DNA from: Glutamicibacter sp. JC586
GTDB taxonomy: Bacteria; Actinomycetota; Actinomycetes; Actinomycetales; Micrococcaceae
DNA length: 64,000 nucleotides
NCBI RefSeq assembly: GCF_009805585.1
Contig: NZ_VHIN01000002.1
Coordinates: forward strand, 496,001 to 560,000
Direction of reading: 5' to 3'
Shown: positions 1 through 64,000 of the stretch, piece after piece
How positions within the stretch are numbered: position 1 is the first letter of the stretch
How the letters are laid out: each line of letters opens with the position of its first letter
Notes under the pieces: generated by a model
Databases searched by the model: none
What the model was told of the DNA's origin: nothing
The model's input: the letters and a program-made list of their open reading frames with translations, nothing else
Translations under genes and position numbers: made by a program

Positions 1-116
1 GGTTCATTAGAAGATTCAAAGTGTCGACCGGTGCCGAGTTTTTTCCGCTGGTTTGAAAATAATAAGGCCACGGCACCAACCAACAGAAGTGCAATCAGGA
101 TCAATAAGAACGGCAT
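1..116 (-). CDS. Partial small membrane protein, N-terminus only
   Basis: The reading frame runs off the left edge of the window. It starts at an ATG (116) and encodes one strong N-terminal transmembrane helix (residues 1-20, rich in L, I, A and V) followed by a basic stretch NQRKKLG. It lies 8 bp downstream of the LOG-family gene on the same strand, so the two are probably co-transcribed. In actinobacteria this slot often holds a short DivIVA-domain membrane protein. That identity comes from gene order only, because the diagnostic part lies outside the window. Confidence 0.5.
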   Translation of the reverse strand, partial: MPFLLILIALLLVGAVALLFSNQRKKLGTGRHFESSNE

Positions 117-124
117 GTACTCCC

Positions 125-901
125 CTAGAGCGCGTCTTTCGAATCGGTCTTCTTCTTCCCTGCATTCAACACAAAGTCGACAGCCTCGTCGGGATCATCG
201 GTCACCATGAACAGGTCCAAATCCTTGGGCGAGATCGCTCGTTCAGCAGCCAAGGTATTGGTCAGCCAATCGACGAGGCCACCCCAGTATTTGGTTCCCA
301 CCAAGACAATCGGGAAGCTGGTGATCTTCTGCGTCTGCACCAAGGTCAGGGCTTCGAAGAGTTCATCCAAGGTACCAAATCCGCCAGGCAGGACGATGAA
401 ACCCTGCGAGTATTTGACGAACATCGTCTTGCGAACGAAGAAGTAGCGGAAATTCAGCCCTTTGTTCACCGAGGAGTTCAGGCCGGTCTCGAAAGGAAGC
501 TCGATGCCCAGACCAATGGAGATTCCGTCATTCTCCGCCGCACCTTTGTTAGCCGCTTCCATGGCGCCTGGCCCCCCACCAGTGATGGTGGTAATTCCAG
601 CCTCGGCTAGTCGGGCGCCAATACGATACGCCATCTTGTAGTAGGGGCTCTGGGGATCTGTGCGTGCGGAGCCAAAAACTGCAATCGCTTCCCCGGTACC
701 GGCTAGGGTTCCAAATCCGTTGACAAATTCAGATTGAATACGAAGAACGCGCCACAGATCGCTGTGCGTCACGTCTTCTTGCGGGCTCTCCAGAAGGTAG
801 TGATCAAGCTGCTCGTCGGGACGCTTGCCGGGCCAGCTCGCTTCAATGTGGCGCGCTTGCCCTTCGCGAGCGTTCTTTTCACTCTTTCGCTGATGAACCA
901 T
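125..901 (-). CDS. LOG-family (TIGR00730) Rossmann-fold protein
   Basis: 258 aa. It carries both signature motifs of the lysine-decarboxylase-like / LOG family: GGGPGAMEAANKG (residues 108-120) and PGGFGTLDE (172-180). The second motif is shared with enzymes that release cytokinin bases from nucleoside 5'-monophosphates, so a phosphoribohydrolase activity is likely. The older label 'lysine decarboxylase' should not be used. An N-terminal extension of about 70 mostly polar residues precedes the Rossmann domain. The gene is divergent from the glutamate transporter operon across a 135-bp gap. Confidence 0.85.
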   Translation of the reverse strand: MVHQRKSEKNAREGQARHIEASWPGKRPDEQLDHYLLESPQEDVTHSDLWRVLRIQSEFVNGFGTLAGTGEAIAVFGSARTDPQSPYYKMAYRIGARLAEAGITTITGGGPGAMEAANKGAAENDGISIGLGIELPFETGLNSSVNKGLNFRYFFVRKTMFVKYSQGFIVLPGGFGTLDELFEALTLVQTQKITSFPIVLVGTKYWGGLVDWLTNTLAAERAISPKDLDLFMVTDDPDEAVDFVLNAGKKKTDSKDAL

Positions 902-1023
902 GACTTCACTCTATCCGTTATTGGCTAGCAATTCGGACTGTGTCGATGTACCAGCTAAGTGACAGTTTTGTAACAACTAGATGTGACTTGTTCGATGTGG
1001 CGTGTTGTGCCTCTCACATCCAG

Positions 1024-1037
1024 TAATGTCTTAGGTA
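1024..1037 (+). promoter_or_regulatory. -10 element of gluA, probably leaderless transcript
   Basis: TAATGT at 1024-1029 is followed by exactly 7 nt and then the gluA ATG at 1037. Only a weak TAGGT precedes the ATG, so transcription probably starts at or next to the start codon. No convincing -35 hexamer is visible. Confidence 0.4.
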
Positions 1038-1810
1038 TGAACAGCGATCATCAGGCTCAGCCAGCAACATCGGACCCTATCGTCCAGTTGGCTGGAGTCA
1101 ACAAGCACTACGGTTCGTTGCACGTGCTCAACAACATCAACCTCAACGTTTCAAAGGGCGAGGTTGTCGTGATTCTGGGCCCGTCAGGCTCAGGTAAATC
1201 AACGTTGTGCCGTGCCATCAACCGGTTGGAAACAATCGACGAAGGCACCATCAAGATTGACGGTCAGACTCTTCCTTCCGAAGGCAAAGCGTTGGCTAAA
1301 CTCCGCGCGGACGTCGGAATGGTTTTCCAGTCATTCAACCTGTTTGCTCATAAGTCAATTCTTGAGAATGTGACTCTCGGTCCCATTCGGGTCAAGGGCA
1401 TGAAGAAGGTTGCTGCCAAGGAATTGGCCATGCAACTACTTGACCGCGTTGGCGTCGCCAACCAGGCTTCCAAGCTCCCAGCACAGCTATCAGGCGGACA
1501 GCAGCAACGCGTGGCCATTGCCCGCGCACTAGCAATGAAGCCCAAGGTCATGCTCTTTGATGAACCGACCAGCGCTTTGGATCCAGAAATGATTAATGAA
1601 GTTCTGGACACCATGGTGGGCCTCGCTAAGGAAGGGATGACCATGCTTGTGGTCACCCACGAGATGGGCTTCGCCCGCAAGGCCGCTGACCGAGTGATCT
1701 TCATGGCCGATGGTCAGATCGTGGAACAAGCAACTCCTGATGAGTTCTTTACCAATCCACAGTCGGATCGCGCCAAGGACTTCCTCGGCAAGCTCATCAC
1801 CAACCACTAA
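1037..1810 (+). CDS. gluA: Glutamate ABC transporter ATP-binding protein
   Basis: 257 aa polar amino acid ABC ATPase. It shows Walker A GPSGSGKST (48-56), the Q-loop Gln98, the signature LSGGQQQR (151-158), Walker B VMLFDEP (171-177) and the switch His208. I chose the ATG at 1037 over an upstream in-frame ATG at 983 because the family normally begins 10-20 residues before the first beta strand and because a -10 box sits just before 1037. It is the first gene of a four-gene operon encoding a complete importer. The glutamate assignment rests on similarity to the Corynebacterium GluABCD layout; aspartate or glutamine could also be carried. Confidence 0.88.
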   Translation: MNSDHQAQPATSDPIVQLAGVNKHYGSLHVLNNINLNVSKGEVVVILGPSGSGKSTLCRAINRLETIDEGTIKIDGQTLPSEGKALAKLRADVGMVFQSFNLFAHKSILENVTLGPIRVKGMKKVAAKELAMQLLDRVGVANQASKLPAQLSGGQQQRVAIARALAMKPKVMLFDEPTSALDPEMINEVLDTMVGLAKEGMTMLVVTHEMGFARKAADRVIFMADGQIVEQATPDEFFTNPQSDRAKDFLGKLITNH

Positions 1811-1840
1811 TTTCATCACCCGCATCCAATAGGAGAAATC

Positions 1841-2668
1841 ATGCGTAAGTCTCGTTTCGGTAAGGTCGCGGCAATGGCAGCAATCGCTGCTCTGGCTCTG
1901 ACCTCGTGTGGCGGCTCGGACAGCGAAGCTGACGGCGACAAGATTCGTATCGGCATCAAGTTCGACCAGCCAGGTCTCGGTTTCAAAGATGGCGACAACT
2001 ACACCGGGTTCGACGTTGATGTTGCAAAGTATGTAGCCAACGAACTGGGCTACTCAGAAGACAAGATTGAATTTGTTTCCGCTCCTTCGGCAAACCGCGA
2101 AACCATGTTGCAGAACAACCAGGTCGACATGATCTTCGCTACCTACTCGATCACCGATGAGCGCAACAAGGTTATCGATTTCGCTGGCCCATACTTTGTT
2201 GCTGGTCAGGATCTGCTGGTCGCTTCTGACTCCGACATCGACGGCCCGGAGGCCCTGAACGGCAAGAACCTGTGCTCGGTCACCGGTTCCACCTCGGCGA
2301 AGAAGGTCAAGGACAACTACGCTGAAGGAACTAACCTTCAGGAACTGCCAGGCTACGCAGAATGTGTCACCCAAATGAGTGGTGGCACCATTGACGCGGT
2401 GACCACTGATGACATCATCCTTGCTGGCTTGGCTGCTCAGCCTGCCTACAAGGGTAAGTTCAAGGTTGTTGGCAAGCCTTTCACCGAAGAAAAGTACGGT
2501 GTAGGTCTGCCAGACGGCACCGACAAGTGCAAGGCCATCAACGAAGCCATCACTAAGATGATTGATTCCGGTGACTGGAAGAAGGCTCTGGATAAGAACA
2601 CTGAGGGTACCGGCTACACGCCAAACTCAAAGACCAATCCTCCAAAGCTCGCAGACACCTGCGCATAA
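1841..2668 (+). CDS. gluB: Glutamate-binding lipoprotein of the ABC transporter
   Basis: 275 aa extracellular solute-binding protein of family 3. A lipoprotein signal peptide ends in the lipobox L-T-S-C with the modified Cys at residue 23, followed by a Gly/Ser/Asp linker. The body has typical family features, including the early YTGFDVDVAKYVANELGY segment and a D/T-rich ligand region. A clear ribosome binding site (AGGAGA) precedes the ATG. It follows gluA by 30 bp. It should be anchored outside the membrane and deliver substrate to GluC/GluD. Confidence 0.88.
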   Translation: MRKSRFGKVAAMAAIAALALTSCGGSDSEADGDKIRIGIKFDQPGLGFKDGDNYTGFDVDVAKYVANELGYSEDKIEFVSAPSANRETMLQNNQVDMIFATYSITDERNKVIDFAGPYFVAGQDLLVASDSDIDGPEALNGKNLCSVTGSTSAKKVKDNYAEGTNLQELPGYAECVTQMSGGTIDAVTTDDIILAGLAAQPAYKGKFKVVGKPFTEEKYGVGLPDGTDKCKAINEAITKMIDSGDWKKALDKNTEGTGYTPNSKTNPPKLADTCA

Positions 2669-2804
2669 CAACACCAGATGCGGCGGAGGCCAAGGCGCTG
2701 TCTTGGCCTCCGCGGCATTATTGTTTTCCCGATGATCGACTTTTCAGTCCATCATTCCCATAGCCGCTTGGCCGCCTCACTGGCCATCGAGACAGAGGCT
2801 GACA

Positions 2805-3482
2805 GTGGAGAATTATTTATCCATATTCACTGAGTACAACATTCCCGGAGCTTTCTGGGTCAACATCCAATTAACGTTCTGGGCAGCGATCGGCGCGCTG
2901 GTGCTGGGTACCATTCTGGCGTTGCTTCGCATCTCTCCTGTGGCCAGCTTTCAAGCCATCGGTTCGGGCTACGTCAACTTGGTTCGCAATACCCCGCTGA
3001 CCATTATTATCTTGTTCGCTGTTCTGGCACTGTACGGTCAGCTGGGCTTCACCCTTGGTGGAGACTTCCAAGCGAACTTCTTTAGGCTTTCGGTTCTGGG
3101 CCTTGCGGTGTATCACGCAGCATTTGTCTGCGAAGCAATTCGTTCCGGTGTTAATACTGTGCCGCTGGGGCAGGCCGAAGCGGCCCGCGCCATAGGTTTG
3201 GGATTCATGCCGGCAGCGCGACTGATCATTTTGCCTCAGGCCTTCCGCGGCGCCATTGTTCCGCTGGGCAATACCCTGATTGCTTTGATCAAAAACTCCA
3301 CCGTGGCCGCCGTTGGTTCGGTAGCCACCGAGTCCTCTTCGGTGATGAAGTCGATGATCGAGTTCCGTGCCGACATCGTCATCCCGATCTTCCTAACCTT
3401 CGCAATTGGCTTTGTGATCATCGTGATCCCAGTTGGCCTATTGACGACTTGGCTGTCCAAGAAGCTGGCGGTGGCACGATGA
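2805..3482 (+). CDS. gluC: Glutamate ABC transporter permease
   Basis: 225 aa HisM-type permease with five predicted membrane helices and the EAA loop (EAARAIGLG...LPQAFRGA), which contacts the ATPase. It starts with GTG at 2805. A 136-bp gap separates it from gluB and contains a GC-rich dyad (CGGAGGCCAAGG / CCTTGGCCTCCG, about 2684-2714), which may stabilise or attenuate the message so that the binding protein is made in excess. The stop codon overlaps the next ATG as ATGA, so GluC and GluD are translationally coupled. Confidence 0.87.
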   Translation: MENYLSIFTEYNIPGAFWVNIQLTFWAAIGALVLGTILALLRISPVASFQAIGSGYVNLVRNTPLTIIILFAVLALYGQLGFTLGGDFQANFFRLSVLGLAVYHAAFVCEAIRSGVNTVPLGQAEAARAIGLGFMPAARLIILPQAFRGAIVPLGNTLIALIKNSTVAAVGSVATESSSVMKSMIEFRADIVIPIFLTFAIGFVIIVIPVGLLTTWLSKKLAVAR

Positions 3483-4393
3483 GCGCATCAATTCTCTTTG
3501 ATACACCCGGTCCGAGGGCCCGACGACGGATCCTGATCATCAACATCATCGGGGCGCTTATTGCCTTGGGGGTCGTGGCTTGGATCTTCTTCGGTCTGGC
3601 AGGCAAGGGCCAGATGAAGCCAGAGCAATGGGATGACTTCGTTCAGGCAAGCACGTGGAAGAACTACCTCTGGCCCGGTTTGGTCAACACCTTGAAGGCT
3701 GCCATCTTGGGCATCGTTGGTTCGGTGATTTTTGGTTTAGTCTTCGGCGTGGGTCGCTTATCGCAAAACAAGCTCATCAACGGTCTGTGCACTGTTGTGG
3801 TGGAGTTCTTCCGCGCTGTTCCAGTGCTGCTGATGATCGTGTTCTTCAACGTCTTCTTCGCCCGTTCTTTGGAGCTCCCCGGTGACACTGCGTTGTGGGC
3901 TGTGGTCGCCGCGTTGATCTTCTACAACGGTTCCGTTGTGGCAGAGTTGGTTCGCTCCGGTGTACACAACTTGCCTAAGGGCCAGCGTGAGGCTGGCATT
4001 GCCATTGGTCTAACCCGTGGAATGTCACTGCGTCATATTGAGATTCCGCAGGCTCTGGTGGCTATGTTGCCAGCACTGATTGGCCAGTTTGTCGTGATCT
4101 TGAAGGACTCGGCGCTTGGCTACATCATTAGCTTTAATGAGCTCTTGTTCTTCGCGCGCACCTACTCCTCGCCTAACGGTAACGTCCTGCAGGCATTGAT
4201 TGTCACCGCCGTGATCTTTATCTTGATCAACTTCACCTTGAGCAAGATTGCCGAGCTGGTTTCAAAGCGTTTGAGCAGTCGCGTGAAGAAATCCAAGAAC
4301 GCGGCGGCTGAGCTAGTTGGTGCACCAGCCGGGGCTCTGGCTGCCGGTGGCGCTGACAACGCGGATGAGGGTCCGAACGATCCTCGCGCCTAA
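3479..4393 (+). CDS. gluD: Glutamate ABC transporter permease
   Basis: 304 aa second permease subunit. The start is the ATG at 3479 that overlaps the gluC stop; an in-frame codon at 3449 would only add residues read from inside gluC. The protein has an N-terminal helix, about five membrane spans and an EAA motif (EAGIAIGLTRGMSLRHIEIPQAL, with the invariant G). A C-terminal tail of about 40 Ala/Gly/Asp-rich residues follows the last helix, as in corynebacterial GluD. It is the last gene of the operon and is closed by the terminator at 4411. Confidence 0.87.
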   Translation: MSASILFDTPGPRARRRILIINIIGALIALGVVAWIFFGLAGKGQMKPEQWDDFVQASTWKNYLWPGLVNTLKAAILGIVGSVIFGLVFGVGRLSQNKLINGLCTVVVEFFRAVPVLLMIVFFNVFFARSLELPGDTALWAVVAALIFYNGSVVAELVRSGVHNLPKGQREAGIAIGLTRGMSLRHIEIPQALVAMLPALIGQFVVILKDSALGYIISFNELLFFARTYSSPNGNVLQALIVTAVIFILINFTLSKIAELVSKRLSSRVKKSKNAAAELVGAPAGALAAGGADNADEGPNDPRA

Positions 4394-4410
4394 GTAAGTA
4401 TCAGAACCTA

Positions 4411-4448
4411 AAATGCTCTCCTCGCCCATTGGCGAGGAGAGCATTTTT
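4411..4448. terminator. Bidirectional hairpin terminator between gluD and dapE
   Basis: A perfect 14-bp stem (4413-4426 with 4431-4444) and a 4-nt loop are flanked by A-rich and T-rich sides. It can therefore serve gluD on the plus strand and dapE on the minus strand. Confidence 0.9.
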
Positions 4449-4471
4449 GTGTGCTGAATTATCTACGACGA

Positions 4472-5557
4472 CTAGCTCAGCCAGGCCCGGAGCGATTCAA
4501 GGCAGACACGAATGTCTTCCTGAGCTACGTGCTCATCATCGCTGTGTGCCAGAAGGGCGTCGCCTGGACCAAAGTTCACCGCTGAAATCCCTAGGGCGGA
4601 GAAACGTGAGACGTCGGTCCAACCATATTTTGGTTTTGGATCCTGACCAAGAATCTTGATCAGATCCGCAGCAATCTCTTGATCTAGTCCAGGCTTGGCG
4701 CCTTCAGCACCGTCGGTCCGTTCAATCTCGAAGCCTTCGAAGAGTTCAAAGACCAGAGCCTCAGCCTGAGCCAATGATTTATCCGGTGCGAAACGATAGT
4801 TGATCTCAACTTCGCAGTAGTCAGGAATGACGTTTCCTGCAATGCCTCCGTTGATCCTCACCGCGTTCATGCCTTCGCGGTAGTCCAGTCCTTCAACGGT
4901 GATAGTTTGTGGCTGGTAATCGGCCAAACGCTGCAAGATTGGGGCAGCGTCGTGAATGGCATTATGTCCCATCCATGCCCGGCCGGAGTGAGCCGCTTTG
5001 CCATGAGTCCTAACGACGAAACGGCTGGTTCCGTTACAGCCGCCTTCGACCGTCCCGTTGGTTGGCTCTAACAAGATGGCGAAGTCTGCTTCGAGAAGTT
5101 CAGGACTATTTCGTACCAGTCGTCCGAGTCCGGACTTGGCAGCTTCCACTTCTTCATGATCATAAAAGACGTAGGTGACGTCATACTTCGCGTTGGTGAG
5201 CTGTGCGGCAAGGGACAGCTGCACTGCTACCCCGCCCTTCATATCCGTGGCGCCTCGGCCATAAAGAATACCGTCAATCACCTGTGCTGGAACCGTGCCC
5301 TTAGCACCTTCGGTGCGCGGCAATGGAACGGTGTCCAGGTGGCCCGCCAGCACCACTCGACGCTCGCGGCCAAAATTAGTGCGCGCGACGATAGCGTCTT
5401 GATCACGGTGAACTTGCAAATGCTCCAGCTTCAACAAGGCCTCATGTACCTTATCGGCGATCATTTGTTCGTTGCCGGAGACAGATTCAATGTTCATAAT
5501 CTGTTCGGTGAGCACTGCGACGTCCTGTCGCAGGTCCAATTCATTCACGGTATTCAC
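4472..5557 (-). CDS. dapE: Succinyl-diaminopimelate desuccinylase
   Basis: 361 aa M20-family zinc hydrolase that removes succinate from N-succinyl-LL-diaminopimelate in lysine and peptidoglycan synthesis. Metal-binding residues are visible: H73 and D75 in AGHLDTVP, D105 in RGATDMKGG, and the Glu pair 135-136 in DHEEVEAA. Length fits the actinobacterial enzymes. It is divergent from dapD, the gene for the succinyltransferase two steps earlier, across only 73 bp, and dapC of the same branch lies 3.3 kb away. Confidence 0.88.
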   Translation of the reverse strand: MNTVNELDLRQDVAVLTEQIMNIESVSGNEQMIADKVHEALLKLEHLQVHRDQDAIVARTNFGRERRVVLAGHLDTVPLPRTEGAKGTVPAQVIDGILYGRGATDMKGGVAVQLSLAAQLTNAKYDVTYVFYDHEEVEAAKSGLGRLVRNSPELLEADFAILLEPTNGTVEGGCNGTSRFVVRTHGKAAHSGRAWMGHNAIHDAAPILQRLADYQPQTITVEGLDYREGMNAVRINGGIAGNVIPDYCEVEINYRFAPDKSLAQAEALVFELFEGFEIERTDGAEGAKPGLDQEIAADLIKILGQDPKPKYGWTDVSRFSALGISAVNFGPGDALLAHSDDEHVAQEDIRVCLESLRAWLS

Positions 5558-5598
5558 AGTCCTACGTTTCTAGCTTCACTAGCCTGTCATCTATCAAC

Positions 5599-5613
5599 GT
5601 TACCCGGGGTAAC
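5599..5613. promoter_or_regulatory. Palindrome in the dapE-dapD divergent promoter, possible operator
   Basis: GTTACCC-G-GGGTAAC is a perfect 7-bp inverted repeat around one central base. It sits between the two divergent start codons and only 5 bp upstream of a -10-like TACGAT (5619-5624), which is itself 6 nt before the dapD ATG. Position and symmetry fit a dimeric repressor site; no regulator is known from the sequence. Confidence 0.4.
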
Positions 5614-5630
5614 AACGATACGATCAGTGT

Positions 5631-6587
5631 ATGACTTCAGAAACTGTGACTACTTCCAGTGACTCCTCCGTACGTTTGGCATCCGGCCATGGCCTTGCCA
5701 CCATCGCAGCAGACGGCACCGTGCTTGACGTCTGGTACCCGGCTCCCCTGCTGGGTGAACTAGAAGAGGCCGACTCATTGCCTCGCGAGCTCGCCGCTGC
5801 CGCACAAGATGATGCTGCTCGTGGCACCACTCAGAAGGTGGTCTCACTGACTATCGACCTAGACGTGGCTCCAGCAGACACCGCCGATGTGTGGCTGCGA
5901 CTGCATGTCCTCTCCCACCGTTTGGCTCAGCCGAACTCGATCAACCTCGACGGCATCTTTGGACATCTGGCCAACGTTGTATGGACCAACTTCGGCCCAT
6001 GCCAGGTGGAAGGCTTTGAAACCACCCGCTTGAAGTTACGTTCACGCGGCTCGGTCACCGTATACGGCGTGGACAAGTTCCCACGTATGGTCGACTACGT
6101 CATGCCAACCGGTGTGCGCATCGCAGATGCTGACCGTGTCCGTCTGGGAGCTCATCTGGCTGACGGTACCACCGTCATGCACGAGGGCTTCGTTAACTTT
6201 AATGCCGGCACCCTAGGCACTTCCATGGTTGAGGGTCGAATTTCCGCATCGGTCGTCGTAGGCAACGGCTCGGATGTTGGTGGTGGCGCCTCGATCATGG
6301 GCACCCTTTCCGGTGGCGGCAAGGAACGCATCGTCATTGGCGAGCGCGTACTACTGGGCGCCAATGCGGGTGTCGGCATTTCCATCGGAGACGACTCCGT
6401 GGTTGAAGCCGGCCTCTACGTCACGGCAGGTACTCGCGTTTTGTTGGGCGACAAGCAGGTGAAGGCTCTGGAGCTTTCCGGGGTTCCGAACTTACTCTTC
6501 CGCCGTAACTCGATCACCGGTGCTGTCGAAGCATTGGCCCGCGCAGGTCAGACCGTAGAGTTGAACAGCGCCTTGCACGCTAACTAA
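5631..6587 (+). CDS. dapD: Tetrahydrodipicolinate N-succinyltransferase
   Basis: 318 aa. It catalyses the succinyl-CoA-dependent acylation that opens the succinylase branch of lysine/DAP synthesis. The C-terminal half (about residues 165-275) is a left-handed parallel beta helix of hexapeptide repeats such as [17 protein letters not shown] and [16 protein letters not shown]. Length and N-terminal region match the actinobacterial DapD class rather than the shorter E. coli type. No ribosome binding site precedes the ATG, while a -10-like box ends 6 nt upstream, so the mRNA may be leaderless. Confidence 0.9.
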
Positions 6588-6610
6588 CTTTCCCGCTCCG
6601 GCGAGCAATG

Positions 6611-6655
6611 AACGGTGAAGGTGACGGAACTAAATTCCGTCACCTTCACCGTTTT
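6611..6655 (+). terminator. dapD terminator
   Basis: A perfect 19-bp stem (6611-6629 with 6635-6653), a 5-nt loop and a T run. It lies between convergent dapD and the hypothetical gene at 6672, whose stop is 17 bp away. Confidence 0.9.
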
Positions 6656-6671
6656 TGATTTTCCTCGATTC

Positions 6672-7280
6672 TTACGATTCAGGAAAAATGACGGTAACCA
6701 TCGGCTGAATAAAGCCATGGAATGCGCCAGAGTCTTTCATCAAGGACGTGCTGGCCACGATAGTGCCAGGTCCAGCAAGCCATGCTCTGGGCTCATCAAG
6801 GGGTACATCGATGAGCTTGATCGCACCAGTTGTGGACCTCGTATGATGCTCGGTGGAGTGATCGTTGATGATCCGTTCCAGTTCGTCGAGTCGATGCGGA
6901 ACATAGGCTGGTGAATGTTGCTCAAAAAGTTGAGCGTACTGTTGAGCAAATACCGTTGCTTGTCCGTAATGGGCATGCGCGAGTTTAGCCAACGCTGGAA
7001 ACCCTGCAGCGTCTAATCTTTCGTGCAGTGGCTGATGCACAACTGATTGGTCTGTGTCGTCATCTGCAGTGAGCGTACCCCACCACGCGCTCCACTCTTG
7101 TTTAAACTGTCCGTGCGACGAATCTGCACCATTGCGATTCTTGATCGTTGAGGACAACCGGGAGTTCGGTCCAGCCTCCGCTGGGTCAACTCCTCCTAAC
7201 TCTCTCAAGTACAAAGCCATCAACATCGTTTGATCAGTTTTGACGGCCAACGACCAGTTATTTCCACGACGAAAGTACAT
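6672..7280 (-). CDS. Hypothetical protein
   Basis: About 202 aa, not recognised. I place the start at the ATG at 7280 because AGGTGG lies 6 nt upstream; an in-frame ATG 24 bp earlier has a poorer site. The protein is soluble, with no signal peptide or membrane helix. The N-terminal half is rich in Trp and polar residues (SAWWGTLTADDDTDQS), the middle is helical with several His/Gln (HAHYGQATVFAQQYAQLF), and the C-terminus is beta-rich. Codon use resembles the neighbours, so it is probably a real single-gene unit. Confidence 0.6.
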   Translation of the reverse strand: MYFRRGNNWSLAVKTDQTMLMALYLRELGGVDPAEAGPNSRLSSTIKNRNGADSSHGQFKQEWSAWWGTLTADDDTDQSVVHQPLHERLDAAGFPALAKLAHAHYGQATVFAQQYAQLFEQHSPAYVPHRLDELERIINDHSTEHHTRSTTGAIKLIDVPLDEPRAWLAGPGTIVASTSLMKDSGAFHGFIQPMVTVIFPES

Positions 7281-7367
7281 GCGTACCACCTGACTTTTGG
7301 GCATACCCTCGCGGTCTTAGAGTCAAAGGATACTCCCGTGGTAACGCATAAAACAGCCTAAGACAGA

Positions 7368-7409
7368 CAAGGGGTCCATCCTCCGTGAAAACGGAGGATG
7401 GACCCCTTG
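7368..7409. terminator. Hairpin terminator downstream of gltA
   Basis: A 19-bp perfect stem (7368-7386 with 7391-7409) closed by GAAA, 23 bp after the gltA stop. The T run on the minus-strand side is weak. Confidence 0.75.
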
Positions 7410-7431
7410 TAAATGAACCTAAGCGGTTACC

Positions 7432-8721
7432 CTATGACTTGGTGTAGCCAGGGTAATTACGTTCGGTCTCACCCATGTACAGCTGACGTGGGCGGCCGAT
7501 CTTCAGTTCTGGATCCTTGATCATTTCGCGCCACTGTGCAATCCAGCCTGGAAGGCGTCCGATTGCGAACAGTACGGTGAACATCTTTTCAGGGAAGCCC
7601 ATCGCGGTGTAGATCAGGCCGGTGTAGAAGTCTACGTTCGGGTAGAGCTTACGTGAGATGAAGTACTCATCGTTCAGCGCGGTCTCTTCTAGCTTCATGG
7701 CGATATCGAGCAACTCGTTCTTGCCCTGCTTTGCCAGCAGGTCGTGAGCGGTCTTCTTGATGATCTTCGCCCGAGGATCGTAGTTCTTGTACACGCGGTG
7801 GCCGAAGCCCATCAGGCGTACGCCATCTTCCTTGTTCTTCACCTTCTGCATGAAGTCTTCTGGGGAGATGCCTGAGGACTGGATCTCGCGCAGCATCTTC
7901 AGCACAGCTTCATTGGCACCGCCGTGAGCGGGACCGGACAGTGCATGGATACCGGCCGAAACCGAGGCGAACATGTTGGCTTCCGAGGAACCAACCAGGC
8001 GCACAGTGGAAGTGGAGCAGTTCTGCTCGTGATCCGCGTGCAAGATCAGCAGCAGGTCAAGGGCCTTGACCACATCTGGATCCTGAATGTATGGCTCTGC
8101 AGCGGTGCCGAAGCACAGGCGCAGGAAGTTCTCGACCATGTTCATCGAGTTATCTGGGTACAGCAGTGCCTGTCCGATGGACTTCTTGTGGGCGTAAGCA
8201 GCCAGCACTGGCAACTTCGCCAATAGACGCAGGGTCGAGCTTTCGACCTGCTTCTCGTCCTTCGGATCCAGCGAATCCTGGTACCAGGTCGACAGCGCCG
8301 AAACGGCGGAGGAGAGCACTGGCATTGGGTGTGCGTCACGTGGGAAGCCACCGAAGAAGCCCTTAAGCTCTTCATGCAACAGGGTGTGGCGACGTAGCGA
8401 GTTGTCGAACTCGGCTAGCTGATCGGCGGTAGGTAGTTCGCCGTAGATCAACAGGTAGGTTACCTCGATGAAGCTTGACTTCTCAGCCAGCTGCTCGATT
8501 GGGTAACCGCGGTAACGCAGGATACCTGCATCGCCGTCGATGTAGGTGATCGCGGACTTGGTGGCCGCGGTGTTCATGAAGCCAGGATCGTAGGTCACGT
8601 TCCCGGTAGTCTTCAATAGTGGTGCTACAGCAAAACCATCATTGCCCTCGGCTGCCGGAATTACCGGAAGCTCAAGGTTGGTTTCACCAAATTGTAGCTG
8701 CGCAGATGTAGTATCTGTCAT
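7432..8721 (-). CDS. gltA: Citrate synthase (type II)
   Basis: 429 aa. It condenses oxaloacetate and acetyl-CoA at the entry of the TCA cycle. Family motifs are intact: HADHEQN (228-234), SGPAHGGANEAV (about 263-273) and GFGHRVYKNYDPR (305-317), which hold the catalytic His residues. The length and N-terminal domain fit the hexameric type II enzyme. The start at 8721 has a strong AGGAGAAGCA ribosome binding site directly upstream; a longer frame to 8769 has none. It lies 98 bp downstream of dapC on the same strand. Confidence 0.93.
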   Translation of the reverse strand: MTDTTSAQLQFGETNLELPVIPAAEGNDGFAVAPLLKTTGNVTYDPGFMNTAATKSAITYIDGDAGILRYRGYPIEQLAEKSSFIEVTYLLIYGELPTADQLAEFDNSLRRHTLLHEELKGFFGGFPRDAHPMPVLSSAVSALSTWYQDSLDPKDEKQVESSTLRLLAKLPVLAAYAHKKSIGQALLYPDNSMNMVENFLRLCFGTAAEPYIQDPDVVKALDLLLILHADHEQNCSTSTVRLVGSSEANMFASVSAGIHALSGPAHGGANEAVLKMLREIQSSGISPEDFMQKVKNKEDGVRLMGFGHRVYKNYDPRAKIIKKTAHDLLAKQGKNELLDIAMKLEETALNDEYFISRKLYPNVDFYTGLIYTAMGFPEKMFTVLFAIGRLPGWIAQWREMIKDPELKIGRPRQLYMGETERNYPGYTKS

Positions 8722-8819
8722 TGCTTCTCCTAACCGGAAAGCGTGTAGTTCCGAAAGGTCAGTCGTCACCTTAGAACATACCGCGCTTTGACCCTATCTC
8801 GCTAATTAGGCTGTCATCA

Positions 8820-9935
8820 TCACCGGTTGGCGGAAGAATTCAGCCGTTCAACGGCGGCCGCAATCCGTTCATCGGAAGCGGTCAGTGCCACGCGCACGTG
8901 GCGTTCACCTGCGGTACCGTAAAAAGCACCGGGTCCTGCAACAATTCCTAGCTCGGCCAGCGCCCCGATGGTTTCAAAACTTGGCCGATCGGCAGTGCAC
9001 CACAGGTACAGTCCGGCCACCGAGTCTTCGATGCGTAGCCCGAAGTTTTCCAAGGCCGGGCGCAACGCTGCTCGGCGCGCACGATAGATTTCGCGCTGGA
9101 TGGCAACGTGTTCGTCGTCGCTGAGCGCGACCACCATGGCTTGTTGGATCGGACCGGGAACGATCATGCCAGCATGCTTGCGGCTGTTGACCAGCGTTGG
9201 CATGAGGTTTGGCGCTCCGGCCACAAACGCGGCACGGTAGCCAGCTAGGTTGGACTGCTTGGACAGCGAGTACAGCGCCAGCAGGTTATCTAGCTCTCCC
9301 CCGTTGACTGCAGGGTCCAGAATGCTTGGCACCTGGCCTTCGTATTCGTCCCATCCAAGTTCTGCGTAGCACTCATCAGAGGCAACGACAGCGCCGATTT
9401 CGCGAGCCTGCTGCACGATGTGCGCCAAGGAAGCTGTATCGCGGACCTTGCCGGTGGGGTTACCTGGCGAATTCACCCAAATGAGCTTGACGCGCGATAA
9501 CTCGTCGGCCGAGAGTTCACCAAGATCATCGGTAGCAATCGGGGTGGCCCCGACCAGCTGTGCACCAATGTCATAGGTTGGGTAGGCGATTTTTGGGCGC
9601 ACAACAATGTCCCCTGCGCCAATTCCTAGGAGCAGTGGCAACCAAGCCACCATCTCCTTGGAACCAACGGTCGGCATGACATCATCGACGCCTAGACCAG
9701 TTACGTTTCGCCGGCGAGCAAACCAGTCAACGATGGCTTGGCGAACTTCTACGGTTCCATGTGTGGTGGGGTATCCGTGGGAGTTAGCACCTTGCGCCAG
9801 CGCGTCTTGAATGATCTGCGGGGTGTCATCGACCGGCGTACCGATCGAAAGGTCCACGACCCCTCCTGGATGCTTTGCAGCCTGCTCGCGATATGGTGCG
9901 AGCTGGTTCCAGGGGTAATCGGGGAGCTTAAGCAT
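8820..9935 (-). CDS. dapC: Succinyldiaminopimelate aminotransferase
   Basis: 371 aa class I/II PLP aminotransferase. NSPGNPTG (155-162), SDECY (186-190) and the PLP lysine K226 in YSLSKQSN are all visible. Actinobacterial proteins of this kind next to fdxA are annotated DapC, which converts N-succinyl-2-amino-6-ketopimelate to N-succinyl-LL-DAP. The gene starts 11 bp after the ferredoxin stop, so the two form an operon. With dapE and dapD nearby, three steps of the same branch are clustered here. Confidence 0.87.
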   Translation of the reverse strand: MLKLPDYPWNQLAPYREQAAKHPGGVVDLSIGTPVDDTPQIIQDALAQGANSHGYPTTHGTVEVRQAIVDWFARRRNVTGLGVDDVMPTVGSKEMVAWLPLLLGIGAGDIVVRPKIAYPTYDIGAQLVGATPIATDDLGELSADELSRVKLIWVNSPGNPTGKVRDTASLAHIVQQAREIGAVVASDECYAELGWDEYEGQVPSILDPAVNGGELDNLLALYSLSKQSNLAGYRAAFVAGAPNLMPTLVNSRKHAGMIVPGPIQQAMVVALSDDEHVAIQREIYRARRAALRPALENFGLRIEDSVAGLYLWCTADRPSFETIGALAELGIVAGPGAFYGTAGERHVRVALTASDERIAAAVERLNSSANR

Positions 9936-9946
9936 AAAAGTAAAAC

Positions 9947-10270
9947 CTAGCCTTGGTTCTGAAGTGGCAGTGCACTGATAATCGGGTGATCAGTACCGGT
10001 GTTACCAATTTTAGCGGCGCCGCCTGGGGAACCAAGTTCATCGAAAAAGTCGACGTTAGCCTTGTAATAGTCGGCCCATTCGTCAGGCACGTCATCTTCG
10101 TAATAGATGGCTTCAACGGGGCAGACTGGTTCGCAAGCGCCACAGTCAACACATTCATCCGGGTGAATGTACAGCGAGCGCTCGCCTTCATAAATACAAT
10201 CTACCGGGCACTCTTCGACGCACGCCTTGTCTTTCACGTCGACGCACGGCTGAGCGATGATGTAAGTCAC
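9947..10270 (-). CDS. fdxA: Ferredoxin, 7Fe type
   Basis: 107 aa electron carrier. Eight cysteines form two cluster sites: C9, C17, C21 and C25 in the first half (CVEECPVDC) and C40, C43, C46 and C50 in the second ([11 protein letters not shown]). The wide first spacing (C9 to C17) is typical of actinobacterial 3Fe-4S/4Fe-4S ferredoxins. I chose the GTG at 10270 because the family begins with (M)TYIIAQPC; an ATG 24 bp upstream would add MQGKVSAL. The acidic C-terminal half is typical. It is co-transcribed with dapC. Confidence 0.92.
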
Positions 10271-10484
10271 GAGGGCCGAGACCTTTCCTTGCACTGGGTG
10301 GTTTCAACATGAGCCAGCAAGATTCCTAGTTGCTCTTTGAATCTCAAACCAGCTCGAACTACAGTCTAGTCCTGATATCAATACTTCTTTGCGCCCGAGT
10401 CACAGCTGTGACGTAACCGACCATTCACATTTCGGACTCTGGCACTTTAGATGAATTCTTCTTACGAAAAGATGACGCGCAAAA

Positions 10485-10715
10485 ATGCTTAGTTTTGGTG
10501 ATTTGGTAGCTGGTGACCGTATTGTCGTGCGATACCGGTTGGAACAAAGCCAAGAGGGTGAAAAATTTAGCGATGCCTTGGGTGAAGTACAAGAGATCAC
10601 CGACGATTCTATTAGCGTGAAGACCCGCTCTGAAGTAGTCATCATTGCGCGGTCCTCAATTACGCATGCCAAACGCGTTCCACCGCCACCGCCTCGCCGC
10701 CGCCCACGTACTTAG
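10485..10715 (+). CDS. Small SH3-like protein resembling the N-terminus of Rv0428c-type acetyltransferases
   Basis: 76 aa. The N-terminal 60 residues form a beta-rich unit beginning FGDLVAGDRIVVRYRL and ending in VKTRSEVVIIARSSITHAKRVP, then a proline/arginine tail PPPPPRRRPRT. This pattern resembles the SH3-like domain that precedes a GNAT domain in mycobacterial Rv0428c-like proteins, which in related genomes also sit next to fdxA/dapC. Here no GNAT domain follows: the frame stops at 10715 and the next gene is unrelated. Either the domain works alone or the gene lost its catalytic part. Confidence 0.6.
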   Translation: MLSFGDLVAGDRIVVRYRLEQSQEGEKFSDALGEVQEITDDSISVKTRSEVVIIARSSITHAKRVPPPPPRRRPRT

Positions 10716-10807
10716 AAAACCGCTTCTGCGATCATTCGAGAAACGTTAGGGTTCAACTTCTTGGCGACATGTGATTTGACTCTGCCAATCACTTAGCAAT
10801 TTTCGCG

Positions 10808-10820
10808 TATGCTGTTTGCA
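10808..10820 (+). promoter_or_regulatory. -10 element of the winged-helix regulator gene
   Basis: TATGCT at 10808-10813 is followed by 6 nt and the ATG at 10820, with no ribosome binding site between. A leaderless mRNA is likely. Confidence 0.4.
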
Positions 10821-11329
10821 TGCCATCAGACAAACATGTCCAATCGCGAGCTCGTGCACTCAGTTCTCCGCTGAGGCTTCGAATCCTTCGTTTGTGCCTG
10901 CACGAGTCACGCACGAACAAGGAAATCGCGGACATTCTTGAGCTAAACCCGGCCACTTCATTGCACCATGTGCGCACCTTGGTGACCAACGGTTACCTTG
11001 CCCCCGAGGAAGCCCGTCGCGGTAATCGTGGCGCGAAAGAAGTTCCCTACCGCAGCACCAAACAGTCGTGGGGAACGCGAATCCCTGACGCCGCTCCAAT
11101 GCTCGTGGACACATTTCTGCAAGAAATTGAGGGACTGGCACCCGAAGAAATTCAAGTCATCCGTGTCGGTTTGAAGCTTAGCGAAGCGTCACGGCAGGAA
11201 ATGATGTCTCGACTGCGTACGGTCATTGAGGATTATGCGATGCGAGAGCCCGAGGAAGATGGTGTAGCAACATCCCTCTTCTTGGCTCACCACTTGGACA
11301 TAACCGGTAGTTCGGTCGCGGAAGACTAA
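10820..11329 (+). CDS. ArsR-like winged-helix transcriptional regulator
   Basis: 169 aa. The N-terminal 80 residues are a winged helix-turn-helix: LSSPLRLRILRLCLHE, NKEIADILELNPATSLHHVRTL (recognition helix) and a basic wing. The remaining 90 residues are a mostly helical domain rich in Glu (EEIQVIRVGLKLSEASRQEMM), reminiscent of the C-terminal part of ArsR/YxaD-type regulators. No metal-binding cysteines are present, so it is not a CadC-type metal sensor. Its target is not evident, though the divergent and convergent neighbours are housekeeping genes. Confidence 0.78.
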   Translation: MPSDKHVQSRARALSSPLRLRILRLCLHESRTNKEIADILELNPATSLHHVRTLVTNGYLAPEEARRGNRGAKEVPYRSTKQSWGTRIPDAAPMLVDTFLQEIEGLAPEEIQVIRVGLKLSEASRQEMMSRLRTVIEDYAMREPEEDGVATSLFLAHHLDITGSSVAED

Positions 11330-11361
11330 ACGGCCGACCCCGTTCTAAATCTTTGTTTGTT

Positions 11362-11411
11362 AAACACATAAGGTGTTCTTCCCGGATGGGGAAGAACACC
11401 TTATGTGTTTA
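11362..11411. terminator. Bidirectional terminator between convergent genes
   Basis: A perfect 22-bp stem (11362-11383 with 11389-11410) and a 5-nt loop. The right arm contains the stop codon of the membrane protein gene on the minus strand. Confidence 0.88.
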
Positions 11412-11846
11412 GTTGGGGCGATGCTGCTTACGAAGATTTCGCAGTGCCAGCACCAATCCAACGATGGCAGGAATGATCATTCCGTACATCCACAAGGCCG
11501 AAGCAATGGTTGGGCCTGGCAGATATTTGTAATACTGCATGCTCAGAATGAGTTGGTCATTTCCTACATAGGAAATCAGTCCAACACACACATAACAACC
11601 GATAAAGGCCAAGGCACCGGCCCACAGTTTCTCTGAAGAGACCGCAGCCCAGTAAACCAAGAGGCCAAGCAAGAGCCATGCAACACCCACGCCCCACACC
11701 ACCGGAATATCGTTACCGACATAGGTGATGGACGCGTGAATGGCTGTACCGAGCAGTCCTGCGACCACGGCGGCAACCGCTCCGCGCCAAAGCGCGGAGA
11801 GGTTACTTCCCTGGTTGTTTTGCTTATTAGGAGCGAGCGCGTGCAC
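11409..11846 (-). CDS. Small integral membrane protein
   Basis: About 145 aa with four hydrophobic helices: about 25-45, 52-72, 80-98 and 115-138 (from the GTG at 11846). The ends are polar and basic. It overlaps the 3' end of typA by about 20 bp; the GTG at 11846 has AAGG 6 nt upstream, and an ATG at 11861 is also possible. It is transcribed after typA and is probably part of the same message. I do not recognise the family. A repeated SYVGNDQ / TYVGNDI pattern in two loops suggests an internal duplication. Confidence 0.65.
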   Translation of the reverse strand: MHALAPNKQNNQGSNLSALWRGAVAAVVAGLLGTAIHASITYVGNDIPVVWGVGVAWLLLGLLVYWAAVSSEKLWAGALAFIGCYVCVGLISYVGNDQLILSMQYYKYLPGPTIASALWMYGMIIPAIVGLVLALRNLRKQHRPN

Positions 11847-13734
11847 GGGTAGCCTTGGCACGGTCGTTGGCGTTCAGCAGAACCTTACGGATACGGATCG
11901 CTTCTGGGGTAACCTCAACGCACTCGTCTTCGCGAGCGAATTCCAGCGACTCTTCCAGGGTCAGGGTGCGTGGTGGAGTCAAGTTCTCGAAGCTGTCCGA
12001 GGAAGCTGCACGCATGTTGGTGAGCTTCTTTTCCTTGGTGATGTTCACGTCCATGTCATCGGCGCGCGAGTTCTCGCCCACGATCATGCCCTCGTAAACC
12101 TCTTCGGTTGGCTTCACGAAGAAGTTCATGCGTTCCTGCAGGTTGATCATTGCGAATGGAGTCACAACGCCGGCACGGTCAGCAACGATCGAACCGTTGA
12201 TGCGGTACTCGATAGCACCTGCCCATGGCTCGTAACCTTCAGCCAGCGAAGCTGCGATACCAGCGCCACGGGTTTCGGTCAGGAAGCGAGTACGGAAGCC
12301 GATCAGGCCACGTGCTGGGACCATGAATTCCATGCGAACCCAACCGGTACCGTGGTTAGCCATGTCGGTCATGCGACCCTTACGCGATGCCATCAGCTGG
12401 GTGATAGCGCCCAGGTACTCTTCTGGTACGTCAATGGTCATGCGTTCCATTGGCTCGTGAACCTTGCCGTCAACAACCTTGGTCACAACCTGTGGCTTGC
12501 CGACGGTCAGCTCGAAGCCTTCGCGACGCATCTGCTCGACGAGGATGGCCAGTGCCAATTCGCCACGACCCTGTACTTCCCAAGCATCTGGACGCTCGGT
12601 TGGCAGGATGTTCAGCGAAACGTTACCGATCAGTTCCTTGTCAAGGCGATCCTTGACCTGGCGGGCGGTAACCTTGGCGCCCTTAACCTTGCCAGCAAGT
12701 GGCGAGGTGTTAATACCGATGGTCATCGAGATCGCAGGTGGATCAACGGTGATCAGTGGAAGCGGCTTAGGGTTCTCAAGGTCGGTGAGGGTTTCACCAA
12801 TCATGATGTCTTCGATGCCGGCAACTGCAACGATCTCGCCTGGACCAGCTTCTTCGGCTGGAACACGGGTCAGACCCTTGGTGGCGAGAAGCTCGGTGAT
12901 CTTCACCTGCTTCATGGTGCCGTCTTGGCGAGCCCAGTTCACCTGCTGACCCTTACGCAGGGTGCCGTTGATCATGCGCAGCAGTGCCAGACGGCCAAGG
13001 AATGGCGATGCGTCAAGGTTGGTGACGTGAGCCTGAAGAACTTCGCCCTCGTTGTAGGTCGGGGCAGGAACGTGCTTGATGATGGTCTCGAACAGTGGCT
13101 CAAGATCTTCATTGTCTGGCAGGGTGCCATCGGCTGGCTGGTTCATCGAAGCGTAACCGGCCTTGCCCGAAGCAAAGACCACAGGAACGTTCAAGATGGC
13201 GTCAAGATCCAGATCTGGAGCTTCATCAGCCAGGTCCGATGCCAAGCCCAACAGCAGGTCCATGGAGTCAGAGATGACGCCATCGATGCGGGAGTCAGGG
13301 CGGTCGGTCTTGTTGACCACGATGATGACTGGAAGGTTTGCGCTCAGGGCCTTACGCAGCACGAAGCGGGTCTGAGGCAGCGGGCCTTCAGAAGCGTCAA
13401 CCAGCAGAACAACGCCATCAACCATGGAAAGGCCACGCTCGACCTCGCCACCGAAGTCAGCGTGACCCGGGGTATCGATAACGTTGATGGTCATGTTCTT
13501 GCCTTCAGCAGCTGGGCCGCTGTAGAACACGGTGGTGTTCTTGGCAAGGATGGTGATGCCCTTCTCGCGTTCCAACTCGCCGGAGTCCATCACGCGATCT
13601 TCGGTTTCACCATGGCTGTCGAATGCGCCAGTCTGCTGGAGCATGGCGTTAACCAGGGTGGTCTTTCCGTGGTCAACGTGTGCAACGATGGCAACATTGC
13701 GAAGTTCGTCGCGACTAATGGTGGTAGCTGACAT
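11827..13734 (-). CDS. typA: Ribosome-associated GTPase TypA/BipA
   Basis: 635 aa translational GTPase acting on the 50S subunit under stress. G1 AHVDHGKTT (18-26), G3 DTPGHADFGGEVERG, G4 NKTD and G5-like SGKAG are intact, followed by EF-G-like domains III and V and the TypA C-terminal domain (GTGWVRMEFMVPARGLIGFR). I start it at ATG 13734 (MSATTISRDELRN), where the family begins; an upstream in-frame ATG adds 30 unlikely residues. Its 3' end overlaps the small membrane protein gene. Confidence 0.93.
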   Translation of the reverse strand: MSATTISRDELRNVAIVAHVDHGKTTLVNAMLQQTGAFDSHGETEDRVMDSGELEREKGITILAKNTTVFYSGPAAEGKNMTINVIDTPGHADFGGEVERGLSMVDGVVLLVDASEGPLPQTRFVLRKALSANLPVIIVVNKTDRPDSRIDGVISDSMDLLLGLASDLADEAPDLDLDAILNVPVVFASGKAGYASMNQPADGTLPDNEDLEPLFETIIKHVPAPTYNEGEVLQAHVTNLDASPFLGRLALLRMINGTLRKGQQVNWARQDGTMKQVKITELLATKGLTRVPAEEAGPGEIVAVAGIEDIMIGETLTDLENPKPLPLITVDPPAISMTIGINTSPLAGKVKGAKVTARQVKDRLDKELIGNVSLNILPTERPDAWEVQGRGELALAILVEQMRREGFELTVGKPQVVTKVVDGKVHEPMERMTIDVPEEYLGAITQLMASRKGRMTDMANHGTGWVRMEFMVPARGLIGFRTRFLTETRGAGIAASLAEGYEPWAGAIEYRINGSIVADRAGVVTPFAMINLQERMNFFVKPTEEVYEGMIVGENSRADDMDVNITKEKKLTNMRAASSDSFENLTPPRTLTLEESLEFAREDECVEVTPEAIRIRKVLLNANDRAKATRARARS

Positions 13735-13881
13735 GCGTGAAGGCTCACTTCCGCTCGAGGATTTTGAATCAAAGGGGTCGGGGCCATAGTCGACCCAACA
13801 AACCAGTTTACGCTCTCGAGGCAAGTACTCCGGTGCTCTGTGTCAGAACATACAAGAATTTTCGGAAAAATCGCCAAAAAT

Positions 13882-14427
13882 TCAGTCTTTTGCCACGGTG
13901 GGAATCCAAAACCGTAGCGAGCTGGTTCCATCCGAGCTCTCTAAAACAGGAAACTCGGCGTCTAACACTCCCCCACACTTTTTGATGGTGGTTTGCGAAC
14001 CCACATTGGTGCTGTCACAGGTGAGCAGTGCTTGCTTCACCCCGGCATCACGTACTTGCCGCAGAGCAAATTGACACAGCTGAACCGCGACACCGCGGCG
14101 ACGAAATTCTGGAAGAACCCCGTAACCAATGTGCCCACCGTATTGAAGCAGTGAATCATTGAGCTCATAACGCACCGAAACACGCCCGACTAGTTCGCCA
14201 CCTTGGTCAAAGGCAGCAAAGAGGGCTGAACGTACCCAGCCAGGTGGAATATGTTCGCCCCGGCGTCCCGCGTTCATGCGGTAAATGTAATCTTCCCAAG
14301 CCTCGTGTTGCGTCCACGTTGGAAGAAACTCAAAATCATCAGCCAACATTGTCTGATGCGCGTCAATGGCCTGTTGCTCATCAGCGCTTGTCAGTTCACG
14401 GATTTCCAAAGTTTCACGGTAGCTCAT
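13882..14427 (-). CDS. GNAT family N-acetyltransferase
   Basis: 181 aa, one complete GNAT domain. The acetyl-CoA pyrophosphate loop reads GYGVLPEFRRRGVA (about 100-113), preceded by the conserved beta strand GHIGY and followed by the C-terminal LTCDSTNVGSQTTIKKCGG segment typical of small-molecule or protein N-acetyltransferases. The substrate is not evident. It lies 147 bp upstream of typA on the same strand. Confidence 0.82.
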   Translation of the reverse strand: MSYRETLEIRELTSADEQQAIDAHQTMLADDFEFLPTWTQHEAWEDYIYRMNAGRRGEHIPPGWVRSALFAAFDQGGELVGRVSVRYELNDSLLQYGGHIGYGVLPEFRRRGVAVQLCQFALRQVRDAGVKQALLTCDSTNVGSQTTIKKCGGVLDAEFPVLESSDGTSSLRFWIPTVAKD

Positions 14428-14471
14428 GTGGCCATTATGCCAGCGGGCACCCTCCGAGCTTCCATCAAGGC

Positions 14472-15613
14472 CTAGTAACTAATCTTTTCGCCTTCAACCT
14501 GGTGATGCCAGGCGAGAGTACCGCCGACAAGGCTGTAAACTTTTCGGTCCTGCGGCAAGAATTTTGTTGCGCTCTTCGCTGCCTGTGCTGAACGGACACC
14601 TGTTTTGCACACCATTACCACCGGTGCTTCACCCGGGATAGAGGTAGCTATTTCATCGTCCAAAGTGGCCAACGGCAAGTGAAGACTTCCAGGAATAGCA
14701 ATGATCTCGCGCTCCCAGTCTTCACGAACATCAACAATCAGTACCTCGCTGCTGGACTGTAACTGGATGAGCTCCCCAACGCTCAGCTCGGCTACCGATT
14801 GGTCCATGGCACAGACTACCGGCTGATAGTTGCCTAATTCTGTGACTTTTTGACGTTCCGGGTCCGGGGCAAAACCCAAGGTATTTACGCTGTGCTCTAA
14901 CGCGTCGTAGAGCCAGAGCTTGCCGGACAGGCTTCGCCCAACGCCAGTGATCAGTTTTAGAACCTCGATGCTCATGACGGAACCGACCACTCCACAGAGG
15001 GCACCAAAAACCCCACCTTCGGCACAACTTGGTACCGAATCAGCATCGGGCAATTCAGGGAAGAGATCGCGCAGCATCGGCCCGGTCCGTGGATCAAAGA
15101 CTGAGACCTGGCCGGAGAACTGAAACAGTGTTCCCCAAACTAACGGGGTGCCACTGATTTCTGCGGCGTCGGAAGCCAGGTACCGGGTCGCGAAGTTGTC
15201 ACTGCCATCGACCACCACGTCGTAGTCGGCGAACAGTGCCAGTGCGTTGGAGGTGTTTAAGCGTTCGTTGATCGCTTGCACCTGCACGCCACTATTGTGT
15301 TCGCGCGCGTACCGAATCACCGAGTCAACCTTGGGCCGGTCGGTGTCAGCTTCACGATGGATGATCTGACGTTGCAGGTTCGATAGCTCCACGGTGTCAT
15401 CGTCCACTACTGCGATATGCCCTACGCCCGCGGCAATTAGGTAACTTGCTATGGGGCTACCTAGTCCCCCAGCGCCAATGATCAACACCTTGGCGTTCAT
15501 AATTCTTCGCTGGCCGGTTTCTCCCACTCCCGGCAAGGTGAGGTGCCGAGAATATCGGGCCAGTGCCCCTGATTCAATGTTGGCTGCCGGTTCACACAGT
15601 GGTGCGGTGGTCA

Positions 15614-15614
<1 letters not shown>
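14472..15614 (-). CDS. thiF: ThiF/MoeB-type sulfur-carrier adenylyltransferase with rhodanese domain
   Basis: 380 aa. The N-terminal two thirds are an E1-like adenylyltransferase: the nucleotide loop GAGGLGSP (47-54), the Arg finger region NLQRQIIH and the ATP-binding VDGSDNFATRYL. The C-terminal 100 residues are a rhodanese domain whose active loop C-K-T-G-V-R-S starts at C336. It should adenylate the ThiS C-terminus and supply sulfur, making thiocarboxylate for thiazole synthesis; MoaD activation cannot be excluded. Its ATG shares one base with the thiG stop. It is the last gene of the thiamine operon. Confidence 0.85.
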
Positions 15615-16676
<1,062 letters not shown>

Positions 16677-16680
<4 letters not shown>

Positions 16681-17801
16681 GAGCTTTGCTCCTGAGGTAA
16701 GTGGAATGAAGAGTCAGAAAAGCGGTACGGATCAACGTTGGCAAGCATCGGGTTCTCAGTAAGATTTTCGGCAAGATCTGCAGTCAGTTGAGAGCCCAAG
16801 GGACTGAGCAACACACCATGGCGTGAATAGCCAGTGGAGAGTACCAACCCTGGATCTAACCGACCGATCAGGGGACGGTCATCGCCCGTTGCTGGACGAG
16901 CTCGCGCAATCACCTCGTTCAGTGAGCAGTCCGCGATCCCCGGAACCAGTCTTCGTGCGTTATCAAGTAGGTTGACCATTGATCCGACGCTCACCTCGGG
17001 GTTTCCGTCCTCTCGCACGCTAGCTCCGAGTACTAGGCTGCCGTCCTTGCGAGGCACCAGATAGACGTTTTCTCGGTGCACGATGCCCCGCACAATTCTC
17101 GAAAGTAACGGTGGACCAACCGGTGCTTGGATTCGAAGGATGTCTCCATACACAGGGCGTAGTGGCAACGGATCCAGACCCTTGATGGTGCCTAGTGCCG
17201 TACAAAGAATCGTTTGATCGGCGACCAGCACTGTCCCTGTGGATGTGCGCACCCCGATGGTTTGCAGACCGCTTGTGACCAGTTCTTCGCCGCGTTCTAA
17301 AACGAGGCTAGTGCTGAAATGTTCCAGGAGGATGCGCACCACCGACCGCGGGTCAATTTGGTGGTCATGGGCGCAAAACACAGCGCCAGCGATATTGCTG
17401 GCCAGTGAGGGTTCCATACGCCGCGCCTGGCTAGGTAGCAGTTTTTCTGCTGCTAAACCCAGAGATGTCTGTAATTCCAGCAGTTCATGCAAGGCTTCGC
17501 GGTCGGCCGGTTCGGCGGCCACGACCAGTGTTGCGCTTTCGAGGTAATCCGGGCGCACCCCGGCGATTGCTTCAAGTTGGTTCACGAACTGCGGGTAGCT
17601 GGCATTTGAAGCTGCCAACATTTGATGCAGTGGGCCTTGACCCCATACGGTTTCTGCCGCCGGCGCCAGCATTCCAGCGGCCGCGTGGCTCGCACCCTGA
17701 CCGGGTGCAGGATCGATAATGCTTACGGTATGACCCCGCAAACTGAGCTCAAAGGCGGTGGCTAGGCCGATAATTCCGGCGCCAACAATATTGACATGCA
17801 C
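16677..17801 (-). CDS. thiO: Glycine oxidase ThiO
   Basis: 374 aa FAD-dependent amine oxidase of the DAO family. The dinucleotide motif GAGIIGLATAFELS lies at residues 7-20 and the C-terminal GYSRHGVLLSP region binds flavin and substrate carboxylate. It oxidises glycine to iminoglycine, the donor for ThiG. The start is a GTG at 17801 with GGAAGG upstream. It is the first gene of thiO-thiS-thiG-thiF and lies directly downstream of a TPP riboswitch. Confidence 0.9.
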
Positions 17802-17810
17802 CAGGGCACG

Positions 17811-17896
17811 CTTCCTTCCTACGGCGGCATGACCCGCATCAGGTGTAGCGGTCGGCCCAGTGCCCTCTCAGCCTGGTCTATTCAGGCTCCCGCGGA
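17811..17896 (-). ncRNA. TPP riboswitch controlling thiOSGF
   Basis: On the minus strand the leader contains the conserved thi-box elements in order: GGGAGCC, then GGCTGAGAGGGC, then the second half ACACCTGATGCGGGTCATG, closing with CCGTAGGAAGG. CTGAGA and the ACCTGAT core bind the pyrimidine and pyrophosphate ends of TPP. The 3' end contains the GGAAGG that can act as the thiO ribosome binding site, so TPP probably blocks translation initiation, as is common in actinobacteria. Confidence 0.92.
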
Positions 17897-17983
17897 GTTA
17901 GTGAGATTATAAGCATGTTCCATCGCATCAAGGCGAACCAGCATGGTCTTAGTTCCGTCATCTTCTGTGATGTACTTACAACC

Positions 17984-18922
17984 ATGTCCTCTCTGAAGTA
18001 TCCCGCGAAGCTCACGGCTGGCTCTGAGTTGTTTGAAAGCATCCTCGGTTTCGAGCGCCAACTGCTTTGCCCTGCGGTACGGCAGGACGCCGAAAAACTC
18101 GGCTTTCTACTGCATGAAAGTTTCAGCGAAGTAGGTGCCAGCGGGCGCACCTACGATCGCGACCAAGTCATCGAATTATTATCCGCTGAGAATCCAACAA
18201 AGTCGGCAGGGCTTGTCGCAGATCCACAGTGTCTACAGCTGGCCGAAAATCTCGTGATGCTTCGTTGGGCAACTAGCGGCGAGAGACCCAGCCAACGGAC
18301 CTCGCTTTGGGTGTTTGAGGAAAATCGTTGGCAGATGCTCTTTCATCAGGGAACGTTGAGTTCCACCGAGCTGCAGAATTCTTCGACAGCCACTTACGCA
18401 CTGCGGGCACTAAAGTCTTACGATGCGGACGCTGTCTATGAAGCTTTTGATTCCAACCCAGACATGAGCCGACAAGGTGATGCCAGCACCCCTGCCACTG
18501 CCCGTAAGTATGTTGGAGCACTATTGGCCGACCGAAATCAATGTCCGGTAGCGATCACCGCTGATGACCGATTGATCGGAGTGGTCGGCGCAAGCATTGA
18601 CTCGGGTAATAAGAACGCCTGGGTTTGGTATTGGATGCACGCAGGTTATCGCGGTCAATCGTTGACTACCCGAGCTCTGGCTTCGGTGGTGTCCTATCTT
18701 TTTGAGGATCTGGGACTGCACCGCTTGGAGCTGGGATTGCGTGCCAATAATCCCGCCTCGCGTCTTGTGGCCGAGAAGAACGGATTTATCCGTGAAGGTA
18801 TTGAGCGGGAGAAGTTTTTGATCGACGGTCACCGGATTGATGTTTTCAATTACGCACGACTTCTCTCCGACCCCACTCCGCAAGTTCAGCACCTGTCTTG
18901 GTCCGCTTCCATTCAGTGTTAG
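17984..18922 (+). CDS. Two-domain protein: DUF4440 (NTF2-like) fused to GNAT acetyltransferase
   Basis: About 312 aa. Residues 10-130 look like an NTF2-like DUF4440 domain (ESILGFERQLLCPAVRQD..., with LWVFEENRWQMLFHQG at the end). Residues 135-300 are a RimJ/RimL-type GNAT with the loop YRGQSLTTRALASVV and the C-terminal LGLRANNPASRLVAEKNGF. I prefer the ATG at 17984: TGTACT at 17971-17976 is a -10 element 7 nt away. An ATG at 17915 would add 23 residues unlike either domain. It is divergent from the thiamine operon. Substrate unknown. Confidence 0.75.
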   Translation: MSSLKYPAKLTAGSELFESILGFERQLLCPAVRQDAEKLGFLLHESFSEVGASGRTYDRDQVIELLSAENPTKSAGLVADPQCLQLAENLVMLRWATSGERPSQRTSLWVFEENRWQMLFHQGTLSSTELQNSSTATYALRALKSYDADAVYEAFDSNPDMSRQGDASTPATARKYVGALLADRNQCPVAITADDRLIGVVGASIDSGNKNAWVWYWMHAGYRGQSLTTRALASVVSYLFEDLGLHRLELGLRANNPASRLVAEKNGFIREGIEREKFLIDGHRIDVFNYARLLSDPTPQVQHLSWSASIQC

Positions 18923-18930
18923 ATCACAAC

Positions 18931-18969
18931 ACAAAAGTCGCGGATTCCGGTGGATTCCGCGACTTTTGT
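18931..18969. terminator. Bidirectional terminator
   Basis: A 14-bp stem (18931-18944 with 18956-18969) with ACAAAA on one side and TTTTGT on the other, between the convergent fusion gene and the MscS-type gene. Confidence 0.82.
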
Positions 18970-18997
18970 TGTGTCCCTGAGGTTTTGTTTGAGGTGG

Positions 18998-20260
18998 TTA
19001 GATCCCTGGGTTCGTAGGTGGTGTGCTCGGATCAGTTGGTGAAGACACTGGACGAGCGTTCGGGGCCGACGGTGAATCGTTAGGAACCACTTTGTCGGTG
19101 TCGATCTTGTTCAGTGTCCGAGCTGCCGCATCACGGCCACCCAGTCCGAAGGCCAACGCCGCAGCTAGTGCCGCACCAATCACGATGGCGCCGAAGGCCA
19201 TATTGATAATCGAGTCCGCGATGCCCATGTACTTCAAGCCCATAGCCACGAACAATGCGATAGCCGTGTAGCGGATGATCTTGGAAGCCAAAGTATCACC
19301 CAAGAACTTGCCGATTACGTTCGCGATCACAAAACCGGCTGCAATGATTGCGGCGCCGAAGAGGATCTTGCCACCCAAGCTCAAAATCTCATTGAGAATG
19401 TTGGTGATGGCCGGGAAGTTCAGCATCTGGGCCGCCATCACACCGAAGAACAGTATGATTGCGATCTTCACGATTCCGGCAATAATTCCTGACGCACTCT
19501 TGCCTTCTGGAACAACGCCCCATTCGGCAACAACACGGTCAGTGCCAACACCCTGCAACGTGGTTTCCAACAACTGCCCAACAAACTTGGCAATCAGGAA
19601 GCCCACAGCCAGCAGGGCCAGCGCCATGATGACCTGCGGGATGGCGGTAAAGACCAACTGCAGCATCTGCTGAGCTGGATCCGAAATAGCTGCGATGCCC
19701 AAGACCTGCAACGCAGAGATTGAGACTACGAGCAAGATCAATGCGAAAACAATATTGGAGAGAATGCTGACGATCTTGCCTTGCGTTTCGCGAGACTGAA
19801 CCTCGTCAATTGGCTCATCACCAGGGGTGAGTTTGCGAACCAGACCACTAAAGTCCACAGTTCCAAGGCCGGTGTTCAATAGCTGTCGAACGATGTTGGC
19901 TATTACGTAGCCAACGAAGAAGATGAAGCCCGCACCAATGAGGTTAGGGATGAATGCCATCACTCCGCCGAGCAGGCCTTGTACCGGAGAAAGGACTTCA
20001 GAGAGCGAGAAGACCTGGAGGATGGCTACTAGGCCGAAGAGCCAGATGATCAGCCCGGCAACTTTACCGAGAGATTCTCCTATTTGAGCTCCGTCATTTC
20101 CCTGCTTTTGCAGGAATTTCACTCTGCCCACTAGTTTGCCGGCAGCCCAACGAACTATTCGCGCCACGAGCCAAGTAATGATCAGAATGACAAGCGCAAT
20201 TGCTACCTTTTGTAGCATTGACGCCCAATCGATGTTGCCTAGGACGTTCTCAGACTGCAT
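18998..20260 (-). CDS. MscS/CmpX-type membrane channel protein with repeated TM helices
   Basis: 420 aa, very hydrophobic, with about 11 predicted helices arranged as repeats of a conserved unit (VGYVIANIVRQLL, VGFLIAKFVGQLL, AGFVIANVIGKFL). This matches the mechanosensitive-channel 'TM helix' repeat family rather than classic MscS, because no cytoplasmic beta domain follows. The C-terminal 40 residues are Pro/Ser-rich. The start at 20260 has AGGAGC 4-5 nt upstream; an in-frame extension of 52 residues to 20416 has no such site. Confidence 0.8.
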   Translation of the reverse strand: MQSENVLGNIDWASMLQKVAIALVILIITWLVARIVRWAAGKLVGRVKFLQKQGNDGAQIGESLGKVAGLIIWLFGLVAILQVFSLSEVLSPVQGLLGGVMAFIPNLIGAGFIFFVGYVIANIVRQLLNTGLGTVDFSGLVRKLTPGDEPIDEVQSRETQGKIVSILSNIVFALILLVVSISALQVLGIAAISDPAQQMLQLVFTAIPQVIMALALLAVGFLIAKFVGQLLETTLQGVGTDRVVAEWGVVPEGKSASGIIAGIVKIAIILFFGVMAAQMLNFPAITNILNEILSLGGKILFGAAIIAAGFVIANVIGKFLGDTLASKIIRYTAIALFVAMGLKYMGIADSIINMAFGAIVIGAALAAALAFGLGGRDAAARTLNKIDTDKVVPNDSPSAPNARPVSSPTDPSTPPTNPGI

Positions 20261-20544
20261 TTCTGCTCCTTCAACGTAGGGACATTTCGACCCTACGATG
20301 AAGGAACAACGCTGACTAGGGCAAAGAAGTAAACTCCCAGCCAACGTGCATAACAGGTCTACATATACTGGTACCGAAAACGAAGAGAATATTTCAGTAG
20401 ACCGCGAAATCCGCAAGTTGATAGCACAATTACAACCGAATCGGGAAACTTTCTTGATTGTTCCTGCAGTTACGATTCAGTGAGTCCACTGAAATCGCTT
20501 GCAGATCGCGGGGTTTCGCGTTACTTCTTCAGCAACGCAAGCTC

Positions 20545-20976
20545 TTATTTGATCACTTCGCTGACGACTGATGCGCCCAACTCAACGGTGCGAGAGACCG
20601 TACAGTATTTCTCATGTGACAGCTTCACGATACGCTCAACCATTCCAGCGGCTTTGCGTCCCTCCTCGGTGTCAGGGAATTTCAAATCAAAGCCCAGATG
20701 AATGTCGTCCATACGGCTGGCACCGTCTTCACTGATTTTGTAACCACTGGCAAGTACGTCAAATTTCTCTGGTTCACTACGCCGAGTCGTTGCAACATCC
20801 ACGTCGATGGATGAGCACCCCGCGATGGCAGCAAGCAACAGTTCCACCGGTGAGAGTAGCCCCTCCCCTTGGCCGAATTCGATACTGGCCCCAGAAGCAA
20901 CGCTGGTGGCGATGTACTTTCCTGATTCTGTGCGCTGAACGTTAACTTCACGAAGTGCGCGGCTATTTTCACTCAT
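20545..20976 (-). CDS. OsmC family peroxide/redox protein
   Basis: 143 aa. OsmC-type proteins reduce organic hydroperoxides with two cysteines; here C54 (AAIAGCSSID) and C125 (HEKYCTVSRT) occupy those positions. The spacing and the central EGLLSPVELLLAA segment fit the OsmC/YhfA group. I start at ATG 20976. It is 4 bp downstream of the GNAT gene on the same strand, so they are probably one transcript. Confidence 0.87.
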   Translation of the reverse strand: MSENSRALREVNVQRTESGKYIATSVASGASIEFGQGEGLLSPVELLLAAIAGCSSIDVDVATTRRSEPEKFDVLASGYKISEDGASRMDDIHLGFDLKFPDTEEGRKAAGMVERIVKLSHEKYCTVSRTVELGASVVSEVIK

Positions 20977-20980
20977 GAAA

Positions 20981-21442
20981 CTATCGTGCCACGTTCTCGG
21001 CTTGTGAAGTCTCGTGGCGTAATACCAGTCGAGACGTAGCCCCTTCGATAACCTGGTCGACATCACAAAAGCCCGAGTTCTTGAAGAAATCGATAGCCAA
21101 AAGTCGCTGAGTATCTAGGTGAACTTCCACGTCCGGACAATTCTCGATGATGTGATCTAGGAGCAATGTCCCAATACCTTTTTTACGGTCCGCATGACGC
21201 ACCCAGAGCAATTCCACATCTGTGTCGTTCCACGCGGCAAAGCCCACGATCTGCTCACCTTGCTGAGCAATAATCACGGCTAGGGACTGTGAGTAGACCA
21301 TTTCCAACGCTGTCGCTACGGCGTCGAGATCCGCTGCTGAGATGAAATCCTTGCGTCGTTCTACCGAGCTTTTCCAGACATCCAAAAGATCCGGAACTTC
21401 ATCAATACTCGTCCATTTTCGTAGGACAACCTGCTCGTCCAT
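20981..21442 (-). CDS. GNAT family N-acetyltransferase
   Basis: 153 aa GNAT with the core VELLWVRHADRKKGIGTLLLD, where RKKGIG is the acetyl-CoA loop, and the C-terminal LDTQRLLAIDFFKNSGF. The ATG at 21442 has AGGACG 6 nt upstream, so the eight residues of a longer frame were dropped. It is transcribed ahead of the OsmC gene. Substrate unknown. Confidence 0.78.
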   Translation of the reverse strand: MDEQVVLRKWTSIDEVPDLLDVWKSSVERRKDFISAADLDAVATALEMVYSQSLAVIIAQQGEQIVGFAAWNDTDVELLWVRHADRKKGIGTLLLDHIIENCPDVEVHLDTQRLLAIDFFKNSGFCDVDQVIEGATSRLVLRHETSQAENVAR

Positions 21443-21567
21443 GTGCAACGTCCTATCTGCAAGCAAAGCAGCGGTTCAAATGATCAAACTAAGTTTCGGA
21501 ACTATCGCTAACAAATTAACTGTCCAACGACTTCCGTTCTGAACATCTTACGGCCAATTAATCCGAT

Positions 21568-22398
21568 TCACTGACCCGAGTAAAAACGGTGGACATCGTT
21601 GGCCCAGTCCAGCAATTTGTTGCCCACCGCAACCGGTTGGTCAATGTGCACGTTGTGACCGGCCGATTCGATAACGCTCAGTTGCGCGTTGGGATATCGC
21701 TTGATCAATAATGTTTGGTCTTCGAAACCTGTCACGTTATCTTGATGCCCGCTAACGATTGAGACTGGAACCAACAATTCAGGATGCCTGTCAATTGGCA
21801 ACGGATCCAGATAATAGCGTCGAGAAAGTTGTGCCATCGCTCGTAAGTTGGCTGCTTTCAGCCCTGGTAACACCCATTGGGAATAGTCATTCCAGGTAGC
21901 TTCACTTTGGATGACCGCGAATTCGGCAAATAGATTCGCATCTCGTTGGGGTAACGAGGCCAGCAATGTCGGATCTTCCACATGCACTTCATGTTGCGGC
22001 AGGGTCCTTGCTTCGGCTTGTGGGAATACGGCTGTGGCCAGCAAGAAAATCCCTTGAACGACATCGCTGAACCGGTCTGCCATTTCCTGGCAAAGCAGAC
22101 CACCAAGGGAATTTCCCAGCAGGGCAAATGGACGCCCGTTATGGGTTGAGCGAATTCTGTTTTCCAGCCAGTGCGCCAGTTCCGGCAGTCCTGCCTTGCC
22201 CTCCAGCGCAGGGCAGTCTCCAAATCCCGGCAGATCAACATAGTGGCTTTGAAACCAGCCGATCGCTTCGAGCCTGTCTCCTAGCGGCTTGAGAATGCGA
22301 TGATCAACGCCATTGCCATGAATCATGAAGACAGTCAGTGGCGTATCGGTCGAATTATTTATGTCTTTGATATCCGCTCCAACTGCCGTACTTCTCAT
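21568..22398 (-). CDS. Alpha/beta hydrolase
   Basis: 276 aa. The nucleophile elbow is G-N-S-L-G-G with Ser97; the oxyanion segment is HGNG at 27-30 and the catalytic His is H247 in ESAGHNVHIDQP. The acid is probably the Asp in VSGHQDNV. This is a complete, soluble hydrolase of the large esterase/epoxide hydrolase group. Its substrate cannot be read from the sequence. It precedes no obvious pathway partner. Confidence 0.83.
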   Translation of the reverse strand: MRSTAVGADIKDINNSTDTPLTVFMIHGNGVDHRILKPLGDRLEAIGWFQSHYVDLPGFGDCPALEGKAGLPELAHWLENRIRSTHNGRPFALLGNSLGGLLCQEMADRFSDVVQGIFLLATAVFPQAEARTLPQHEVHVEDPTLLASLPQRDANLFAEFAVIQSEATWNDYSQWVLPGLKAANLRAMAQLSRRYYLDPLPIDRHPELLVPVSIVSGHQDNVTGFEDQTLLIKRYPNAQLSVIESAGHNVHIDQPVAVGNKLLDWANDVHRFYSGQ

Positions 22399-22457
22399 TA
22401 CGGATCGACGTATCCGTGAACGATATTCATTCTACGGAAGCGGAAGATGCGTCGAAT

Positions 22458-23144
22458 CTATTCGGTAGGCGCGATATACGGCAGGATACAGAATTCGTTT
22501 CCGGAAGGGTCTTCAAACACCCTCCAGGGCAGTGTTCCCCAGCCGCGTTCCAGCTCTTGGCCTCCCCCGACACGAATCTGTTCGAGAATAAGATTCAGGT
22601 CGTCTTCAGCCCCCAAACGAAGATCGAGGTGGACACAGCTCTTCTCAGTGGTCTTCTGGTGCGCTTCTTGCACGATCACTAATTGCGGACCATCACCACC
22701 TGGGTGCGCCAAGATGTTGGGGGCCTTAGCGGTAGCACTAAGTCCGGTCACGTTGGACCAAAATTCAGCATCTCGTTGCGGATGGGCGCTGTGAATTTCT
22801 ACTGCCGCAAGACGAAACTGGCCAGAGCCGTCGCCGGGCTTCAAAACAAAGTAGTCTCGACCGGCGACGTCCTGAAGTTTCTTTCGAGAGCCGGTATAGC
22901 TCACCGACTTCATGTAGTCCTCGTGAGCAGACTCGATAACGATGGGGAAAAAACGTTGGTGTGAGCCGCTAGTTTCCTCGACCGTGGGAAAGCACAAATC
23001 AAGGTAGCGTTCATCAGAAAACACCAGTCGTGTCTCGAATCCCCCTGAGTTATCGCTCAGGGTTTCACCACGTAGTAGTTCTTCCCAAAAGACTCCGTGC
23101 TCATGCGGTGCCGCCGCATCAAAGACCAAGTTCTCCCAGTACAC
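22458..23144 (-). CDS. VOC (glyoxalase/bleomycin resistance-like) protein
   Basis: 228 aa with two vicinal-oxygen-chelate modules. The second is typical: RLAAVEIHSAHPQRDAEFWSNVTGL, then the ligand residues in KSCVHLDLRLGAEDDLNLI and WRVFEDPSGNEFCILP. The first module (residues 1-110) is more divergent. Such proteins include lyases, dioxygenases and drug-binding proteins, and no substrate can be given. It lies 59 bp upstream of the hydrolase gene on the same strand. Confidence 0.78.
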   Translation of the reverse strand: MYWENLVFDAAAPHEHGVFWEELLRGETLSDNSGGFETRLVFSDERYLDLCFPTVEETSGSHQRFFPIVIESAHEDYMKSVSYTGSRKKLQDVAGRDYFVLKPGDGSGQFRLAAVEIHSAHPQRDAEFWSNVTGLSATAKAPNILAHPGGDGPQLVIVQEAHQKTTEKSCVHLDLRLGAEDDLNLILEQIRVGGGQELERGWGTLPWRVFEDPSGNEFCILPYIAPTE

Positions 23145-23197
23145 GTTCGCTCCCCGTAGTAGTTACCTAAGGCATCAAGGACCAACCATTTTAGATG

Positions 23198-23965
23198 CTA
23201 GCTTTGACGCCATGAAGCGAGCTGCTGCGAGGAGACTTCAGCTAGCCACTTCTGCCATAACGGACCGAAGCTCACTCGACGAACTCCAAGATCGCGCAAG
23301 GCCGCCAAATCACCAGCCGCGTGGGCGGTGACTGGATGCGCGGTGACGTTTACCGGAATCGATACCGCCTGAACTACTTGTTTGACCTGATCTGCGCTGG
23401 AAAGTGCTACCGGGTACACGCTGCGCGCGCCGGCTTCTTCTAGCAATTTAATACGCGCGATCGCTTCGGCCAGCGGGTCGGAGAACTGCTCGGTCAGCTT
23501 CACTGCATCGGTTCGACCGTTGATGACAAAGTCGACGCCCGCTGCGTCAGCGGCCTGACGAACCCCGTTGATGTAGTCGGCATGCTCTTGACGTTCGCGC
23601 ACGCGCTTTCCTTCGCCGTGCACAACATCTTCAAGGTTGACGCCCACCGCGCCAGCAGCAAAGACGCGTTCAAAGAGTTCCTTGGGTTCCAGCCCGTAGC
23701 CTGATTCCACATCGGCGCTCACTGGAACCTCGACCGAGCCGGTGATCCGCTGAACAACAGCAAGATAATCTGCGAAATCCATTTGCTCGCCATCGGCGCT
23801 GCCAATTGAATCTGCAACCGGGTGGCTACCTATGGTCAGAGATTCAAACCCAGCGTCTTGAGCCAGTGAGGCGCTGAACGTGTCCCATACGGTGGGCATG
23901 ACCAGAAGCTGGCCGGAATCGTGCAGGCGGGCAAGGGTTGTGGCGCGTTCTTCAAATACTGACAA
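23198..23965 (-). CDS. Isocitrate lyase / PEP mutase superfamily protein
   Basis: 255 aa TIM-barrel protein. The metal-site motif VSADVESGYG lies at 82-91, followed by GVNLEDVVHGEGK and the substrate-loop region. Proteins of this length include phosphonomutases, oxaloacetate hydrolases and methylisocitrate lyase relatives; the exact activity is open. I place the start at the TTG at 23965 because a strong GGAGG sits 5 nt upstream. An ATG at 24037 would add 24 residues not seen in the family. Confidence 0.75.
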   Translation of the reverse strand: MSVFEERATTLARLHDSGQLLVMPTVWDTFSASLAQDAGFESLTIGSHPVADSIGSADGEQMDFADYLAVVQRITGSVEVPVSADVESGYGLEPKELFERVFAAGAVGVNLEDVVHGEGKRVRERQEHADYINGVRQAADAAGVDFVINGRTDAVKLTEQFSDPLAEAIARIKLLEEAGARSVYPVALSSADQVKQVVQAVSIPVNVTAHPVTAHAAGDLAALRDLGVRRVSFGPLWQKWLAEVSSQQLASWRQS

Positions 23966-24048
23966 GGTGACCTCCGAGAGAAAGTGGTTCGTGCTCAGTC
24001 TACGTAGCCAGTCGATCATTCCAAGGAGCTGAAACAAACTCTCAGCAA

Positions 24049-24588
24049 CTACCTCGGATAAAGGCCGGTTCTCTCACTCTCAACCGCGAACACTAACGTT
24101 TCATTCCTACCCTTGGCCGCAGGGGCAGACTCTGGCCTGCGGTCAAACAATTTCAGACCCGCCTTTTCAAGTACTCGAATGGATCCAATGTTCCGAGCAT
24201 CGCAGGTTGCAAGAATTCGCTGAAGTCCTAATTGGCTGATGCCAAGGTCAACGAGCATCTGGGCAACTTCGGTGCCAATCCCCTGACCCCAATAGTCCTG
24301 GTGCAGGGTGTAGCCTAGCTCGCCAATTTGTTGTGCCTCATCAGTGACCCACACCGAAGCAGAGCCAATGACATTCCCGTCAAAGCAGACAGCTAAGAGC
24401 AGCCTGTCCTCCCGCCTCATCAGAGCATCAGCCAGAAAGTGGGCAGACTCCTCAAGGCTGTTCGGACCCCAGAGTGAATACCGGCTTACCCGTGGATCGC
24501 CAGCGTAGGCGTGTACGGCTTCAAGGTCCGTTTCGGTGAAGTCGGCGAGCGCCAGATGCGAACTGCCTGCCCTGATAACTCGTTTCAC
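24049..24588 (-). CDS. GNAT family N-acetyltransferase (RimJ/RimL type)
   Basis: 179 aa. The domain shows IGELGYTLHQDYWGQGIGTEVAQMLV, with the acetyl-CoA loop YWGQGIGTE, and the typical end LATCDARNIGSIRVLEKAGLKLF. The start is a GTG with GGAGA a few nt upstream. It follows the usual architecture of ribosomal-protein or small-molecule acetyltransferases; the substrate is unknown. Confidence 0.82.
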   Translation of the reverse strand: MKRVIRAGSSHLALADFTETDLEAVHAYAGDPRVSRYSLWGPNSLEESAHFLADALMRREDRLLLAVCFDGNVIGSASVWVTDEAQQIGELGYTLHQDYWGQGIGTEVAQMLVDLGISQLGLQRILATCDARNIGSIRVLEKAGLKLFDRRPESAPAAKGRNETLVFAVESERTGLYPR

Positions 24589-24775
24589 AACTCTCCTTTG
24601 TTCACACGCTTACCGACAGTTTATGGGTTCGGGTGCGGACCCTATCGGAGAAAGTCTGCGCGAGCGAAGGATATTTCGTAGCTATTAAGCGGGGTTGAGA
24701 TTCGTGGCAATTTTTGGAATCGTGGCACCCACATGCCCTGACCTTGGTATGTCCGCAACCGGAAGGAGAGCCATC

Positions 24776-25072
24776 GTGCTCGCACTGACCGATCAAGCTG
24801 CATCCATCGTGACCGCAATCGTCACTAACCAGTCCGAAGCCGAAAAAGCTGGCCTACGCATCCATCAGGCTGAGGGAACGAACGCTCCCGAGGAAGCGGC
24901 CTTCGCAATTCAGATCGTTCCTGAGCCAGAAGAAACTGACACTGTAGTTACCTCTGAAGGTAGCCCCGTCTACTTGGACGAGCTCGTGGCAGATGACCTA
25001 GAAGACAAGGTCCTCGACGCAGCAGTTGACGAGCAGGGTGGCGTCAGCTTCCAAATTTTGGTTCAGAACTAA
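24776..25072 (+). CDS. HesB-like (iron-sulfur biosynthesis fold) protein without cysteines
   Basis: 98 aa. The fold pattern of A-type proteins is visible (LTDQAASIVTAIV, AGLRIHQA, VYLDELVADDLEDKVLDAAV, GVSFQILVQN). The three Cys ligands of IscA/SufA/ErpA are absent; the protein contains no Cys at all. It therefore cannot be a normal Fe-S scaffold. The start is a GTG at 24776 with AAGGAG 7 nt upstream. Such Cys-less HesB-like proteins are common in actinobacteria and have no known role. Confidence 0.75.
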   Translation: MLALTDQAASIVTAIVTNQSEAEKAGLRIHQAEGTNAPEEAAFAIQIVPEPEETDTVVTSEGSPVYLDELVADDLEDKVLDAAVDEQGGVSFQILVQN

Positions 25073-25100
25073 TCCTTCTTAACCACACCCCATAGACTTC

Positions 25101-25135
25101 CAGTGAGAGTCGCCTTTTTCAGGTGGCTCTCACTG
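25101..25135. terminator. Hairpin after the HesB-like gene
   Basis: CAGTGAGAG (25101-25109) pairs with CTCTCACTG (25127-25135); partial pairing extends inward around TTTTT. It lies 29 bp after the stop codon. A terminator role is likely but there is no T run after the stem. Confidence 0.5.
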
Positions 25136-25188
25136 TGCTTAACCACCAAAGATTCGCAGTTGGCTTCGATCCGGTAAAGAATGTCTAT

Positions 25189-26289
25189 ATGCCTTTTGCT
25201 GATCAACTTATCGGTGTAGACGTCGCCGAAGAACTGGTGCGCGAACTTCACGCGGTGGACCCACACAACGCGTTGCAGAATCTAAAAGCTGCGGTCTCAA
25301 TTTTGGAACCGTTGAGCCTTCGTGAACGTTCGGACGCTTTGCGAGATGCTCTTCTTGCGGATTACCCATTGTCTTACCTCCAACTGGTTACGCCCATCAA
25401 GTCCGCTCAAACTTCGCAGTCTTTTACCGGGTGGATGATCTGGCCAGTAACTTCAGCCGTAGCCACACGGGCAGCCAGCGAGAATAGCGCAGAAGCATTT
25501 GACGATGCCATGACGGTGCTGGCCGAGCTCACCTCGCGGCTTACTTCAGAATTCGCCTTACGTGTTTTGCTCAAACATGATCTTGAACGTGCTCTCGCCC
25601 TCGTAACTCAGTGGACGTCTTCTCAGGACGAACATGTGCGTCGTCTTGCAAGTGAAGGGACTCGTCCGTTCTTACCGTGGGCGGTGCGTGTGCCCGAAAT
25701 TATTCAGCATCCTGCGATCACCATTCCCATTCTTGATGCCCTGTACAAGGACGAGAGTGAGTATGTGCGCCGGTCAGTAGCTAATCACCTCAACGATCTG
25801 AGTCGCAATGAACCCGAGCTCGTGATTCAGACGGCTGGACGTTGGCTAGACTCCCCTGCCCCGACCACCGAAAAACTGGTGAGGCACGCACTGCGTACGT
25901 TGATCAAGCGAGGCAATCCCCAGGCTCTCGCGCTGCTTGGCTTCGGCACACCCACCGTTGAAATCGACGGCCCCGTAGTTCCGGATGCCCACGTACCTTG
26001 GGGCGGAACGCTGAACTTCACAGCGAGCATACGCAACAGTGGCTCACAGCCTTCACAGCTTGCGGTGGACTATATTGTGAACCACCTCAAGGCCAACGGT
26101 TCGACAACCGCCAAGGTCTTTAAGCTGACCACGCGCACGCTCGCTCCGGGCGAGGTCATGACGATTGAGCGGTCGCACTCGTTCAAGGCGATCACCACCC
26201 GGCGCTATTATCCTGGTACGCATTCTGTGGCGCTCCAAGTCAATGGAGTACCGACTACGGCTACTGAGTTCGAGCTACGTGCCGAGTGA
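25189..26289 (+). CDS. alkC: DNA alkylation repair protein, AlkC-type with C-terminal Ig-like domain
   Basis: About 366 aa. Residues 1-260 are tandem HEAT-like helices (ALRVLLKHDLERALALVTQW, VRRLASEGTRPFLPWAVRVP, VRRSVANHLNDLSRNEPELV) as in AlkC/AlkD glycosylases, which excise N3- and N7-alkylated purines. The last 100 residues (GPVVPDAHVPWGGTLNFTASI to the end) form an Ig-like beta domain found in a subset of actinobacterial AlkC. I start at ATG 25189; an upstream in-frame ATG at 25123 lies inside the preceding hairpin. Confidence 0.82.
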   Translation: MPFADQLIGVDVAEELVRELHAVDPHNALQNLKAAVSILEPLSLRERSDALRDALLADYPLSYLQLVTPIKSAQTSQSFTGWMIWPVTSAVATRAASENSAEAFDDAMTVLAELTSRLTSEFALRVLLKHDLERALALVTQWTSSQDEHVRRLASEGTRPFLPWAVRVPEIIQHPAITIPILDALYKDESEYVRRSVANHLNDLSRNEPELVIQTAGRWLDSPAPTTEKLVRHALRTLIKRGNPQALALLGFGTPTVEIDGPVVPDAHVPWGGTLNFTASIRNSGSQPSQLAVDYIVNHLKANGSTTAKVFKLTTRTLAPGEVMTIERSHSFKAITTRRYYPGTHSVALQVNGVPTTATEFELRAE

Positions 26290-26322
26290 ACGTACGCTAG
26301 CCACGCATTACAAGGAGATTAG

Positions 26323-26472
26323 ATGGCTGAACCAGCCGAAGCGAAGCAATGGACATCGATTAATCGCCGACTGCTCTACATCGCCCTGGGCTGTACCGGG
26401 TTAGCGACTGTGGCGATACTGATGTCTGCCGTCAACCTCCTGGCGGCTGGATCGACGGATAATAGACCGTGA
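26323..26472 (+). CDS. Short membrane peptide in frame with the next gene
   Basis: 49 codons starting at an ATG with AAGGAG 6 nt upstream. It encodes a polar N-terminus (MAEPAEAKQW) and one membrane helix (LLYIALGCTGLATVAILMSA). The frame ends at TGA (26470-26472). The following 177-codon membrane gene begins at GTG 26476 in the same frame, one codon later. The pair may be one membrane protein interrupted by a stop, or two coupled cistrons. Confidence 0.5.
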   Translation: MAEPAEAKQWTSINRRLLYIALGCTGLATVAILMSAVNLLAAGSTDNRP

Positions 26473-26475
26473 CCC

Positions 26476-27009
26476 GTGACCCGTGACGGGTATCTTGCCG
26501 GTGTTATGGTGGCCGGCGTTGCAATGATGTATCACTGCCTCGCAGTGAATTTTGAGCGCAACGACTCAGGCCTACCGATAGAGGGTCTGCGACGACTACT
26601 GATGACTTCTACAATTTATGCCATCGTGATCCAGCTTGTTTTTATGCTGGTGTGGCCGTTGGCTGTGGACACAAAAACTTTCGGAGAGCCACTTGCCGCG
26701 GTCTATCTGTCCGATCCCTATGGCTTCGTTGTCACCGCGCTATTTGTTGTTACTGCTTTCTTTTGGCAGTCTTTGTCGCTCGTGGGATTGAGCTCTCGAA
26801 AAACGCTCGGCTTGATCTTGGGGTTTGTGTACCTCTTCGCGATTGCCGGGCTCACAACGTGGCAGGGAGTCGTGAACTTCAGCGCTCCTGCAGATCAGGC
26901 GAATCTTGACCTTTGGCTGATTTTGTCCGTGCTTGGTGTGGCCCTTCAGCCGGTCGCTGGAATTCTTGTCAAACGCAATATCGAAAGACATCGGTTAGAT
27001 CCCTTCTAA
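26476..27009 (+). CDS. Integral membrane protein, possibly the 3' part of a split gene
   Basis: 177 aa with four predicted helices (about 5-20, 38-60, 75-95 and 100-122, plus a last one near 140-165) and a short basic C-terminus. The GTG start at 26476 has no ribosome binding site of its own. The region before it is a triple direct repeat of GTGACCC/G (26469-26489). Because the upstream 49-codon frame is in phase, this reads as the continuation of a protein with a helix added at the N-terminus. Family not recognised. Confidence 0.55.
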   Translation: MTRDGYLAGVMVAGVAMMYHCLAVNFERNDSGLPIEGLRRLLMTSTIYAIVIQLVFMLVWPLAVDTKTFGEPLAAVYLSDPYGFVVTALFVVTAFFWQSLSLVGLSSRKTLGLILGFVYLFAIAGLTTWQGVVNFSAPADQANLDLWLILSVLGVALQPVAGILVKRNIERHRLDPF

Positions 27010-27533
27010 CCGTTGGCCGTGGTGCTCAGAGAGGTGGAATATGGATGAAATTCTTGGCTGACCGATTTCCAATGGCCTGCCTGACTCGCGGTGAGTTCCC
27101 GGCCGACTCGCGCGCTGAGCTCATCGAGGGCACGCACGTACTCGGGAACTATTTCTTTTGGCAGACGAAGACCCATGGTCAGATGTGGAGTCCATCGCGG
27201 GCCTCGGCCTTCCGGATTCAGCGCGCTAATCTCACGGGCAGCGATTTCCAGCTCATCAGAAGTCTCCAATAACCAGGCGACGCTCTGTTTGCGCTTGGTT
27301 CCGAAAATGACGGTACCGACCCGGGAGAAGTTAGCCGGCACGAGAGCCGGCATAAGTTCAGCGGCACGGTCGGTTACCTGACTCGGGAGTTTCGGTGCAA
27401 AAGTGATGCTGATATGAGGAGTTTGATTCTGCCGGGGAAACCCGCGCCGCTCTAGTTCCGTGAAAATCCCGCGAACATTCTCCTCATGTGCGGCGCTCAA
27501 GTACAGCAAGATATTTTCGGGTGATCTACTCAT
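27006..27533 (-). CDS. 2'-5' RNA ligase / 2H phosphoesterase family protein
   Basis: 175 aa with two HxT/S motifs: HISITF (about 40-45) and HLTMGL (about 115-120), the two catalytic His-x-Ser/Thr tetrads of the 2H superfamily. LigT-like proteins hydrolyse 2',3'-cyclic phosphates or make 2'-5' links. Its stop overlaps the 3' end of the convergent membrane gene by 4 bp. Physiological substrate unknown. Confidence 0.78.
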   Translation of the reverse strand: MSRSPENILLYLSAAHEENVRGIFTELERRGFPRQNQTPHISITFAPKLPSQVTDRAAELMPALVPANFSRVGTVIFGTKRKQSVAWLLETSDELEIAAREISALNPEGRGPRWTPHLTMGLRLPKEIVPEYVRALDELSARVGRELTASQAGHWKSVSQEFHPYSTSLSTTANG

Positions 27534-27545
27534 CTAGTCCACCAC

Positions 27546-28103
27546 CTACAGGTTGCTTCGATATGCTTGCCCCAGCCAGTCCATTAGTTCGTCATCCAGA
27601 TCATCGGCGATGTGTCGGCCGACCCTGGTCGTGACACTACTACCTAATCGGCTGCCCGGAGGTAACAACCGGGACGAGGTCGGGGCTTGTTCCCAGCGCA
27701 ACCCCAGATCCAACCGGTTCTTGGTCACTGGTGCGAGAACTGCGAACGTTCGACGCTGGGCTTGCAGCCCGGTGAAAGTCTTACGGGCCTGAACGACAAC
27801 ATCCCCAATGTCTGAAAGTCTGGACATCAGGGTGTCGTAAATTTCGCGCAGTTGCTGTCGATCAGCGAATTGCGTGTCGACGAGTTCCTGTGCTGTTTTG
27901 GTGAAAAAGTCGGGATACCCGAAGCACTCGTGCACCAAGAGCATCTGACTGTACCCGGTGACACCCTGCTCGTTACGGGGATCGATCTCAGCCACCCGGT
28001 CATTCCAGGTCTCCAGCTTCTGTCCCTTCTTACTTTCAAGCATCTCCATCTGCCACTGGCGCATTTCTTGCCAAGAGCGTGCTTGCTGATTGCCGGTTCC
28101 CAT
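27546..28103 (-). CDS. DUF5655-like protein
   Basis: 185 aa. The C-terminal half shows the DUF5655 pattern: IYDTLMSRLSDIGDVVVQARKTFTGLQAQRRTFAVLAP and KNRLDLGLRW. The N-terminal half resembles the helical DUF4287 type of extension (WQEMRQWQMEML, GVTGYSQMLLVHECFG). It lies 12 bp upstream of the RNA ligase-like gene on the same strand. Function unknown in the family. Confidence 0.65.
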   Translation of the reverse strand: MGTGNQQARSWQEMRQWQMEMLESKKGQKLETWNDRVAEIDPRNEQGVTGYSQMLLVHECFGYPDFFTKTAQELVDTQFADRQQLREIYDTLMSRLSDIGDVVVQARKTFTGLQAQRRTFAVLAPVTKNRLDLGLRWEQAPTSSRLLPPGSRLGSSVTTRVGRHIADDLDDELMDWLGQAYRSNL

Positions 28104-28152
28104 GGTGCGATGATAACAAGCAGTTGCTGACTTGTTTGACGCTCAATGAGGA

Positions 28153-29012
28153 GTAATCGACAGGGCAATACAAGAAGTTAATGGCGTAAGACTGGGCGTC
28201 GAAAGCTTTGGTGACCCATAGCATCCACTCATACTCAGTGTTGGTGGGACCACCATGCTTTCCTGGCCTGATCAGTTATGCGAAAAGTTGGCTGCATTCA
28301 ACAAACACGTTGTTCGCTACGATTTACGTGACTGTGGAGAATCAACGACCGTGAATCCGATGGACCCCCCTATAATCTGCGCGATCTGGCAAAAGACGCC
28401 GTGGCGCTGGCACGGAGTCTGGATGAACGTCCTGCGCATTTGGCCGGCATCGGTATCGGCGGCATGATCGCCCAAGTCGCGGCGTTGGATTTTCCTGACA
28501 GCTTCAGCACGTTGACCCTCTATGGGACGCGTCCAGTGGCACCTGGACCGGTGGATGATGATTTACCTGATCATGACCAGCAGATCATGCGAATACTGTT
28601 TTCTTCGGCTCTTCCTGACTGGACTGATCGTAAGGCTGTAGCTGAGCACGCCGCTGCGGGTGCGTTAGTCCTCGGCGATGATCCAGACCAAGCGCGAGAA
28701 CTTGCTGAACGCATGTGGGACCGCACGGCTGAAAACACGCCACCTGCCCATATGGCGAACCAAATGGGCATCGTCTTTTCTAAAATTGACTGTTCTCCAC
28801 GGTGGCGCGAACGCCTCGGTACGCTCAAGCAACCGACCCTTGTGGTTCACGGTGGTAAAGACCCTTTCTTCCCCGTAGGTAACGGCAAAGCTATAGCACG
28901 GGAAATCCCCGATGCGCAGCTACTTGTTTTGGAGAACGCATCGACGGCTATCCCTAGTGATCACACCGATCGCATTGCTGCAGCCATGATGGAACGAGAA
29001 ATTTCCGAGTGA
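28153..29012 (+). pseudogene. Broken alpha/beta hydrolase (RdmC/aclacinomycin methylesterase-like)
   Basis: Three readings join into one hydrolase. The N-terminal part (EVNGVRLGVESFGDP) ends at an in-frame TAG (28219-28221). It resumes as HPLILSVGGTTMLSWPDQLCEKL and RYDLRDCGES, and then shifts frame in a run of six C (28364-28369). The second half starts YNLRDLAKDAVALARSLDERP and runs to 29012. The nucleophile elbow reads G-I-G-I-G-G, with Gly where the catalytic Ser belongs. With a stop, a frameshift and a lost nucleophile, it is a decayed gene. The final His region (LENASTAIPSDHTD) is also altered. Confidence 0.85.
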
Positions 29013-29095
29013 TCAAACTCTAGACAACAGCCTCGGATTTGGGCATTGTTGGTCAAACTCAGACTTATTGCACGTGAACAATTTGGAGGAACCTC

Positions 29096-30244
29096 ATGGG
29101 CGAGGCCTACATCATCGACGCACTTCGAACTCCCGTAGGACGACGGGGAAAGTCTTTGGCCCAGCTCCATCCACTAGATCTTGCCACTGCGCCACTGGCT
29201 GAACTGGTGGAACGCAACAACATTGATTCCGAAGAATATGACGAGATCATTCTCGGATGCATCGATCAGCTAGGCCCACAATCCATGGATGTCGCGCGCA
29301 ATGCCTGGTTAGCTGCCGGATTATCGGACCACGTCCCGGGAACCACTATTGAACGCCAGTGCGGATCCGGACAGCAGGCCGTGTCCTATGCCGCCCAGGC
29401 GGTGATGAGCGGAACTAGTGATCTTGTAGTAGCCGGCGGTATTCAATCAATGTCCAGCATTCCGCTGTCCTATTCGAATAGTGCTGCCAAGGACTTCGGC
29501 TTCCCCGACCCCTACCAGGGATCCACGCGGTGGGCCGGCAGCTATGGGAATCAAGAAATTTCCCAATTTCGGGGCGCCGAAATGATGGCCCAGCGCTGGG
29601 AGCTTTCTCGCGAACAATTAGAGGACTTTGCCACGACGTCTCATGAGCGGGCCCTACATGCTCAAGCTCATGGCTATTTTGACCGCGAAATTATTGCTCT
29701 GGACGAGCTGGCCGTGGATGAGGGGCCCCGCACCGTCGACCGTTCCAAGATGTCTAGCCTTGCGCCCATCGTTGAGGGTGGACTACATACAGCGGCCACC
29801 GCGTCCCAAACGTCAGATGGTGCGGCCATGCTACTGGTCGCGTCCGAAGCTGCCGTAAAGCGCTATGGGTTAAAGCCTCGCGCGCGTATCCACCATGTCT
29901 CAGCCCGCGGTGATGATCCGATCATGATGCTCTCCGCGCCGATTCGCGCCACCAAGTTCGCGCTTGAACGATCCGGCATGTCATTGAAGGATATGGACCG
30001 GATTGAAATCAATGAGGCTTTCGCAGCTGTGGTGCTGGCGTGGCAGCGAGAACTGGGCGCAAACATGTCCAAGGTCAATGTCAACGGAGGAGCTATTGCA
30101 CTAGGTCATCCCATCGGGGCTACCGGTGCCCGGCTGATGACCTCGTTGCTCCACGAATTGGAACGCAGTGATACCCGTTGGGGATTGCAAACCATGTGTG
30201 AAGGCGGCGGTCAGGCCAACGTCACCATCATTGAACGACTCTAA
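29096..30244 (+). CDS. Acetyl-CoA acetyltransferase / thiolase
   Basis: 382 aa thiolase II family. The nucleophilic Cys is C89 in RQCGSGQQA, the His is in GGAIALGHPIGATGAR, and the second Cys is in MCEGGGQAN near residue 370; NEAF is also present. GGAGG lies 5 nt before the ATG. It is followed 29 bp later by an acyl-CoA dehydrogenase gene, so the two probably work in one beta-oxidation or related acyl-CoA route. Chain-length preference cannot be read from the sequence. Confidence 0.87.
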   Translation: MGEAYIIDALRTPVGRRGKSLAQLHPLDLATAPLAELVERNNIDSEEYDEIILGCIDQLGPQSMDVARNAWLAAGLSDHVPGTTIERQCGSGQQAVSYAAQAVMSGTSDLVVAGGIQSMSSIPLSYSNSAAKDFGFPDPYQGSTRWAGSYGNQEISQFRGAEMMAQRWELSREQLEDFATTSHERALHAQAHGYFDREIIALDELAVDEGPRTVDRSKMSSLAPIVEGGLHTAATASQTSDGAAMLLVASEAAVKRYGLKPRARIHHVSARGDDPIMMLSAPIRATKFALERSGMSLKDMDRIEINEAFAAVVLAWQRELGANMSKVNVNGGAIALGHPIGATGARLMTSLLHELERSDTRWGLQTMCEGGGQANVTIIERL

Positions 30245-30273
30245 GTTTACTGCGCCGGGACGAAGGATAACCG

Positions 30274-31470
30274 ATGAGTGATCCATGGGAACCCTACAGG
30301 CTAGAGACAGCTCTGGACATTGACTATCTTCAAGCCTTCTCCATGCTCACGCAGAAAGATCGTGAGCACTGGTTGCGTGCGCGGTCGTTGACCGCAGAGA
30401 TCCTTCCGGTAATCAATGAGCACTGGGAAAACGCGCGTTATCCCGTCGACTTGGTGCGACGGGTCGGCGAATTGGATTTGCTGACCGATGGGCTGACCAT
30501 TCCTGGCCATGAGGTTCTTTCACCACTAGCGGCCGGGCTGGTAGCCATGGAGATCTCACGAGCTGACGGATCCATAGCCGCAGCTGCGGCGGTCCAAGGC
30601 GGGTTGGTCTTACGGACCCTTAGCCTCTTCGCCAGCCAAGAACAACGAGATAAGTACCTTCAACCCGTTGCCAGTGGGCAGCTCTTGGGTGGTTTTGCCC
30701 TGACAGAACCGCACCATGGTTCAGATTCGGTAAGTCTGGAAACCAGCGCACAAAAGGATGGTCAATCTTGGATTCTGAACGGAAATAAGAAATGGATCGG
30801 TAACGGGGCTGCCGGAGGGATCACCCTTGTCTGGGCGCGCGATGTAGCAGACTGTGGAATCAAAGCGTTCATCGTTGATCAGCAAACTCCGGGATACGAA
30901 GCTTCGCCGGTGCGGGGTAAAGGAGTTCTGCGAGCTATCGAACAAGCCGAAATTCGGCTAAACAATGTACGGGTACCTGAGAGCGCTCGACTTCCTCATG
31001 TAAATAGCTTCAAAGATGTCTCCCGAGCATTGATTGCTACCAGGATTAATGTCGGCTGGTCTGCTTTGGGACATGCCCAGTTCCTCTTTGAAGCAGCACT
31101 GACCTATGCAAAAACTCGGGAACAGTTTGGCAAGCCACTGGGGGCACATCAAATGGTTCAGGAACGCCTGGCGCAAATGCTTGCCGAGCTAACCAATATG
31201 CAATTGCAATGTGTCGCGGTGGCATCTCAACAAGCTGCGGGAGCATTGAAAGACACTCAAGCTTCCCTGTTGAAGTATCACAACACTCGTGCAGCGAGGC
31301 GAATCGCTTCCACATCCAGGGACATGCTCGGCGGGAATGGCATCCTGCTGGAAAACCACGTGATCAGGCATGTTGGCGACATTGAGGCTTTGCATACCTA
31401 TGAAGGCACCGAATCCATTCAGGCACTCATTCTTGGTCGTGATCTCACTGGATTCAGTGCGTTTAGCTAA
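30274..31470 (+). CDS. Acyl-CoA dehydrogenase, glutaryl-CoA dehydrogenase-like
   Basis: 398 aa FAD enzyme. ALTEPHHGSD (flavin-binding loop), WILNGNKKWIGN and the catalytic Glu at about 377 in HTYEGTESIQ are present, and LILGRDLTG closes the protein. The TYEGT/LILGR combination resembles glutaryl-CoA dehydrogenases, but the Arg that binds the glutaryl carboxylate cannot be assigned with certainty. The gene is the second of a thiolase-dehydrogenase pair. Confidence 0.83.
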   Translation: MSDPWEPYRLETALDIDYLQAFSMLTQKDREHWLRARSLTAEILPVINEHWENARYPVDLVRRVGELDLLTDGLTIPGHEVLSPLAAGLVAMEISRADGSIAAAAAVQGGLVLRTLSLFASQEQRDKYLQPVASGQLLGGFALTEPHHGSDSVSLETSAQKDGQSWILNGNKKWIGNGAAGGITLVWARDVADCGIKAFIVDQQTPGYEASPVRGKGVLRAIEQAEIRLNNVRVPESARLPHVNSFKDVSRALIATRINVGWSALGHAQFLFEAALTYAKTREQFGKPLGAHQMVQERLAQMLAELTNMQLQCVAVASQQAAGALKDTQASLLKYHNTRAARRIASTSRDMLGGNGILLENHVIRHVGDIEALHTYEGTESIQALILGRDLTGFSAFS

Positions 31471-31535
31471 GACCGACAAAAGCATTACTATACGAATGAA
31501 TACTCACTTTTGCCGGGGAAGGCACAGATACAGGC

Positions 31536-32000
31536 ATGTCATATTTGGTTGATTTCAAAGACGTCTCCACCGACGGCTTGGAGACCTCTCCAGTTGCGCA
31601 GGCGCTGGCCGGGTTACGAGCCAATGAGGCTCGTTACCTGAAAAACAAGTTCGATCACGATCTTGTACTCGAAGATGCTGGAGCAGCCGCGGACGTCGTC
31701 GACTGGGTTCACAAGATCTTGGTTGAAGAGCGAGAACTTCGCATTGATTCCCGCCCCTTGCAGGCCTGTGTTTTTGAAGCCGATGGCGCTAAGAGAGCTT
31801 ACGTTTTCTATGAGTCCGGGCTATCCATCAACGTCTTGTACGGCATTGATGAAGGCGAGAAACGAGCTGTCGGTTTTAAGTTGTCCGACGGTATGGAGGT
31901 TCCTGTTGAGCTTGCGGATAAGTTCAAGTTTGCGCGACAGAAATCTAAGCTCGCCGGAACGATTCGTGGCTCCTACTTCGTAATCAAGAACGAGTACTAA
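31536..32000 (+). CDS. Hypothetical protein
   Basis: 154 aa, soluble, acidic at the N-terminus (VDFKDVSTDGLETSP) with alternating helix and strand pattern, ending in a basic beta segment (GTIRGSYFVIKNEY). No known motif, signal or membrane helix. It has a plausible start (ATG 31536) and normal codon use. It lies just left of the IS3 insertion and its stop overlaps the small convergent gene. Confidence 0.6.
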   Translation: MSYLVDFKDVSTDGLETSPVAQALAGLRANEARYLKNKFDHDLVLEDAGAAADVVDWVHKILVEERELRIDSRPLQACVFEADGAKRAYVFYESGLSINVLYGIDEGEKRAVGFKLSDGMEVPVELADKFKFARQKSKLAGTIRGSYFVIKNEY

Positions 32001-32185
32001 TCCCCCAGCTGCCCGAAACCATCTTGGGCTGCTTCTTTCAGAAAATCCTCGGGCCACATCTCCCAGAGTCTGGGTGGGAACACGATCTGATCTATCGGGG
32101 TTTGCTGTTGGTGCGCGATTTGGATCTCGCGTGCCAACAGTTCAAAGTATGTCTGCTGCCTGACAATGAACTCGGAAATTTTCAA
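31997..32185 (-). CDS. Small hypothetical protein next to the IS3 end
   Basis: 62 aa from a TTG at 32185: polar and helical (ISEFIVRQQTYFELLAREIQIAHQQQ) with an aromatic C-terminal half (FPPRLWEMWPEDFL). The IS3 element ends 6 bp upstream at 32191. On the far side of the element the same frame continues for about 35 codons in reading phase (40151 onward on the minus strand), so the insertion removed the native upstream region or interrupted a longer gene. Not recognised. Confidence 0.4.
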   Translation of the reverse strand: MKISEFIVRQQTYFELLAREIQIAHQQQTPIDQIVFPPRLWEMWPEDFLKEAAQDGFGQLGD

Positions 32186-32186
32186 G

Positions 32187-32190
32187 TCAA
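32187..32190. repeat. Target site duplication of the IS3 element, left copy
   Basis: TCAA, repeated at 40151-40154 immediately outside the opposite end. Confidence 0.6.
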
Positions 32191-32206
32191 GTGAGACCAA
32201 CGGGTG

Positions 32207-32437
32207 CTAAACAGCGGTCACTTCTTCACGCTCCTCCAGCTTCATTGGCTCGTTGATCCACGCCGCTTCAGGCACCTGCAGCTTCTTCGGCAGGCTACGC
32301 TGACCGAACCGTTCAGGATGCGCGCCCCACGCAGCCTGCAGCGCGGCAAGCCGTTGGTCCTCAACATGCCCGGTCATCCCGAAATGCACGTCCGCCGGCG
32401 TATGGAAGCCGATCTCCGAATGCCGGTGATGCCCGTT
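32207..32437 (-). pseudogene. C-terminal part of IS3 OrfB transposase
   Basis: This is the 3' exon-like fragment of the disrupted OrfB. It reads HRHSEIGFHTPADVHFG and then VEDQRLAALQAAWGAHPERFG, the usual end of IS3-family transposases, to a TAG at 32207. It joins in frame to the fragment ending at 38837: removing the transposon and one TGCCCGTT gives C-N-G-H-H-R-H-S-E, the expected sequence. Confidence 0.88.
32430..32437. repeat. 8-bp target duplication of the transposon, left copy
   Basis: TGCCCGTT; the second copy is at 38837-38844. Confidence 0.9.
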
Positions 32438-32461
32438 TGTGAATCGCGGAGTTAAATGTCG
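32438..32461. repeat. Left terminal inverted repeat of the transposon
   Basis: Starts TGTGAATCGCGGAG and ends TAAATGTCG. Against the right repeat there are three mismatches, all in the centre. Confidence 0.9.
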
Positions 32462-32484
32462 CTCTTTTCTCGGTCTACGATGAC

Positions 32485-32514
32485 GACCTCAGCAAATAAG
32501 TATTTGCTGAGGTC
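32485..32514 (-). terminator. Terminator of the metal-resistance operon
   Basis: A perfect 14-bp stem (32485-32498 with 32501-32514), 2-nt centre, 20 bp after the DsbA stop on the minus strand. Modest T content follows. Confidence 0.75.
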
Positions 32515-32533
32515 GCGGCATCATCAGTAGGAC

Positions 32534-33223
32534 TTACTTCGAGATCGCTGATTTGATCGCGGTCTCGAACTGCTCGGCAGTTTGAATTGGCAGTGGTTGA
32601 CCATCGAGGAAGAACGTTGGGGTGCCGGTGATTCCTAGAGCTTGCCCATCGGTGAGATCCTGAGAAACGCGTTGTTGAGTTTTGGGGTTGGCGATGGCTG
32701 CGTCGTAGGCCTTCATATCTAATCCCAACTCTTTGGCATAGTCACGGAATAGTTCGCTGTAGTCATCTTGCGATTCACCCCATTGTTTTTGGGTGTCAAA
32801 CATTTTTTGATACATCTGCTCGTACTTCTCCTGTTGCGCCGCAGCCTCGACAGCGACAGCAGCGTTCATTGAGTTACGGTGACCTGGAAGTGGGAAGTAG
32901 CGCTGAACGAAGGTGACGTTCTGCCCGTATTCTTTCCTCAGTTCTTCAACGAAGGGATATATGGAGCCACAAGCTTCGCACTCAAAGTCCAGGAACTCCA
33001 CCAGGACCGCTTTCTCTTCTGGAGCCTTGGACAATACGTGGCTGTTAGGGCGGACGACTTGACCTTGAGCTGCTTCTGGCCCCGGTGCGGCGGCGAGGCC
33101 GGTTTTATTTTGGGCGGAATTCTTGGCGATCAAGATTCCGGTCAGTGTTCCAAGTATCAGGACGGTAATCACGATCCAGGCGATCGTTGTAGATTTGGTT
33201 CGTTTCCGTACGGTGGTATTCAC
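32534..33223 (-). CDS. Membrane-anchored DsbA-family thiol-disulfide oxidoreductase
   Basis: 229 aa. One N-terminal membrane helix (about 13-33) anchors an extracytoplasmic thioredoxin-fold domain with the active site C82-E-A-C85 in FLDFECEACGS and the cis-Pro loop GITGTPTFF. It should oxidise or isomerise disulfides outside the membrane. It is the distal gene of the cmtR-ATPase unit, 188 bp after the ATPase. Carriage next to a metal pump suggests protection of exported protein thiols from metal ions, which is an inference. Confidence 0.85.
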   Translation of the reverse strand: MNTTVRKRTKSTTIAWIVITVLILGTLTGILIAKNSAQNKTGLAAAPGPEAAQGQVVRPNSHVLSKAPEEKAVLVEFLDFECEACGSIYPFVEELRKEYGQNVTFVQRYFPLPGHRNSMNAAVAVEAAAQQEKYEQMYQKMFDTQKQWGESQDDYSELFRDYAKELGLDMKAYDAAIANPKTQQRVSQDLTDGQALGITGTPTFFLDGQPLPIQTAEQFETAIKSAISK

Positions 33224-33411
33224 TACGCAACTTCCTTTGGTGGTTCAGCTCAAACTTATTGACGACTCAACCGTGAGAATCAGCCTTCGGAGTCGTTCTT
33301 CTTTCTTCGAAGCCGATACGGGCGAGGGTGTTCAGGACTTCCTTGTAGCGGGATAAACTACTCTTTGATGCTGGCCATCTTTTTCCGTACTGCTCCAGCG
33401 GAAGTACGCAT

Positions 33412-35340
33412 TTACTGGCTGTCACCGGTGCGTTTAGCCCGTGCAGCACGCAACCCATTGCCAATCACCACGACTTCAGCAACCTCATGAACCAACACCA
33501 CAGCGGCTAACCCGAGGGTCCCGGTGATCGCCAGCGGCAAAAGCACTGCAATGATCGCCAAGGACAGGACGATGTTCTGGTTCATGATGTTGCGCCCGCG
33601 CCGCGCATGAGCCAACGCTTGCGGGATGAGCCTGAGGTCGTGGCCAGTGAAGGCCACCTCGGCGGACTCTATCGCTGCATCCGATCCGCTAGCGCCCATC
33701 GCGATGCCTACGGTTGCGGTAGCGAGGGCGGGCGCGTCATTGATGCCATCGCCGATCATTCCCGTGGGGCGGCGCTTGACCGATTCAGCGATCAATGTGG
33801 CCTTATCTTCAGGTCGCAGCTGCGCATGCACTTCGGTAATCCCGGCCAGCGCCGCCAATGCCTGGGCAGTGCGCTGGTTATCGCCGGTCAGCATGGCCAC
33901 GTCCACACCCTGAGCTTGGAGCTGCCCGATGGCTTCCTTCGCTTCGGGGCGCAGTTCATCGCGAACACTAATAGCACCGATGATGCGGGAATTGCGGGTC
34001 ACCAGGACACACGTCTGCCCCTGGTTCTCCATGGATTCCACTGCCTGAACCAGTGGCCCAGGGGTGATCCACCGGGGGCTGCCCACAGCGATTTCCGCGC
34101 CATCGACCCACCCCTTCACCCCATGGCCTGGTTCCTCGGTAACGTTCAATGCCGGAGGGATGTTGGTTGCGGCGTAGCTGATGGCCCGCGCGAGAGGATG
34201 CGTGCTGTGCTCTTCCAAGGCTGCGGCCAGGGACAGCACTTCCGCCTTCGAGACGTCGCCTATTGTGTGTACGGAGGCGACTGTTGGTTCATTGCGCGTG
34301 AGCGTTCCGGTTTTATCCACGGCCACGCGGCGCAGCGTGCCGAGTTGTTCGAAAGCGGCTCCGCTCTTAATGATGACCCCGAATTTGCTAGCCGCACCAA
34401 TCGCTGAAACAACCGTCACAGGCACCGCAATGGCCAAGGCGCAGGGAGACGCGGCGACAAGTACGACCAACGCGCGGGTGATCCATGTTTCCGGATCGCC
34501 GAAAATTGAGCCGAGGACACCAACTAGGACGGCAAGAATCATAACCCCTGGGACGAGTGGCCGGGCGATGCGGTCCGCCAGACGGGCCCGTTGACCACGA
34601 TCATTCTGGGCCTGCTCGACCAGGGAAACTAAGGTTGTCAACGAGTTGTCAGACCCTGCCGCCGTGGCGGTCACTTCCAACGCGCTGGAGGTGTTGATGG
34701 CTCCTGCCGCCACTTGATCACCCGTGGTGACTGCCACAGGTATTGATTCACCGGTGATGGCCGAAGTATCAAGGCTACTGCTGCCGGCGGACACCACGCC
34801 GTCGGTGGCAATCCGCTCACCGGGACGCACCCGAAGGATATCGCCAGCACGGATTTCGTTGGCAGATACTTCTACCGCTTGCTGATTGCGAAGGACCGTA
34901 GCTGTATCCGGAACAAGCTTCAGTAACGCGCGCAGCCCGGTGCGGGCTCGGTCCATGGCTTTGTCTTCCAAAGCTTCGGCGATGGAGTACAGGAATGCCA
35001 ACGCAGCGGCTTCCTCCACGTAGCCAAGGATTACCGCTCCGGTAGCGCTGATAGTCATCAGTAGCGCAATGCCCAGCTTGCCCTGGGTGAAAAGCCTTCG
35101 AATTGCTCTTGGAACAAAAGTCGAAGCACCCAGCAACAGGCCAACCCAGAACAAGACGAGCGCGACTGCATGCGCGCTGCTTGCATTCGCACTGCTCCAC
35201 TCAGTAATCAACCCCACAAGGAAAAAGGCCCCGGAGCCTAAGGGGATGAGAAGTGCTGGATCACGCCACCAGGGACGTTCGATCTCATTCTCTTCAACGT
35301 CTGTCGAAGTGGTCGCTTCGCAGCCGCATGCTGAACTCAT
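33412..35340 (-). CDS. P1B-type heavy-metal efflux ATPase, CtpG-like
   Basis: 642 aa. P-type motifs: TGES (196-199), the phosphorylated Asp D342 in DKTGTLT, HP in STHPLARA, and the hinge TGDNQRTA...GDGINDAPALA. The membrane metal motif is S-P-C (298-300) instead of the CPC of Cd/Zn/Cu pumps, and helix 8 reads VHEVAEVVVIGNG. SPC occurs in P1B-4 ATPases and in mycobacterial CtpG, which also partners CmtR. The N-terminus is short, with CGC (residues 5-7) and no HMA domain. The ATG overlaps the repressor stop (ATGA). Likely role: Cd, Pb, Zn or Co export. Confidence 0.88.
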   Translation of the reverse strand: MSSACGCEATTSTDVEENEIERPWWRDPALLIPLGSGAFFLVGLITEWSSANASSAHAVALVLFWVGLLLGASTFVPRAIRRLFTQGKLGIALLMTISATGAVILGYVEEAAALAFLYSIAEALEDKAMDRARTGLRALLKLVPDTATVLRNQQAVEVSANEIRAGDILRVRPGERIATDGVVSAGSSSLDTSAITGESIPVAVTTGDQVAAGAINTSSALEVTATAAGSDNSLTTLVSLVEQAQNDRGQRARLADRIARPLVPGVMILAVLVGVLGSIFGDPETWITRALVVLVAASPCALAIAVPVTVVSAIGAASKFGVIIKSGAAFEQLGTLRRVAVDKTGTLTRNEPTVASVHTIGDVSKAEVLSLAAALEEHSTHPLARAISYAATNIPPALNVTEEPGHGVKGWVDGAEIAVGSPRWITPGPLVQAVESMENQGQTCVLVTRNSRIIGAISVRDELRPEAKEAIGQLQAQGVDVAMLTGDNQRTAQALAALAGITEVHAQLRPEDKATLIAESVKRRPTGMIGDGINDAPALATATVGIAMGASGSDAAIESAEVAFTGHDLRLIPQALAHARRGRNIMNQNIVLSLAIIAVLLPLAITGTLGLAAVVLVHEVAEVVVIGNGLRAARAKRTGDSQ

Positions 35341-35705
35341 GATGCATTCTCCGTGGTGGAAGTGGCGCAGCACCCAGGCACAGTGCAGGTGGAGTCGATG
35401 CAGGGTACCTGTTTGTCCACAGCCAAAGTCACGTTCACCAGAGCCAGTAGCGCTGCACTTAGATGGGGATCGGCGATCTTATATCGGGTTTTGCGACCTT
35501 CTGGTTCAGGGACGATAATGCCGCATCCACGCAGGCAGGTCAGGTGGTTAGAAACGTTGGTGCGTGAAATCCCAAGATCACTAGCCAGCTCGGCTGGATA
35601 CCCCGGGGCGTTGAGCAGGGACAGGAGAATTTTGGAGCGGGTGGGATCGGCCATGGCTCGGCCCAGCCGGTTCATCACGTCGATCCGCGTATCAATGGTC
35701 ATCAT
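35337..35705 (-). CDS. cmtR: CmtR-type Cd(II)/Pb(II)-sensing ArsR/SmtB repressor
   Basis: 122 aa winged helix repressor. It carries Cys at 57, 61 and 102, exactly the numbers of the Cd/Pb ligands known in Mycobacterium tuberculosis CmtR; the pair lies in the DNA-recognition helix (NHLTCLRGCG). Metal binding would release it from its operator. Additional C107, C112 and C113 near the C-terminus could add ligands. It is the first gene of its operon and overlaps the ATPase start by 4 bp, so it probably represses itself and the pump. Confidence 0.9.
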   Translation of the reverse strand: MMTIDTRIDVMNRLGRAMADPTRSKILLSLLNAPGYPAELASDLGISRTNVSNHLTCLRGCGIIVPEPEGRKTRYKIADPHLSAALLALVNVTLAVDKQVPCIDSTCTVPGCCATSTTENAS

Positions 35706-35745
35706 GTAGTGAACTATACAGCAATCGATGAACTATTGATCGTGT
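35706..35745 (-). promoter_or_regulatory. cmtR promoter with repeated ATAGTTCA boxes
   Basis: On the minus strand TATAGT (35713-35718) lies 7 nt before the cmtR ATG, so the mRNA may be leaderless. The 8-mer ATAGTTCA occurs at 35710-35717, over the -10 box, and again at 35729-35736, 19 bp upstream. Two sites on nearly the same helix face are a plausible repressor-binding arrangement. Confidence 0.45.
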
Positions 35746-35760
35746 ATCACCAATGAACGT

Positions 35761-35813
35761 TTACGAGACAGCTTCAATGAGTGAGGGTGAATCCGGCATG
35801 TCGTGTCTCGTAA
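35761..35813. promoter_or_regulatory. Long-spaced inverted repeat upstream of the resolvase, candidate res site
   Basis: TTACGAGACA (35761-35770) is repeated inverted as TGTCTCGTAA (35804-35813). It lies between cmtR and the resolvase gene, where Tn552/Tn3-type res sites are found. Only sequence symmetry and position support it. Confidence 0.4.
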
Positions 35814-35870
35814 CCCGTGTCCGCAAACTATGTAACATCAGCACCGTTTGATTTACACTGAAGCAGGGCT

Positions 35871-36431
35871 TTGATTGGATACGCCCGCGTGAGCACGAAC
35901 GATCAGAACCCTGCGAGCCAGGTCGACGCGCTGAAAGCAGCGAACTGCGTCAAGATTTTCACCGAGCACGCGTCCGGAACCCTCGCAACCCGGCCTGCGT
36001 TGACCGAGGCGCTGAACTACTTGCGTGACGGAGATACCCTCGTCGTGACCGAACTCGACCGCTTAGGCCGATCGGTGCGGCACCTCAAACACATTGCTGA
36101 GGATTTACAGCAGCGCGGCATCGGACTCAAAGCCCTCTCGCAAGGAATCGACACCACCACCCCAGGCGGCCGGCTGTTCTTTCACGTGCTGGCAGCCATT
36201 GCCGAGTTCGAGCATGACCTGATCGTGGAACGAACCAAAGACGGACTGGAAGCAGCCCGCGCTCGACGTCGTAAGGGCGGGCCACGCTTCAAGATGACAC
36301 CAACGAAGATTCAGCAGGCCCGCTCCATGTATGACCAGGGCGAACATACTGTTCAGGAAATTGCCGATACTTTCGGCGTGTCCCGCCCTACTATTTATCG
36401 TCATCTCGCGCTTCAAGTCGAACAGGTCTAG
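35871..36431 (+). CDS. Serine recombinase (resolvase) of the transposon
   Basis: 186 aa. The catalytic Ser is S8 in GYARVSTNDQ, followed by the family segments TELDRLGRS, TPGGRLFFHVLAAIAEFEHDLIVERT and a C-terminal HTH (YDQGEHTVQEIADTFGVSRPTIYRHL). It resolves transposition cointegrates at a res site. The start appears to be TTG at 35871, since the family begins with MIGYARVS. Complete and probably active. Confidence 0.88.
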   Translation: MIGYARVSTNDQNPASQVDALKAANCVKIFTEHASGTLATRPALTEALNYLRDGDTLVVTELDRLGRSVRHLKHIAEDLQQRGIGLKALSQGIDTTTPGGRLFFHVLAAIAEFEHDLIVERTKDGLEAARARRRKGGPRFKMTPTKIQQARSMYDQGEHTVQEIADTFGVSRPTIYRHLALQVEQV

Positions 36432-36440
36432 TGCGGTGAC

Positions 36441-37887
36441 ATGATGGTACAGCTCACCTCGCAGCAGAAGATCGAACTGCTCCACCAACATGCAGATGGT
36501 GTTCCGTGGGCTCGTTTGTCGAGGCACAGCGCGGTGAGCGTGAGAACGCTGCAGCGGTGGGAAAAGCAAGGTGCCGCAGGCTCTCTGAGCAGAAAGCCTC
36601 GACGGGATTAGGGAACGCTGAGAACCGACCGTGATCTAGTACAGATCATCGAGGCTTTGTGTTTACGTACCCCTGCCCCCAGCTATGCCTATATCCATCG
36701 GCGGATCTCTGACATTGCCTTTGATCGAGGACTTCACGCTCCTGGGTACACCACTATCCGTTCTGTCGCTCGCAACATCGATCCTGGGCTACTTGCACTC
36801 GCCGCAGGCGGAAACCGCGAATACCGAGACAAGTTTGAACTTGTTTACCGACGCACCACCCAGGCTCCTAACGAACAATGGCAAATGGATCACACACTAC
36901 TTGATGTGATGATCCTCGACGAGCAACAACGCCCCATCCGCCCATGGCTCAGCATCGTCCTCGATGATTACTCGCGCGCCATAGTGGGTTACTCCCTTAA
37001 TGCTAAAGCGCCGAGTGCGCAACAATCAGCCCTTGCCCTGCATCATGCGATCAGCCGAAAAGACAATCCTTTGTGGCCGATTTACGGCCTGCCAAATGTC
37101 CTCTATACCGATCACGGGACCGACTTCACCTCCTCCCGAATTGATGAATTGTGTTTGGCTTTGCACATCCAGCTGATTCATTCATGAGTCGCGGTACCGC
37201 AGGGGCGCGGCAAAATCGAACGCTTCTATCGAACAATTACCACCAAGCTCTCGCCTCACCTGCCTGGCTACATACCGCACGGAACCAGCGGACAACCCAT
37301 CAACCAACCAACTTTCATTGAATTTGCGCCAGCTCGACGCAATCATGGAGCGGTTCATCGTTCACGAGTACAACGAAAGACCACACTCCTCAACGGGCGA
37401 CGCTCCTCACACCCGGTGGAAGGCTCAGGGATTTATCCCGCGCACCACAGAACATCCCGAAGATATCGACCTGCTATTGCTCACGGCGACTGCTCATCGA
37501 AGAGTACAGCGAGACGGCATCCGGTTCGCCTCAACCCGGTATATCTCGCCGGTACTGGCCGCCTATGTGGGTGAAGAAGTCACAGTGCGATACGACCCGA
37601 GAGATCTTGGGGAAATCCGCCTGTACTTCAACAACGAATTCCTTTGCCGTGCTATTGCTCCCGAGCGTGCGTCAATGGCCGTTACTTTCGAGGAACTGCG
37701 GCAGGCAAGGAACCACCAGCGTCGCTCCTTGAAACGACAATTGAAACAGTACGAAGAAATCCGTCAAACGATTCCCCAGGATCCGCGCTATCGTCCCGAG
37801 GAATCACCGACGACATCGCCTGAAGATCCGACACCAGGTCCTTCCTCGCAACGTCATGGATTAAAAACTTATGCCTCCGACGAATGA
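36441..37887 (+). pseudogene. DDE transposase (TniA/Tn552 TnpA type), inactivated
   Basis: The product can be traced through three lesions. N-terminal HTH (codons 1-56, TSQQKIELLHQHADGVPWARLSR) ends at TAG 36609-36611. The catalytic core follows, with the first Asp in QWQMDHTLLD and the second in LYTDHGTDFTS, to a TGA at 37185-37187. The same frame then gives GRGKIERFYR with the Glu, and a frameshift near 37305-37317 leads into LNLRQLDAIMERFIVHEYNERPHSS and the C-terminal beta domain to 37887. All catalytic residues survive, so the damage is recent. Confidence 0.88.
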
Positions 37888-38797
37888 AAGTCCCAACCGG
37901 CCTCGTCACTCACTGTTGACTCCGGGAGATGACGGGCGACGTTTCCTCAACGGCCATTTCGACGAGTTCACTAATGCAGCGTCGCCCGTGGCCAGGAATA
38001 GACCAAGATTTGTCAGTACCCGCGAGCATCGCCGCTTTGTTGAGTTCGCGGATACAGTCCGGGCTCATCGATATATCGGGCTGTGTTATGGCGCTCCGGG
38101 AATCGGCAAGACACTCTCAGCTCGCAACTATGCCGGTACTGATGACTGGAAACTTTGGTTTCCATTAGCTGGGGAGGATGGGCCACTTCCAGCAGTTCCA
38201 GAACGCGCACTGGAGAGCCGAACCGCGTTCTTCACGCCTACCGTAGCCGCAACAATCAAGCAAATTGATCTTGGTCTACCGCGTGCTTGCCAACAAATTT
38301 CCTGGGGTGTTGAGTATGCAACGTACAGCCATGTTGACCCACTGGTTCACACCGATTCTCAGCACAGCGGTCACACGGAATTGCTGATTATTGATGAAAC
38401 CGACCGTCTCAAAGCAACAGGACTCGAACAAGTTCGAGACTTCTATGATCGGCATGCCATGGGAGTCATTCTGATAGGTATGCCTGGAATTGAGAAGCGA
38501 CTGGCACGCTACCCGCAACTCTATAGTCGCATCGGATTCTCCCATGAATACCGGCCTCTTCAACCAGGCGAGGTATCAGCGGTATTGGCCGGATATTTCC
38601 CAAATCCAGATCCACATGGCGACAGTATTGCTCATGCTGCCGCGCTGGCGTCTATCCTGCGAGTGACTAACGGAAACTTCCGCCTCCTTGACCGGATAAC
38701 GACACAGATCAAAAGAATAATGAACATCAATCATCAAGAGCAATTGAATCCTGAAGTGGTGGATGCGGCGCAACAATCTCTTCTCATAGGTCATTAA
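37871..38797 (+). CDS. AAA ATPase transposition protein (TniB/TnpB type)
   Basis: 308 aa. Walker A GAPGIGKT (74-81) and Walker B LLIIDETD (about 173-180) identify the AAA ATPase that selects targets and activates the DDE transposase in Tn552, Tn5053 and Mu. The C-terminal part (IGFSHEYRPLQPGEVSAVL, GNFRLLDRITTQIKRI) is the usual winged region. It overlaps the transposase 3' end by 17 bp. It looks intact, unlike its partner. Confidence 0.88.
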   Translation: MPPTNESPNRPRHSLLTPGDDGRRFLNGHFDEFTNAASPVARNRPRFVSTREHRRFVEFADTVRAHRYIGLCYGAPGIGKTLSARNYAGTDDWKLWFPLAGEDGPLPAVPERALESRTAFFTPTVAATIKQIDLGLPRACQQISWGVEYATYSHVDPLVHTDSQHSGHTELLIIDETDRLKATGLEQVRDFYDRHAMGVILIGMPGIEKRLARYPQLYSRIGFSHEYRPLQPGEVSAVLAGYFPNPDPHGDSIAHAAALASILRVTNGNFRLLDRITTQIKRIMNINHQEQLNPEVVDAAQQSLLIGH

Positions 38798-38812
38798 GCG
38801 CCGCGAGATTTA

Positions 38813-38836
38813 CGACATTTATCGCTGCGATTCACA
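38813..38836. repeat. Right terminal inverted repeat of the transposon
   Basis: Inverse of the left repeat, ending CTGCGATTCACA. It starts 16 bp after the tnpB stop codon. Confidence 0.9.
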
Positions 38837-38844
38837 TGCCCGTT
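38837..38844. repeat. 8-bp target duplication of the transposon, right copy
   Basis: TGCCCGTT, identical to 32430-32437. Confidence 0.9.
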
Positions 38845-39636
38845 GCACGCCTGAACAAACCGGTCCATAAAATCCCGGGCATCAGCCAGCGAACCGAACC
38901 GCTCCGGAAACACCGGAAGATACTTTAAGGTCTTGAACCAAGCCTCTAAATAGGGATTATCATTGCTGACCTTCGGCTGCGAATGCGACTTCAGCACATC
39001 CAAGTCCGCCAGCAATGCAGCGACCGGCTTCGAGGTCATCGAGGTCCCACGATCGGCATGAACTACCTTGGGGATCTGGTTGGTGGCGAACACCCGCGCC
39101 ATGAACTCCCTAGCCAGCTCACCGGATTCTCGGGCATGGACCTGACAACCGACAATATAGCGCGAGTAAATATCGATCATCACGTAGGCATCTAAATAGG
39201 TGCCCTTGGCTGGGCCAGCCGATTTCGTGATGTCCCACGTGAACGCCTCACCTGGCTGGTACGCGACCAGTTCCGGGACTTTCCGGCTTGGTGGCGGGCC
39301 TGCTGGCGGCGTTCGGCCACTTGCTTCTCAGGGCGCAGCAGCCGATACATGGTGGACACCGAGCACAAATACGTGCCCTCAGACAAGAGGACCGCGTAGA
39401 TCTGTTCGGGTGCCTGATCGATGAACCGCTCGCTGTTCAAGGTTGCCAGGATCAGAGCTTCTTCGCTCGTGGTGAGCTTGTTCGCCGGTGCTGGACGCGG
39501 CGCTGCAACAACCGGCTGTGGTGCTCGCGTAGCTTGCTGGTGGCGCTGCATCATGGCCCGGTTGTCCCCTGCCAGCGTGCTGGCCCACCGCGTGGAAACG
39601 TCGCTGTCGATCAGCTACTGGTAGGCATCAGCAAGT
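38837..39636 (-). pseudogene. N-terminal and catalytic part of IS3 OrfB transposase
   Basis: The reading shows a TAG at 39615-39617 (YQ then LIDSDVSTRWAS), the segment LTTSEEALILATLNSERFIDQ and YRLLRPEKQVAERRQQ, then a one-base loss near 39284 that shifts into PELVAYQPGEAFTWDITKSAG. The DDE residues are D in TWDITK, D in HADRGTS and E in NPYLEAWF, with the last pair 35 residues apart. The frame is then cut by the transposon. It was already damaged apart from the insertion. Confidence 0.85.
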
Positions 39637-39649
39637 ATGTCTTGTGCTG

Positions 39650-40030
39650 CTATTTGGAATCCGCGCTCTTTGAGATTTGTTCCAAGAGCGCATGTGCTTT
39701 TCCCATGATGTCCAAGGCGGTCTGCGTGGTGGCGGGCTGCTGCTCGCTGGCTACGAGCTGCTTTTTCAACCGGGCGATTTCGGCTTGTTCCTTGCTCAGC
39801 TTCCCGCCACCCTTGGTGCTGTTGGCGGGGTTGTTTCCGTCGAGCATTCCCGCATCGCGGAGCCTGCGCCACTCGACGATCTGCGAAGAATATAGTCCGT
39901 TGGCGCGCAGGTAGCCGCGGCTCTGCCCGCTTTGGATCGCGTTTTCGTAGCCTTGCAGGTGAGCGAGTTTCTGGGCCGGGATGAAGGTACGGCGTCGTGG
40001 CTGGTGCGGGCGGGGCTAGGTGGAATCCAT
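39650..40030 (-). pseudogene. IS3 OrfA, N-terminal stop
   Basis: From ATG 40030 the frame reads MDST and meets TAG at codon 5, then continues PRPHQPRRRTFIPAQKLAHL and GYENAIQSGQSRGYLRANGL, an IS3-family OrfA HTH, followed by a coiled coil (KLSKEQAEIARLKKQLVASE). Total 127 codons. Expression would need an internal start. It should overlap orfB through programmed frameshifting in an active copy. Confidence 0.78.
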
Positions 40031-40150
40031 GGTCCCATTCTCCGGCATGGAGCTGGCCAGTGGGTGGATGAAGGCGATGCTCATGGTGGTGATTAGTCCT
40101 GTTCTCGCCCTGTCAGAGTAGGGTAACTGGCTATGGATCGGTGGTCTCAC

Positions 40151-40154
40151 TCAA
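40151..40154. repeat. Target site duplication of the IS3 element, right copy
   Basis: TCAA, identical to 32187-32190. Confidence 0.6.
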
Positions 40155-40378
40155 GCCTGACAGACAGGGATCCGCCGGGGTATCTGCGCAGAGTTTCTGC
40201 TCCTATGCACAACTTGGGTACGAGCTCCTGGCAGGCACCGTAGACCGATCTGTATCAATCTAACCGGTGCAAGACGTAGGTTAGTGCGCGCGTCTTGACT
40301 TTAGCGATGTACTGCTTGGGCATGCTTTTCATTCTCTGGATAGAAAGCGTCATGAGACCCGGGATGCTTCTATGTTTG

Positions 40379-41443
40379 TCAAGTAACCGATAGAGGCGGG
40401 TTTGTGGTCAGGACCCGATGGATTTGCCTGGTGATGTAGCGCTTGAGACTCCGCATGATTTCGCGTTTGCTTCGTCCTTCGGCGATCTTGCGTTGGACAT
40501 ATTCTCGGGTGGCTTTGTCGGTGCGCATTCGTGTCAACGCGATGGTGTTGATAGCCCGGTTCAGTCGCCGGTCACCACCGCGGTTGAGCCGGTGCCGGAC
40601 CGTGTTTCCCGAGGACGCCGGGATCGGGCAGGTGCCCGCGATCATCGCGAATGCAGATTCGGATCGGATGCGTCCCGGGTGTGACCAGACGGCCATAATG
40701 ATCGCAGCGGTCACCGCTCCCACTCCGTGCATGTCCAGCAGTGACGGCACATGTTCAGTGGTCAGTTTGGTGAGCTGGACCTGGTTGGCCTTCAAGTCGC
40801 CATCCAGGCCAGTGATCTGCTTGGCCAGGCGCACGGCCTCGCCGCGGGCAACAGTGGCACCGAGGGCCTCATCGCGTGTGCGCCATGCCGCGATGGTCTT
40901 GATTTGGGATGCGGTCAACGGTTTGCGCGCATCAAGGCCCAGGTCGTGGGCGCGTACCAGTGCTGTCAGGGCATTGATGGCACGTAGCCGATCGGCGTTC
41001 ATCTGCTCACGTCCAACGCTGAGCAGTTTCAGGGCGGTCTGAACCTCGCCCGCCCGGCGGTCCCGCAGCTTGTCCAAGTCCATGACGAGAGTCGATCTGG
41101 CAGCCGTGATCGCGTCCAAGGTATCGGTTTTGCCTTTGCCCCGCAGGCGTTTGGTTGAAGGCGTGGGGGCTTCAACTACGCGATAGCCGACCTGCGCAAA
41201 ACGGTCGGACATCACGGCCCCGTAGGAGCCGGTGCACTCGGCCGAGATGAGGGCACTCTCGATGTCACCTTCGGTGCGGCGCCCAATCCAGGCTGCCGCG
41301 CGTTCCAAGCCGGCGCTCGTGGTTGGAAAGGTTTCCTGCGCCCGAAGTTTGCCCGAGGGCGACTCCAAGATCGCATAGGTATGAGTTGCGGCGTGTGTAT
41401 CCACGCCGATGACGAATCGATAGTGATCTGCCACAATTGACAT
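40379..41443 (-). CDS. IS110-family transposase
   Basis: 354 aa. The N-terminal RuvC-like DEDD domain shows D15 (IGVDTHAATH), E69 (SAECTGSYG), D107 and D110 (KGKTDTLDAITAAR). A coiled-coil linker and the C-terminal Tnp20 domain follow (LDMHGVGAVTAAIIMAVW, PASSGNTVRHRLNRGGDRRLNRAI), with a candidate catalytic Ser in PASSG. AGGAGA lies 7 nt before the ATG at 41443; the 71-residue upstream frame extension runs through the non-coding part and is not protein. The gene is uninterrupted and may be active. Confidence 0.9.
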   Translation of the reverse strand: MSIVADHYRFVIGVDTHAATHTYAILESPSGKLRAQETFPTTSAGLERAAAWIGRRTEGDIESALISAECTGSYGAVMSDRFAQVGYRVVEAPTPSTKRLRGKGKTDTLDAITAARSTLVMDLDKLRDRRAGEVQTALKLLSVGREQMNADRLRAINALTALVRAHDLGLDARKPLTASQIKTIAAWRTRDEALGATVARGEAVRLAKQITGLDGDLKANQVQLTKLTTEHVPSLLDMHGVGAVTAAIIMAVWSHPGRIRSESAFAMIAGTCPIPASSGNTVRHRLNRGGDRRLNRAINTIALTRMRTDKATREYVQRKIAEGRSKREIMRSLKRYITRQIHRVLTTNPPLSVT

Positions 41444-41690
41444 GCGATGTCTCCTTCTAACGTGCGGACGTCGTGACCGGCGTCGGCCCGGGAGAAGATC
41501 ACTACGAGGCATGCCTGTAAGGGGCCACAATCCCCAGGGATTGGGCAGGCTTCTAATCAAGCCATCGCGATGGGCCGGGGCGGCGCCGGCCCTTCCAACC
41601 AAGTGGACAGATCCCGGGAATGACACCCCGCAGGGGTCAGACGATTCATGAGTCACACCTGGTCGGAGGAACCAGTACCACTCTGCCAGC
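41444..41690 (-). ncRNA. IS110 5' non-coding region, candidate bridge RNA
   Basis: About 250 bases upstream of the transposase are rich in hairpins on the minus strand: CAATCCCTGGGGATTG (about 41528-41543), GACCCCTGCGGGG, and GGCCGGCGCC within a GGGCC / GGCCC stem. IS110 elements of this orientation encode a bridge RNA here that pairs with donor and target DNA. No exact ends or loop-target pairing could be assigned. Confidence 0.4.
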
Positions 41691-41861
41691 TAGCCCCAGG
41701 CCAGCCACTACCAACACTTACAGACGATTTAGGGTCCCGCACCAGGCGGCTGAGGAGATGAGCTTGTCCGGATTCGCCATCCGGTCCCCTGTCGAACACT
41801 CCAAGGAAGCACCGGGTTATCACGAATTTGGCTGTAGCTCAAGGTTCCAACCACGATAACT

Positions 41862-42202
41862 GAGAGGTTTGTGGAAGAGGAGTGCTCAGGGCGGTATTAC
41901 AGCCAAGGCTCCGAAGCGTTCAACGGAGACCTGCACTTCTACTCCGTTGACCACGACCTGCGCGGGAAGATCGGAGAAATCGACACTGACCGGTGTGCTG
42001 TCGTACTTATGACCGGGGGTACGACTACCTCACCACTCCCGAAAATGGGGCCAGGACTGCCAGTGAGATCCGCAATGCGGAATTCATAGAGATGAAGGAA
42101 ATCGGTCATTTTCCAATGAGCGAGAACTACCCCGTGTTTGGGTCATATCTCATGCAGGCCCTTGAAATCGTGAAGCAAAAGAAGGCCGTGATCAAAGGCT
42201 GA
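41862..42202 (+). pseudogene. C-terminal remnant of an alpha/beta hydrolase
   Basis: Two frames join at a run of five G (about 42009-42013). The first gives YYSQGSEAFNGDLHFYSVDHD and CAVVLMTG; the second continues YDYLTTPENGARTASEIRNA and EIGHFPMSENYPVFGSYLMQ, where D (TGxYD) and H (GHFPMSE) match the acid and base of hydrolases. The nucleophile half is missing; the IS110 element lies upstream, so it may have truncated the gene. One missing base in the G run explains the frame change. Confidence 0.78.
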
Positions 42203-42969
42203 TTGCGACTGCGCAAACCAAGAATCGCCTCTGACTCGACTGCGCGCCCATCGCGTGTCGTCGGTTATTCGGAATCGAGTCGCGGATTTCCTACATGGGA
42301 GATCCGCGACTCGCTCAGTGCCAACCGCGTTGTGATCGTGGAAACCAACTTCCGCAATAACGGCAGAGCCTGCACAGCGCCAACGTTATCCATGCCTACC
42401 GAGACATCGCGAAGAATAACAGCACTGCCTCGCAATGCCCTTGGGTGAATTCGTTGTTGGCCCTGCCCCAGACAAACATCCAATTCAGTTGACGAAGGCC
42501 GCTAGGCATACATCGGGGAATACCCCAACACCAAATACTTCATATTGCCTGGATGATCTCCCCTCAATCGCCGAAGTAGTCTTTCTGACTACAAAGCGGT
42601 CCAAGCAATATGAAGCTGATGGTCAGCGATTACCACCAGAACGCATATCCAGCGACCTGCACTGTTCCGTTCGTGGTGTTTCTTCCCTCGCAAATAATTC
42701 ATTAGAAACTAGCCCGGCCACTCTTCGGCGTGCGATTCCGGTTCCTCGCCCCACATACGTCAACCACTGATACGTGGGCTGAACGTTGGTCAGGGAACAA
42801 ATTCTCCGGCGGAGTCGAAAAGGGAATTAACTACCCTTTCTGGACTTCTTTTCGCCGACGTCCGCTGCCGAGAAAGTGCGTCTCGTAAGCCAGCTACTAG
42901 ATTCATGTTTGCGCTGTCTCCCCATCTGCCACGAGGGTGTTGAGCAGATCCGGTTATGGCTATCTTGCG
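42203..42969. other. 767-bp stretch without a recognisable gene
   Basis: The open frames here are short and have no family likeness. One hairpin stands out: GAGTCGCGGAT (42277-42287) pairs with ATCCGCGACTC (42302-42312), which could end transcription of the hydrolase remnant. The rest looks like decayed sequence between the mobile block and the catabolic genes. Confidence 0.5.
42277..42312. terminator. Hairpin, possible terminator
   Basis: 11-bp perfect stem with a 14-nt loop, 74 bp downstream of the hydrolase remnant. No T run. Confidence 0.45.
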
Positions 42970-44223
42970 TTATTGTTTGCTATCCGATCCCGGAGCGTGA
43001 TTGTTAACCTCTTTCAAGTTTTGCCCAAGATTTTCAACGAGATGCTCGGCGATTGCCAGTGAGGAGGTAGCCCCAGGAGAAGGTGCATTTCGTAGGACAG
43101 TAACTCGGTCCAAATGCTCGATGACAAAATCGTCAACCAGGTGTCCCTTCTCGTCCATTGCCTGCGCGCGTATTCCGCGTGTGATTGGCGTTGAAACTGC
43201 TCCGTCTAACTCTGGAGCGTAGGCTGCGGCACCTGCAAGGAATTTCTTCCGGGAAATCACGGCGCCGACTTCGTGGATGGCTGCTTTGATGTTTCCGGAA
43301 GCAAATTTCCAGAAGGCTCTGCTGAATGTTACATCAAGGGTGTCTTTAATGCTGATGCGCCATCCATTGTAGTTCTCGCGTCCGAAGGAGAGGAACGCGT
43401 TGGGCCCGACCAGCATTTCTCCGTCCACACGTTTAGTCAGATGTACACCGAGAAATGGATAATCAGGGTCGGGAACCGGGTATACCAATCCGTTCAAGAT
43501 GTTGCGATGTTCCGGGGCGAGCTTCGAATACTGGCCGAAGAATGGAACTATCTTGGGGTAGGGAGATCCGCCTGCCAATCGAGCCATTCGGTCAGATTGT
43601 AGACCTGCACAGACGATCAGGTAGTCGAACTGGTGGGTGGCGCTCTGCCCGTCACGATCGACGGTTACGGTGCAGCGGTCCTCAAAATTAGAGATTCCCG
43701 TAACCTCGGTGTTCAATAGGAGATTTGCTCCGCCCGCTGTCACTTCCTCGATCAGCGCTCGAGTCACAGCTGCATAGTCGATGATCGCGGTGTGGGGCGA
43801 GTGCAGGGCGAGCCGGCCAACCGCATTTGGCTCAATTTTCCGCATCTCGTCTGGCCCGATGAGTGCCACGTCGGGAACGCCGTTAGCCTTAGCCCGCTTG
43901 TAGATATCCCGGACCCGGTTCTCTTCTTCCTCAGTGAGGGCAACAACAAGCTTTCCGCACTCTTCGTAGGGAACGTTCTTGGAGATCGCGTAGTCTCGCA
44001 GCAGGTCAACACCACGTCGGCACAGGCGGGCCTTCAGACTTCCCGGCTGATAATATAAGCCTGCGTGCACAACACCGGAATTATGTCCGGTCTGGTGTGC
44101 CGCAACTTCGTTGGACTTCTCTATGATGGTGATCTGAGCACCAGGATGAACATGCATCAGTTCTCGTGCCACCGCCGCTCCGATGATGCCTGCGCCCACG
44201 ACGCCAAAAGAATAGTTAGACAT
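42970..44223 (-). CDS. lhgO: L-2-hydroxyglutarate oxidase
   Basis: 417 aa FAD-dependent oxidoreductase. The flavin motif GAGIIGAAVARELM lies at 10-23, and the LhgO hallmark GHNSGVVHAGLYYQPGSLKA at about 46-65; the C-terminal flavin segment reads NAPSPGATSSLAIAEH. LhgO returns L-2-hydroxyglutarate to 2-oxoglutarate and passes electrons to the quinone pool. It is divergent from a GntR regulator, which probably controls it. In the glutarate route of lysine breakdown LhgO follows GlaH/CsiD, but no CsiD gene is seen here. Confidence 0.87.
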   Translation of the reverse strand: MSNYSFGVVGAGIIGAAVARELMHVHPGAQITIIEKSNEVAAHQTGHNSGVVHAGLYYQPGSLKARLCRRGVDLLRDYAISKNVPYEECGKLVVALTEEEENRVRDIYKRAKANGVPDVALIGPDEMRKIEPNAVGRLALHSPHTAIIDYAAVTRALIEEVTAGGANLLLNTEVTGISNFEDRCTVTVDRDGQSATHQFDYLIVCAGLQSDRMARLAGGSPYPKIVPFFGQYSKLAPEHRNILNGLVYPVPDPDYPFLGVHLTKRVDGEMLVGPNAFLSFGRENYNGWRISIKDTLDVTFSRAFWKFASGNIKAAIHEVGAVISRKKFLAGAAAYAPELDGAVSTPITRGIRAQAMDEKGHLVDDFVIEHLDRVTVLRNAPSPGATSSLAIAEHLVENLGQNLKEVNNHAPGSDSKQ

Positions 44224-44281
44224 GGGTATGCTTCTCCTTAGGAATTTTCTTTACTCTTACTTGAACTGGAACAATAGGTAA

Positions 44282-45010
44282 ATGGAATCTGTTAACCGCA
44301 ATGCCACCCTGACTGAACAGGCTGTCGACTCGATCCGGTTGGAGATCATCAAGGGTTCCCTTATCCCTGGGCAGCTATATACAGGTTCAGAGGTAGCTCG
44401 GAAGCTCGGCGTGTCCCGTACCCCCGTCCGTGAAGCCCTGATGGAACTCGCACGTCGTGGCATGGTACGTATTGAAGACAAAAGAGGATTCCGAGTCCTC
44501 AAGACCTCGCTAGATGCGCTGCTTCAGGTATTTCAGGTCCGCATCATGCTTGAGGTTCCGTTGTCCCGACTGGCAACGCTGAATAAGAACGATTCCACTT
44601 CGGCTGAATTCGAATCTGCAGTTGCACAATTTTTGACAGCTGCGGAATCTGGTGACCCTAACGCGGTGTTGCGTGCTGACAGGGACTTCCATCAAACGTT
44701 GCTGTCCGGTTCTGGGAACGAAAAAGCTTTAGTCATCCTTCAGGAACAACGCGATTTCGTCCTCAGTACGGGTGTAGGCACCGTTCCCACCTCCCGTTCG
44801 GCCATGGAATGCTTCAACGACCACGCCGATATCATCAGTGGATATCGAGACGGTGATCCACAGGCGGTCGGTCGTGCGGTCTTCCGACACATTGCCAATA
44901 CGGCACAAGTTCTGATCCAACAGGAAACTCTGAACTGTCCCGAATTTGCGACGGCCGATGTGGAGCAATCTTTTGCTTGGTTGTCCGCGCCTAGCGAGGG
45001 CGTCCTTTAG
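44282..45010 (+). CDS. GntR/FadR-family transcriptional regulator
   Basis: 242 aa. The N-terminal winged helix (residues 5-75) includes EVARKLGVSRTPVREALMELARRGMV, the GntR recognition helix; the C-terminal FCD domain is helical with metal-ligand-type residues (RADRDFHQTLL and the His in FNDHADIISGYR). FadR/FCD regulators usually sense an organic acid. It sits between lhgO (divergent) and the dehydrogenase (convergent), so its ligand is likely a substrate or product of this cluster. Confidence 0.86.
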   Translation: MESVNRNATLTEQAVDSIRLEIIKGSLIPGQLYTGSEVARKLGVSRTPVREALMELARRGMVRIEDKRGFRVLKTSLDALLQVFQVRIMLEVPLSRLATLNKNDSTSAEFESAVAQFLTAAESGDPNAVLRADRDFHQTLLSGSGNEKALVILQEQRDFVLSTGVGTVPTSRSAMECFNDHADIISGYRDGDPQAVGRAVFRHIANTAQVLIQQETLNCPEFATADVEQSFAWLSAPSEGVL

Positions 45011-45024
45011 AACCGCATTGCAGA

Positions 45025-46503
45025 TCACATGCTCAGAGCGATGTACTTTTCAATCTGATATTCCTTGATCCCGGCGTGACCTCCTTCCTTGCCGAACCCG
45101 GATGCCTTAATCCCTCCGAAGGGTGCGGCAGGATCGGCCACGACAGCGCGATTGACTGCGACCATTCCGCTGTCGAGTTTCTCAGCAGCCTTCAGAGCTT
45201 GACTTACATCGCGTGTGTAAACGTAGGAGACCAATCCGAATGGCGTTTGGTTGGCAAGATCCAGCGCTGCTTCATCGCCTTCAACTTCATAGATGGAAGC
45301 GACTGGGCCAAAGATCTCACTGGTGGCGATCGCCGAGTCCGTTGAAGCGTTGGTTACCACAGTGGGATTGACGAAGAATCCTGGACCTTCGAAGGCGCCA
45401 CCGCCAAAGAGAATTTCTGCGCCTTCCTCCACAGCCTCGCCAAGCAACTGCTGGACGCTACGACGCTGTTTTTCATCTACCAGAGGACCGATATTAACCG
45501 AAGCGTCAGTGCCAGATCCCACTCTGAGTTCTGCGACCTTGGCGACAAATCGTTCTTTGAACGCAGTAGCCACAGACTTCTCAACAATGATGCGGTTGGC
45601 AGCGACGCAGACCTGACCGGCATTACGGAATTTAGCGACCACTGCTCCCTCTGCGGCGGCATCCAAATCGGCATCGGAAAGAACAACAAATGGCCCATTG
45701 CCGCCTAGCTCCATTGAAGTGGCCATGACGTTGTCAGCGGCTTGCTTCAGTAGAGTCACACCCACGGCAGTGGAGCCGGTGAAACTAACCTTCTTCAGTT
45801 CAGAGCGTGACATGAGAACCTTCGACTGCGCGGATGAGGAGCTAGTCGTTACAAGGTTGACCACACCCTGTGGCAGCCCCGCTTCGTGCAGAACCTGTAC
45901 GAACATATGGGTTACCAAAGGAGTCAACGCTGCTGGCTTGATAATGATGGTGCATCCTGCGGCTAAAGCCGCCGCGGCCTTGCGAGCCCCCATGAAGAGC
46001 GGGAAATTCCACGGTGTTACCAAGTAGGACGGACCAACTGGCTGATGGGTGGTGATGATCTTGAATTCACCAGTCGGTGACTCAGTGTAGGTTCCCTGTT
46101 GCTGGGTGACTACCTCTGAAAACCACTGAAAGTAGTCTGCCGAGATCTGAACCTCACCGCGCGCTTCGGCCAGCGGCTTACCCATTTCAAGGGACATGAC
46201 CCATGCAATTTCTTCCTTGCGTTCCTTGAGTAATTCGTAAACGGAACGAAGGACGTTGGAACGGTGGCGTGCTGTGGTCTTACCCCATCCGCCCTGAGCC
46301 GCTGTCGCCGCGGAGAGCGCCTCGAGACTGTCTTCGGTGCCTGCATCTGCCACGGCCGCGATCACGGTTTCATCAGCGGGGTTCTGTACGGAAAAGACCT
46401 TACCTCCCTGCGCTGCCCGCCACTCTCCATCGATATAAATCCCTAGTGGGAGTTCGATTTCCCCTTCATTCCAGGATATTTTTTTCCAAATTTCGGTACT
46501 CAT
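45025..46503 (-). CDS. NAD(P)-dependent succinate/glutarate-semialdehyde-type dehydrogenase
   Basis: 492 aa aldehyde dehydrogenase. N166 (TPWNFP), K189 (KPAALTP), E265 (MELGGNGP) and the nucleophile C299 (GQVCVAA) are present. The pattern matches GabD-like enzymes more than benzaldehyde or betaine types. It should turn succinate or glutarate semialdehyde into the dicarboxylate. It is convergent with the GntR gene and divergent from the MHS transporter. The promoter region to the transporter is 149 bp. Confidence 0.86.
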   Translation of the reverse strand: MSTEIWKKISWNEGEIELPLGIYIDGEWRAAQGGKVFSVQNPADETVIAAVADAGTEDSLEALSAATAAQGGWGKTTARHRSNVLRSVYELLKERKEEIAWVMSLEMGKPLAEARGEVQISADYFQWFSEVVTQQQGTYTESPTGEFKIITTHQPVGPSYLVTPWNFPLFMGARKAAAALAAGCTIIIKPAALTPLVTHMFVQVLHEAGLPQGVVNLVTTSSSSAQSKVLMSRSELKKVSFTGSTAVGVTLLKQAADNVMATSMELGGNGPFVVLSDADLDAAAEGAVVAKFRNAGQVCVAANRIIVEKSVATAFKERFVAKVAELRVGSGTDASVNIGPLVDEKQRRSVQQLLGEAVEEGAEILFGGGAFEGPGFFVNPTVVTNASTDSAIATSEIFGPVASIYEVEGDEAALDLANQTPFGLVSYVYTRDVSQALKAAEKLDSGMVAVNRAVVADPAAPFGGIKASGFGKEGGHAGIKEYQIEKYIALSM

Positions 46504-46561
46504 TTGCCACCCTCGTATTTCTGAAACTAGGACATTTTCACATTAGCCTGGGCAATGCTTC

Positions 46562-46580
46562 TTGACATACATGTTACATG
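46562..46580. promoter_or_regulatory. Promoter/operator candidate between dehydrogenase and transporter
   Basis: TTGACA (46562-46567), a consensus -35 for the plus strand, is followed by the palindrome CATGT-T-ACATG (46570-46580). The palindrome lies in the shared divergent promoter and could bind the nearby GntR protein. No clear -10 at the standard spacing. Confidence 0.35.
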
Positions 46581-46652
46581 CAAGCAAGGATTAGTGTGAC
46601 TTATGATACTTACCTGATGGCAATGTCACAGGAATTCGAGAGGGAGCAAAGC

Positions 46653-47975
46653 ATGTCCACCGTTGCACATTCGCATCTACCGCCGGCCAGGCGCGTCGCC
46701 GCGGCATCAATGATCGGCACCACAATCGAGTGGTACGACTACTACATCTTTGGCACCGCCGCAGTACTCGTGCTGAACGACCAGTTCTTCCCTGCGCTTT
46801 CTCCAGCAGCAGGGACCTTGGCGGCGCTCGCAACATTCGCGGTAGCCTTTATCGCCCGTCCATTCGGCGGTATCATCTTCGGCCACTTCGGAGACAAGGT
46901 AAGCCGCAAGACTATTCTGGTGTGGTCATTGATGCTGATGGGCATGTCCACTTTCATTGTGGGTTTCCTGCCAAACTACGACGCCATCGGCATTTGGGCC
47001 CCTATTTTGCTAGTGGCCCTGCGCTTCCTCCAAGGCTTGGCGGTAGGCGGCGAATGGGGCGGTGCAGTACTCATGGCCTTAGAACACGCACCGGAAAAGA
47101 AGAAGGCTTTCTACGCTTCGTGGACGCAGTCAGGCGTACCCGCCGCTCTGGTACTTTCCTCCACCATCTTCTTGCTGATGCAACAGATGGACGAGGCCTC
47201 CTTCCATGCGTGGGGCTGGCGTGTGCCGTTTTGGATCTCAGCACTACTAATCGTCGTCGGGTTGTTCATTCGCCTGCGCATCACTGAATCACCTGAATTT
47301 CTCAAGATGAAGTCCGAGAAGCGTGAAGTCCGTGTTCCACTGTTCGAGCTCATCCGCACCGCATGGTGGCCACTGATTCTAGGTACCTTGACGCTGGCAT
47401 CACCAAACATCATCTTCTACATCTCTTCCGTTTACCTGCTCAGCTACGGACCAACCCACGTGGGACTAAACCGTGAGTCTGTATTCATGGCGTTGATCAT
47501 CGCTGCATTCATTCAAGTTTTCACTATTCCAATGGTTGCAATGCTTGCTGATCGATTGGGCAAGAAGAAGATTATGCTCGTTGGGGCCGCCATGGTCGCT
47601 CTGCTAATTTATCCAGTGTTCTGGCTTGTAAATACCGGCCAGCCCATGCTGGCCCTCGGCGCTATGATCATTGCCCTTCCTATCACCCACGCCACTGCCT
47701 ATGCAGTCGTTGCGAGCTTCATCCCCGAACTGTTCCAGCCTGAGGTTCGCTTCACCGGCAGTTCGTTGGCCTACCAGATCGGTGGCATCATCACCTCTGC
47801 GCCAGCACCATTTATCGCTGAATACCTAATGCAGAACACCGGCTCCTCTATGGCCGTAGCCACCTACATCGCGGTGGCTGCTGCAGTAGGTTTCACTGCA
47901 ATCGCCCTAAGCCGCCCGGCAAAGAAGCGGATCGATCGCCCCGAAGCACGTGCATCTTCCAGCGTGACGCCATGA
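46653..47975 (+). CDS. MHS-family MFS transporter (metabolite:H+ symporter)
   Basis: 440 aa with 12 predicted helices. MHS features are clear: IGTTIEWYDYYIFGTAAVLVL in helix 1, the loop GHFGDKVSRKTILVWSL, RFLQGLAVGGEWGGAV and RFTGSSLAYQIGG near helix 11. MHS members import dicarboxylates, 2-oxoglutarate, betaine or shikimate. I start at 46653 (GGGAG upstream); a frame to 46578 adds 25 residues. It probably imports the acid processed by the neighbouring enzymes. Confidence 0.87.
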   Translation: MSTVAHSHLPPARRVAAASMIGTTIEWYDYYIFGTAAVLVLNDQFFPALSPAAGTLAALATFAVAFIARPFGGIIFGHFGDKVSRKTILVWSLMLMGMSTFIVGFLPNYDAIGIWAPILLVALRFLQGLAVGGEWGGAVLMALEHAPEKKKAFYASWTQSGVPAALVLSSTIFLLMQQMDEASFHAWGWRVPFWISALLIVVGLFIRLRITESPEFLKMKSEKREVRVPLFELIRTAWWPLILGTLTLASPNIIFYISSVYLLSYGPTHVGLNRESVFMALIIAAFIQVFTIPMVAMLADRLGKKKIMLVGAAMVALLIYPVFWLVNTGQPMLALGAMIIALPITHATAYAVVASFIPELFQPEVRFTGSSLAYQIGGIITSAPAPFIAEYLMQNTGSSMAVATYIAVAAAVGFTAIALSRPAKKRIDRPEARASSSVTP

Positions 47976-48069
47976 CGACTCGGCCGAATTACTGCCACCC
48001 AAAAAATCAATAACACCCTTTTCTCTTTAGGAAAGGCGCCCGGGCAAAAACCACAACAGGAGGACTTCC

Positions 48070-49176
48070 ATGCCTAAATTAGCAGTATTGACAGAATTCA
48101 ATACCTCGGTTGAATTACACGAATTCCCAATGCCAGAGGTGGAACCGGGAGGTGCCCTGGTAGATGTAGCCCTTGGCGGGATCTGCGGCACCGATGTTCA
48201 CCTTCGAACCGGTCATCTTTCCGTCCCGCTCCCAATAGCCATGGGACATGAAGGAGTAGGGCGAATCCGTGCCTTGGGCAAAGGTTTAGACACCGATGTC
48301 GAAGGCGAGCCTCTTGCCGTAGGAGACCGCGTGGTATGGGCAAACAACATCCCCTGCGGCACTTGCTACGAATGCCTTGTCCTTAAAGAGCCAACACTTT
48401 GCCAGAACCGTAAGATCTATGGAATCAATCGGAAGGCCACAGACGCCCCACACCTACAGGGCGGATGGGCAGAGACAATCTCTCTCGAAGCTGGAACAAC
48501 TATCATCAAGTTACCCGATACGGTCAGCTTTGAAGAGGCCATTACCCTTGGCTGTGCCGGTCCGACGGCGATCCATGGGGTGGTCGAGAATCTCAGTATC
48601 GAGCCGGGTTCGGTCGTGGCAGTTCAGGGAGCAGGGCCTGTTGGGCTGGCCTCTGCCATGTACGCGAAAGCCATGGGCGCGGCCCAAGTCATTCTGCTCG
48701 GCGGCCCCTCCTCGCGTATCGAGGTCGCGTTGAAGATCGGCGCGGCGGACGTCGCTATCGATATGGATACCTACCCGAGCGCTGAAGAACGTTTAGCCGC
48801 ATTCCAAAAAATCGCAGCTCGAGGCGCTGACGTCGTTATCGAATGTGCGGGCGTTCCGTCTGCTGTAGCTGAAGCCATCGACTTGGCCCGACCGAACGCG
48901 CAGGTCTTGGTCCTCGGACAGTACACGGATCACGGTCCCACTGCGATAAACCCACATAAGATCACCAAGAAACAACTAAAGATGTTCGGTTCCTGGGGCT
49001 TCTCTCCAGCCCACTACGTCAAGTACATCAAGTCCCTGCCACATCTGGTGAAGAACCACGACTTAGCCTCGATTCTTTCCACCTACGATTTGGAGAACGT
49101 TAACGACGCGCTCAATGACGTAGCAGCTGGCCGGGTCACCAAAGCCGCACTTCGCCCACAAACCAGCACCGACTAA
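48070..49176 (+). CDS. Zinc-binding alcohol dehydrogenase
   Basis: 368 aa medium-chain dehydrogenase. The catalytic zinc ligands are C39 (GGICGTD), H60 and E61 (GHEGVG); the structural zinc Cys are C96, C99, C102 and C111. The Rossmann motif VQGAGPVGLASAMYAKAMGA is in the middle. GGAGG lies 6 nt upstream of the ATG. It follows the MHS transporter by 94 bp on the same strand. It could oxidise a hydroxy acid or alcohol to the semialdehyde used by the adjacent dehydrogenase. Confidence 0.86.
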   Translation: MPKLAVLTEFNTSVELHEFPMPEVEPGGALVDVALGGICGTDVHLRTGHLSVPLPIAMGHEGVGRIRALGKGLDTDVEGEPLAVGDRVVWANNIPCGTCYECLVLKEPTLCQNRKIYGINRKATDAPHLQGGWAETISLEAGTTIIKLPDTVSFEEAITLGCAGPTAIHGVVENLSIEPGSVVAVQGAGPVGLASAMYAKAMGAAQVILLGGPSSRIEVALKIGAADVAIDMDTYPSAEERLAAFQKIAARGADVVIECAGVPSAVAEAIDLARPNAQVLVLGQYTDHGPTAINPHKITKKQLKMFGSWGFSPAHYVKYIKSLPHLVKNHDLASILSTYDLENVNDALNDVAAGRVTKAALRPQTSTD

Positions 49177-49340
49177 CAAGGCTCAGTCACAACGTATTGG
49201 CTCTTCATGATTTGGAGTACAACCACCTAAACCGATGCCCCGGGGAGAGTCTGTCAATGTGTTATTAGGACGACGCTTTTACGAGGGATGGAAGTTTCTA
49301 CACCAGCCATCTTGCAAAGAGCCCGACGTTGTTTGTCTAA

Positions 49341-49381
49341 ACCTTCTGATACCAGCCCATTCAGACCTGGTATCAGAAGGT
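49341..49381. terminator. Hairpin after the alcohol dehydrogenase
   Basis: 15-bp perfect stem (49341-49355 with 49367-49381), 11-nt loop, 164 bp past the stop codon. It may terminate the catabolic operon before the IS30 element. Confidence 0.55.
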
Positions 49382-49465
49382 AGTGCACGTCTACCGGAAG
49401 CTAAAACCAGCTGTTGAGCATCTGAACAGCAAGACCGGGGCGATGACCTCTACGGGATGAAAAGG

Positions 49466-49493
49466 GGCGGGTTCTAACGGTCGGTGCAACACC
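49466..49493. repeat. Left inverted repeat of IS30 element
   Basis: Begins GGCGGGTTCTAACGGTCG; 25 of 28 positions match the right end. Confidence 0.85.
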
Positions 49494-51142
49494 CTGAACA
49501 ACCAGGAGTTGCACCGACCGTGCCTCATTTAACCGAAAACTCAACACCCACCACCCCACCACAAGCTCCAAGGGCAAGGCTCACGGCAAGCGAGAAACAA
49601 CGCTTCAACGAAGTCCTCGACCAAACCCAGCGCGTCAAGGACGCTGCCCAAGCCATGGGCATCGCACTGCCAACCGCGGAGCAGCTCGCCAAAGTATACG
49701 GATGGAAATCACCTCGAAAAGGTCCCACTGCAGCATGTGGAAAGCCTAAAGCTAAATACACGCAAGAACAGAAGAACGCGTTCTTCACTGCTTTCGCCAA
49801 GCATCAGAGCGTCAGTAAAGCAGCTCAGGAAGTTAACATTCCGGCGCCTACGTGCTACCAATGGGCTGTCAAAGCGGGGCTAGAAACCTCGAAACCCCGC
49901 ATGGGCCGACGCGAAGAGTTCCTACGCCTACGTGCCCAAGGGATGAGCCGTAAGGAAGCCGCCAAACAGGTGGGCATCCATGAGGAAACCAGCCGAGAGT
50001 AGTACAACGGCATCCACAAAAGCGGAAACAAACGGTTCTATCCTGATGGTCGGGTGGTGGACTATAACAGTGGCATGACCACTCACACCACCTCATCCGG
50101 TAAGCAACAGACCACCGCGAATCCGAGCATTCTCGCGTTGGACAAACAGATTGACTCACGGTTTTTATCTGTGATGGAACGTGAAGAAATCTACGCACTG
50201 AACGTTGCCGGTCACTCGATACGCCAGATCGCTACGAAGCTGGACCGTGCAGCGTCCACGATCAGCCGGGAACTGCGACGAAACCTTACAGCCCACGGGG
50301 ATTACTATCCTTACGCGGCGCATCGGCGGGCCGTGGCCCGTAGGGCACGGCCTAAGACCGCGAAGCTTGCTTGCCACGGACCGTTGCGTGATTACGTTGC
50401 CCATGGTTTGCGTCTAGGGTGGTCACCGGAACAAGCCTGTTCCCGTATGGTGGCTGATCACCCTGATGATTTGGAGATGCGAGTGTGCCAGGAAACGGTG
50501 TATCAATCAATCTTTCTGAAAGCCCGTGGTGGTTTGAAACGCGAAGTTGCCCAAACCTTGCGTTCGGGCAGGGTGCACCGTAAACCTCAGAAGAAAACTG
50601 ATCAGCGCCGGCCACGTTTCCGTGATGAGATGATCAACATCAGTGAGCGTCCTGCCGAGGTCCAGGACCGTGCGGTACCAGGACACTGGGAAGGTGACTT
50701 GATTATGGGTGCGGGGAATCAGTCAGCGATTGGCACGTTAGTGGAACGTGCCACCATGTTTGTGATGTTGGTGCACCTGCCAGAGGATCACACGGCAGAA
50801 ACGGTGCGTGACGGGCTGATCGCAACGATGGCGAAGTTGCCGGAGGCGTTGCGTGGTTCTTTGACGTGGGATCAGGGTATTGAGATGGCGTTGCATAAGT
50901 CGTTTAGTGCGGCGACGGATATGGATGTGTATTTCTGTGATCCGCACAGTCCTTGGCAGCGCGGCTCGAACGAGAACACTAATGGGTTGCTTCGCCAGTA
51001 TTTTCCGAAGGGTACTGATTTGAGTAAGTATGGTCCGGAGGATTTGGAGCAGGTGGCGGTGGTGTTTAATGGGCGTCCATGCAAAACGCTCGGCTGGAAA
51101 ACTCCAGCCGAGCGTATGCATGAATTATTGTTGGAAGCCTAG
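49484..51142 (+). pseudogene. IS30-family transposase with one in-frame amber codon
   Basis: The 552-codon frame from GTG 49484 to 51142 is open except for TAG at 50000-50002, within EETSRE-stop-YNGIHKSG. Expected is Trp, and TGG to TAG is one substitution. The N-terminal part has two HTH segments (KQRFNEVLDQTQRVKDAAQ, KAAQEVNIPAPTCYQWA); then HSIRQIATKLDRAASTISREL, and the DDE core with GHWEGDLIMG, TWDQGIEMA and HSPWQRGSNENTNG. Everything after the stop (50054-51142) could be made from an internal ATG, giving the catalytic domain without the N-terminal HTH. Confidence 0.87.
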
Positions 51143-51148
51143 ACCGTC

Positions 51149-51176
51149 GGTGTTGCGACGACCGCTAGAACCCGCC
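51149..51176. repeat. Right inverted repeat of IS30 element
   Basis: Inverse of 49466-49493, ending CTAGAACCCGCC. Confidence 0.85.
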
Positions 51177-51183
51177 TAGTCCT

Positions 51184-51495
51184 CTACACGCCTTCACCGG
51201 GCAGCTTGTATGCCAGCACATCGACGTTCTCAATGTTCGGGTCTACGCTGAACAGATCTGCACCCTGGGCAGCGAGCGCCTGACCAACGCCTCCAGACAA
51301 GTGAGTCTGGCGGGCCTCGTCATCTGGGAACACGTCAAAGATCCCGAAGGTCGATGCATCGAACTTCAAGGCGAACCAGGCTCTCGTGCCTTCTTCTTGC
51401 TCGACAATGGAGCGAGCGCTACGGAGAAACTCCGCGACTTCCTCTTCTTTGCCTGGCTTGGCTCGCAGTACTACTGACAACGCAACCTCAATCAT
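51184..51495 (-). CDS. Antibiotic biosynthesis monooxygenase (ABM)-like quinol monooxygenase
   Basis: 103 aa dimeric alpha/beta barrel protein. VALSVVLRAKPGKEEEVAEFL, TRAWFALKFDASTFGIFDVF and the final PNIENVDVLAYKLPG follow the YgiN/ABM pattern. Such proteins oxidise quinols or bind small aromatics. Its start overlaps the 3' end of the PfpI gene by 8 bp on the same strand, so both are one operon. It lies 7 bp from the IS30 end. Confidence 0.8.
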   Translation of the reverse strand: MIEVALSVVLRAKPGKEEEVAEFLRSARSIVEQEEGTRAWFALKFDASTFGIFDVFPDDEARQTHLSGGVGQALAAQGADLFSVDPNIENVDVLAYKLPGEGV

Positions 51496-52051
51496 GGTCG
51501 CCTCCCTTGGCCTCGCTGAGCTGTTCTACGATCGCAGAGCTAAAAGCCGGAAGATCGTCAGGCCAGCGACTGGTGATGAGATTCCCATCAACTGCTACCT
51601 CCTGATCCACGACATTCGCACCTGCGTTGCGCAAGTCGGTACGGATGCTCGGGTAGGAAGTCAGCGTCCGACCCTTCGCGACACCGGCTTCGATCAGCGT
51701 CCATGGGCCGTGGCAGATCGCGGCGACCAGCTTGCCGGTGGCCACGAAATCGCGTACAAAACCTACCGCATCGGCATCCAACCGAAGCTGGTCCGGGTTG
51801 ACCGTGCCACCAGGAAGCAGCAGTGCATCATAGTCATCGACCGAAACTGATTTCACTAGGGCATCTACCGAGAATGTCCCCGCTTCATCCAGGTCATTCT
51901 TTCGGGCTTTGATCTCGCCCTCGTGCAGTGACAGCAACTCAGTCGTGGCGCCGGCATCAAGTAGTGCCTGTCTCGGCTGTTCCAGCTCGACGCGCTCCAC
52001 GCCGTCTGCGGCAAGGATCGCGACCCGCTTGCCTTTCAATTCGTCTGCCAT
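51488..52051 (-). CDS. PfpI/DJ-1 family protein
   Basis: 187 aa. The nucleophile elbow AAICHGPW has C113, and the partner Glu is E19 in DGVERVEL. The sequence fits the PfpI/YhbO subgroup, linked to general stress resistance and reported as deglycase or protease. GGAGC 6 nt upstream supports the ATG at 52051; a longer frame to 52204 adds 51 unrelated residues. Operon with the ABM-like gene. Confidence 0.86.
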   Translation of the reverse strand: MADELKGKRVAILAADGVERVELEQPRQALLDAGATTELLSLHEGEIKARKNDLDEAGTFSVDALVKSVSVDDYDALLLPGGTVNPDQLRLDADAVGFVRDFVATGKLVAAICHGPWTLIEAGVAKGRTLTSYPSIRTDLRNAGANVVDQEVAVDGNLITSRWPDDLPAFSSAIVEQLSEAKGGDHD

Positions 52052-52616
52052 TTTGTGCTCCGTTCTGTAAGAGGCGGTGGCCTGCTTCTGTAGGAGGGTC
52101 ATCAGCTGTCCATAAAGGACAACGTAATCTAGCTGCAACACTACCTTGGGCCAGTCGTCAGTGTACTCATCGAAGTTCCAATAGGCATCAGCCCGCCTGC
52201 CCAAGGGCGGAGCCTAGGTGACTACCAGATGCGGCGTTGTCTTGTCGCCAACGATGAGATCCGTGTGTCGACTGTTTTACTTTTATATCAGGGCCAAACT
52301 TGCGATAACGGCTGGCCCTTAAATGAGTGTATACCGTCAAAGAACCATTGCATATGGCAATCCCGGGTGCCTTGACTTCCCTTTCTCATCTGATCCGTCC
52401 CAGGGTTTTGAGGCATAAAACGCCTGGCATCTGATGCCACCAGTGAACTGCATCAACCGCCCCAGACGATTCAGGGAGTTTCGTCCGAACATCCCCCGGC
52501 TCATCGTCAATGACTGCGCCACAAGCACGCAACCTGGTTTACATATCAGGCACAGCACATATCCTTTTGATGTGCTCACCAGTCGGCCCAGCTCCCTCCG
52601 CGAAGCCCACCGGCAC
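52052..52616. other. 565-bp stretch without a recognisable gene
   Basis: It lies between the PfpI operon and uvrA-like gene, both on the minus strand. Only short frames without family likeness are seen; an imperfect GGGCCA / TGGCCC dyad (about 52287-52317) may end transcription from uvrA. It must contain the PfpI promoter. Confidence 0.5.
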
Positions 52617-55262
52617 TCACCCGCGGGAGACAGCCTCGTGCAATGCCGTCTTGAGGTACGGTGCCGACGCGCCGACTCCGCGCGAGGCGACTTCCTCGGG
52701 AGTTCCTTTGGATACCACTGTGCCACCGTCCTCACCCGCGCCCGGCCCGAGGTCGATGACGAAGTCGGCCGCTGCGACAACGCGCATGTCGAGCTCGACC
52801 GCGACAACAGTATTTCCTGCTTCAACGAGTGTCTGTAGGTGAGCCACAAGCCGGTCGGAATCTGCACAGTGGAGCCCTGAGGTAGGTTCGTCAAGTACAT
52901 AAAGAGTGTCTCCACGCTGGGATCGTTGAAGCTCAGAAGCAAGCTTGACTCGTTGCGCCTCACCTCCGGACAGCTCGGTAGCCGGCTGTCCGAGCCGCAG
53001 GTACCCGAGACCGACGTCGATCAGCGCCTTGAGCGAGCGCATGATATCGAACTCCCCATGGAAGAAATCGTGGGCCTCCTCAACACTCATGGCGAGAATC
53101 TGCGCGATGTTGCAGCCGCGCCAGATGATCTCCAACGTGCTGGATTGGTAGCGGGTACCGTGGCAGTCAGGGCATTCGGTGTAGACCGAGGGCAGGAATA
53201 GCAGTTCTACCATCACCGATCCTTCTCCCTTGCAGGTTGGACAACGGCCACCAGCGACGTTGAAGGAGAATCGACCCGGTTTGTACCCGCGTGCACGAGC
53301 CTCGGGCGTTTCGGAGAACCTCCGTCTCACATGATCAAACAGCCCGGTGTAGGTGGCGACGTTCGAACGCGGGGTACGTCCAATAGGCCTCTGGTCAATG
53401 CTTACGACGCGGCGCACCGCAGAGAGGTCTCCACGGACCGATCCTTTGACCTCCTCGGGTTCATCCGACAGCAAAAGCTCGTCATCTTCGGGCGTGTCAG
53501 TATCCTCCGCCTGCGCAGTCCGACCCAGTCGTTCGCCGATCAGCGCCGGTAGCGCCTGGCTGACTAGGCTCGACTTGCCTGATCCTGAAACTCCGGTGAC
53601 CGCGGTGAACACCCCGAGCGGGACGGATAACGACACATTGTGCAGATTGTTACGGGTGACTTGCTCGAGGCGCAGCCATCCCTGTGGCTGGCGGCGCGTC
53701 CGCTGAAGCAGTCCACTACCCTCGAACAGATACCGGCGGGTGACGGATTCCTCCACCTCTGCGAGCCCTTCGGTAGGCCCGCTGTAGACGACGCGACCAC
53801 CGCGCTCACCCGCGCCGGGTCCGATGTCAACCAGCCAGTCAGCATGGCGCATCACGTCCACCGAATGTTCGACGACGAAAAGACTGTTGCCTCGTTGCTT
53901 GAGCCCGTCCAGAATGCCGAGCAGCGCGCTGACATCCTGCGGATGCAATCCAGCGGAAGGTTCATCGAGAACGTATACCACCCCGAAGAGTTCAGAGGTC
54001 AGTTGGGTCGCCAGACGCAGTCGTTGCAATTCTCCGCCGGAGAGTGTGGGAGTGGTTCGCCCCAGGGAAAGATACCCCAGCCCTAAGTCAATGATGGGCC
54101 GTAGCCTATTGACGAGTTCTGCGCCAAGCCGGGCTGTGGCGGCCAGCCTTCCCGCTGAGTGGTTCGCTTCCCTGACATCGACGCGCTGCTGCGCTGCATC
54201 TGGTCGGACTGCGTCGTCTGTTGTGTGACTTGCTGTCTCGATCCTGTCCAGATCGGCGGTGGCCCGCTCGACGGCTTTTTCGATCAGCACCGAGAGTTGT
54301 GCCAGCGGCAGGCTGGAGAGATCTGAGACATCGAGGCCTTCGAACGTCACCGATAGGGCCTCCGGCTTCAGCCGTTTACCATGGCAAGCAGGGCAAGGAG
54401 CGACCGTAAGGAACTGCGCCGCGCGTCGCTTCATCGCGTCACTCTTGGTATTCGCGAACGTGTCGAGCACATACCGGCGAGCACCCACGAACGTTCCCGA
54501 GTAACTAGGTTCGACACCCTCAGCGATTGCGGCCCGGGCCTCGGCGAGAGTCAGCCGCGAGTGGACCGGGACATACGGTGTCTGATCTGTATAAAGGATC
54601 CAGTCACGCTCTTCCTTCGGCAGATCCTTCCAGGGGACGTCCACGTCGTACCCGAGGGCGACAAGCACATCGCGCAACTGATGACCGTGCCAGGCCTTTG
54701 GCCACGAAGCGATAGCCCGCTCGCGAATCGTTAGCGAGGGGTCGGGCACCATCTTGTCTTCAGGGACTTCGTACACCCGGCCTATGCCGTGACACTCCGG
54801 GCAGGCTCCCTGCACAGTGTTGGCAGAGAAGTCTTCGGCGTAGAGCATCGGCTGATCATCAGGATAGTGACCGGCCCGGGAATAGAGCATGCGCACTAGC
54901 GAAGACACCGTAGTGATGCTACCGACCGAAGAGCGGGTGCTCCGGCCTCCACGTTGCTGCTGAAGAGCAACGGCCGGCGGCATACCCGTAATCGAATCGA
55001 CGTCCGGAACGCCAGCCTGGTCAATCAGACGACGCGCATATGGAGCGACCGACTCTAGGTAGCGGCGCTGGGACTCTGCAAACAGCGTTCCGAAAGCCAG
55101 AGAGGACTTCCCCGAGCCAGAGACCCCAGTGAAAACCACCAGAGCATCACGGGGCACCGTGAGATCGATATTTTGAAGGTTGTGTTCACGAGCGCCTAAA
55201 ACACTCACGTTTGGCTGAACGGGCAAGGACTGCGCTGACGCGGGCACGGATGCTTTGACCAT
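52617..55262 (-). CDS. UvrA-like ABC ATPase (class II UvrA)
   Basis: 881 aa with two ABC halves. Walker [10 protein letters not shown] occurs at 46-54 and again near 565-573; signatures [12 protein letters not shown] and [12 protein letters not shown]; zinc Cys pairs CPECHG, CPACHG, CPTCKG and CPDCHG. It is shorter than housekeeping UvrA (about 950 aa) and the region that binds UvrB is reduced, as in class II UvrAs and DrrC-like proteins linked to drug resistance. The mRNA is probably leaderless: TAATAT ends 7 nt before the ATG. It is likely a second UvrA. Confidence 0.87.
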
Positions 55263-55812
55263 ATTCGCGATATTAGCAACTACTAGCGACTCGTTTCACC
55301 AATCTCGCAGGCTCGGGTACTAAATTTCTGACGGTTCACGTGTCTGTGGCACGCTTTGTGAGCGCGAGGACCGTCCGACCCGCTGGGCGTGGCGTTTACC
55401 TTAAGTCTGTCCTCACGTAATTCAAGAACAGACCACCGAGGTCTCTTCGCAAAAGGTATTCACACAATGCTTATGTCCATGTTATTCGCCCGATTCATTT
55501 CTTGCCCGGCCAGCGTGGCTAAGGGACCGAAACCCATGGATTTCTGGGTTTCACACCGAGCAATCAGCCTCTGACACGCGTCGCACGAACTTGCAACGGT
55601 ACCAAACCGAAAGAGAACACCACCGCCAATCCTGGTTTCCAGCGCCTAAGCGACCTGTAAGTCACCTAGCAACGTGCCACAGCAATCCAATAACTCTTGA
55701 TCTGAATTTCTTGCAGGTCTAGGCTCGGCAATAGCTGGAGTCGCGGAGCACGGGCTCCTAAATAATTGGGGCACCGTCGCGCTCAGGCCATCCACAAATA
55801 AAGGAGATCGTC
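55263..55812. other. 550-bp stretch without a recognisable gene
   Basis: It contains the divergent promoters of uvrA-like and fdhA genes. The frames are short and show no motif. A uvrA -10 TAATAT lies at 55270-55275 (minus strand). Confidence 0.5.
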
Positions 55813-57006
55813 ATGGCAAGTAGCAATCGCGCCGTCGTGTTTGACGGCGTTGGGAACATGCGCGTCGAATCCCTTGACTTCCCGAAGCTCGAAATGCCGA
55901 ATGGCAAGAAAGCGCCTCACGGAGTCATCCTCAAAATCGTCGCCACTAATATCTGCGGATCCGACCTGCACATATACCGTGGTTCCTTCCCCGTCCCGCA
56001 GGGCATGGTGATGGGTCACGAAATGACCGGGGAAGTCATCGAAGTCGGCGCCGACGTCGAGTTCCTCTCCGAGGGTGACCTCGTCTCAGTCCCCTTCAAC
56101 GTCGCCTGCGGTCGCTGCCGCAACTGTCGCGCCCGTCGAACCGAGGTGTGCGAAACCGTAAACCCCGACACTGCCTGCGGCGCCTACGGGTTCAACCTGG
56201 GTAACTGGCAGGGTGGACAGGCTGAGTACATGTTCGTCCCCTATGCAGACTTCCAGCTGCTCCGCTTCCCCGACAAGGACCAGGCTATGGAGAAGATCCG
56301 TGACCTCGCCCTGCTCTCGGACATCCTGCCAACCGCGTTCCATGGCCTCATGGAAGCCGGCGCCAAGCCCGGCTCGACCGTCTACATCGCCGGCGCAGGA
56401 CCCGTCGGCCGTTGCGGGGCAGCAGCAGCACGGCTATTAGGTGCCTCATGCATCATCGTCGGTGACTACCATCAGGACCGTCTGGACCTAATGAAGAACA
56501 ACGGCTGCGAGACCATCAACCTCAACGAAGATGTGCCCTTGACCGACCAGATCGAGGCTATCCTCGGCGAACCCATGGTGGACTGCGCTGTCGACTACGT
56601 TGGTTCTGAAGCCCATGGCATTGGCCGTGAGTCAAAGGATATGAACCCTGCGTACGCCATCAACCAGGTCATCGACGCTACCCGTGCCGGCGGCGCCACC
56701 GGCATCATCGGCGTCTACGGCCCAGACCCGTTGGCCACGTCCAAAGCCGAACAGGAAGGTACATTCTCTCTCGACTTCGGCAAAGCATGGATCAAGTCCC
56801 CTAGAATTTCCGGCGGCCAAGCCCCGATCATGCACTACAACCGCGACCTGATGATGTCGATCCTCTGGGATCGGATGCCCTATCTGAGCAGCATGCTCAA
56901 CACCAAGGTCATCAGCCTCGACGAAGCTCCGGAGGCCTATGCCACCTTCGATAGTGGCGTCTCGGAGAAGTTCATCATCGATCCCCACGGTATGATCCCA
57001 TCCTGA
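55813..57006 (+). CDS. fdhA: Glutathione-independent formaldehyde dehydrogenase
   Basis: 397 aa zinc MDR enzyme. Catalytic zinc ligands C48 (NICGSDLH), H69 and E70 (GHEMTGE); structural zinc C99, C102, C105 and C113 (CGRCRNC). It follows the Pseudomonas putida FDH pattern with the insertion GAYGFNLGNWQGGQAEYMFVP, which buries NAD. It probably oxidises formaldehyde to formate without glutathione. AGGAG precedes the ATG. No transport or regulator partner is next to it. Confidence 0.9.
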   Translation: MASSNRAVVFDGVGNMRVESLDFPKLEMPNGKKAPHGVILKIVATNICGSDLHIYRGSFPVPQGMVMGHEMTGEVIEVGADVEFLSEGDLVSVPFNVACGRCRNCRARRTEVCETVNPDTACGAYGFNLGNWQGGQAEYMFVPYADFQLLRFPDKDQAMEKIRDLALLSDILPTAFHGLMEAGAKPGSTVYIAGAGPVGRCGAAAARLLGASCIIVGDYHQDRLDLMKNNGCETINLNEDVPLTDQIEAILGEPMVDCAVDYVGSEAHGIGRESKDMNPAYAINQVIDATRAGGATGIIGVYGPDPLATSKAEQEGTFSLDFGKAWIKSPRISGGQAPIMHYNRDLMMSILWDRMPYLSSMLNTKVISLDEAPEAYATFDSGVSEKFIIDPHGMIPS

Positions 57007-57853
57007 TCCAGGGCAGTGGTCCCCGCTCGGAGCTGTTCTAAAATCAGGTCCGTGCGGGGTCGACCCCACTGCTGCTAGTCTGATGCATCGCTCACCTTGG
57101 AATACCACACGGGTCGATGAGTTTGATTACTGGCGACAGACCCGCCCAGAACCGTGCGTCTTGTTCAGGATAGATCCCATCGGCGCCGGACTCGGAAGGG
57201 TGAACTGACGAGGCTAGAACGCAGACTTTTATCTATCCACCAAACGGAGTTGCTCGCAGGATGTACTGCGCTACCGTTTCGACAACGATCCGGCGATGTT
57301 CAAGGCGATTTCCATTTCCTGTTTCAGATCTCCGCGATCTGCTCGGCGGTCAACTCTGACGCGAAGAACTTATTTTCTCGGGCTTGCTCGTCATCTAGGA
57401 CAGCGCGATCCCGTCACCGTTGCAGCCCGGGGTTACTACTAACAGGTACTGTTCGTTCTCCCGACGACGCGTTCACTCGAGTCGTCGTGGGCAGCAACAA
57501 CTTTGGTTGGGCGAAGCATTTCGGCTTGGTGGCGTGAGGGGATCAGTCGCTGCTTTCTCCACGAGCCTCGCCCCCCCCAGATCCAGGGTGGCGATTCCTC
57601 CGGAGCGAACCTACGCCCTCAGACGCTGTCAGGCACTGGCGTTGGCCCGCTCCCCCGATCATCGACTTTCACTCTAAAAAGATTGTCGACGAGTGTCTCA
57701 CGCCGCCCACCCTAGAAGGGTAGACGACAGACCCCTGAGAGGTGGCACCGTCTTCCAGCGCCGGCCCGCGTCGCGGGCATCTGCAGTCGAAAGCCGGGCA
57801 GGGAAATCGATCGAACTCCCCGCCCTACCTTGTTTCAGGCTTGATGGTCAGCA
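57007..57853. other. 847-bp stretch without a recognisable gene
   Basis: Directly after fdhA a two-part stem is possible (CAGTGG 57014-57019 with CCACTG 57066-57071; CCCCGC 57021-57026 with GCGGGG 57054-57059), probably its terminator. The remaining open frames are short, Arg-rich and carry no motif; they look like decayed DNA. Confidence 0.5.
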
Positions 57854-57862
57854 TCAAGCCTG
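57836..57862 (-). terminator. Hairpin at the 3' end of the nhaA-dsbA gene
   Basis: CAGGCTTGATG (57836-57846) pairs with CATCAAGCCTG (57852-57862). The stop codon (57854-57856) lies inside the stem. There is no T run. Confidence 0.6.
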
Positions 57863-59698
57863 GCTCTCCTTGGTGCGTGCCCCGCGACGGCTGGATTCCA
57901 ATGTCGCGGTCAATGTGCGTGCATCATAGCTTCCCGTCAGCCGGCAACCGTCAACGAAAAACGTCGGGGTCGCATGGGCCCCACTTGCCGTTGCGCTTGC
58001 CATATCCCGCTCGACCCTCGCGGCAACTTCAGCGCTGTCCAGGTCCCTAATGAACGCCTCGACATCGAGACCGAGCTCAGCCGCATAACCGATAAGATCC
58101 TCGCGTTCGAGAGCATGCTGACGAGCGAAGACGAAATCAAGCCAAGGCCAGAACATGTCCTGCTTCGCAGCCGCTTCTGCTGCCCGTGCCGCAAGCGGGC
58201 CGTGAGGATGATGAGGAAGATGCCTCACGACATAGCGCAAATCGTCTCCGAAACGCTTGTGCAGATCCTCCCACGAACCGGTGGCATGCGCACAGTACGA
58301 ACACTCGAAGTCCACGAACTCCACCAAGGTGAGCTGGGCGTCCTCGGAGCCGCGGATATGGTCCACCTCGGGATCCACTGGAGAGTCAAGTGTCATCGGC
58401 AGATCCGCGGTCTCTTCTCCCCACCGACGGGCCGCGACCTTGAAGATCGTCCAGCCCAGAACGGTGGCGAGCGCCATCGCCACAAGGACACCCACAGTCG
58501 CCTGACGCCCAAGATCTGAGGAGGCATCGAAAGCAAGGCCAATGATCAGCAACGACATGGTAAAACCGATCCCAGAAAGAGCTGCCCCGCCAAACACGCT
58601 ACCCATACCGACTCCCTCCGGAAGTCGGCCTGCACCCATCCGAACAGCGAGGAACGTCGCGATCCCGACTCCGAGGAACTTGCCCAGCACGAGCCCCGCG
58701 ATAACACCCCACGTCACCGACGAGCCGAGGGCTTCGGCCATCACGCCACCGCGCAGGTCAACCCCGGCATTTGCCAAGGCGAAGATTGGCACGACCACCA
58801 ACGCCGTGGGTAAGCGAAGATACTCGTGCAACCGCTCATTGACTGACACGCCCTTAGACAACCCCCGTCCCACAGCACGCGCCGAGGCAGCGCTAGGAGA
58901 CTGCCAAAAGTCGCGAAACAGCTGACGAGCGGCGACCACTTTATGCCGCCGTGTCGGGTAAGCCGGGACGAGAAGCCCAGCAATCATGCCCGCCAACGAA
59001 GCATGGATGCCAGAAGACAGCGTCGCTAGCCACAGCACAATGACTATCCCTACGTACGGGGCGGCGCTCCACTGCCGAGAACGATCCAGTAGCCACAATG
59101 CAAAAAGACAGCCTAGAGCAATCAGCAGCGGGACGAGCCGAATCTCATCGCTATAGAACACACCAATGATGGACACCGCAAGGAAATCATCGACCACCGT
59201 AAGGGTCAAAAGGAAAACGCGTAACTGCCCTGAAAGTCTAGGGCCAACGATCGCAAAAGCCCCGAGCATGAACGCCGTATCCGTGCCGACAACCGCTCCC
59301 CAACCCTGGAGCCCGTCGCCACCGGAGGAGCCCACGACTAGAACATACACCACCGCGGGTACCGCAACACCTGAAATGCCCGCGATCGCAGCCAGACGAG
59401 CGCGACTGCTATCCCGCAGGGCCCCATGTGCAAATTCCTGGCGCACCTCGAGACCCACGACAAAGAAAAACACGACCATCAGTCCGTCGTTAATCCAGTG
59501 GTGTAGATCCAGGTGCAGTCCAAACGGGCCGACGTCGATGCCCATGCTCTGGCGCCACAGGTCGAAGTATGAAGAGGACAACGGCGAATTCGCCCAGATG
59601 AGGGCGATGGACGTGACGACGATGAGAAGCACGGCCGAGCCAGACTCCGTGCGCAGTCTTCCGGCTATGCCGCGCGGGGGCGAGGTTGATTGTGACAC
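57854..59698 (-). CDS. nhaA: Na+/H+ antiporter NhaA fused to a DsbA-like thioredoxin domain
   Basis: 614 aa. Residues 1-400 are NhaA with about 11 helices; the family segments INDGLMVVFFFVVGLEVRQEF, GTDTAFMLGAFAIVGPRL and the Asp pair LTVVDDFLAVSII (ion-binding) are visible. Residues 440-614 are a thioredoxin fold of the DsbA type with active site C466-S-Y-C469 and cis-Pro HATPTFF. The fusion is known in actinobacteria. GTG start at 59698; a TAGTTA/CATAGT box ends 6 nt upstream. The domain's side of the membrane depends on the number of helices. Confidence 0.88.
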   Translation of the reverse strand: MSQSTSPPRGIAGRLRTESGSAVLLIVVTSIALIWANSPLSSSYFDLWRQSMGIDVGPFGLHLDLHHWINDGLMVVFFFVVGLEVRQEFAHGALRDSSRARLAAIAGISGVAVPAVVYVLVVGSSGGDGLQGWGAVVGTDTAFMLGAFAIVGPRLSGQLRVFLLTLTVVDDFLAVSIIGVFYSDEIRLVPLLIALGCLFALWLLDRSRQWSAAPYVGIVIVLWLATLSSGIHASLAGMIAGLLVPAYPTRRHKVVAARQLFRDFWQSPSAASARAVGRGLSKGVSVNERLHEYLRLPTALVVVPIFALANAGVDLRGGVMAEALGSSVTWGVIAGLVLGKFLGVGIATFLAVRMGAGRLPEGVGMGSVFGGAALSGIGFTMSLLIIGLAFDASSDLGRQATVGVLVAMALATVLGWTIFKVAARRWGEETADLPMTLDSPVDPEVDHIRGSEDAQLTLVEFVDFECSYCAHATGSWEDLHKRFGDDLRYVVRHLPHHPHGPLAARAAEAAAKQDMFWPWLDFVFARQHALEREDLIGYAAELGLDVEAFIRDLDSAEVAARVERDMASATASGAHATPTFFVDGCRLTGSYDARTLTATLESSRRGARTKESQA

Positions 59699-59705
59699 AG
59701 GTTAA

Positions 59706-60059
59706 CTATGCATGAATGTACTCGTCTCCTGCAATTACGCATCGGACAGATCCCTTCGTATTCTCGCCCTTACCTCGGGCGGATTCAGCATCACCCGCCA
59801 CCTGCGAGAGAAAACTGCACTTCCCAGCGGTCCTGCTCGGCACCTGGTGGCGGGTGTCTTGAAATACCAGGACTTCATTGAGGCATGGCCACCCCGTGGA
59901 AGGCAGATCCGGACCGCACTCCGCCAAGACGGTGGCGTGGGCGGCATGTAGCCCCGGCGCATGTTCCTCTCTGAGGCGTAGATGTGGGTGGATAGCGGCC
60001 ACGTTGGCATGGCATGGGTAGGCGATTTCACGCACCTTCAACCCAGCGGCATACATCAT
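59706..60059 (-). CDS. Fragment with a helicase-associated (HA) domain
   Basis: 117 aa. The first 70 residues (MMYAAGLKVREIAYPCHANVA, then IHPHLRLREEHAPGLHAAHA) resemble the C-terminal repeats of actinobacterial helicase-associated-domain proteins. The usual N-terminal domain is missing and the last 40 residues are low-complexity in character, so this is probably a degraded fragment. ATAGGAC lies just before the ATG. It is 7 bp upstream of the NhaA gene. Confidence 0.4.
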   Translation of the reverse strand: MMYAAGLKVREIAYPCHANVAAIHPHLRLREEHAPGLHAAHATVLAECGPDLPSTGWPCLNEVLVFQDTRHQVPSRTAGKCSFLSQVAGDAESARGKGENTKGSVRCVIAGDEYIHA

Positions 60060-60222
60060 GTCCTATTCCTGGGTGCCGCGAGATGTCTCAACCTGTCATG
60101 ACGCTTAGCTGCGCCAAGCTTTTACACCTTCAACGGCATGCATCAAAGTAGGGTCCTTTTCCGTCGGCGCCCTCCCCCTACACTCAAGCTTTAGAGTATA
60201 TATTCTAAGAAAATGTACAGAT

Positions 60223-60653
60223 ATGAAAATTGATCGAATACAATTATGCGCACTGGCATTCCCTCCTCAGCGGGTCATCGCCGTCGCGCTGGACCGCGTC
60301 CCGGCCGGCTACCCCTCCCCCGCCCAAGACTACTCAGACACGAAGATCGATCTGTCAGAGACGCTGATCCGTGACCACCTCTCCCCTTTATCGTGCGAGT
60401 CTCCGGTGAATCCATGCAAGGAGCTGGCATCAGCGACGGGGATGAGGTGATAGCGGACCGCTCGGTAAAGCCTAGAGATGAGCATGTAGTGATTGCCGTG
60501 ATCGACGGGGAAATGACCGTCAAGCGGCTCTCTACCGGCCCCGGCGGAGTGGTGCTGAAAGCTGAGAACCCAGACTACCCTGATATACGGGCGGCCGAGC
60601 TTAGTGATTTTCGGTTGTGGGGTGTGGCCACCACATGCCTACACCACCTCTAG
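60223..60653 (+). pseudogene. umuD: UmuD-like S24 peptidase with frameshift
   Basis: The first frame reads FPPQRVIAVALDRVPAGYPSP and the linker to SETLIRDHLSP; a base is missing near 60384-60390 (CCCCTTTA), after which a second frame continues VRVSGESMQGAGISDGDEVI, with the catalytic Ser in GESMQGAGI, and VIAVIDGEMTVKRL with the Lys. The frames together form a complete UmuD-like protein. The single lesion splits it. It is directly upstream of umuC. Confidence 0.82.
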
Positions 60654-60868
60654 AACCACGCCAGAGCTATATTGCTCATGTCGATGTGAACGGCTTCTAT
60701 GTCTCGTGCGAGCGGGCTTTTGATCCGACACTGGAAGTCCGGCCGGTGATCGTGCTTTCTAACAATGACGGCTGCGCGGTCGCCCGCAGCAGCGAGGCCA
60801 AAGCACTGGGCATTGAAATGAGCGCACCGTGGTTCAAGCTCGCTGCCGACGCTGACCGATACCGGTAG
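60635..60868 (+). pseudogene. umuC: UmuC (DNA polymerase Y family) truncated after 77 residues
   Basis: [20 protein letters not shown], then [14 protein letters not shown] and [21 protein letters not shown] are the N-terminus of the polymerase V/IV catalytic subunit. It ends at TAG 60866-60868 after ADADRYR. About 340 residues are missing. A foreign fragment follows, so this is a break rather than a simple stop. It overlaps the end of umuD. Confidence 0.85.
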
Positions 60869-60999
60869 ATAGTGTTATTGGTTTTGTCGTTATTCTTCCC
60901 GCGATAGGAGCCAACAATCGCTCCCACAGAGACATCCACGGGCTCATGGCGCCGAAGAAAAACGCCAGGTCCCACGTGAACCCAAGGATTATCGGGCAA
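60869..60999 (-). pseudogene. N-terminal remnant of an MBL-fold metallo-hydrolase
   Basis: On the minus strand from a TTG at 60999, with AGGAG 5 nt upstream, the frame reads PDNPWVHVGPGVFLRRHEP and VDVSVGAIVGSYRG. This resembles the beginning of zinc metallo-beta-lactamase-fold proteins. It stops matching at about 60870, where it meets the end of the umuC fragment, before any HxHxDH motif. Function cannot be present. Confidence 0.4.
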
Positions 61000-61150
61000 G
61001 GAGTCTCCTAGTTGTTAGATCGACCGGTCGATTTCTTTGTTTCGTCGCTGATCTGGATATTACCTTGAATGATCACGCGCGTCCCCTGACAATTGGGCAA
61101 GTATCCAGCAATGCCTCGCACGCCTTGACTCAGGTGACTAGGCTAGCTTT

Positions 61151-61834
61151 ATGGCCACAGTAATTCTTGTGCGGCATGGCCGCACCACAGCGAACGCCAC
61201 CGGTATCCTTGCTGGTCGCGCCGAAGGCGTAAGTCTGGACGAAACTGGCACGCGCCAAGCCGCGCACACCGCTGAACGCCTAGCATCTGTGCCATTGGCC
61301 AAAATCGTTTCAAGCCCTTTGGAACGTTGCCAGCAAACGGCGCAGTACATTTCCGATCAGCAAGCTTCACCATCCCCCATCCTTACCGCCGAAGACATCA
61401 CCGAGTGTGATTACGGGGCGTGGCAGGGAAATAAACTTTCAGATCTTGCTGTTCAAGAATTGTGGTCAAAGGTTCAGTCCACCCCCTCAGCGGTTACCTT
61501 CCCGGAAGGTGAATCGATGGCTGGGATGCAGGCCCGCGCTGTTGCCGAGATTCGCCGGCTCGATGCGCAAGTTGAGTCCGAGCATGGTGTGCAAGCGGTC
61601 TGGGTAGCTGTGAGCCACGGAGACATCATCAAGTCCGTGCTTGCCGATGCCTTGGGCATGCATTTGGATTTGTTCCAACGAATCAACGTGGGACCAGCGT
61701 CCGTATCCATCATCCATTACGGATCCGGGGCGCCACGGGTACATTCGGTCAATACCGATGACGGAGACTTGTCCTGGTTAGCACCGGGACTGACAACTAC
61801 CGACGCCCCTGTGGGCGGCGGAGCAGGAAACTAA
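61151..61834 (+). CDS. Histidine phosphatase family protein (MSMEG_4193-type)
   Basis: 227 aa. The N-terminal LVRHGRTTAN holds the catalytic His (H9) and Arg; the second His is in AVSHGD. The family in actinobacteria (MSMEG_4193-type) is broad-specificity phosphatase. It is the first gene of three in a row (phosphatase, DUF3090, SCO1664-type), a conserved actinobacterial arrangement, with a 12-bp gap to the next gene. Confidence 0.87.
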   Translation: MATVILVRHGRTTANATGILAGRAEGVSLDETGTRQAAHTAERLASVPLAKIVSSPLERCQQTAQYISDQQASPSPILTAEDITECDYGAWQGNKLSDLAVQELWSKVQSTPSAVTFPEGESMAGMQARAVAEIRRLDAQVESEHGVQAVWVAVSHGDIIKSVLADALGMHLDLFQRINVGPASVSIIHYGSGAPRVHSVNTDDGDLSWLAPGLTTTDAPVGGGAGN

Positions 61835-61846
61835 GGAAGTACACCA

Positions 61847-62374
61847 ATGGTTGCAACAGTTCACGAATTCAACTGGCCAGATCGTGTTGTCATCGGCACC
61901 ATCGGTGAACCGGGCGCGAGAACCTTCTACTTACAGGCTCGTACCGGGACACAAATCGCCAGCATTGCTTTGGAGAAGCAACAGGCCGCCGTGGTCGCGG
62001 AGATGATTGATGAGATCCTGGACCAGGTAGCCACGGTTGCTGGTAATCCATTCAGCGTCCCCACCCACACTCCAGTGGAGTTGGTGGATAATGATCCGCT
62101 CGAAGAGGTCGTTGAATCTTTCCGCGCAGGTACCATGAACCTTGGCTGGGATGCCACAGTTGCTCAGGTGGTGCTGGAAGCCTACTCACTGGTTGAGGAC
62201 GATTCCGATGAGAACCCTGATGCGGTGATGCGGGTTCGCATGCCCGTCGGTACCGCGCGTGCTTTTGCCATGCGAACCCATGAAATTGTCGCCGCGGGCC
62301 GTCCGGTCTGTTCAAGCTGTGGCTACCCGATGGACCCTGACGGCCACCAGTGCCAGGGCCCGGAACTTTCATGA
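61847..62374 (+). CDS. DUF3090 family protein
   Basis: 175 aa. The actinobacterial DUF3090 pattern is complete: VHEFNWPDRVVIGTIGEPG, ARTFYLQAR, then RAFAMRTHEIVAAGRPVC and a C-terminal zinc-like CSSCGYPMDPDGHQC. Function unknown; always near the phosphatase and SCO1664 genes. The stop overlaps the next start as ATGA, so translation is coupled. Confidence 0.88.
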   Translation: MVATVHEFNWPDRVVIGTIGEPGARTFYLQARTGTQIASIALEKQQAAVVAEMIDEILDQVATVAGNPFSVPTHTPVELVDNDPLEEVVESFRAGTMNLGWDATVAQVVLEAYSLVEDDSDENPDAVMRVRMPVGTARAFAMRTHEIVAAGRPVCSSCGYPMDPDGHQCQGPELS

Positions 62375-63138
62375 CCACGGTTGATCTGCTCCCCGGTGAT
62401 TTGGAGCTGACTGGTCGAATCACCACAGCTTCCAACGCCACCTTCTTGGGTACCATCGGTGAGCAAAGCGTTGTCTACAAACCGGTCAAGGGCGAAAAAC
62501 CACTCTGGGATTTCCCGCATCAGACTCTAGCTAACCGCGAGGTGGCTGCGTACTTGGTGTCGCAAGCGCTGGGCTGGAACATTGTTCCTCGTTCTTGGCT
62601 ACGTGATGGCCCATTCGGTACTGGTATGGTCCAGTTATGGCAGGACGTTGATATCAACCAGCACCCGGTTGACCTCGTCATGACCAAAGATGCGCCGAGC
62701 AGCGGATGGAAGAACGTGCTAACCGGCGAAGACGAGAATGGACAAGAAGTCAGCCTGCTCCACGAAGACACCGAGCAACTGCGACGCATGGCAGTCTTTG
62801 ACGTTCTGGTAAACAACGCTGACCGCAAAGGCGACCATGTTCTGGCCATGGAAGACGGCCACCGTTTCGGTGTAGATCACGGATTATGCTTCCATGAGGA
62901 GCACAAGCTGCGTACGGTGTTATGGGGCTGGATAGGCCAGCCGCTCATGGAGGAAGAACTCCAAGAAATTGACCGCCTAGTAGAGGCCCTGAATTCGACC
63001 CTTGGCACAGAACTCGCCGAACTACTCAGCGAGCCAGAGATCCAGGCATTCGCCACACGCTGTCAGGTGTTGCGAGGTGAAGGACATTTCCCCGCCCACA
63101 GTGGTGATATGCCCGCAGTACCGTGGCCACTGTTCTAG
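62371..63138 (+). CDS. SCO1664 family / PI3-4 kinase-like protein
   Basis: 255 aa. The start overlaps the DUF3090 stop (ATGA). A kinase-like fold is visible: VVYKPVKGEKPLWDFP with the ATP Lys, NNADRKGDHVL as catalytic loop and FGVDHGLCFH in place of DFG. Actinobacterial members are annotated as SCO1664 family proteins. No substrate known. Third gene of the conserved trio. Confidence 0.84.
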   Translation: MTTVDLLPGDLELTGRITTASNATFLGTIGEQSVVYKPVKGEKPLWDFPHQTLANREVAAYLVSQALGWNIVPRSWLRDGPFGTGMVQLWQDVDINQHPVDLVMTKDAPSSGWKNVLTGEDENGQEVSLLHEDTEQLRRMAVFDVLVNNADRKGDHVLAMEDGHRFGVDHGLCFHEEHKLRTVLWGWIGQPLMEEELQEIDRLVEALNSTLGTELAELLSEPEIQAFATRCQVLRGEGHFPAHSGDMPAVPWPLF

Positions 63139-63158
63139 TGCAACAGTGAGCGTCCGCG

Positions 63159-63665
63159 TTATTCTTCACTAAGTCTGCGACGCCAGATTCGTGTATGCGC
63201 TGTGACCGCTCCATGCTGATATGGCACCACGTTATTCGTTGGTTCGTAGCCCAACGCGATCCAGAACGGTTCCGCAAATTCGGCATTCGTATCCACGATC
63301 GAAATGCGAAGCCAAACGAAACGTTGTGCTTTGCCTAATTCATGGACAACGTGCTTGTGCAGTCGACGGCCAAGACCTTCGCCGCGGCGGCTCCGGTCGG
63401 TCATGAGTAACCCGATATGAGCTGAGTCCGGCGCCGGCCACCCCTGAATGATGTCAGCGTAAGCAAGCAATTTACCTGCTTCCCATAAACCGAAGCCGAT
63501 TTTTTGCTGTCTCATGGTGTTGGAAGGTAGCGCCGTCAAGGCTTGGGACGCGGCGTCTTTAGCTACCGCAGATCCTTGGATACGCATCGTATAGTCGGCA
63601 TTTGATTCCATCAGTAGTTGGAGAGCTTCAGAGTCGTGAAGAGCGACGGGGCGAAAATGGATCAT
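63159..63665 (-). CDS. GNAT family N-acetyltransferase
   Basis: 168 aa. IGLLMTDRSRRGEGLGRRLHKHV has the acetyl-CoA loop RRGEGLG; the C-terminus (RFVWLRISIVDTNAEFAEPFW) closes the fold. Its ATG overlaps the upstream methyltransferase stop by 4 bp (ATGA), so both are one operon. Substrate unknown. Confidence 0.82.
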   Translation of the reverse strand: MIHFRPVALHDSEALQLLMESNADYTMRIQGSAVAKDAASQALTALPSNTMRQQKIGFGLWEAGKLLAYADIIQGWPAPDSAHIGLLMTDRSRRGEGLGRRLHKHVVHELGKAQRFVWLRISIVDTNAEFAEPFWIALGYEPTNNVVPYQHGAVTAHTRIWRRRLSEE

Positions 63666-64000
63666 ATTGCTCGTGCTTCAAAAATCATGATGTCTTGGCT
63701 ACCGTCGAACGGTGTCTTGTTCCAGTCGCCCCAAACGGTAGTAACCTCAAACCCGGCGTCGCGTAATCCCTTGCAGACTTGTTGTTGCGTACGGAAAGTG
63801 AGGATCAGTTCTTCTTGTATATGTTCGCCGGTCCTGGTGAACTCAGTAAATGTTTTCAACAACACCCTACCTTCGCCCAGTTCTTCTGTCCTGTTCCACT
63901 CGATCAGTGGACCGAGTGGTGTGTCTATGCTTCGTGGATCTTGCTCATTCCAGGACTCCCACGCCCGTTGTAATGGGTTTCTCGATTCAAAAGCCAGCAA
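63662..64000 (-). CDS. Class I SAM-dependent methyltransferase, C-terminal part
   Basis: The gene enters from the right edge; 112 residues are visible. They show the end of a methyltransferase: FESRNPLQRAWESWN, a beta hairpin ending EELGEGRVLLKTFTEFTRTG, and GLRDAGFEVTTVWGDWNKTP. This resembles the C-terminal region of small-molecule methyltransferases; the SAM motifs lie outside. It is coupled to the GNAT gene. Confidence 0.65.
   Translation of the reverse strand: MLAFESRNPLQRAWESWNEQDPRSIDTPLGPLIEWNRTEELGEGRVLLKTFTEFTRTGEHIQEELILTFRTQQQVCKGLRDAGFEVTTVWGDWNKTPFDGSQDIMIFEARAI

Follow-up and report, generated by a model that had tools for sequence, protein, structure and literature searches.

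The staphylococcal transposon Tn552 encodes p480, p271 and the bin resolvase, with its genes in the order cargo, resolvase, transposase and ATPase and a beta-lactamase as cargo. In the part of PMC3276174 consulted here it is given inverted repeats of about 120 bp and target repeats of 6 bp, though some plasmids have 10 bp, and res sites are described as its hotspots. Its derivative Tn552-II is described, in the consulted part of PMC12486829, as having a 7-bp target site and a circular form whose spacer is 7 bp long, with differing 7-bp sites on the two sides. Elements of the Tn5053/Tn402 family (TniABQR) also combine a transposase and an ATPase with a serine resolvase, and the consulted part of PMC7765201 attributes 5-bp repeats, TniQ and res-site hunting to Tn5053.

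The window, that is the whole stretch of 64,000 nucleotides of Glutamicibacter sp. JC586 DNA that was analysed, holds a transposon that is a further member of the already known Tn552 kind. Very probably, a Tn552-family transposon with a CmtR-controlled cadmium efflux pump and a DsbA-like protein was inserted in orfB of a resident IS3 element, and its transposase gene has decayed since. The seemingly odd 8-bp footprint that it left is frequent among transposons of its branch, for which the literature searched offered little, and no 8-bp duplications in actinobacterial Tn552 relatives were encountered in the titles and abstracts of the open-licence PMC literature searched.

Structure of the transposon and its relatives

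The features of the locus are listed in Table 1; the assembly is a draft of 26 contigs. The ends of the unit, beginning TGTGAATCGC and finishing GCGATTCACA, pair at 21 of 24 positions and similar ends occur in relatives, in agreement with the limits that an earlier note had read from the letters of the sequence; since the closest relative seen has 71% ATPase identity, the ends of the window unit are tested on relatives only.

Table 1. Features of the interrupted IS3 element and of the transposon within it (window positions)
Feature	Position	Strand	Basis or remark
IS3-family element, interrupted	32173..40169	.	ends from conservation, 8 copies; left edge +/-1 bp
Left target duplication TGCCCGTT	32430..32437	+	in IS3 orfB
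Tn552-type transposon, 6,399 bp	32438..38836	+	paired ends and flanking TGCCCGTT
Left terminal inverted repeat	32438..32461	+	88% complementary to 38813-38836
Hairpin, perfect 15-bp stem, downstream of DsbA-like gene	32484..32515	-	putatively terminator-like, no T run
DsbA-like thioredoxin-fold protein (cargo)	32534..33223	-	Thioredoxin_4 8.9e-23, DSBA 5.3e-17
Cadmium-type heavy-metal P-type ATPase (cargo)	33412..35340	-	TIGR01512, 495.6 bits, cut-off 313.5
CmtR Cd/Pb-sensing ArsR-family regulator (cargo)	35337..35705	-	NF047906, 161 bits, cut-off 150
Candidate part of the unit's own res site	35761..35813	.	inverted repeat TTACGAGACA/TGTCTCGTAA (10 bp, perfect), upstream of resolvase
Serine resolvase, open frame	35871..36431	+	78% identity over 181 aa to Paenarthrobacter relative's resolvase
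DDE transposase gene (rve + Mu-transpos_C), broken	36441..37887	+	two stops and a frame change
AAA ATPase (p271/TniB-like), open frame	37871..38797	+	AAA_22
Right terminal inverted repeat	38813..38836	+	pairs with left terminal inverted repeat
Right target duplication TGCCCGTT	38837..38844	+	in IS3 orfB
IS3 larger part (orfA and most of orfB)	38845..40169	-	frame change near 39284

Judged from the protein families of its passengers, the unit is probably a cadmium-resistance element. The 61 nt around the hairpin downstream of the DsbA-like gene have a fold of -31 kcal/mol (z -7.69). The resolvase, rve, Mu-transpos_C and AAA_22 domains all run in the same direction. The transposase gene is broken by a TAG (36609-36611), a TGA (37185-37187) and a frame change at about 37310-37315, and its pieces are matched in Pfam by rve (36621-37187, 7.4e-12) and Mu-transpos_C (37318-37887, 2.6e-21).

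Several features of the Tn552 family are present, namely the rve and Mu-C DDE transposase (broken), a p271-related ATPase, a resolvase upstream with the cargo beyond it, and a target duplication (8 bp) that agrees with the family's variable lengths of at least 6 bp. The gene order of Tn552 is shared by the window unit and by a blaZ-bearing unit of S. epidermidis (L173), which we take to be Tn552; the ATPases of these two units share 37% identity across 87% of the query, and AAA_22 is the best Pfam match of both. The window unit differs from Tn552 in its metal cargo, in its ATPase (about 37% identical) and in having no adjacent recombinase gene; in a comparison of the outermost ends it may also differ in its inverted repeats, with 24 bp of matched ends against the about 120 bp given in the consulted part of PMC3276174. 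The broken transposase, the greater closeness to Tn552 than to Tn5053 and the lack of an adjacent recombinase gene had no place in the earlier note.

The element L038 of Arsenicicoccus piscis, whose ATPase is the 71% identical one, has similar ends, an 8-bp duplication (GCTCCGCC) and CmtR in its cargo, with a CadD-like transporter (a match below the curated cut-off) in place of the P-type ATPase. In L170, on Paenarthrobacter pYJND-1, the ATPase is 65% and the resolvase 78% identical to those of the window unit. The passenger genes of both elements are otherwise unlike those in the window.

The interrupted IS3 element

Members of the IS3 family duplicate 3-5 bp of their target, and the host element has the features of that family, an rve-type orfB and sharp conserved ends. 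The earlier note placed its termini at GTGAGACC and GGTCTCAC and took the flanking TCAA for the target duplication, a reading that has to be given up. Among 8 IS3 copies, the window's included, conservation extends 17-18 bp past GTGAGACC and 19 bp past GGTCTCAC before it falls, so that TCAA lies inside an IS of about the extent given in Table 1; within this conserved sequence TCAA is imperfectly kept, being exact on the left in 6 of the 8 copies and on the right in 7. At the revised ends no duplication is found in the window, and 3-bp repeats are seen in two of the eight copies (ATC in L089 and CCA in L091). When the chromosomal empty site of the IS was sought in 6 relatives, the left flank was matched only to 32035-32058 and nothing downstream was matched up to 48000. 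The ends are hereby corrected for an IS3 element that is found in several genomes of the window's genus.

The junction was read in 7 other IS3 copies, two further near-full-length copies and shorter matches being left out. Six of them lack an insert and carry a single 8-base site, which is TGCCCGTT in L003, L087 and L091, TGGCCGTT in L088, and TGACCGTT in L089 and L090. The remaining copy, L035, which lies in the same genome as the window and is 75-77% identical, differs at the junction. L003, on the Arthrobacter sp. YC-RL1 plasmid NZ_CP013298.1, is the same IS at 89.6% DNA identity with the same boundaries, and is uninterrupted whereas the window copy is interrupted. The earlier note was right that a metal transposon sits within an IS3 element which had arrived before it, and the 8-bp duplication is true. 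The residues C-N-G-H-H-R-H-S-E do read across the flanks, as had been predicted for an excised unit. The orfB is however not intact, and because of its frame change near 39284 removal of the unit would not restore it.

The unit very probably transposed into orfB of the resident IS3. By analogy with Tn552 and Tn5053, the DDE transposase and the AAA ATPase would have cut the target with a stagger and joined both ends of the unit to it, giving a cointegrate for the serine resolvase to resolve. Repair of an 8-base stagger would leave TGCCCGTT twice, where natural empty sites have a single copy. The transposase gene presumably decayed after insertion, so the unit can probably move only with protein from another element. 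The circular form of the Tn552 derivative, as given in the consulted part of PMC12486829, departs from the assumed cointegrate route and is counted against this explanation.

Repeat length among relatives and rival readings

For the survey of related elements 111 stretches were read, picked by eye from the longer ATPase matches, with short or weak matches and phylum-wide hits left out. They hold 119 ATPase copies, 66 with paired ends and 53 without an end pair. The best-matching end pair was chosen regardless of repeat, so some repeat-less pairs may have wrong left ends. Repeats of 6-9 bp flank 32 of the 66 elements (6 bp in 5, 7 bp in 4, 8 bp in 13 and 9 bp in 10), repeats of 4 or 5 bp flank none of them, and 34 have no repeat or one of 2-3 bp. 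The survey therefore rests on 32 of the 119 copies, which are 31 distinct elements because L120 was counted on both strands. In a chance control with flanks swapped between elements, a 6-bp repeat arose in 3 of 4,286 pairings and one of at least 7 bp in none. The S. epidermidis L173 shows no clear repeat at its displayed ends and no end pair was found for it by the survey script, hence it lends no support to the claim on repeat length. The 8-bp footprint, held to be atypical in the earlier note, is ordinary among relatives, in which repeats range from 6 to 9 bases and 8 is the commonest length.

Of the 12 pairs whose ATPases are at least 97% identical, 10 have unequal repeat lengths, so that the stagger apparently changes from one insertion to the next. 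L124 (6 bp) and L127 (7 bp) show 99.1% identity along 4,170 bp, and L142 (9 bp) is 99.1% identical to both L143 (8 bp) and L082 (8 bp). In the transposase comparison only the rows for these five elements were used, several others having wrong or no frames (35-56% over 9-21 residues, or none). To go by these sequences, the stagger is apparently not fixed in the Tn552-type family, where it spans 6-9 bases and varies between near-identical copies. A length fixed per clade and not per insertion, 8 in the window's group and 9 in the group at 63-65% ATPase identity, is an unlikely reading. It draws on repeat-bearing elements with 8, 8 and 8 bp at 70-100% ATPase identity and 9, 9, 9 and 9 bp at 63-65%, and the difference between nearest relatives is a little smaller than after shuffling (0.84 vs 1.08, with 484 of 5,000 shuffles as low), but it is contradicted by the differing lengths in the 99.1% identical elements and in most of the pairs at or above 97%.

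Another rival reading makes the unit a transposon of the Tn5053/Tn402 family whose 8-bp duplication is aberrant. The kinds of genes are broadly the same there (rve and Mu-C transposase, ATPase, serine resolvase), and res sites are hunted by Tn5053 elements too, according to the consulted part of PMC7765201. This reading is nonetheless very improbable: Pfam finds no TniQ in 18 proteins and pieces of the unit (a search from which four overlapping ORFs under 80 aa fall out), the ATPase scores 12.1 bits for TniB, under the cut-off of 22.4, as against 64.1 for AAA_22, and relatives have repeats of 6-9 bp, not the 5 bp that the same part of PMC7765201 gives for Tn5053. Membership in Tn5053 was rejected on these grounds. 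A whole-genome search for TniQ gave no match, but it gave none in control genomes either and so carries no weight. The hit H51, sought as a Tn5053-like positive control for the survey script, looks like a Mu-like prophage. It is scarcely credible that chance or the assembly produced the 8-bp repeat and the inverted ends, and that the unit was gained by homologous recombination or within a larger element. The draft state of the assembly and the broken transposase, which leaves the unit not self-mobile now, would suit such an origin; against it stand the single-copy junction in six of the seven further IS3 copies, three of which have TGCCCGTT itself, the near absence of repeats of 6 bp or more in the swapped-flank control, and the same kind of ends in relatives.

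Recombinase genes beside the insertion sites

Beside 19 of the 66 surveyed elements lies a serine-recombinase gene that points away from the element and has its start no more than 200 bp from it, where about 0.5 would be expected (about 0.008 per element, a rate that is over-estimated because the hits themselves are included). Some of the relatives lie a short way upstream of other serine-recombinase genes, in a position that is expected to hold res sites, as would be the case for res-site hunters. The window copy lies at an ordinary site, with no recombinase gene outside the unit in 28001-42000, and so departs from the res-site preference, which is not an absolute definition of the Tn552 family.

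With about even confidence it is proposed that actinobacterial Tn552-type elements reset their cut spacing at each insertion (6-9 bp with one and the same transposase and ATPase), in contrast to Tn7 and Tn5053, for which a fixed 5 bp is described, and that they find res sites without TniQ, so that the ATPase or the transposase itself may sense resolvase-bound DNA. The survey data set allows testing of why Tn7/Tn5053-type transposases keep a rigid stagger and the Tn552-type branch seemingly does not, and of the means by which res sites are located in the absence of TniQ. In L082 the recombinase gene within 200 bp points towards the element.

A Tn552-type unit nested in an IS3-family element

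The unit of 6,399 bp begins with TGTGAATCGCGG and ends in its near complement. Its termini pair at 21 of 24 end positions and both flanks carry TGCCCGTT. The nested transposon, its ends and its 8-bp duplication are real and had been correctly read in the earlier note. The junction was compared in seven other copies of the IS3 element, two further near-full-length copies in genomes G023 and G191 being left out, and six of the seven have a single 8-base site without the insert. This empty site is TGCCCGTT in L003 (Arthrobacter sp. YC-RL1 plasmid NZ_CP013298.1), L087 (junction flanks 96% and 94% identical) and L091, TGGCCGTT in L088, and TGACCGTT in L089 and L090. Because natural empty sites exist in other IS3 copies, the proposed order of events, IS3 first and transposon second, is supported. 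L035, the second IS3 copy of the same genome (75-77% identical), has a different sequence at the junction.

The IS3 ends proposed earlier are too short, as conservation across eight copies runs on outside them. To the left, outside GTGAGACC, columns 1 and 3-17 agree in all eight copies, column 2 in six and column 18 in seven; to the right, outside GGTCTCAC, 16 of 19 columns agree in all eight and the remaining three in 7, 5 and 7. Past these stretches agreement is at most 6/8 in the columns tallied. The TCAA taken for a target duplication was thus a misreading, since it lies within the conserved sequence (exact in 6/8 copies on the left and 7/8 on the right). The frame change of the IS3 shows up as a single-base gap in the aligned DNA and is also seen by tblastn, with an annotated frame that reads through stops as the query. 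With an IS110-family transposase gene adjoining the right end of the IS3, three kinds of mobile element (Tn552-type, IS3 and IS110) are found within about 9.5 kb.

Features of the unit and of the window around it (window positions)
Feature	Position	Strand	Remark
IS3-family element	~32173-40169		
Tn552-type unit	32438-38836		nested in orfB
DsbA-like protein	within unit	-	cargo
Cadmium-type P-ATPase	within unit	-	TIGR01512 above cut-off
CmtR regulator	within unit	-	NF047906 above cut-off
Serine resolvase	within unit	+	open frame
Transposase, rve + Mu-transpos_C	within unit	+	broken gene
Transposase, in-frame stops	36609-36611; 37185-37187		
Transposase, frame change	about 37310-37315		
AAA ATPase	within unit	+	open frame
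IS3 frame change	near 39284		
IS110-family transposase	40382-41656	-	
NhaA-type Na+/H+ antiporter	57857-59698	-	C-terminal DsbA-like thioredoxin domain, single open frame
Antisense open frame	11740-13731	+	>660 codons, overlaps next; no Pfam match at E<=1e-3
Antisense open frame	11827-13824	-	>660 codons

Gene content and family

One copy of the unit was found in its own 3.52-Mb genome, the other match being the unit's own hairpin on the opposite strand. Among plasmids, one from Arthrobacter was alone in matching the region; in addition, two genomes of the same-family set share the coordinates of their ATPase matches with two named Rothia contigs, and both results point to Micrococcaceae as the probable family. 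Read against an open-frame relative in Paenarthrobacter pYJND-1 (L170), the transposase aligns in two pieces (60% and 56% identity) and its gene contains two in-frame stops. The CmtR cargo recurs in L038 (Arsenicicoccus piscis) and in another compared locus, L055, each with a CadD-like transporter that scores below the curated cut-off.

Gene order and ATPase similarity match those of a blaZ-bearing unit of S. epidermidis, which we take to be Tn552. AAA_22 is the best Pfam match of both ATPases, and that of the window unit scores below the TniB cut-off. Of the unit's proteins and protein pieces, 18 were searched for TniQ and none matched (four overlapping ORFs of <80 aa lay outside the search). 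A search of the whole host genome gave no TniQ match, but gave none in its control genomes either. The unit is filed as a Tn552-family element. Repeats are described as 6 bp for Tn552, or 10 bp in some plasmids (PMC3276174), and as 5 bp both for Tn5053 (PMC7765201) and for Tn7 and related elements (PMC11406308). For Tn552-II the target site is described as 7 bp long, the 7-bp sequence at the opposite end differs from it, and a circular form is described as well (PMC12486829); this is no simple duplication, and it leaves a cointegrate route for the window unit an assumption.

Length of the flanking repeat

ATPase relatives were surveyed in 111 stretches from the longer matches (same family, same order, named records), and for each copy the best TGTG.../...CACA pair with at least 16/24 paired positions was chosen blind to the repeat. 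Such ends were present for 66 of 119 copies, L120 being entered twice, once per strand. No exact flanking repeat (0 bp) was seen in 31 of them; the longest one measured 2 bp in two, 3 in one, 6 in five, 7 in four, 8 in 13 and 9 in ten. With flanks swapped between elements, 6 bp arose in 3 of 4,286 pairings and nothing longer. Repeats above 3 bp are always 6-9 bp, across relatives at 38% to 71% ATPase identity, and L171, an alphaproteobacterial plasmid, has one of 8 bp. An 8-bp duplication, previously called atypical, is ordinary for this family. Roughly half of the elements whose ends could be paired (L125, L134, L079 and others) have no repeat, possibly through resolvase-mediated deletion or inversion, or through a wrongly chosen left end. 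In L120 (G474:C3:562400-580200), two ATPase copies face in opposite directions within 10.1 kb of DNA whose outer ends carry a 6-bp repeat; this looks like two Tn552-type elements forming a composite.

Repeat length is apparently not fixed per element. L124, with a repeat of 6 bp, and L127, with one of 7 bp, share 99.1% identity over 4,170 bp. L142 (9 bp) is likewise 99.1% identical to L143 and L082 (8 bp each, 99.9% identical to one another); transposase identity in these pairs, the only rows of that comparison used, is 98.0-99.8%. Among 12 pairs whose ATPases are at least 97% identical, only 2 share a repeat length, and it is not clear that nearest relatives agree better than shuffled ones do (484 of 5,000 shuffles as low). 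The window's own group has 8, 8, 8 and the group at 63-65% ATPase identity 9, 9, 9, 9; a clade effect is therefore possible.

Landing sites beside recombinase genes

Of the 66 elements, 19 (10/32 with a repeat, 9/34 without) have an outward-pointing serine-recombinase gene whose start is no more than 200 bp from an end, and in 18 of the 19 the distance is 66-125 bp. At the density observed in these loci, about 0.008 per element would be expected. One further gene points towards its element. For the window copy no outward serine-recombinase neighbour was found in 28001-42000. Res sites lie just upstream of resolvase genes, and the outward-neighbour elements would thus sit at candidate res positions. 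This fits the preference for res sites given for Tn552 (PMC3276174) and Tn5053 (PMC7765201). The wider interest lies in a variable stagger combined with putative res-site hunting without TniQ. In the plasmid pYJND-1, two Tn552-type transposition modules stand in tandem (L170 9627-15473), and one of the ends, which bears a 6-bp repeat, is 82 bp away from the resolvase start of the other module.
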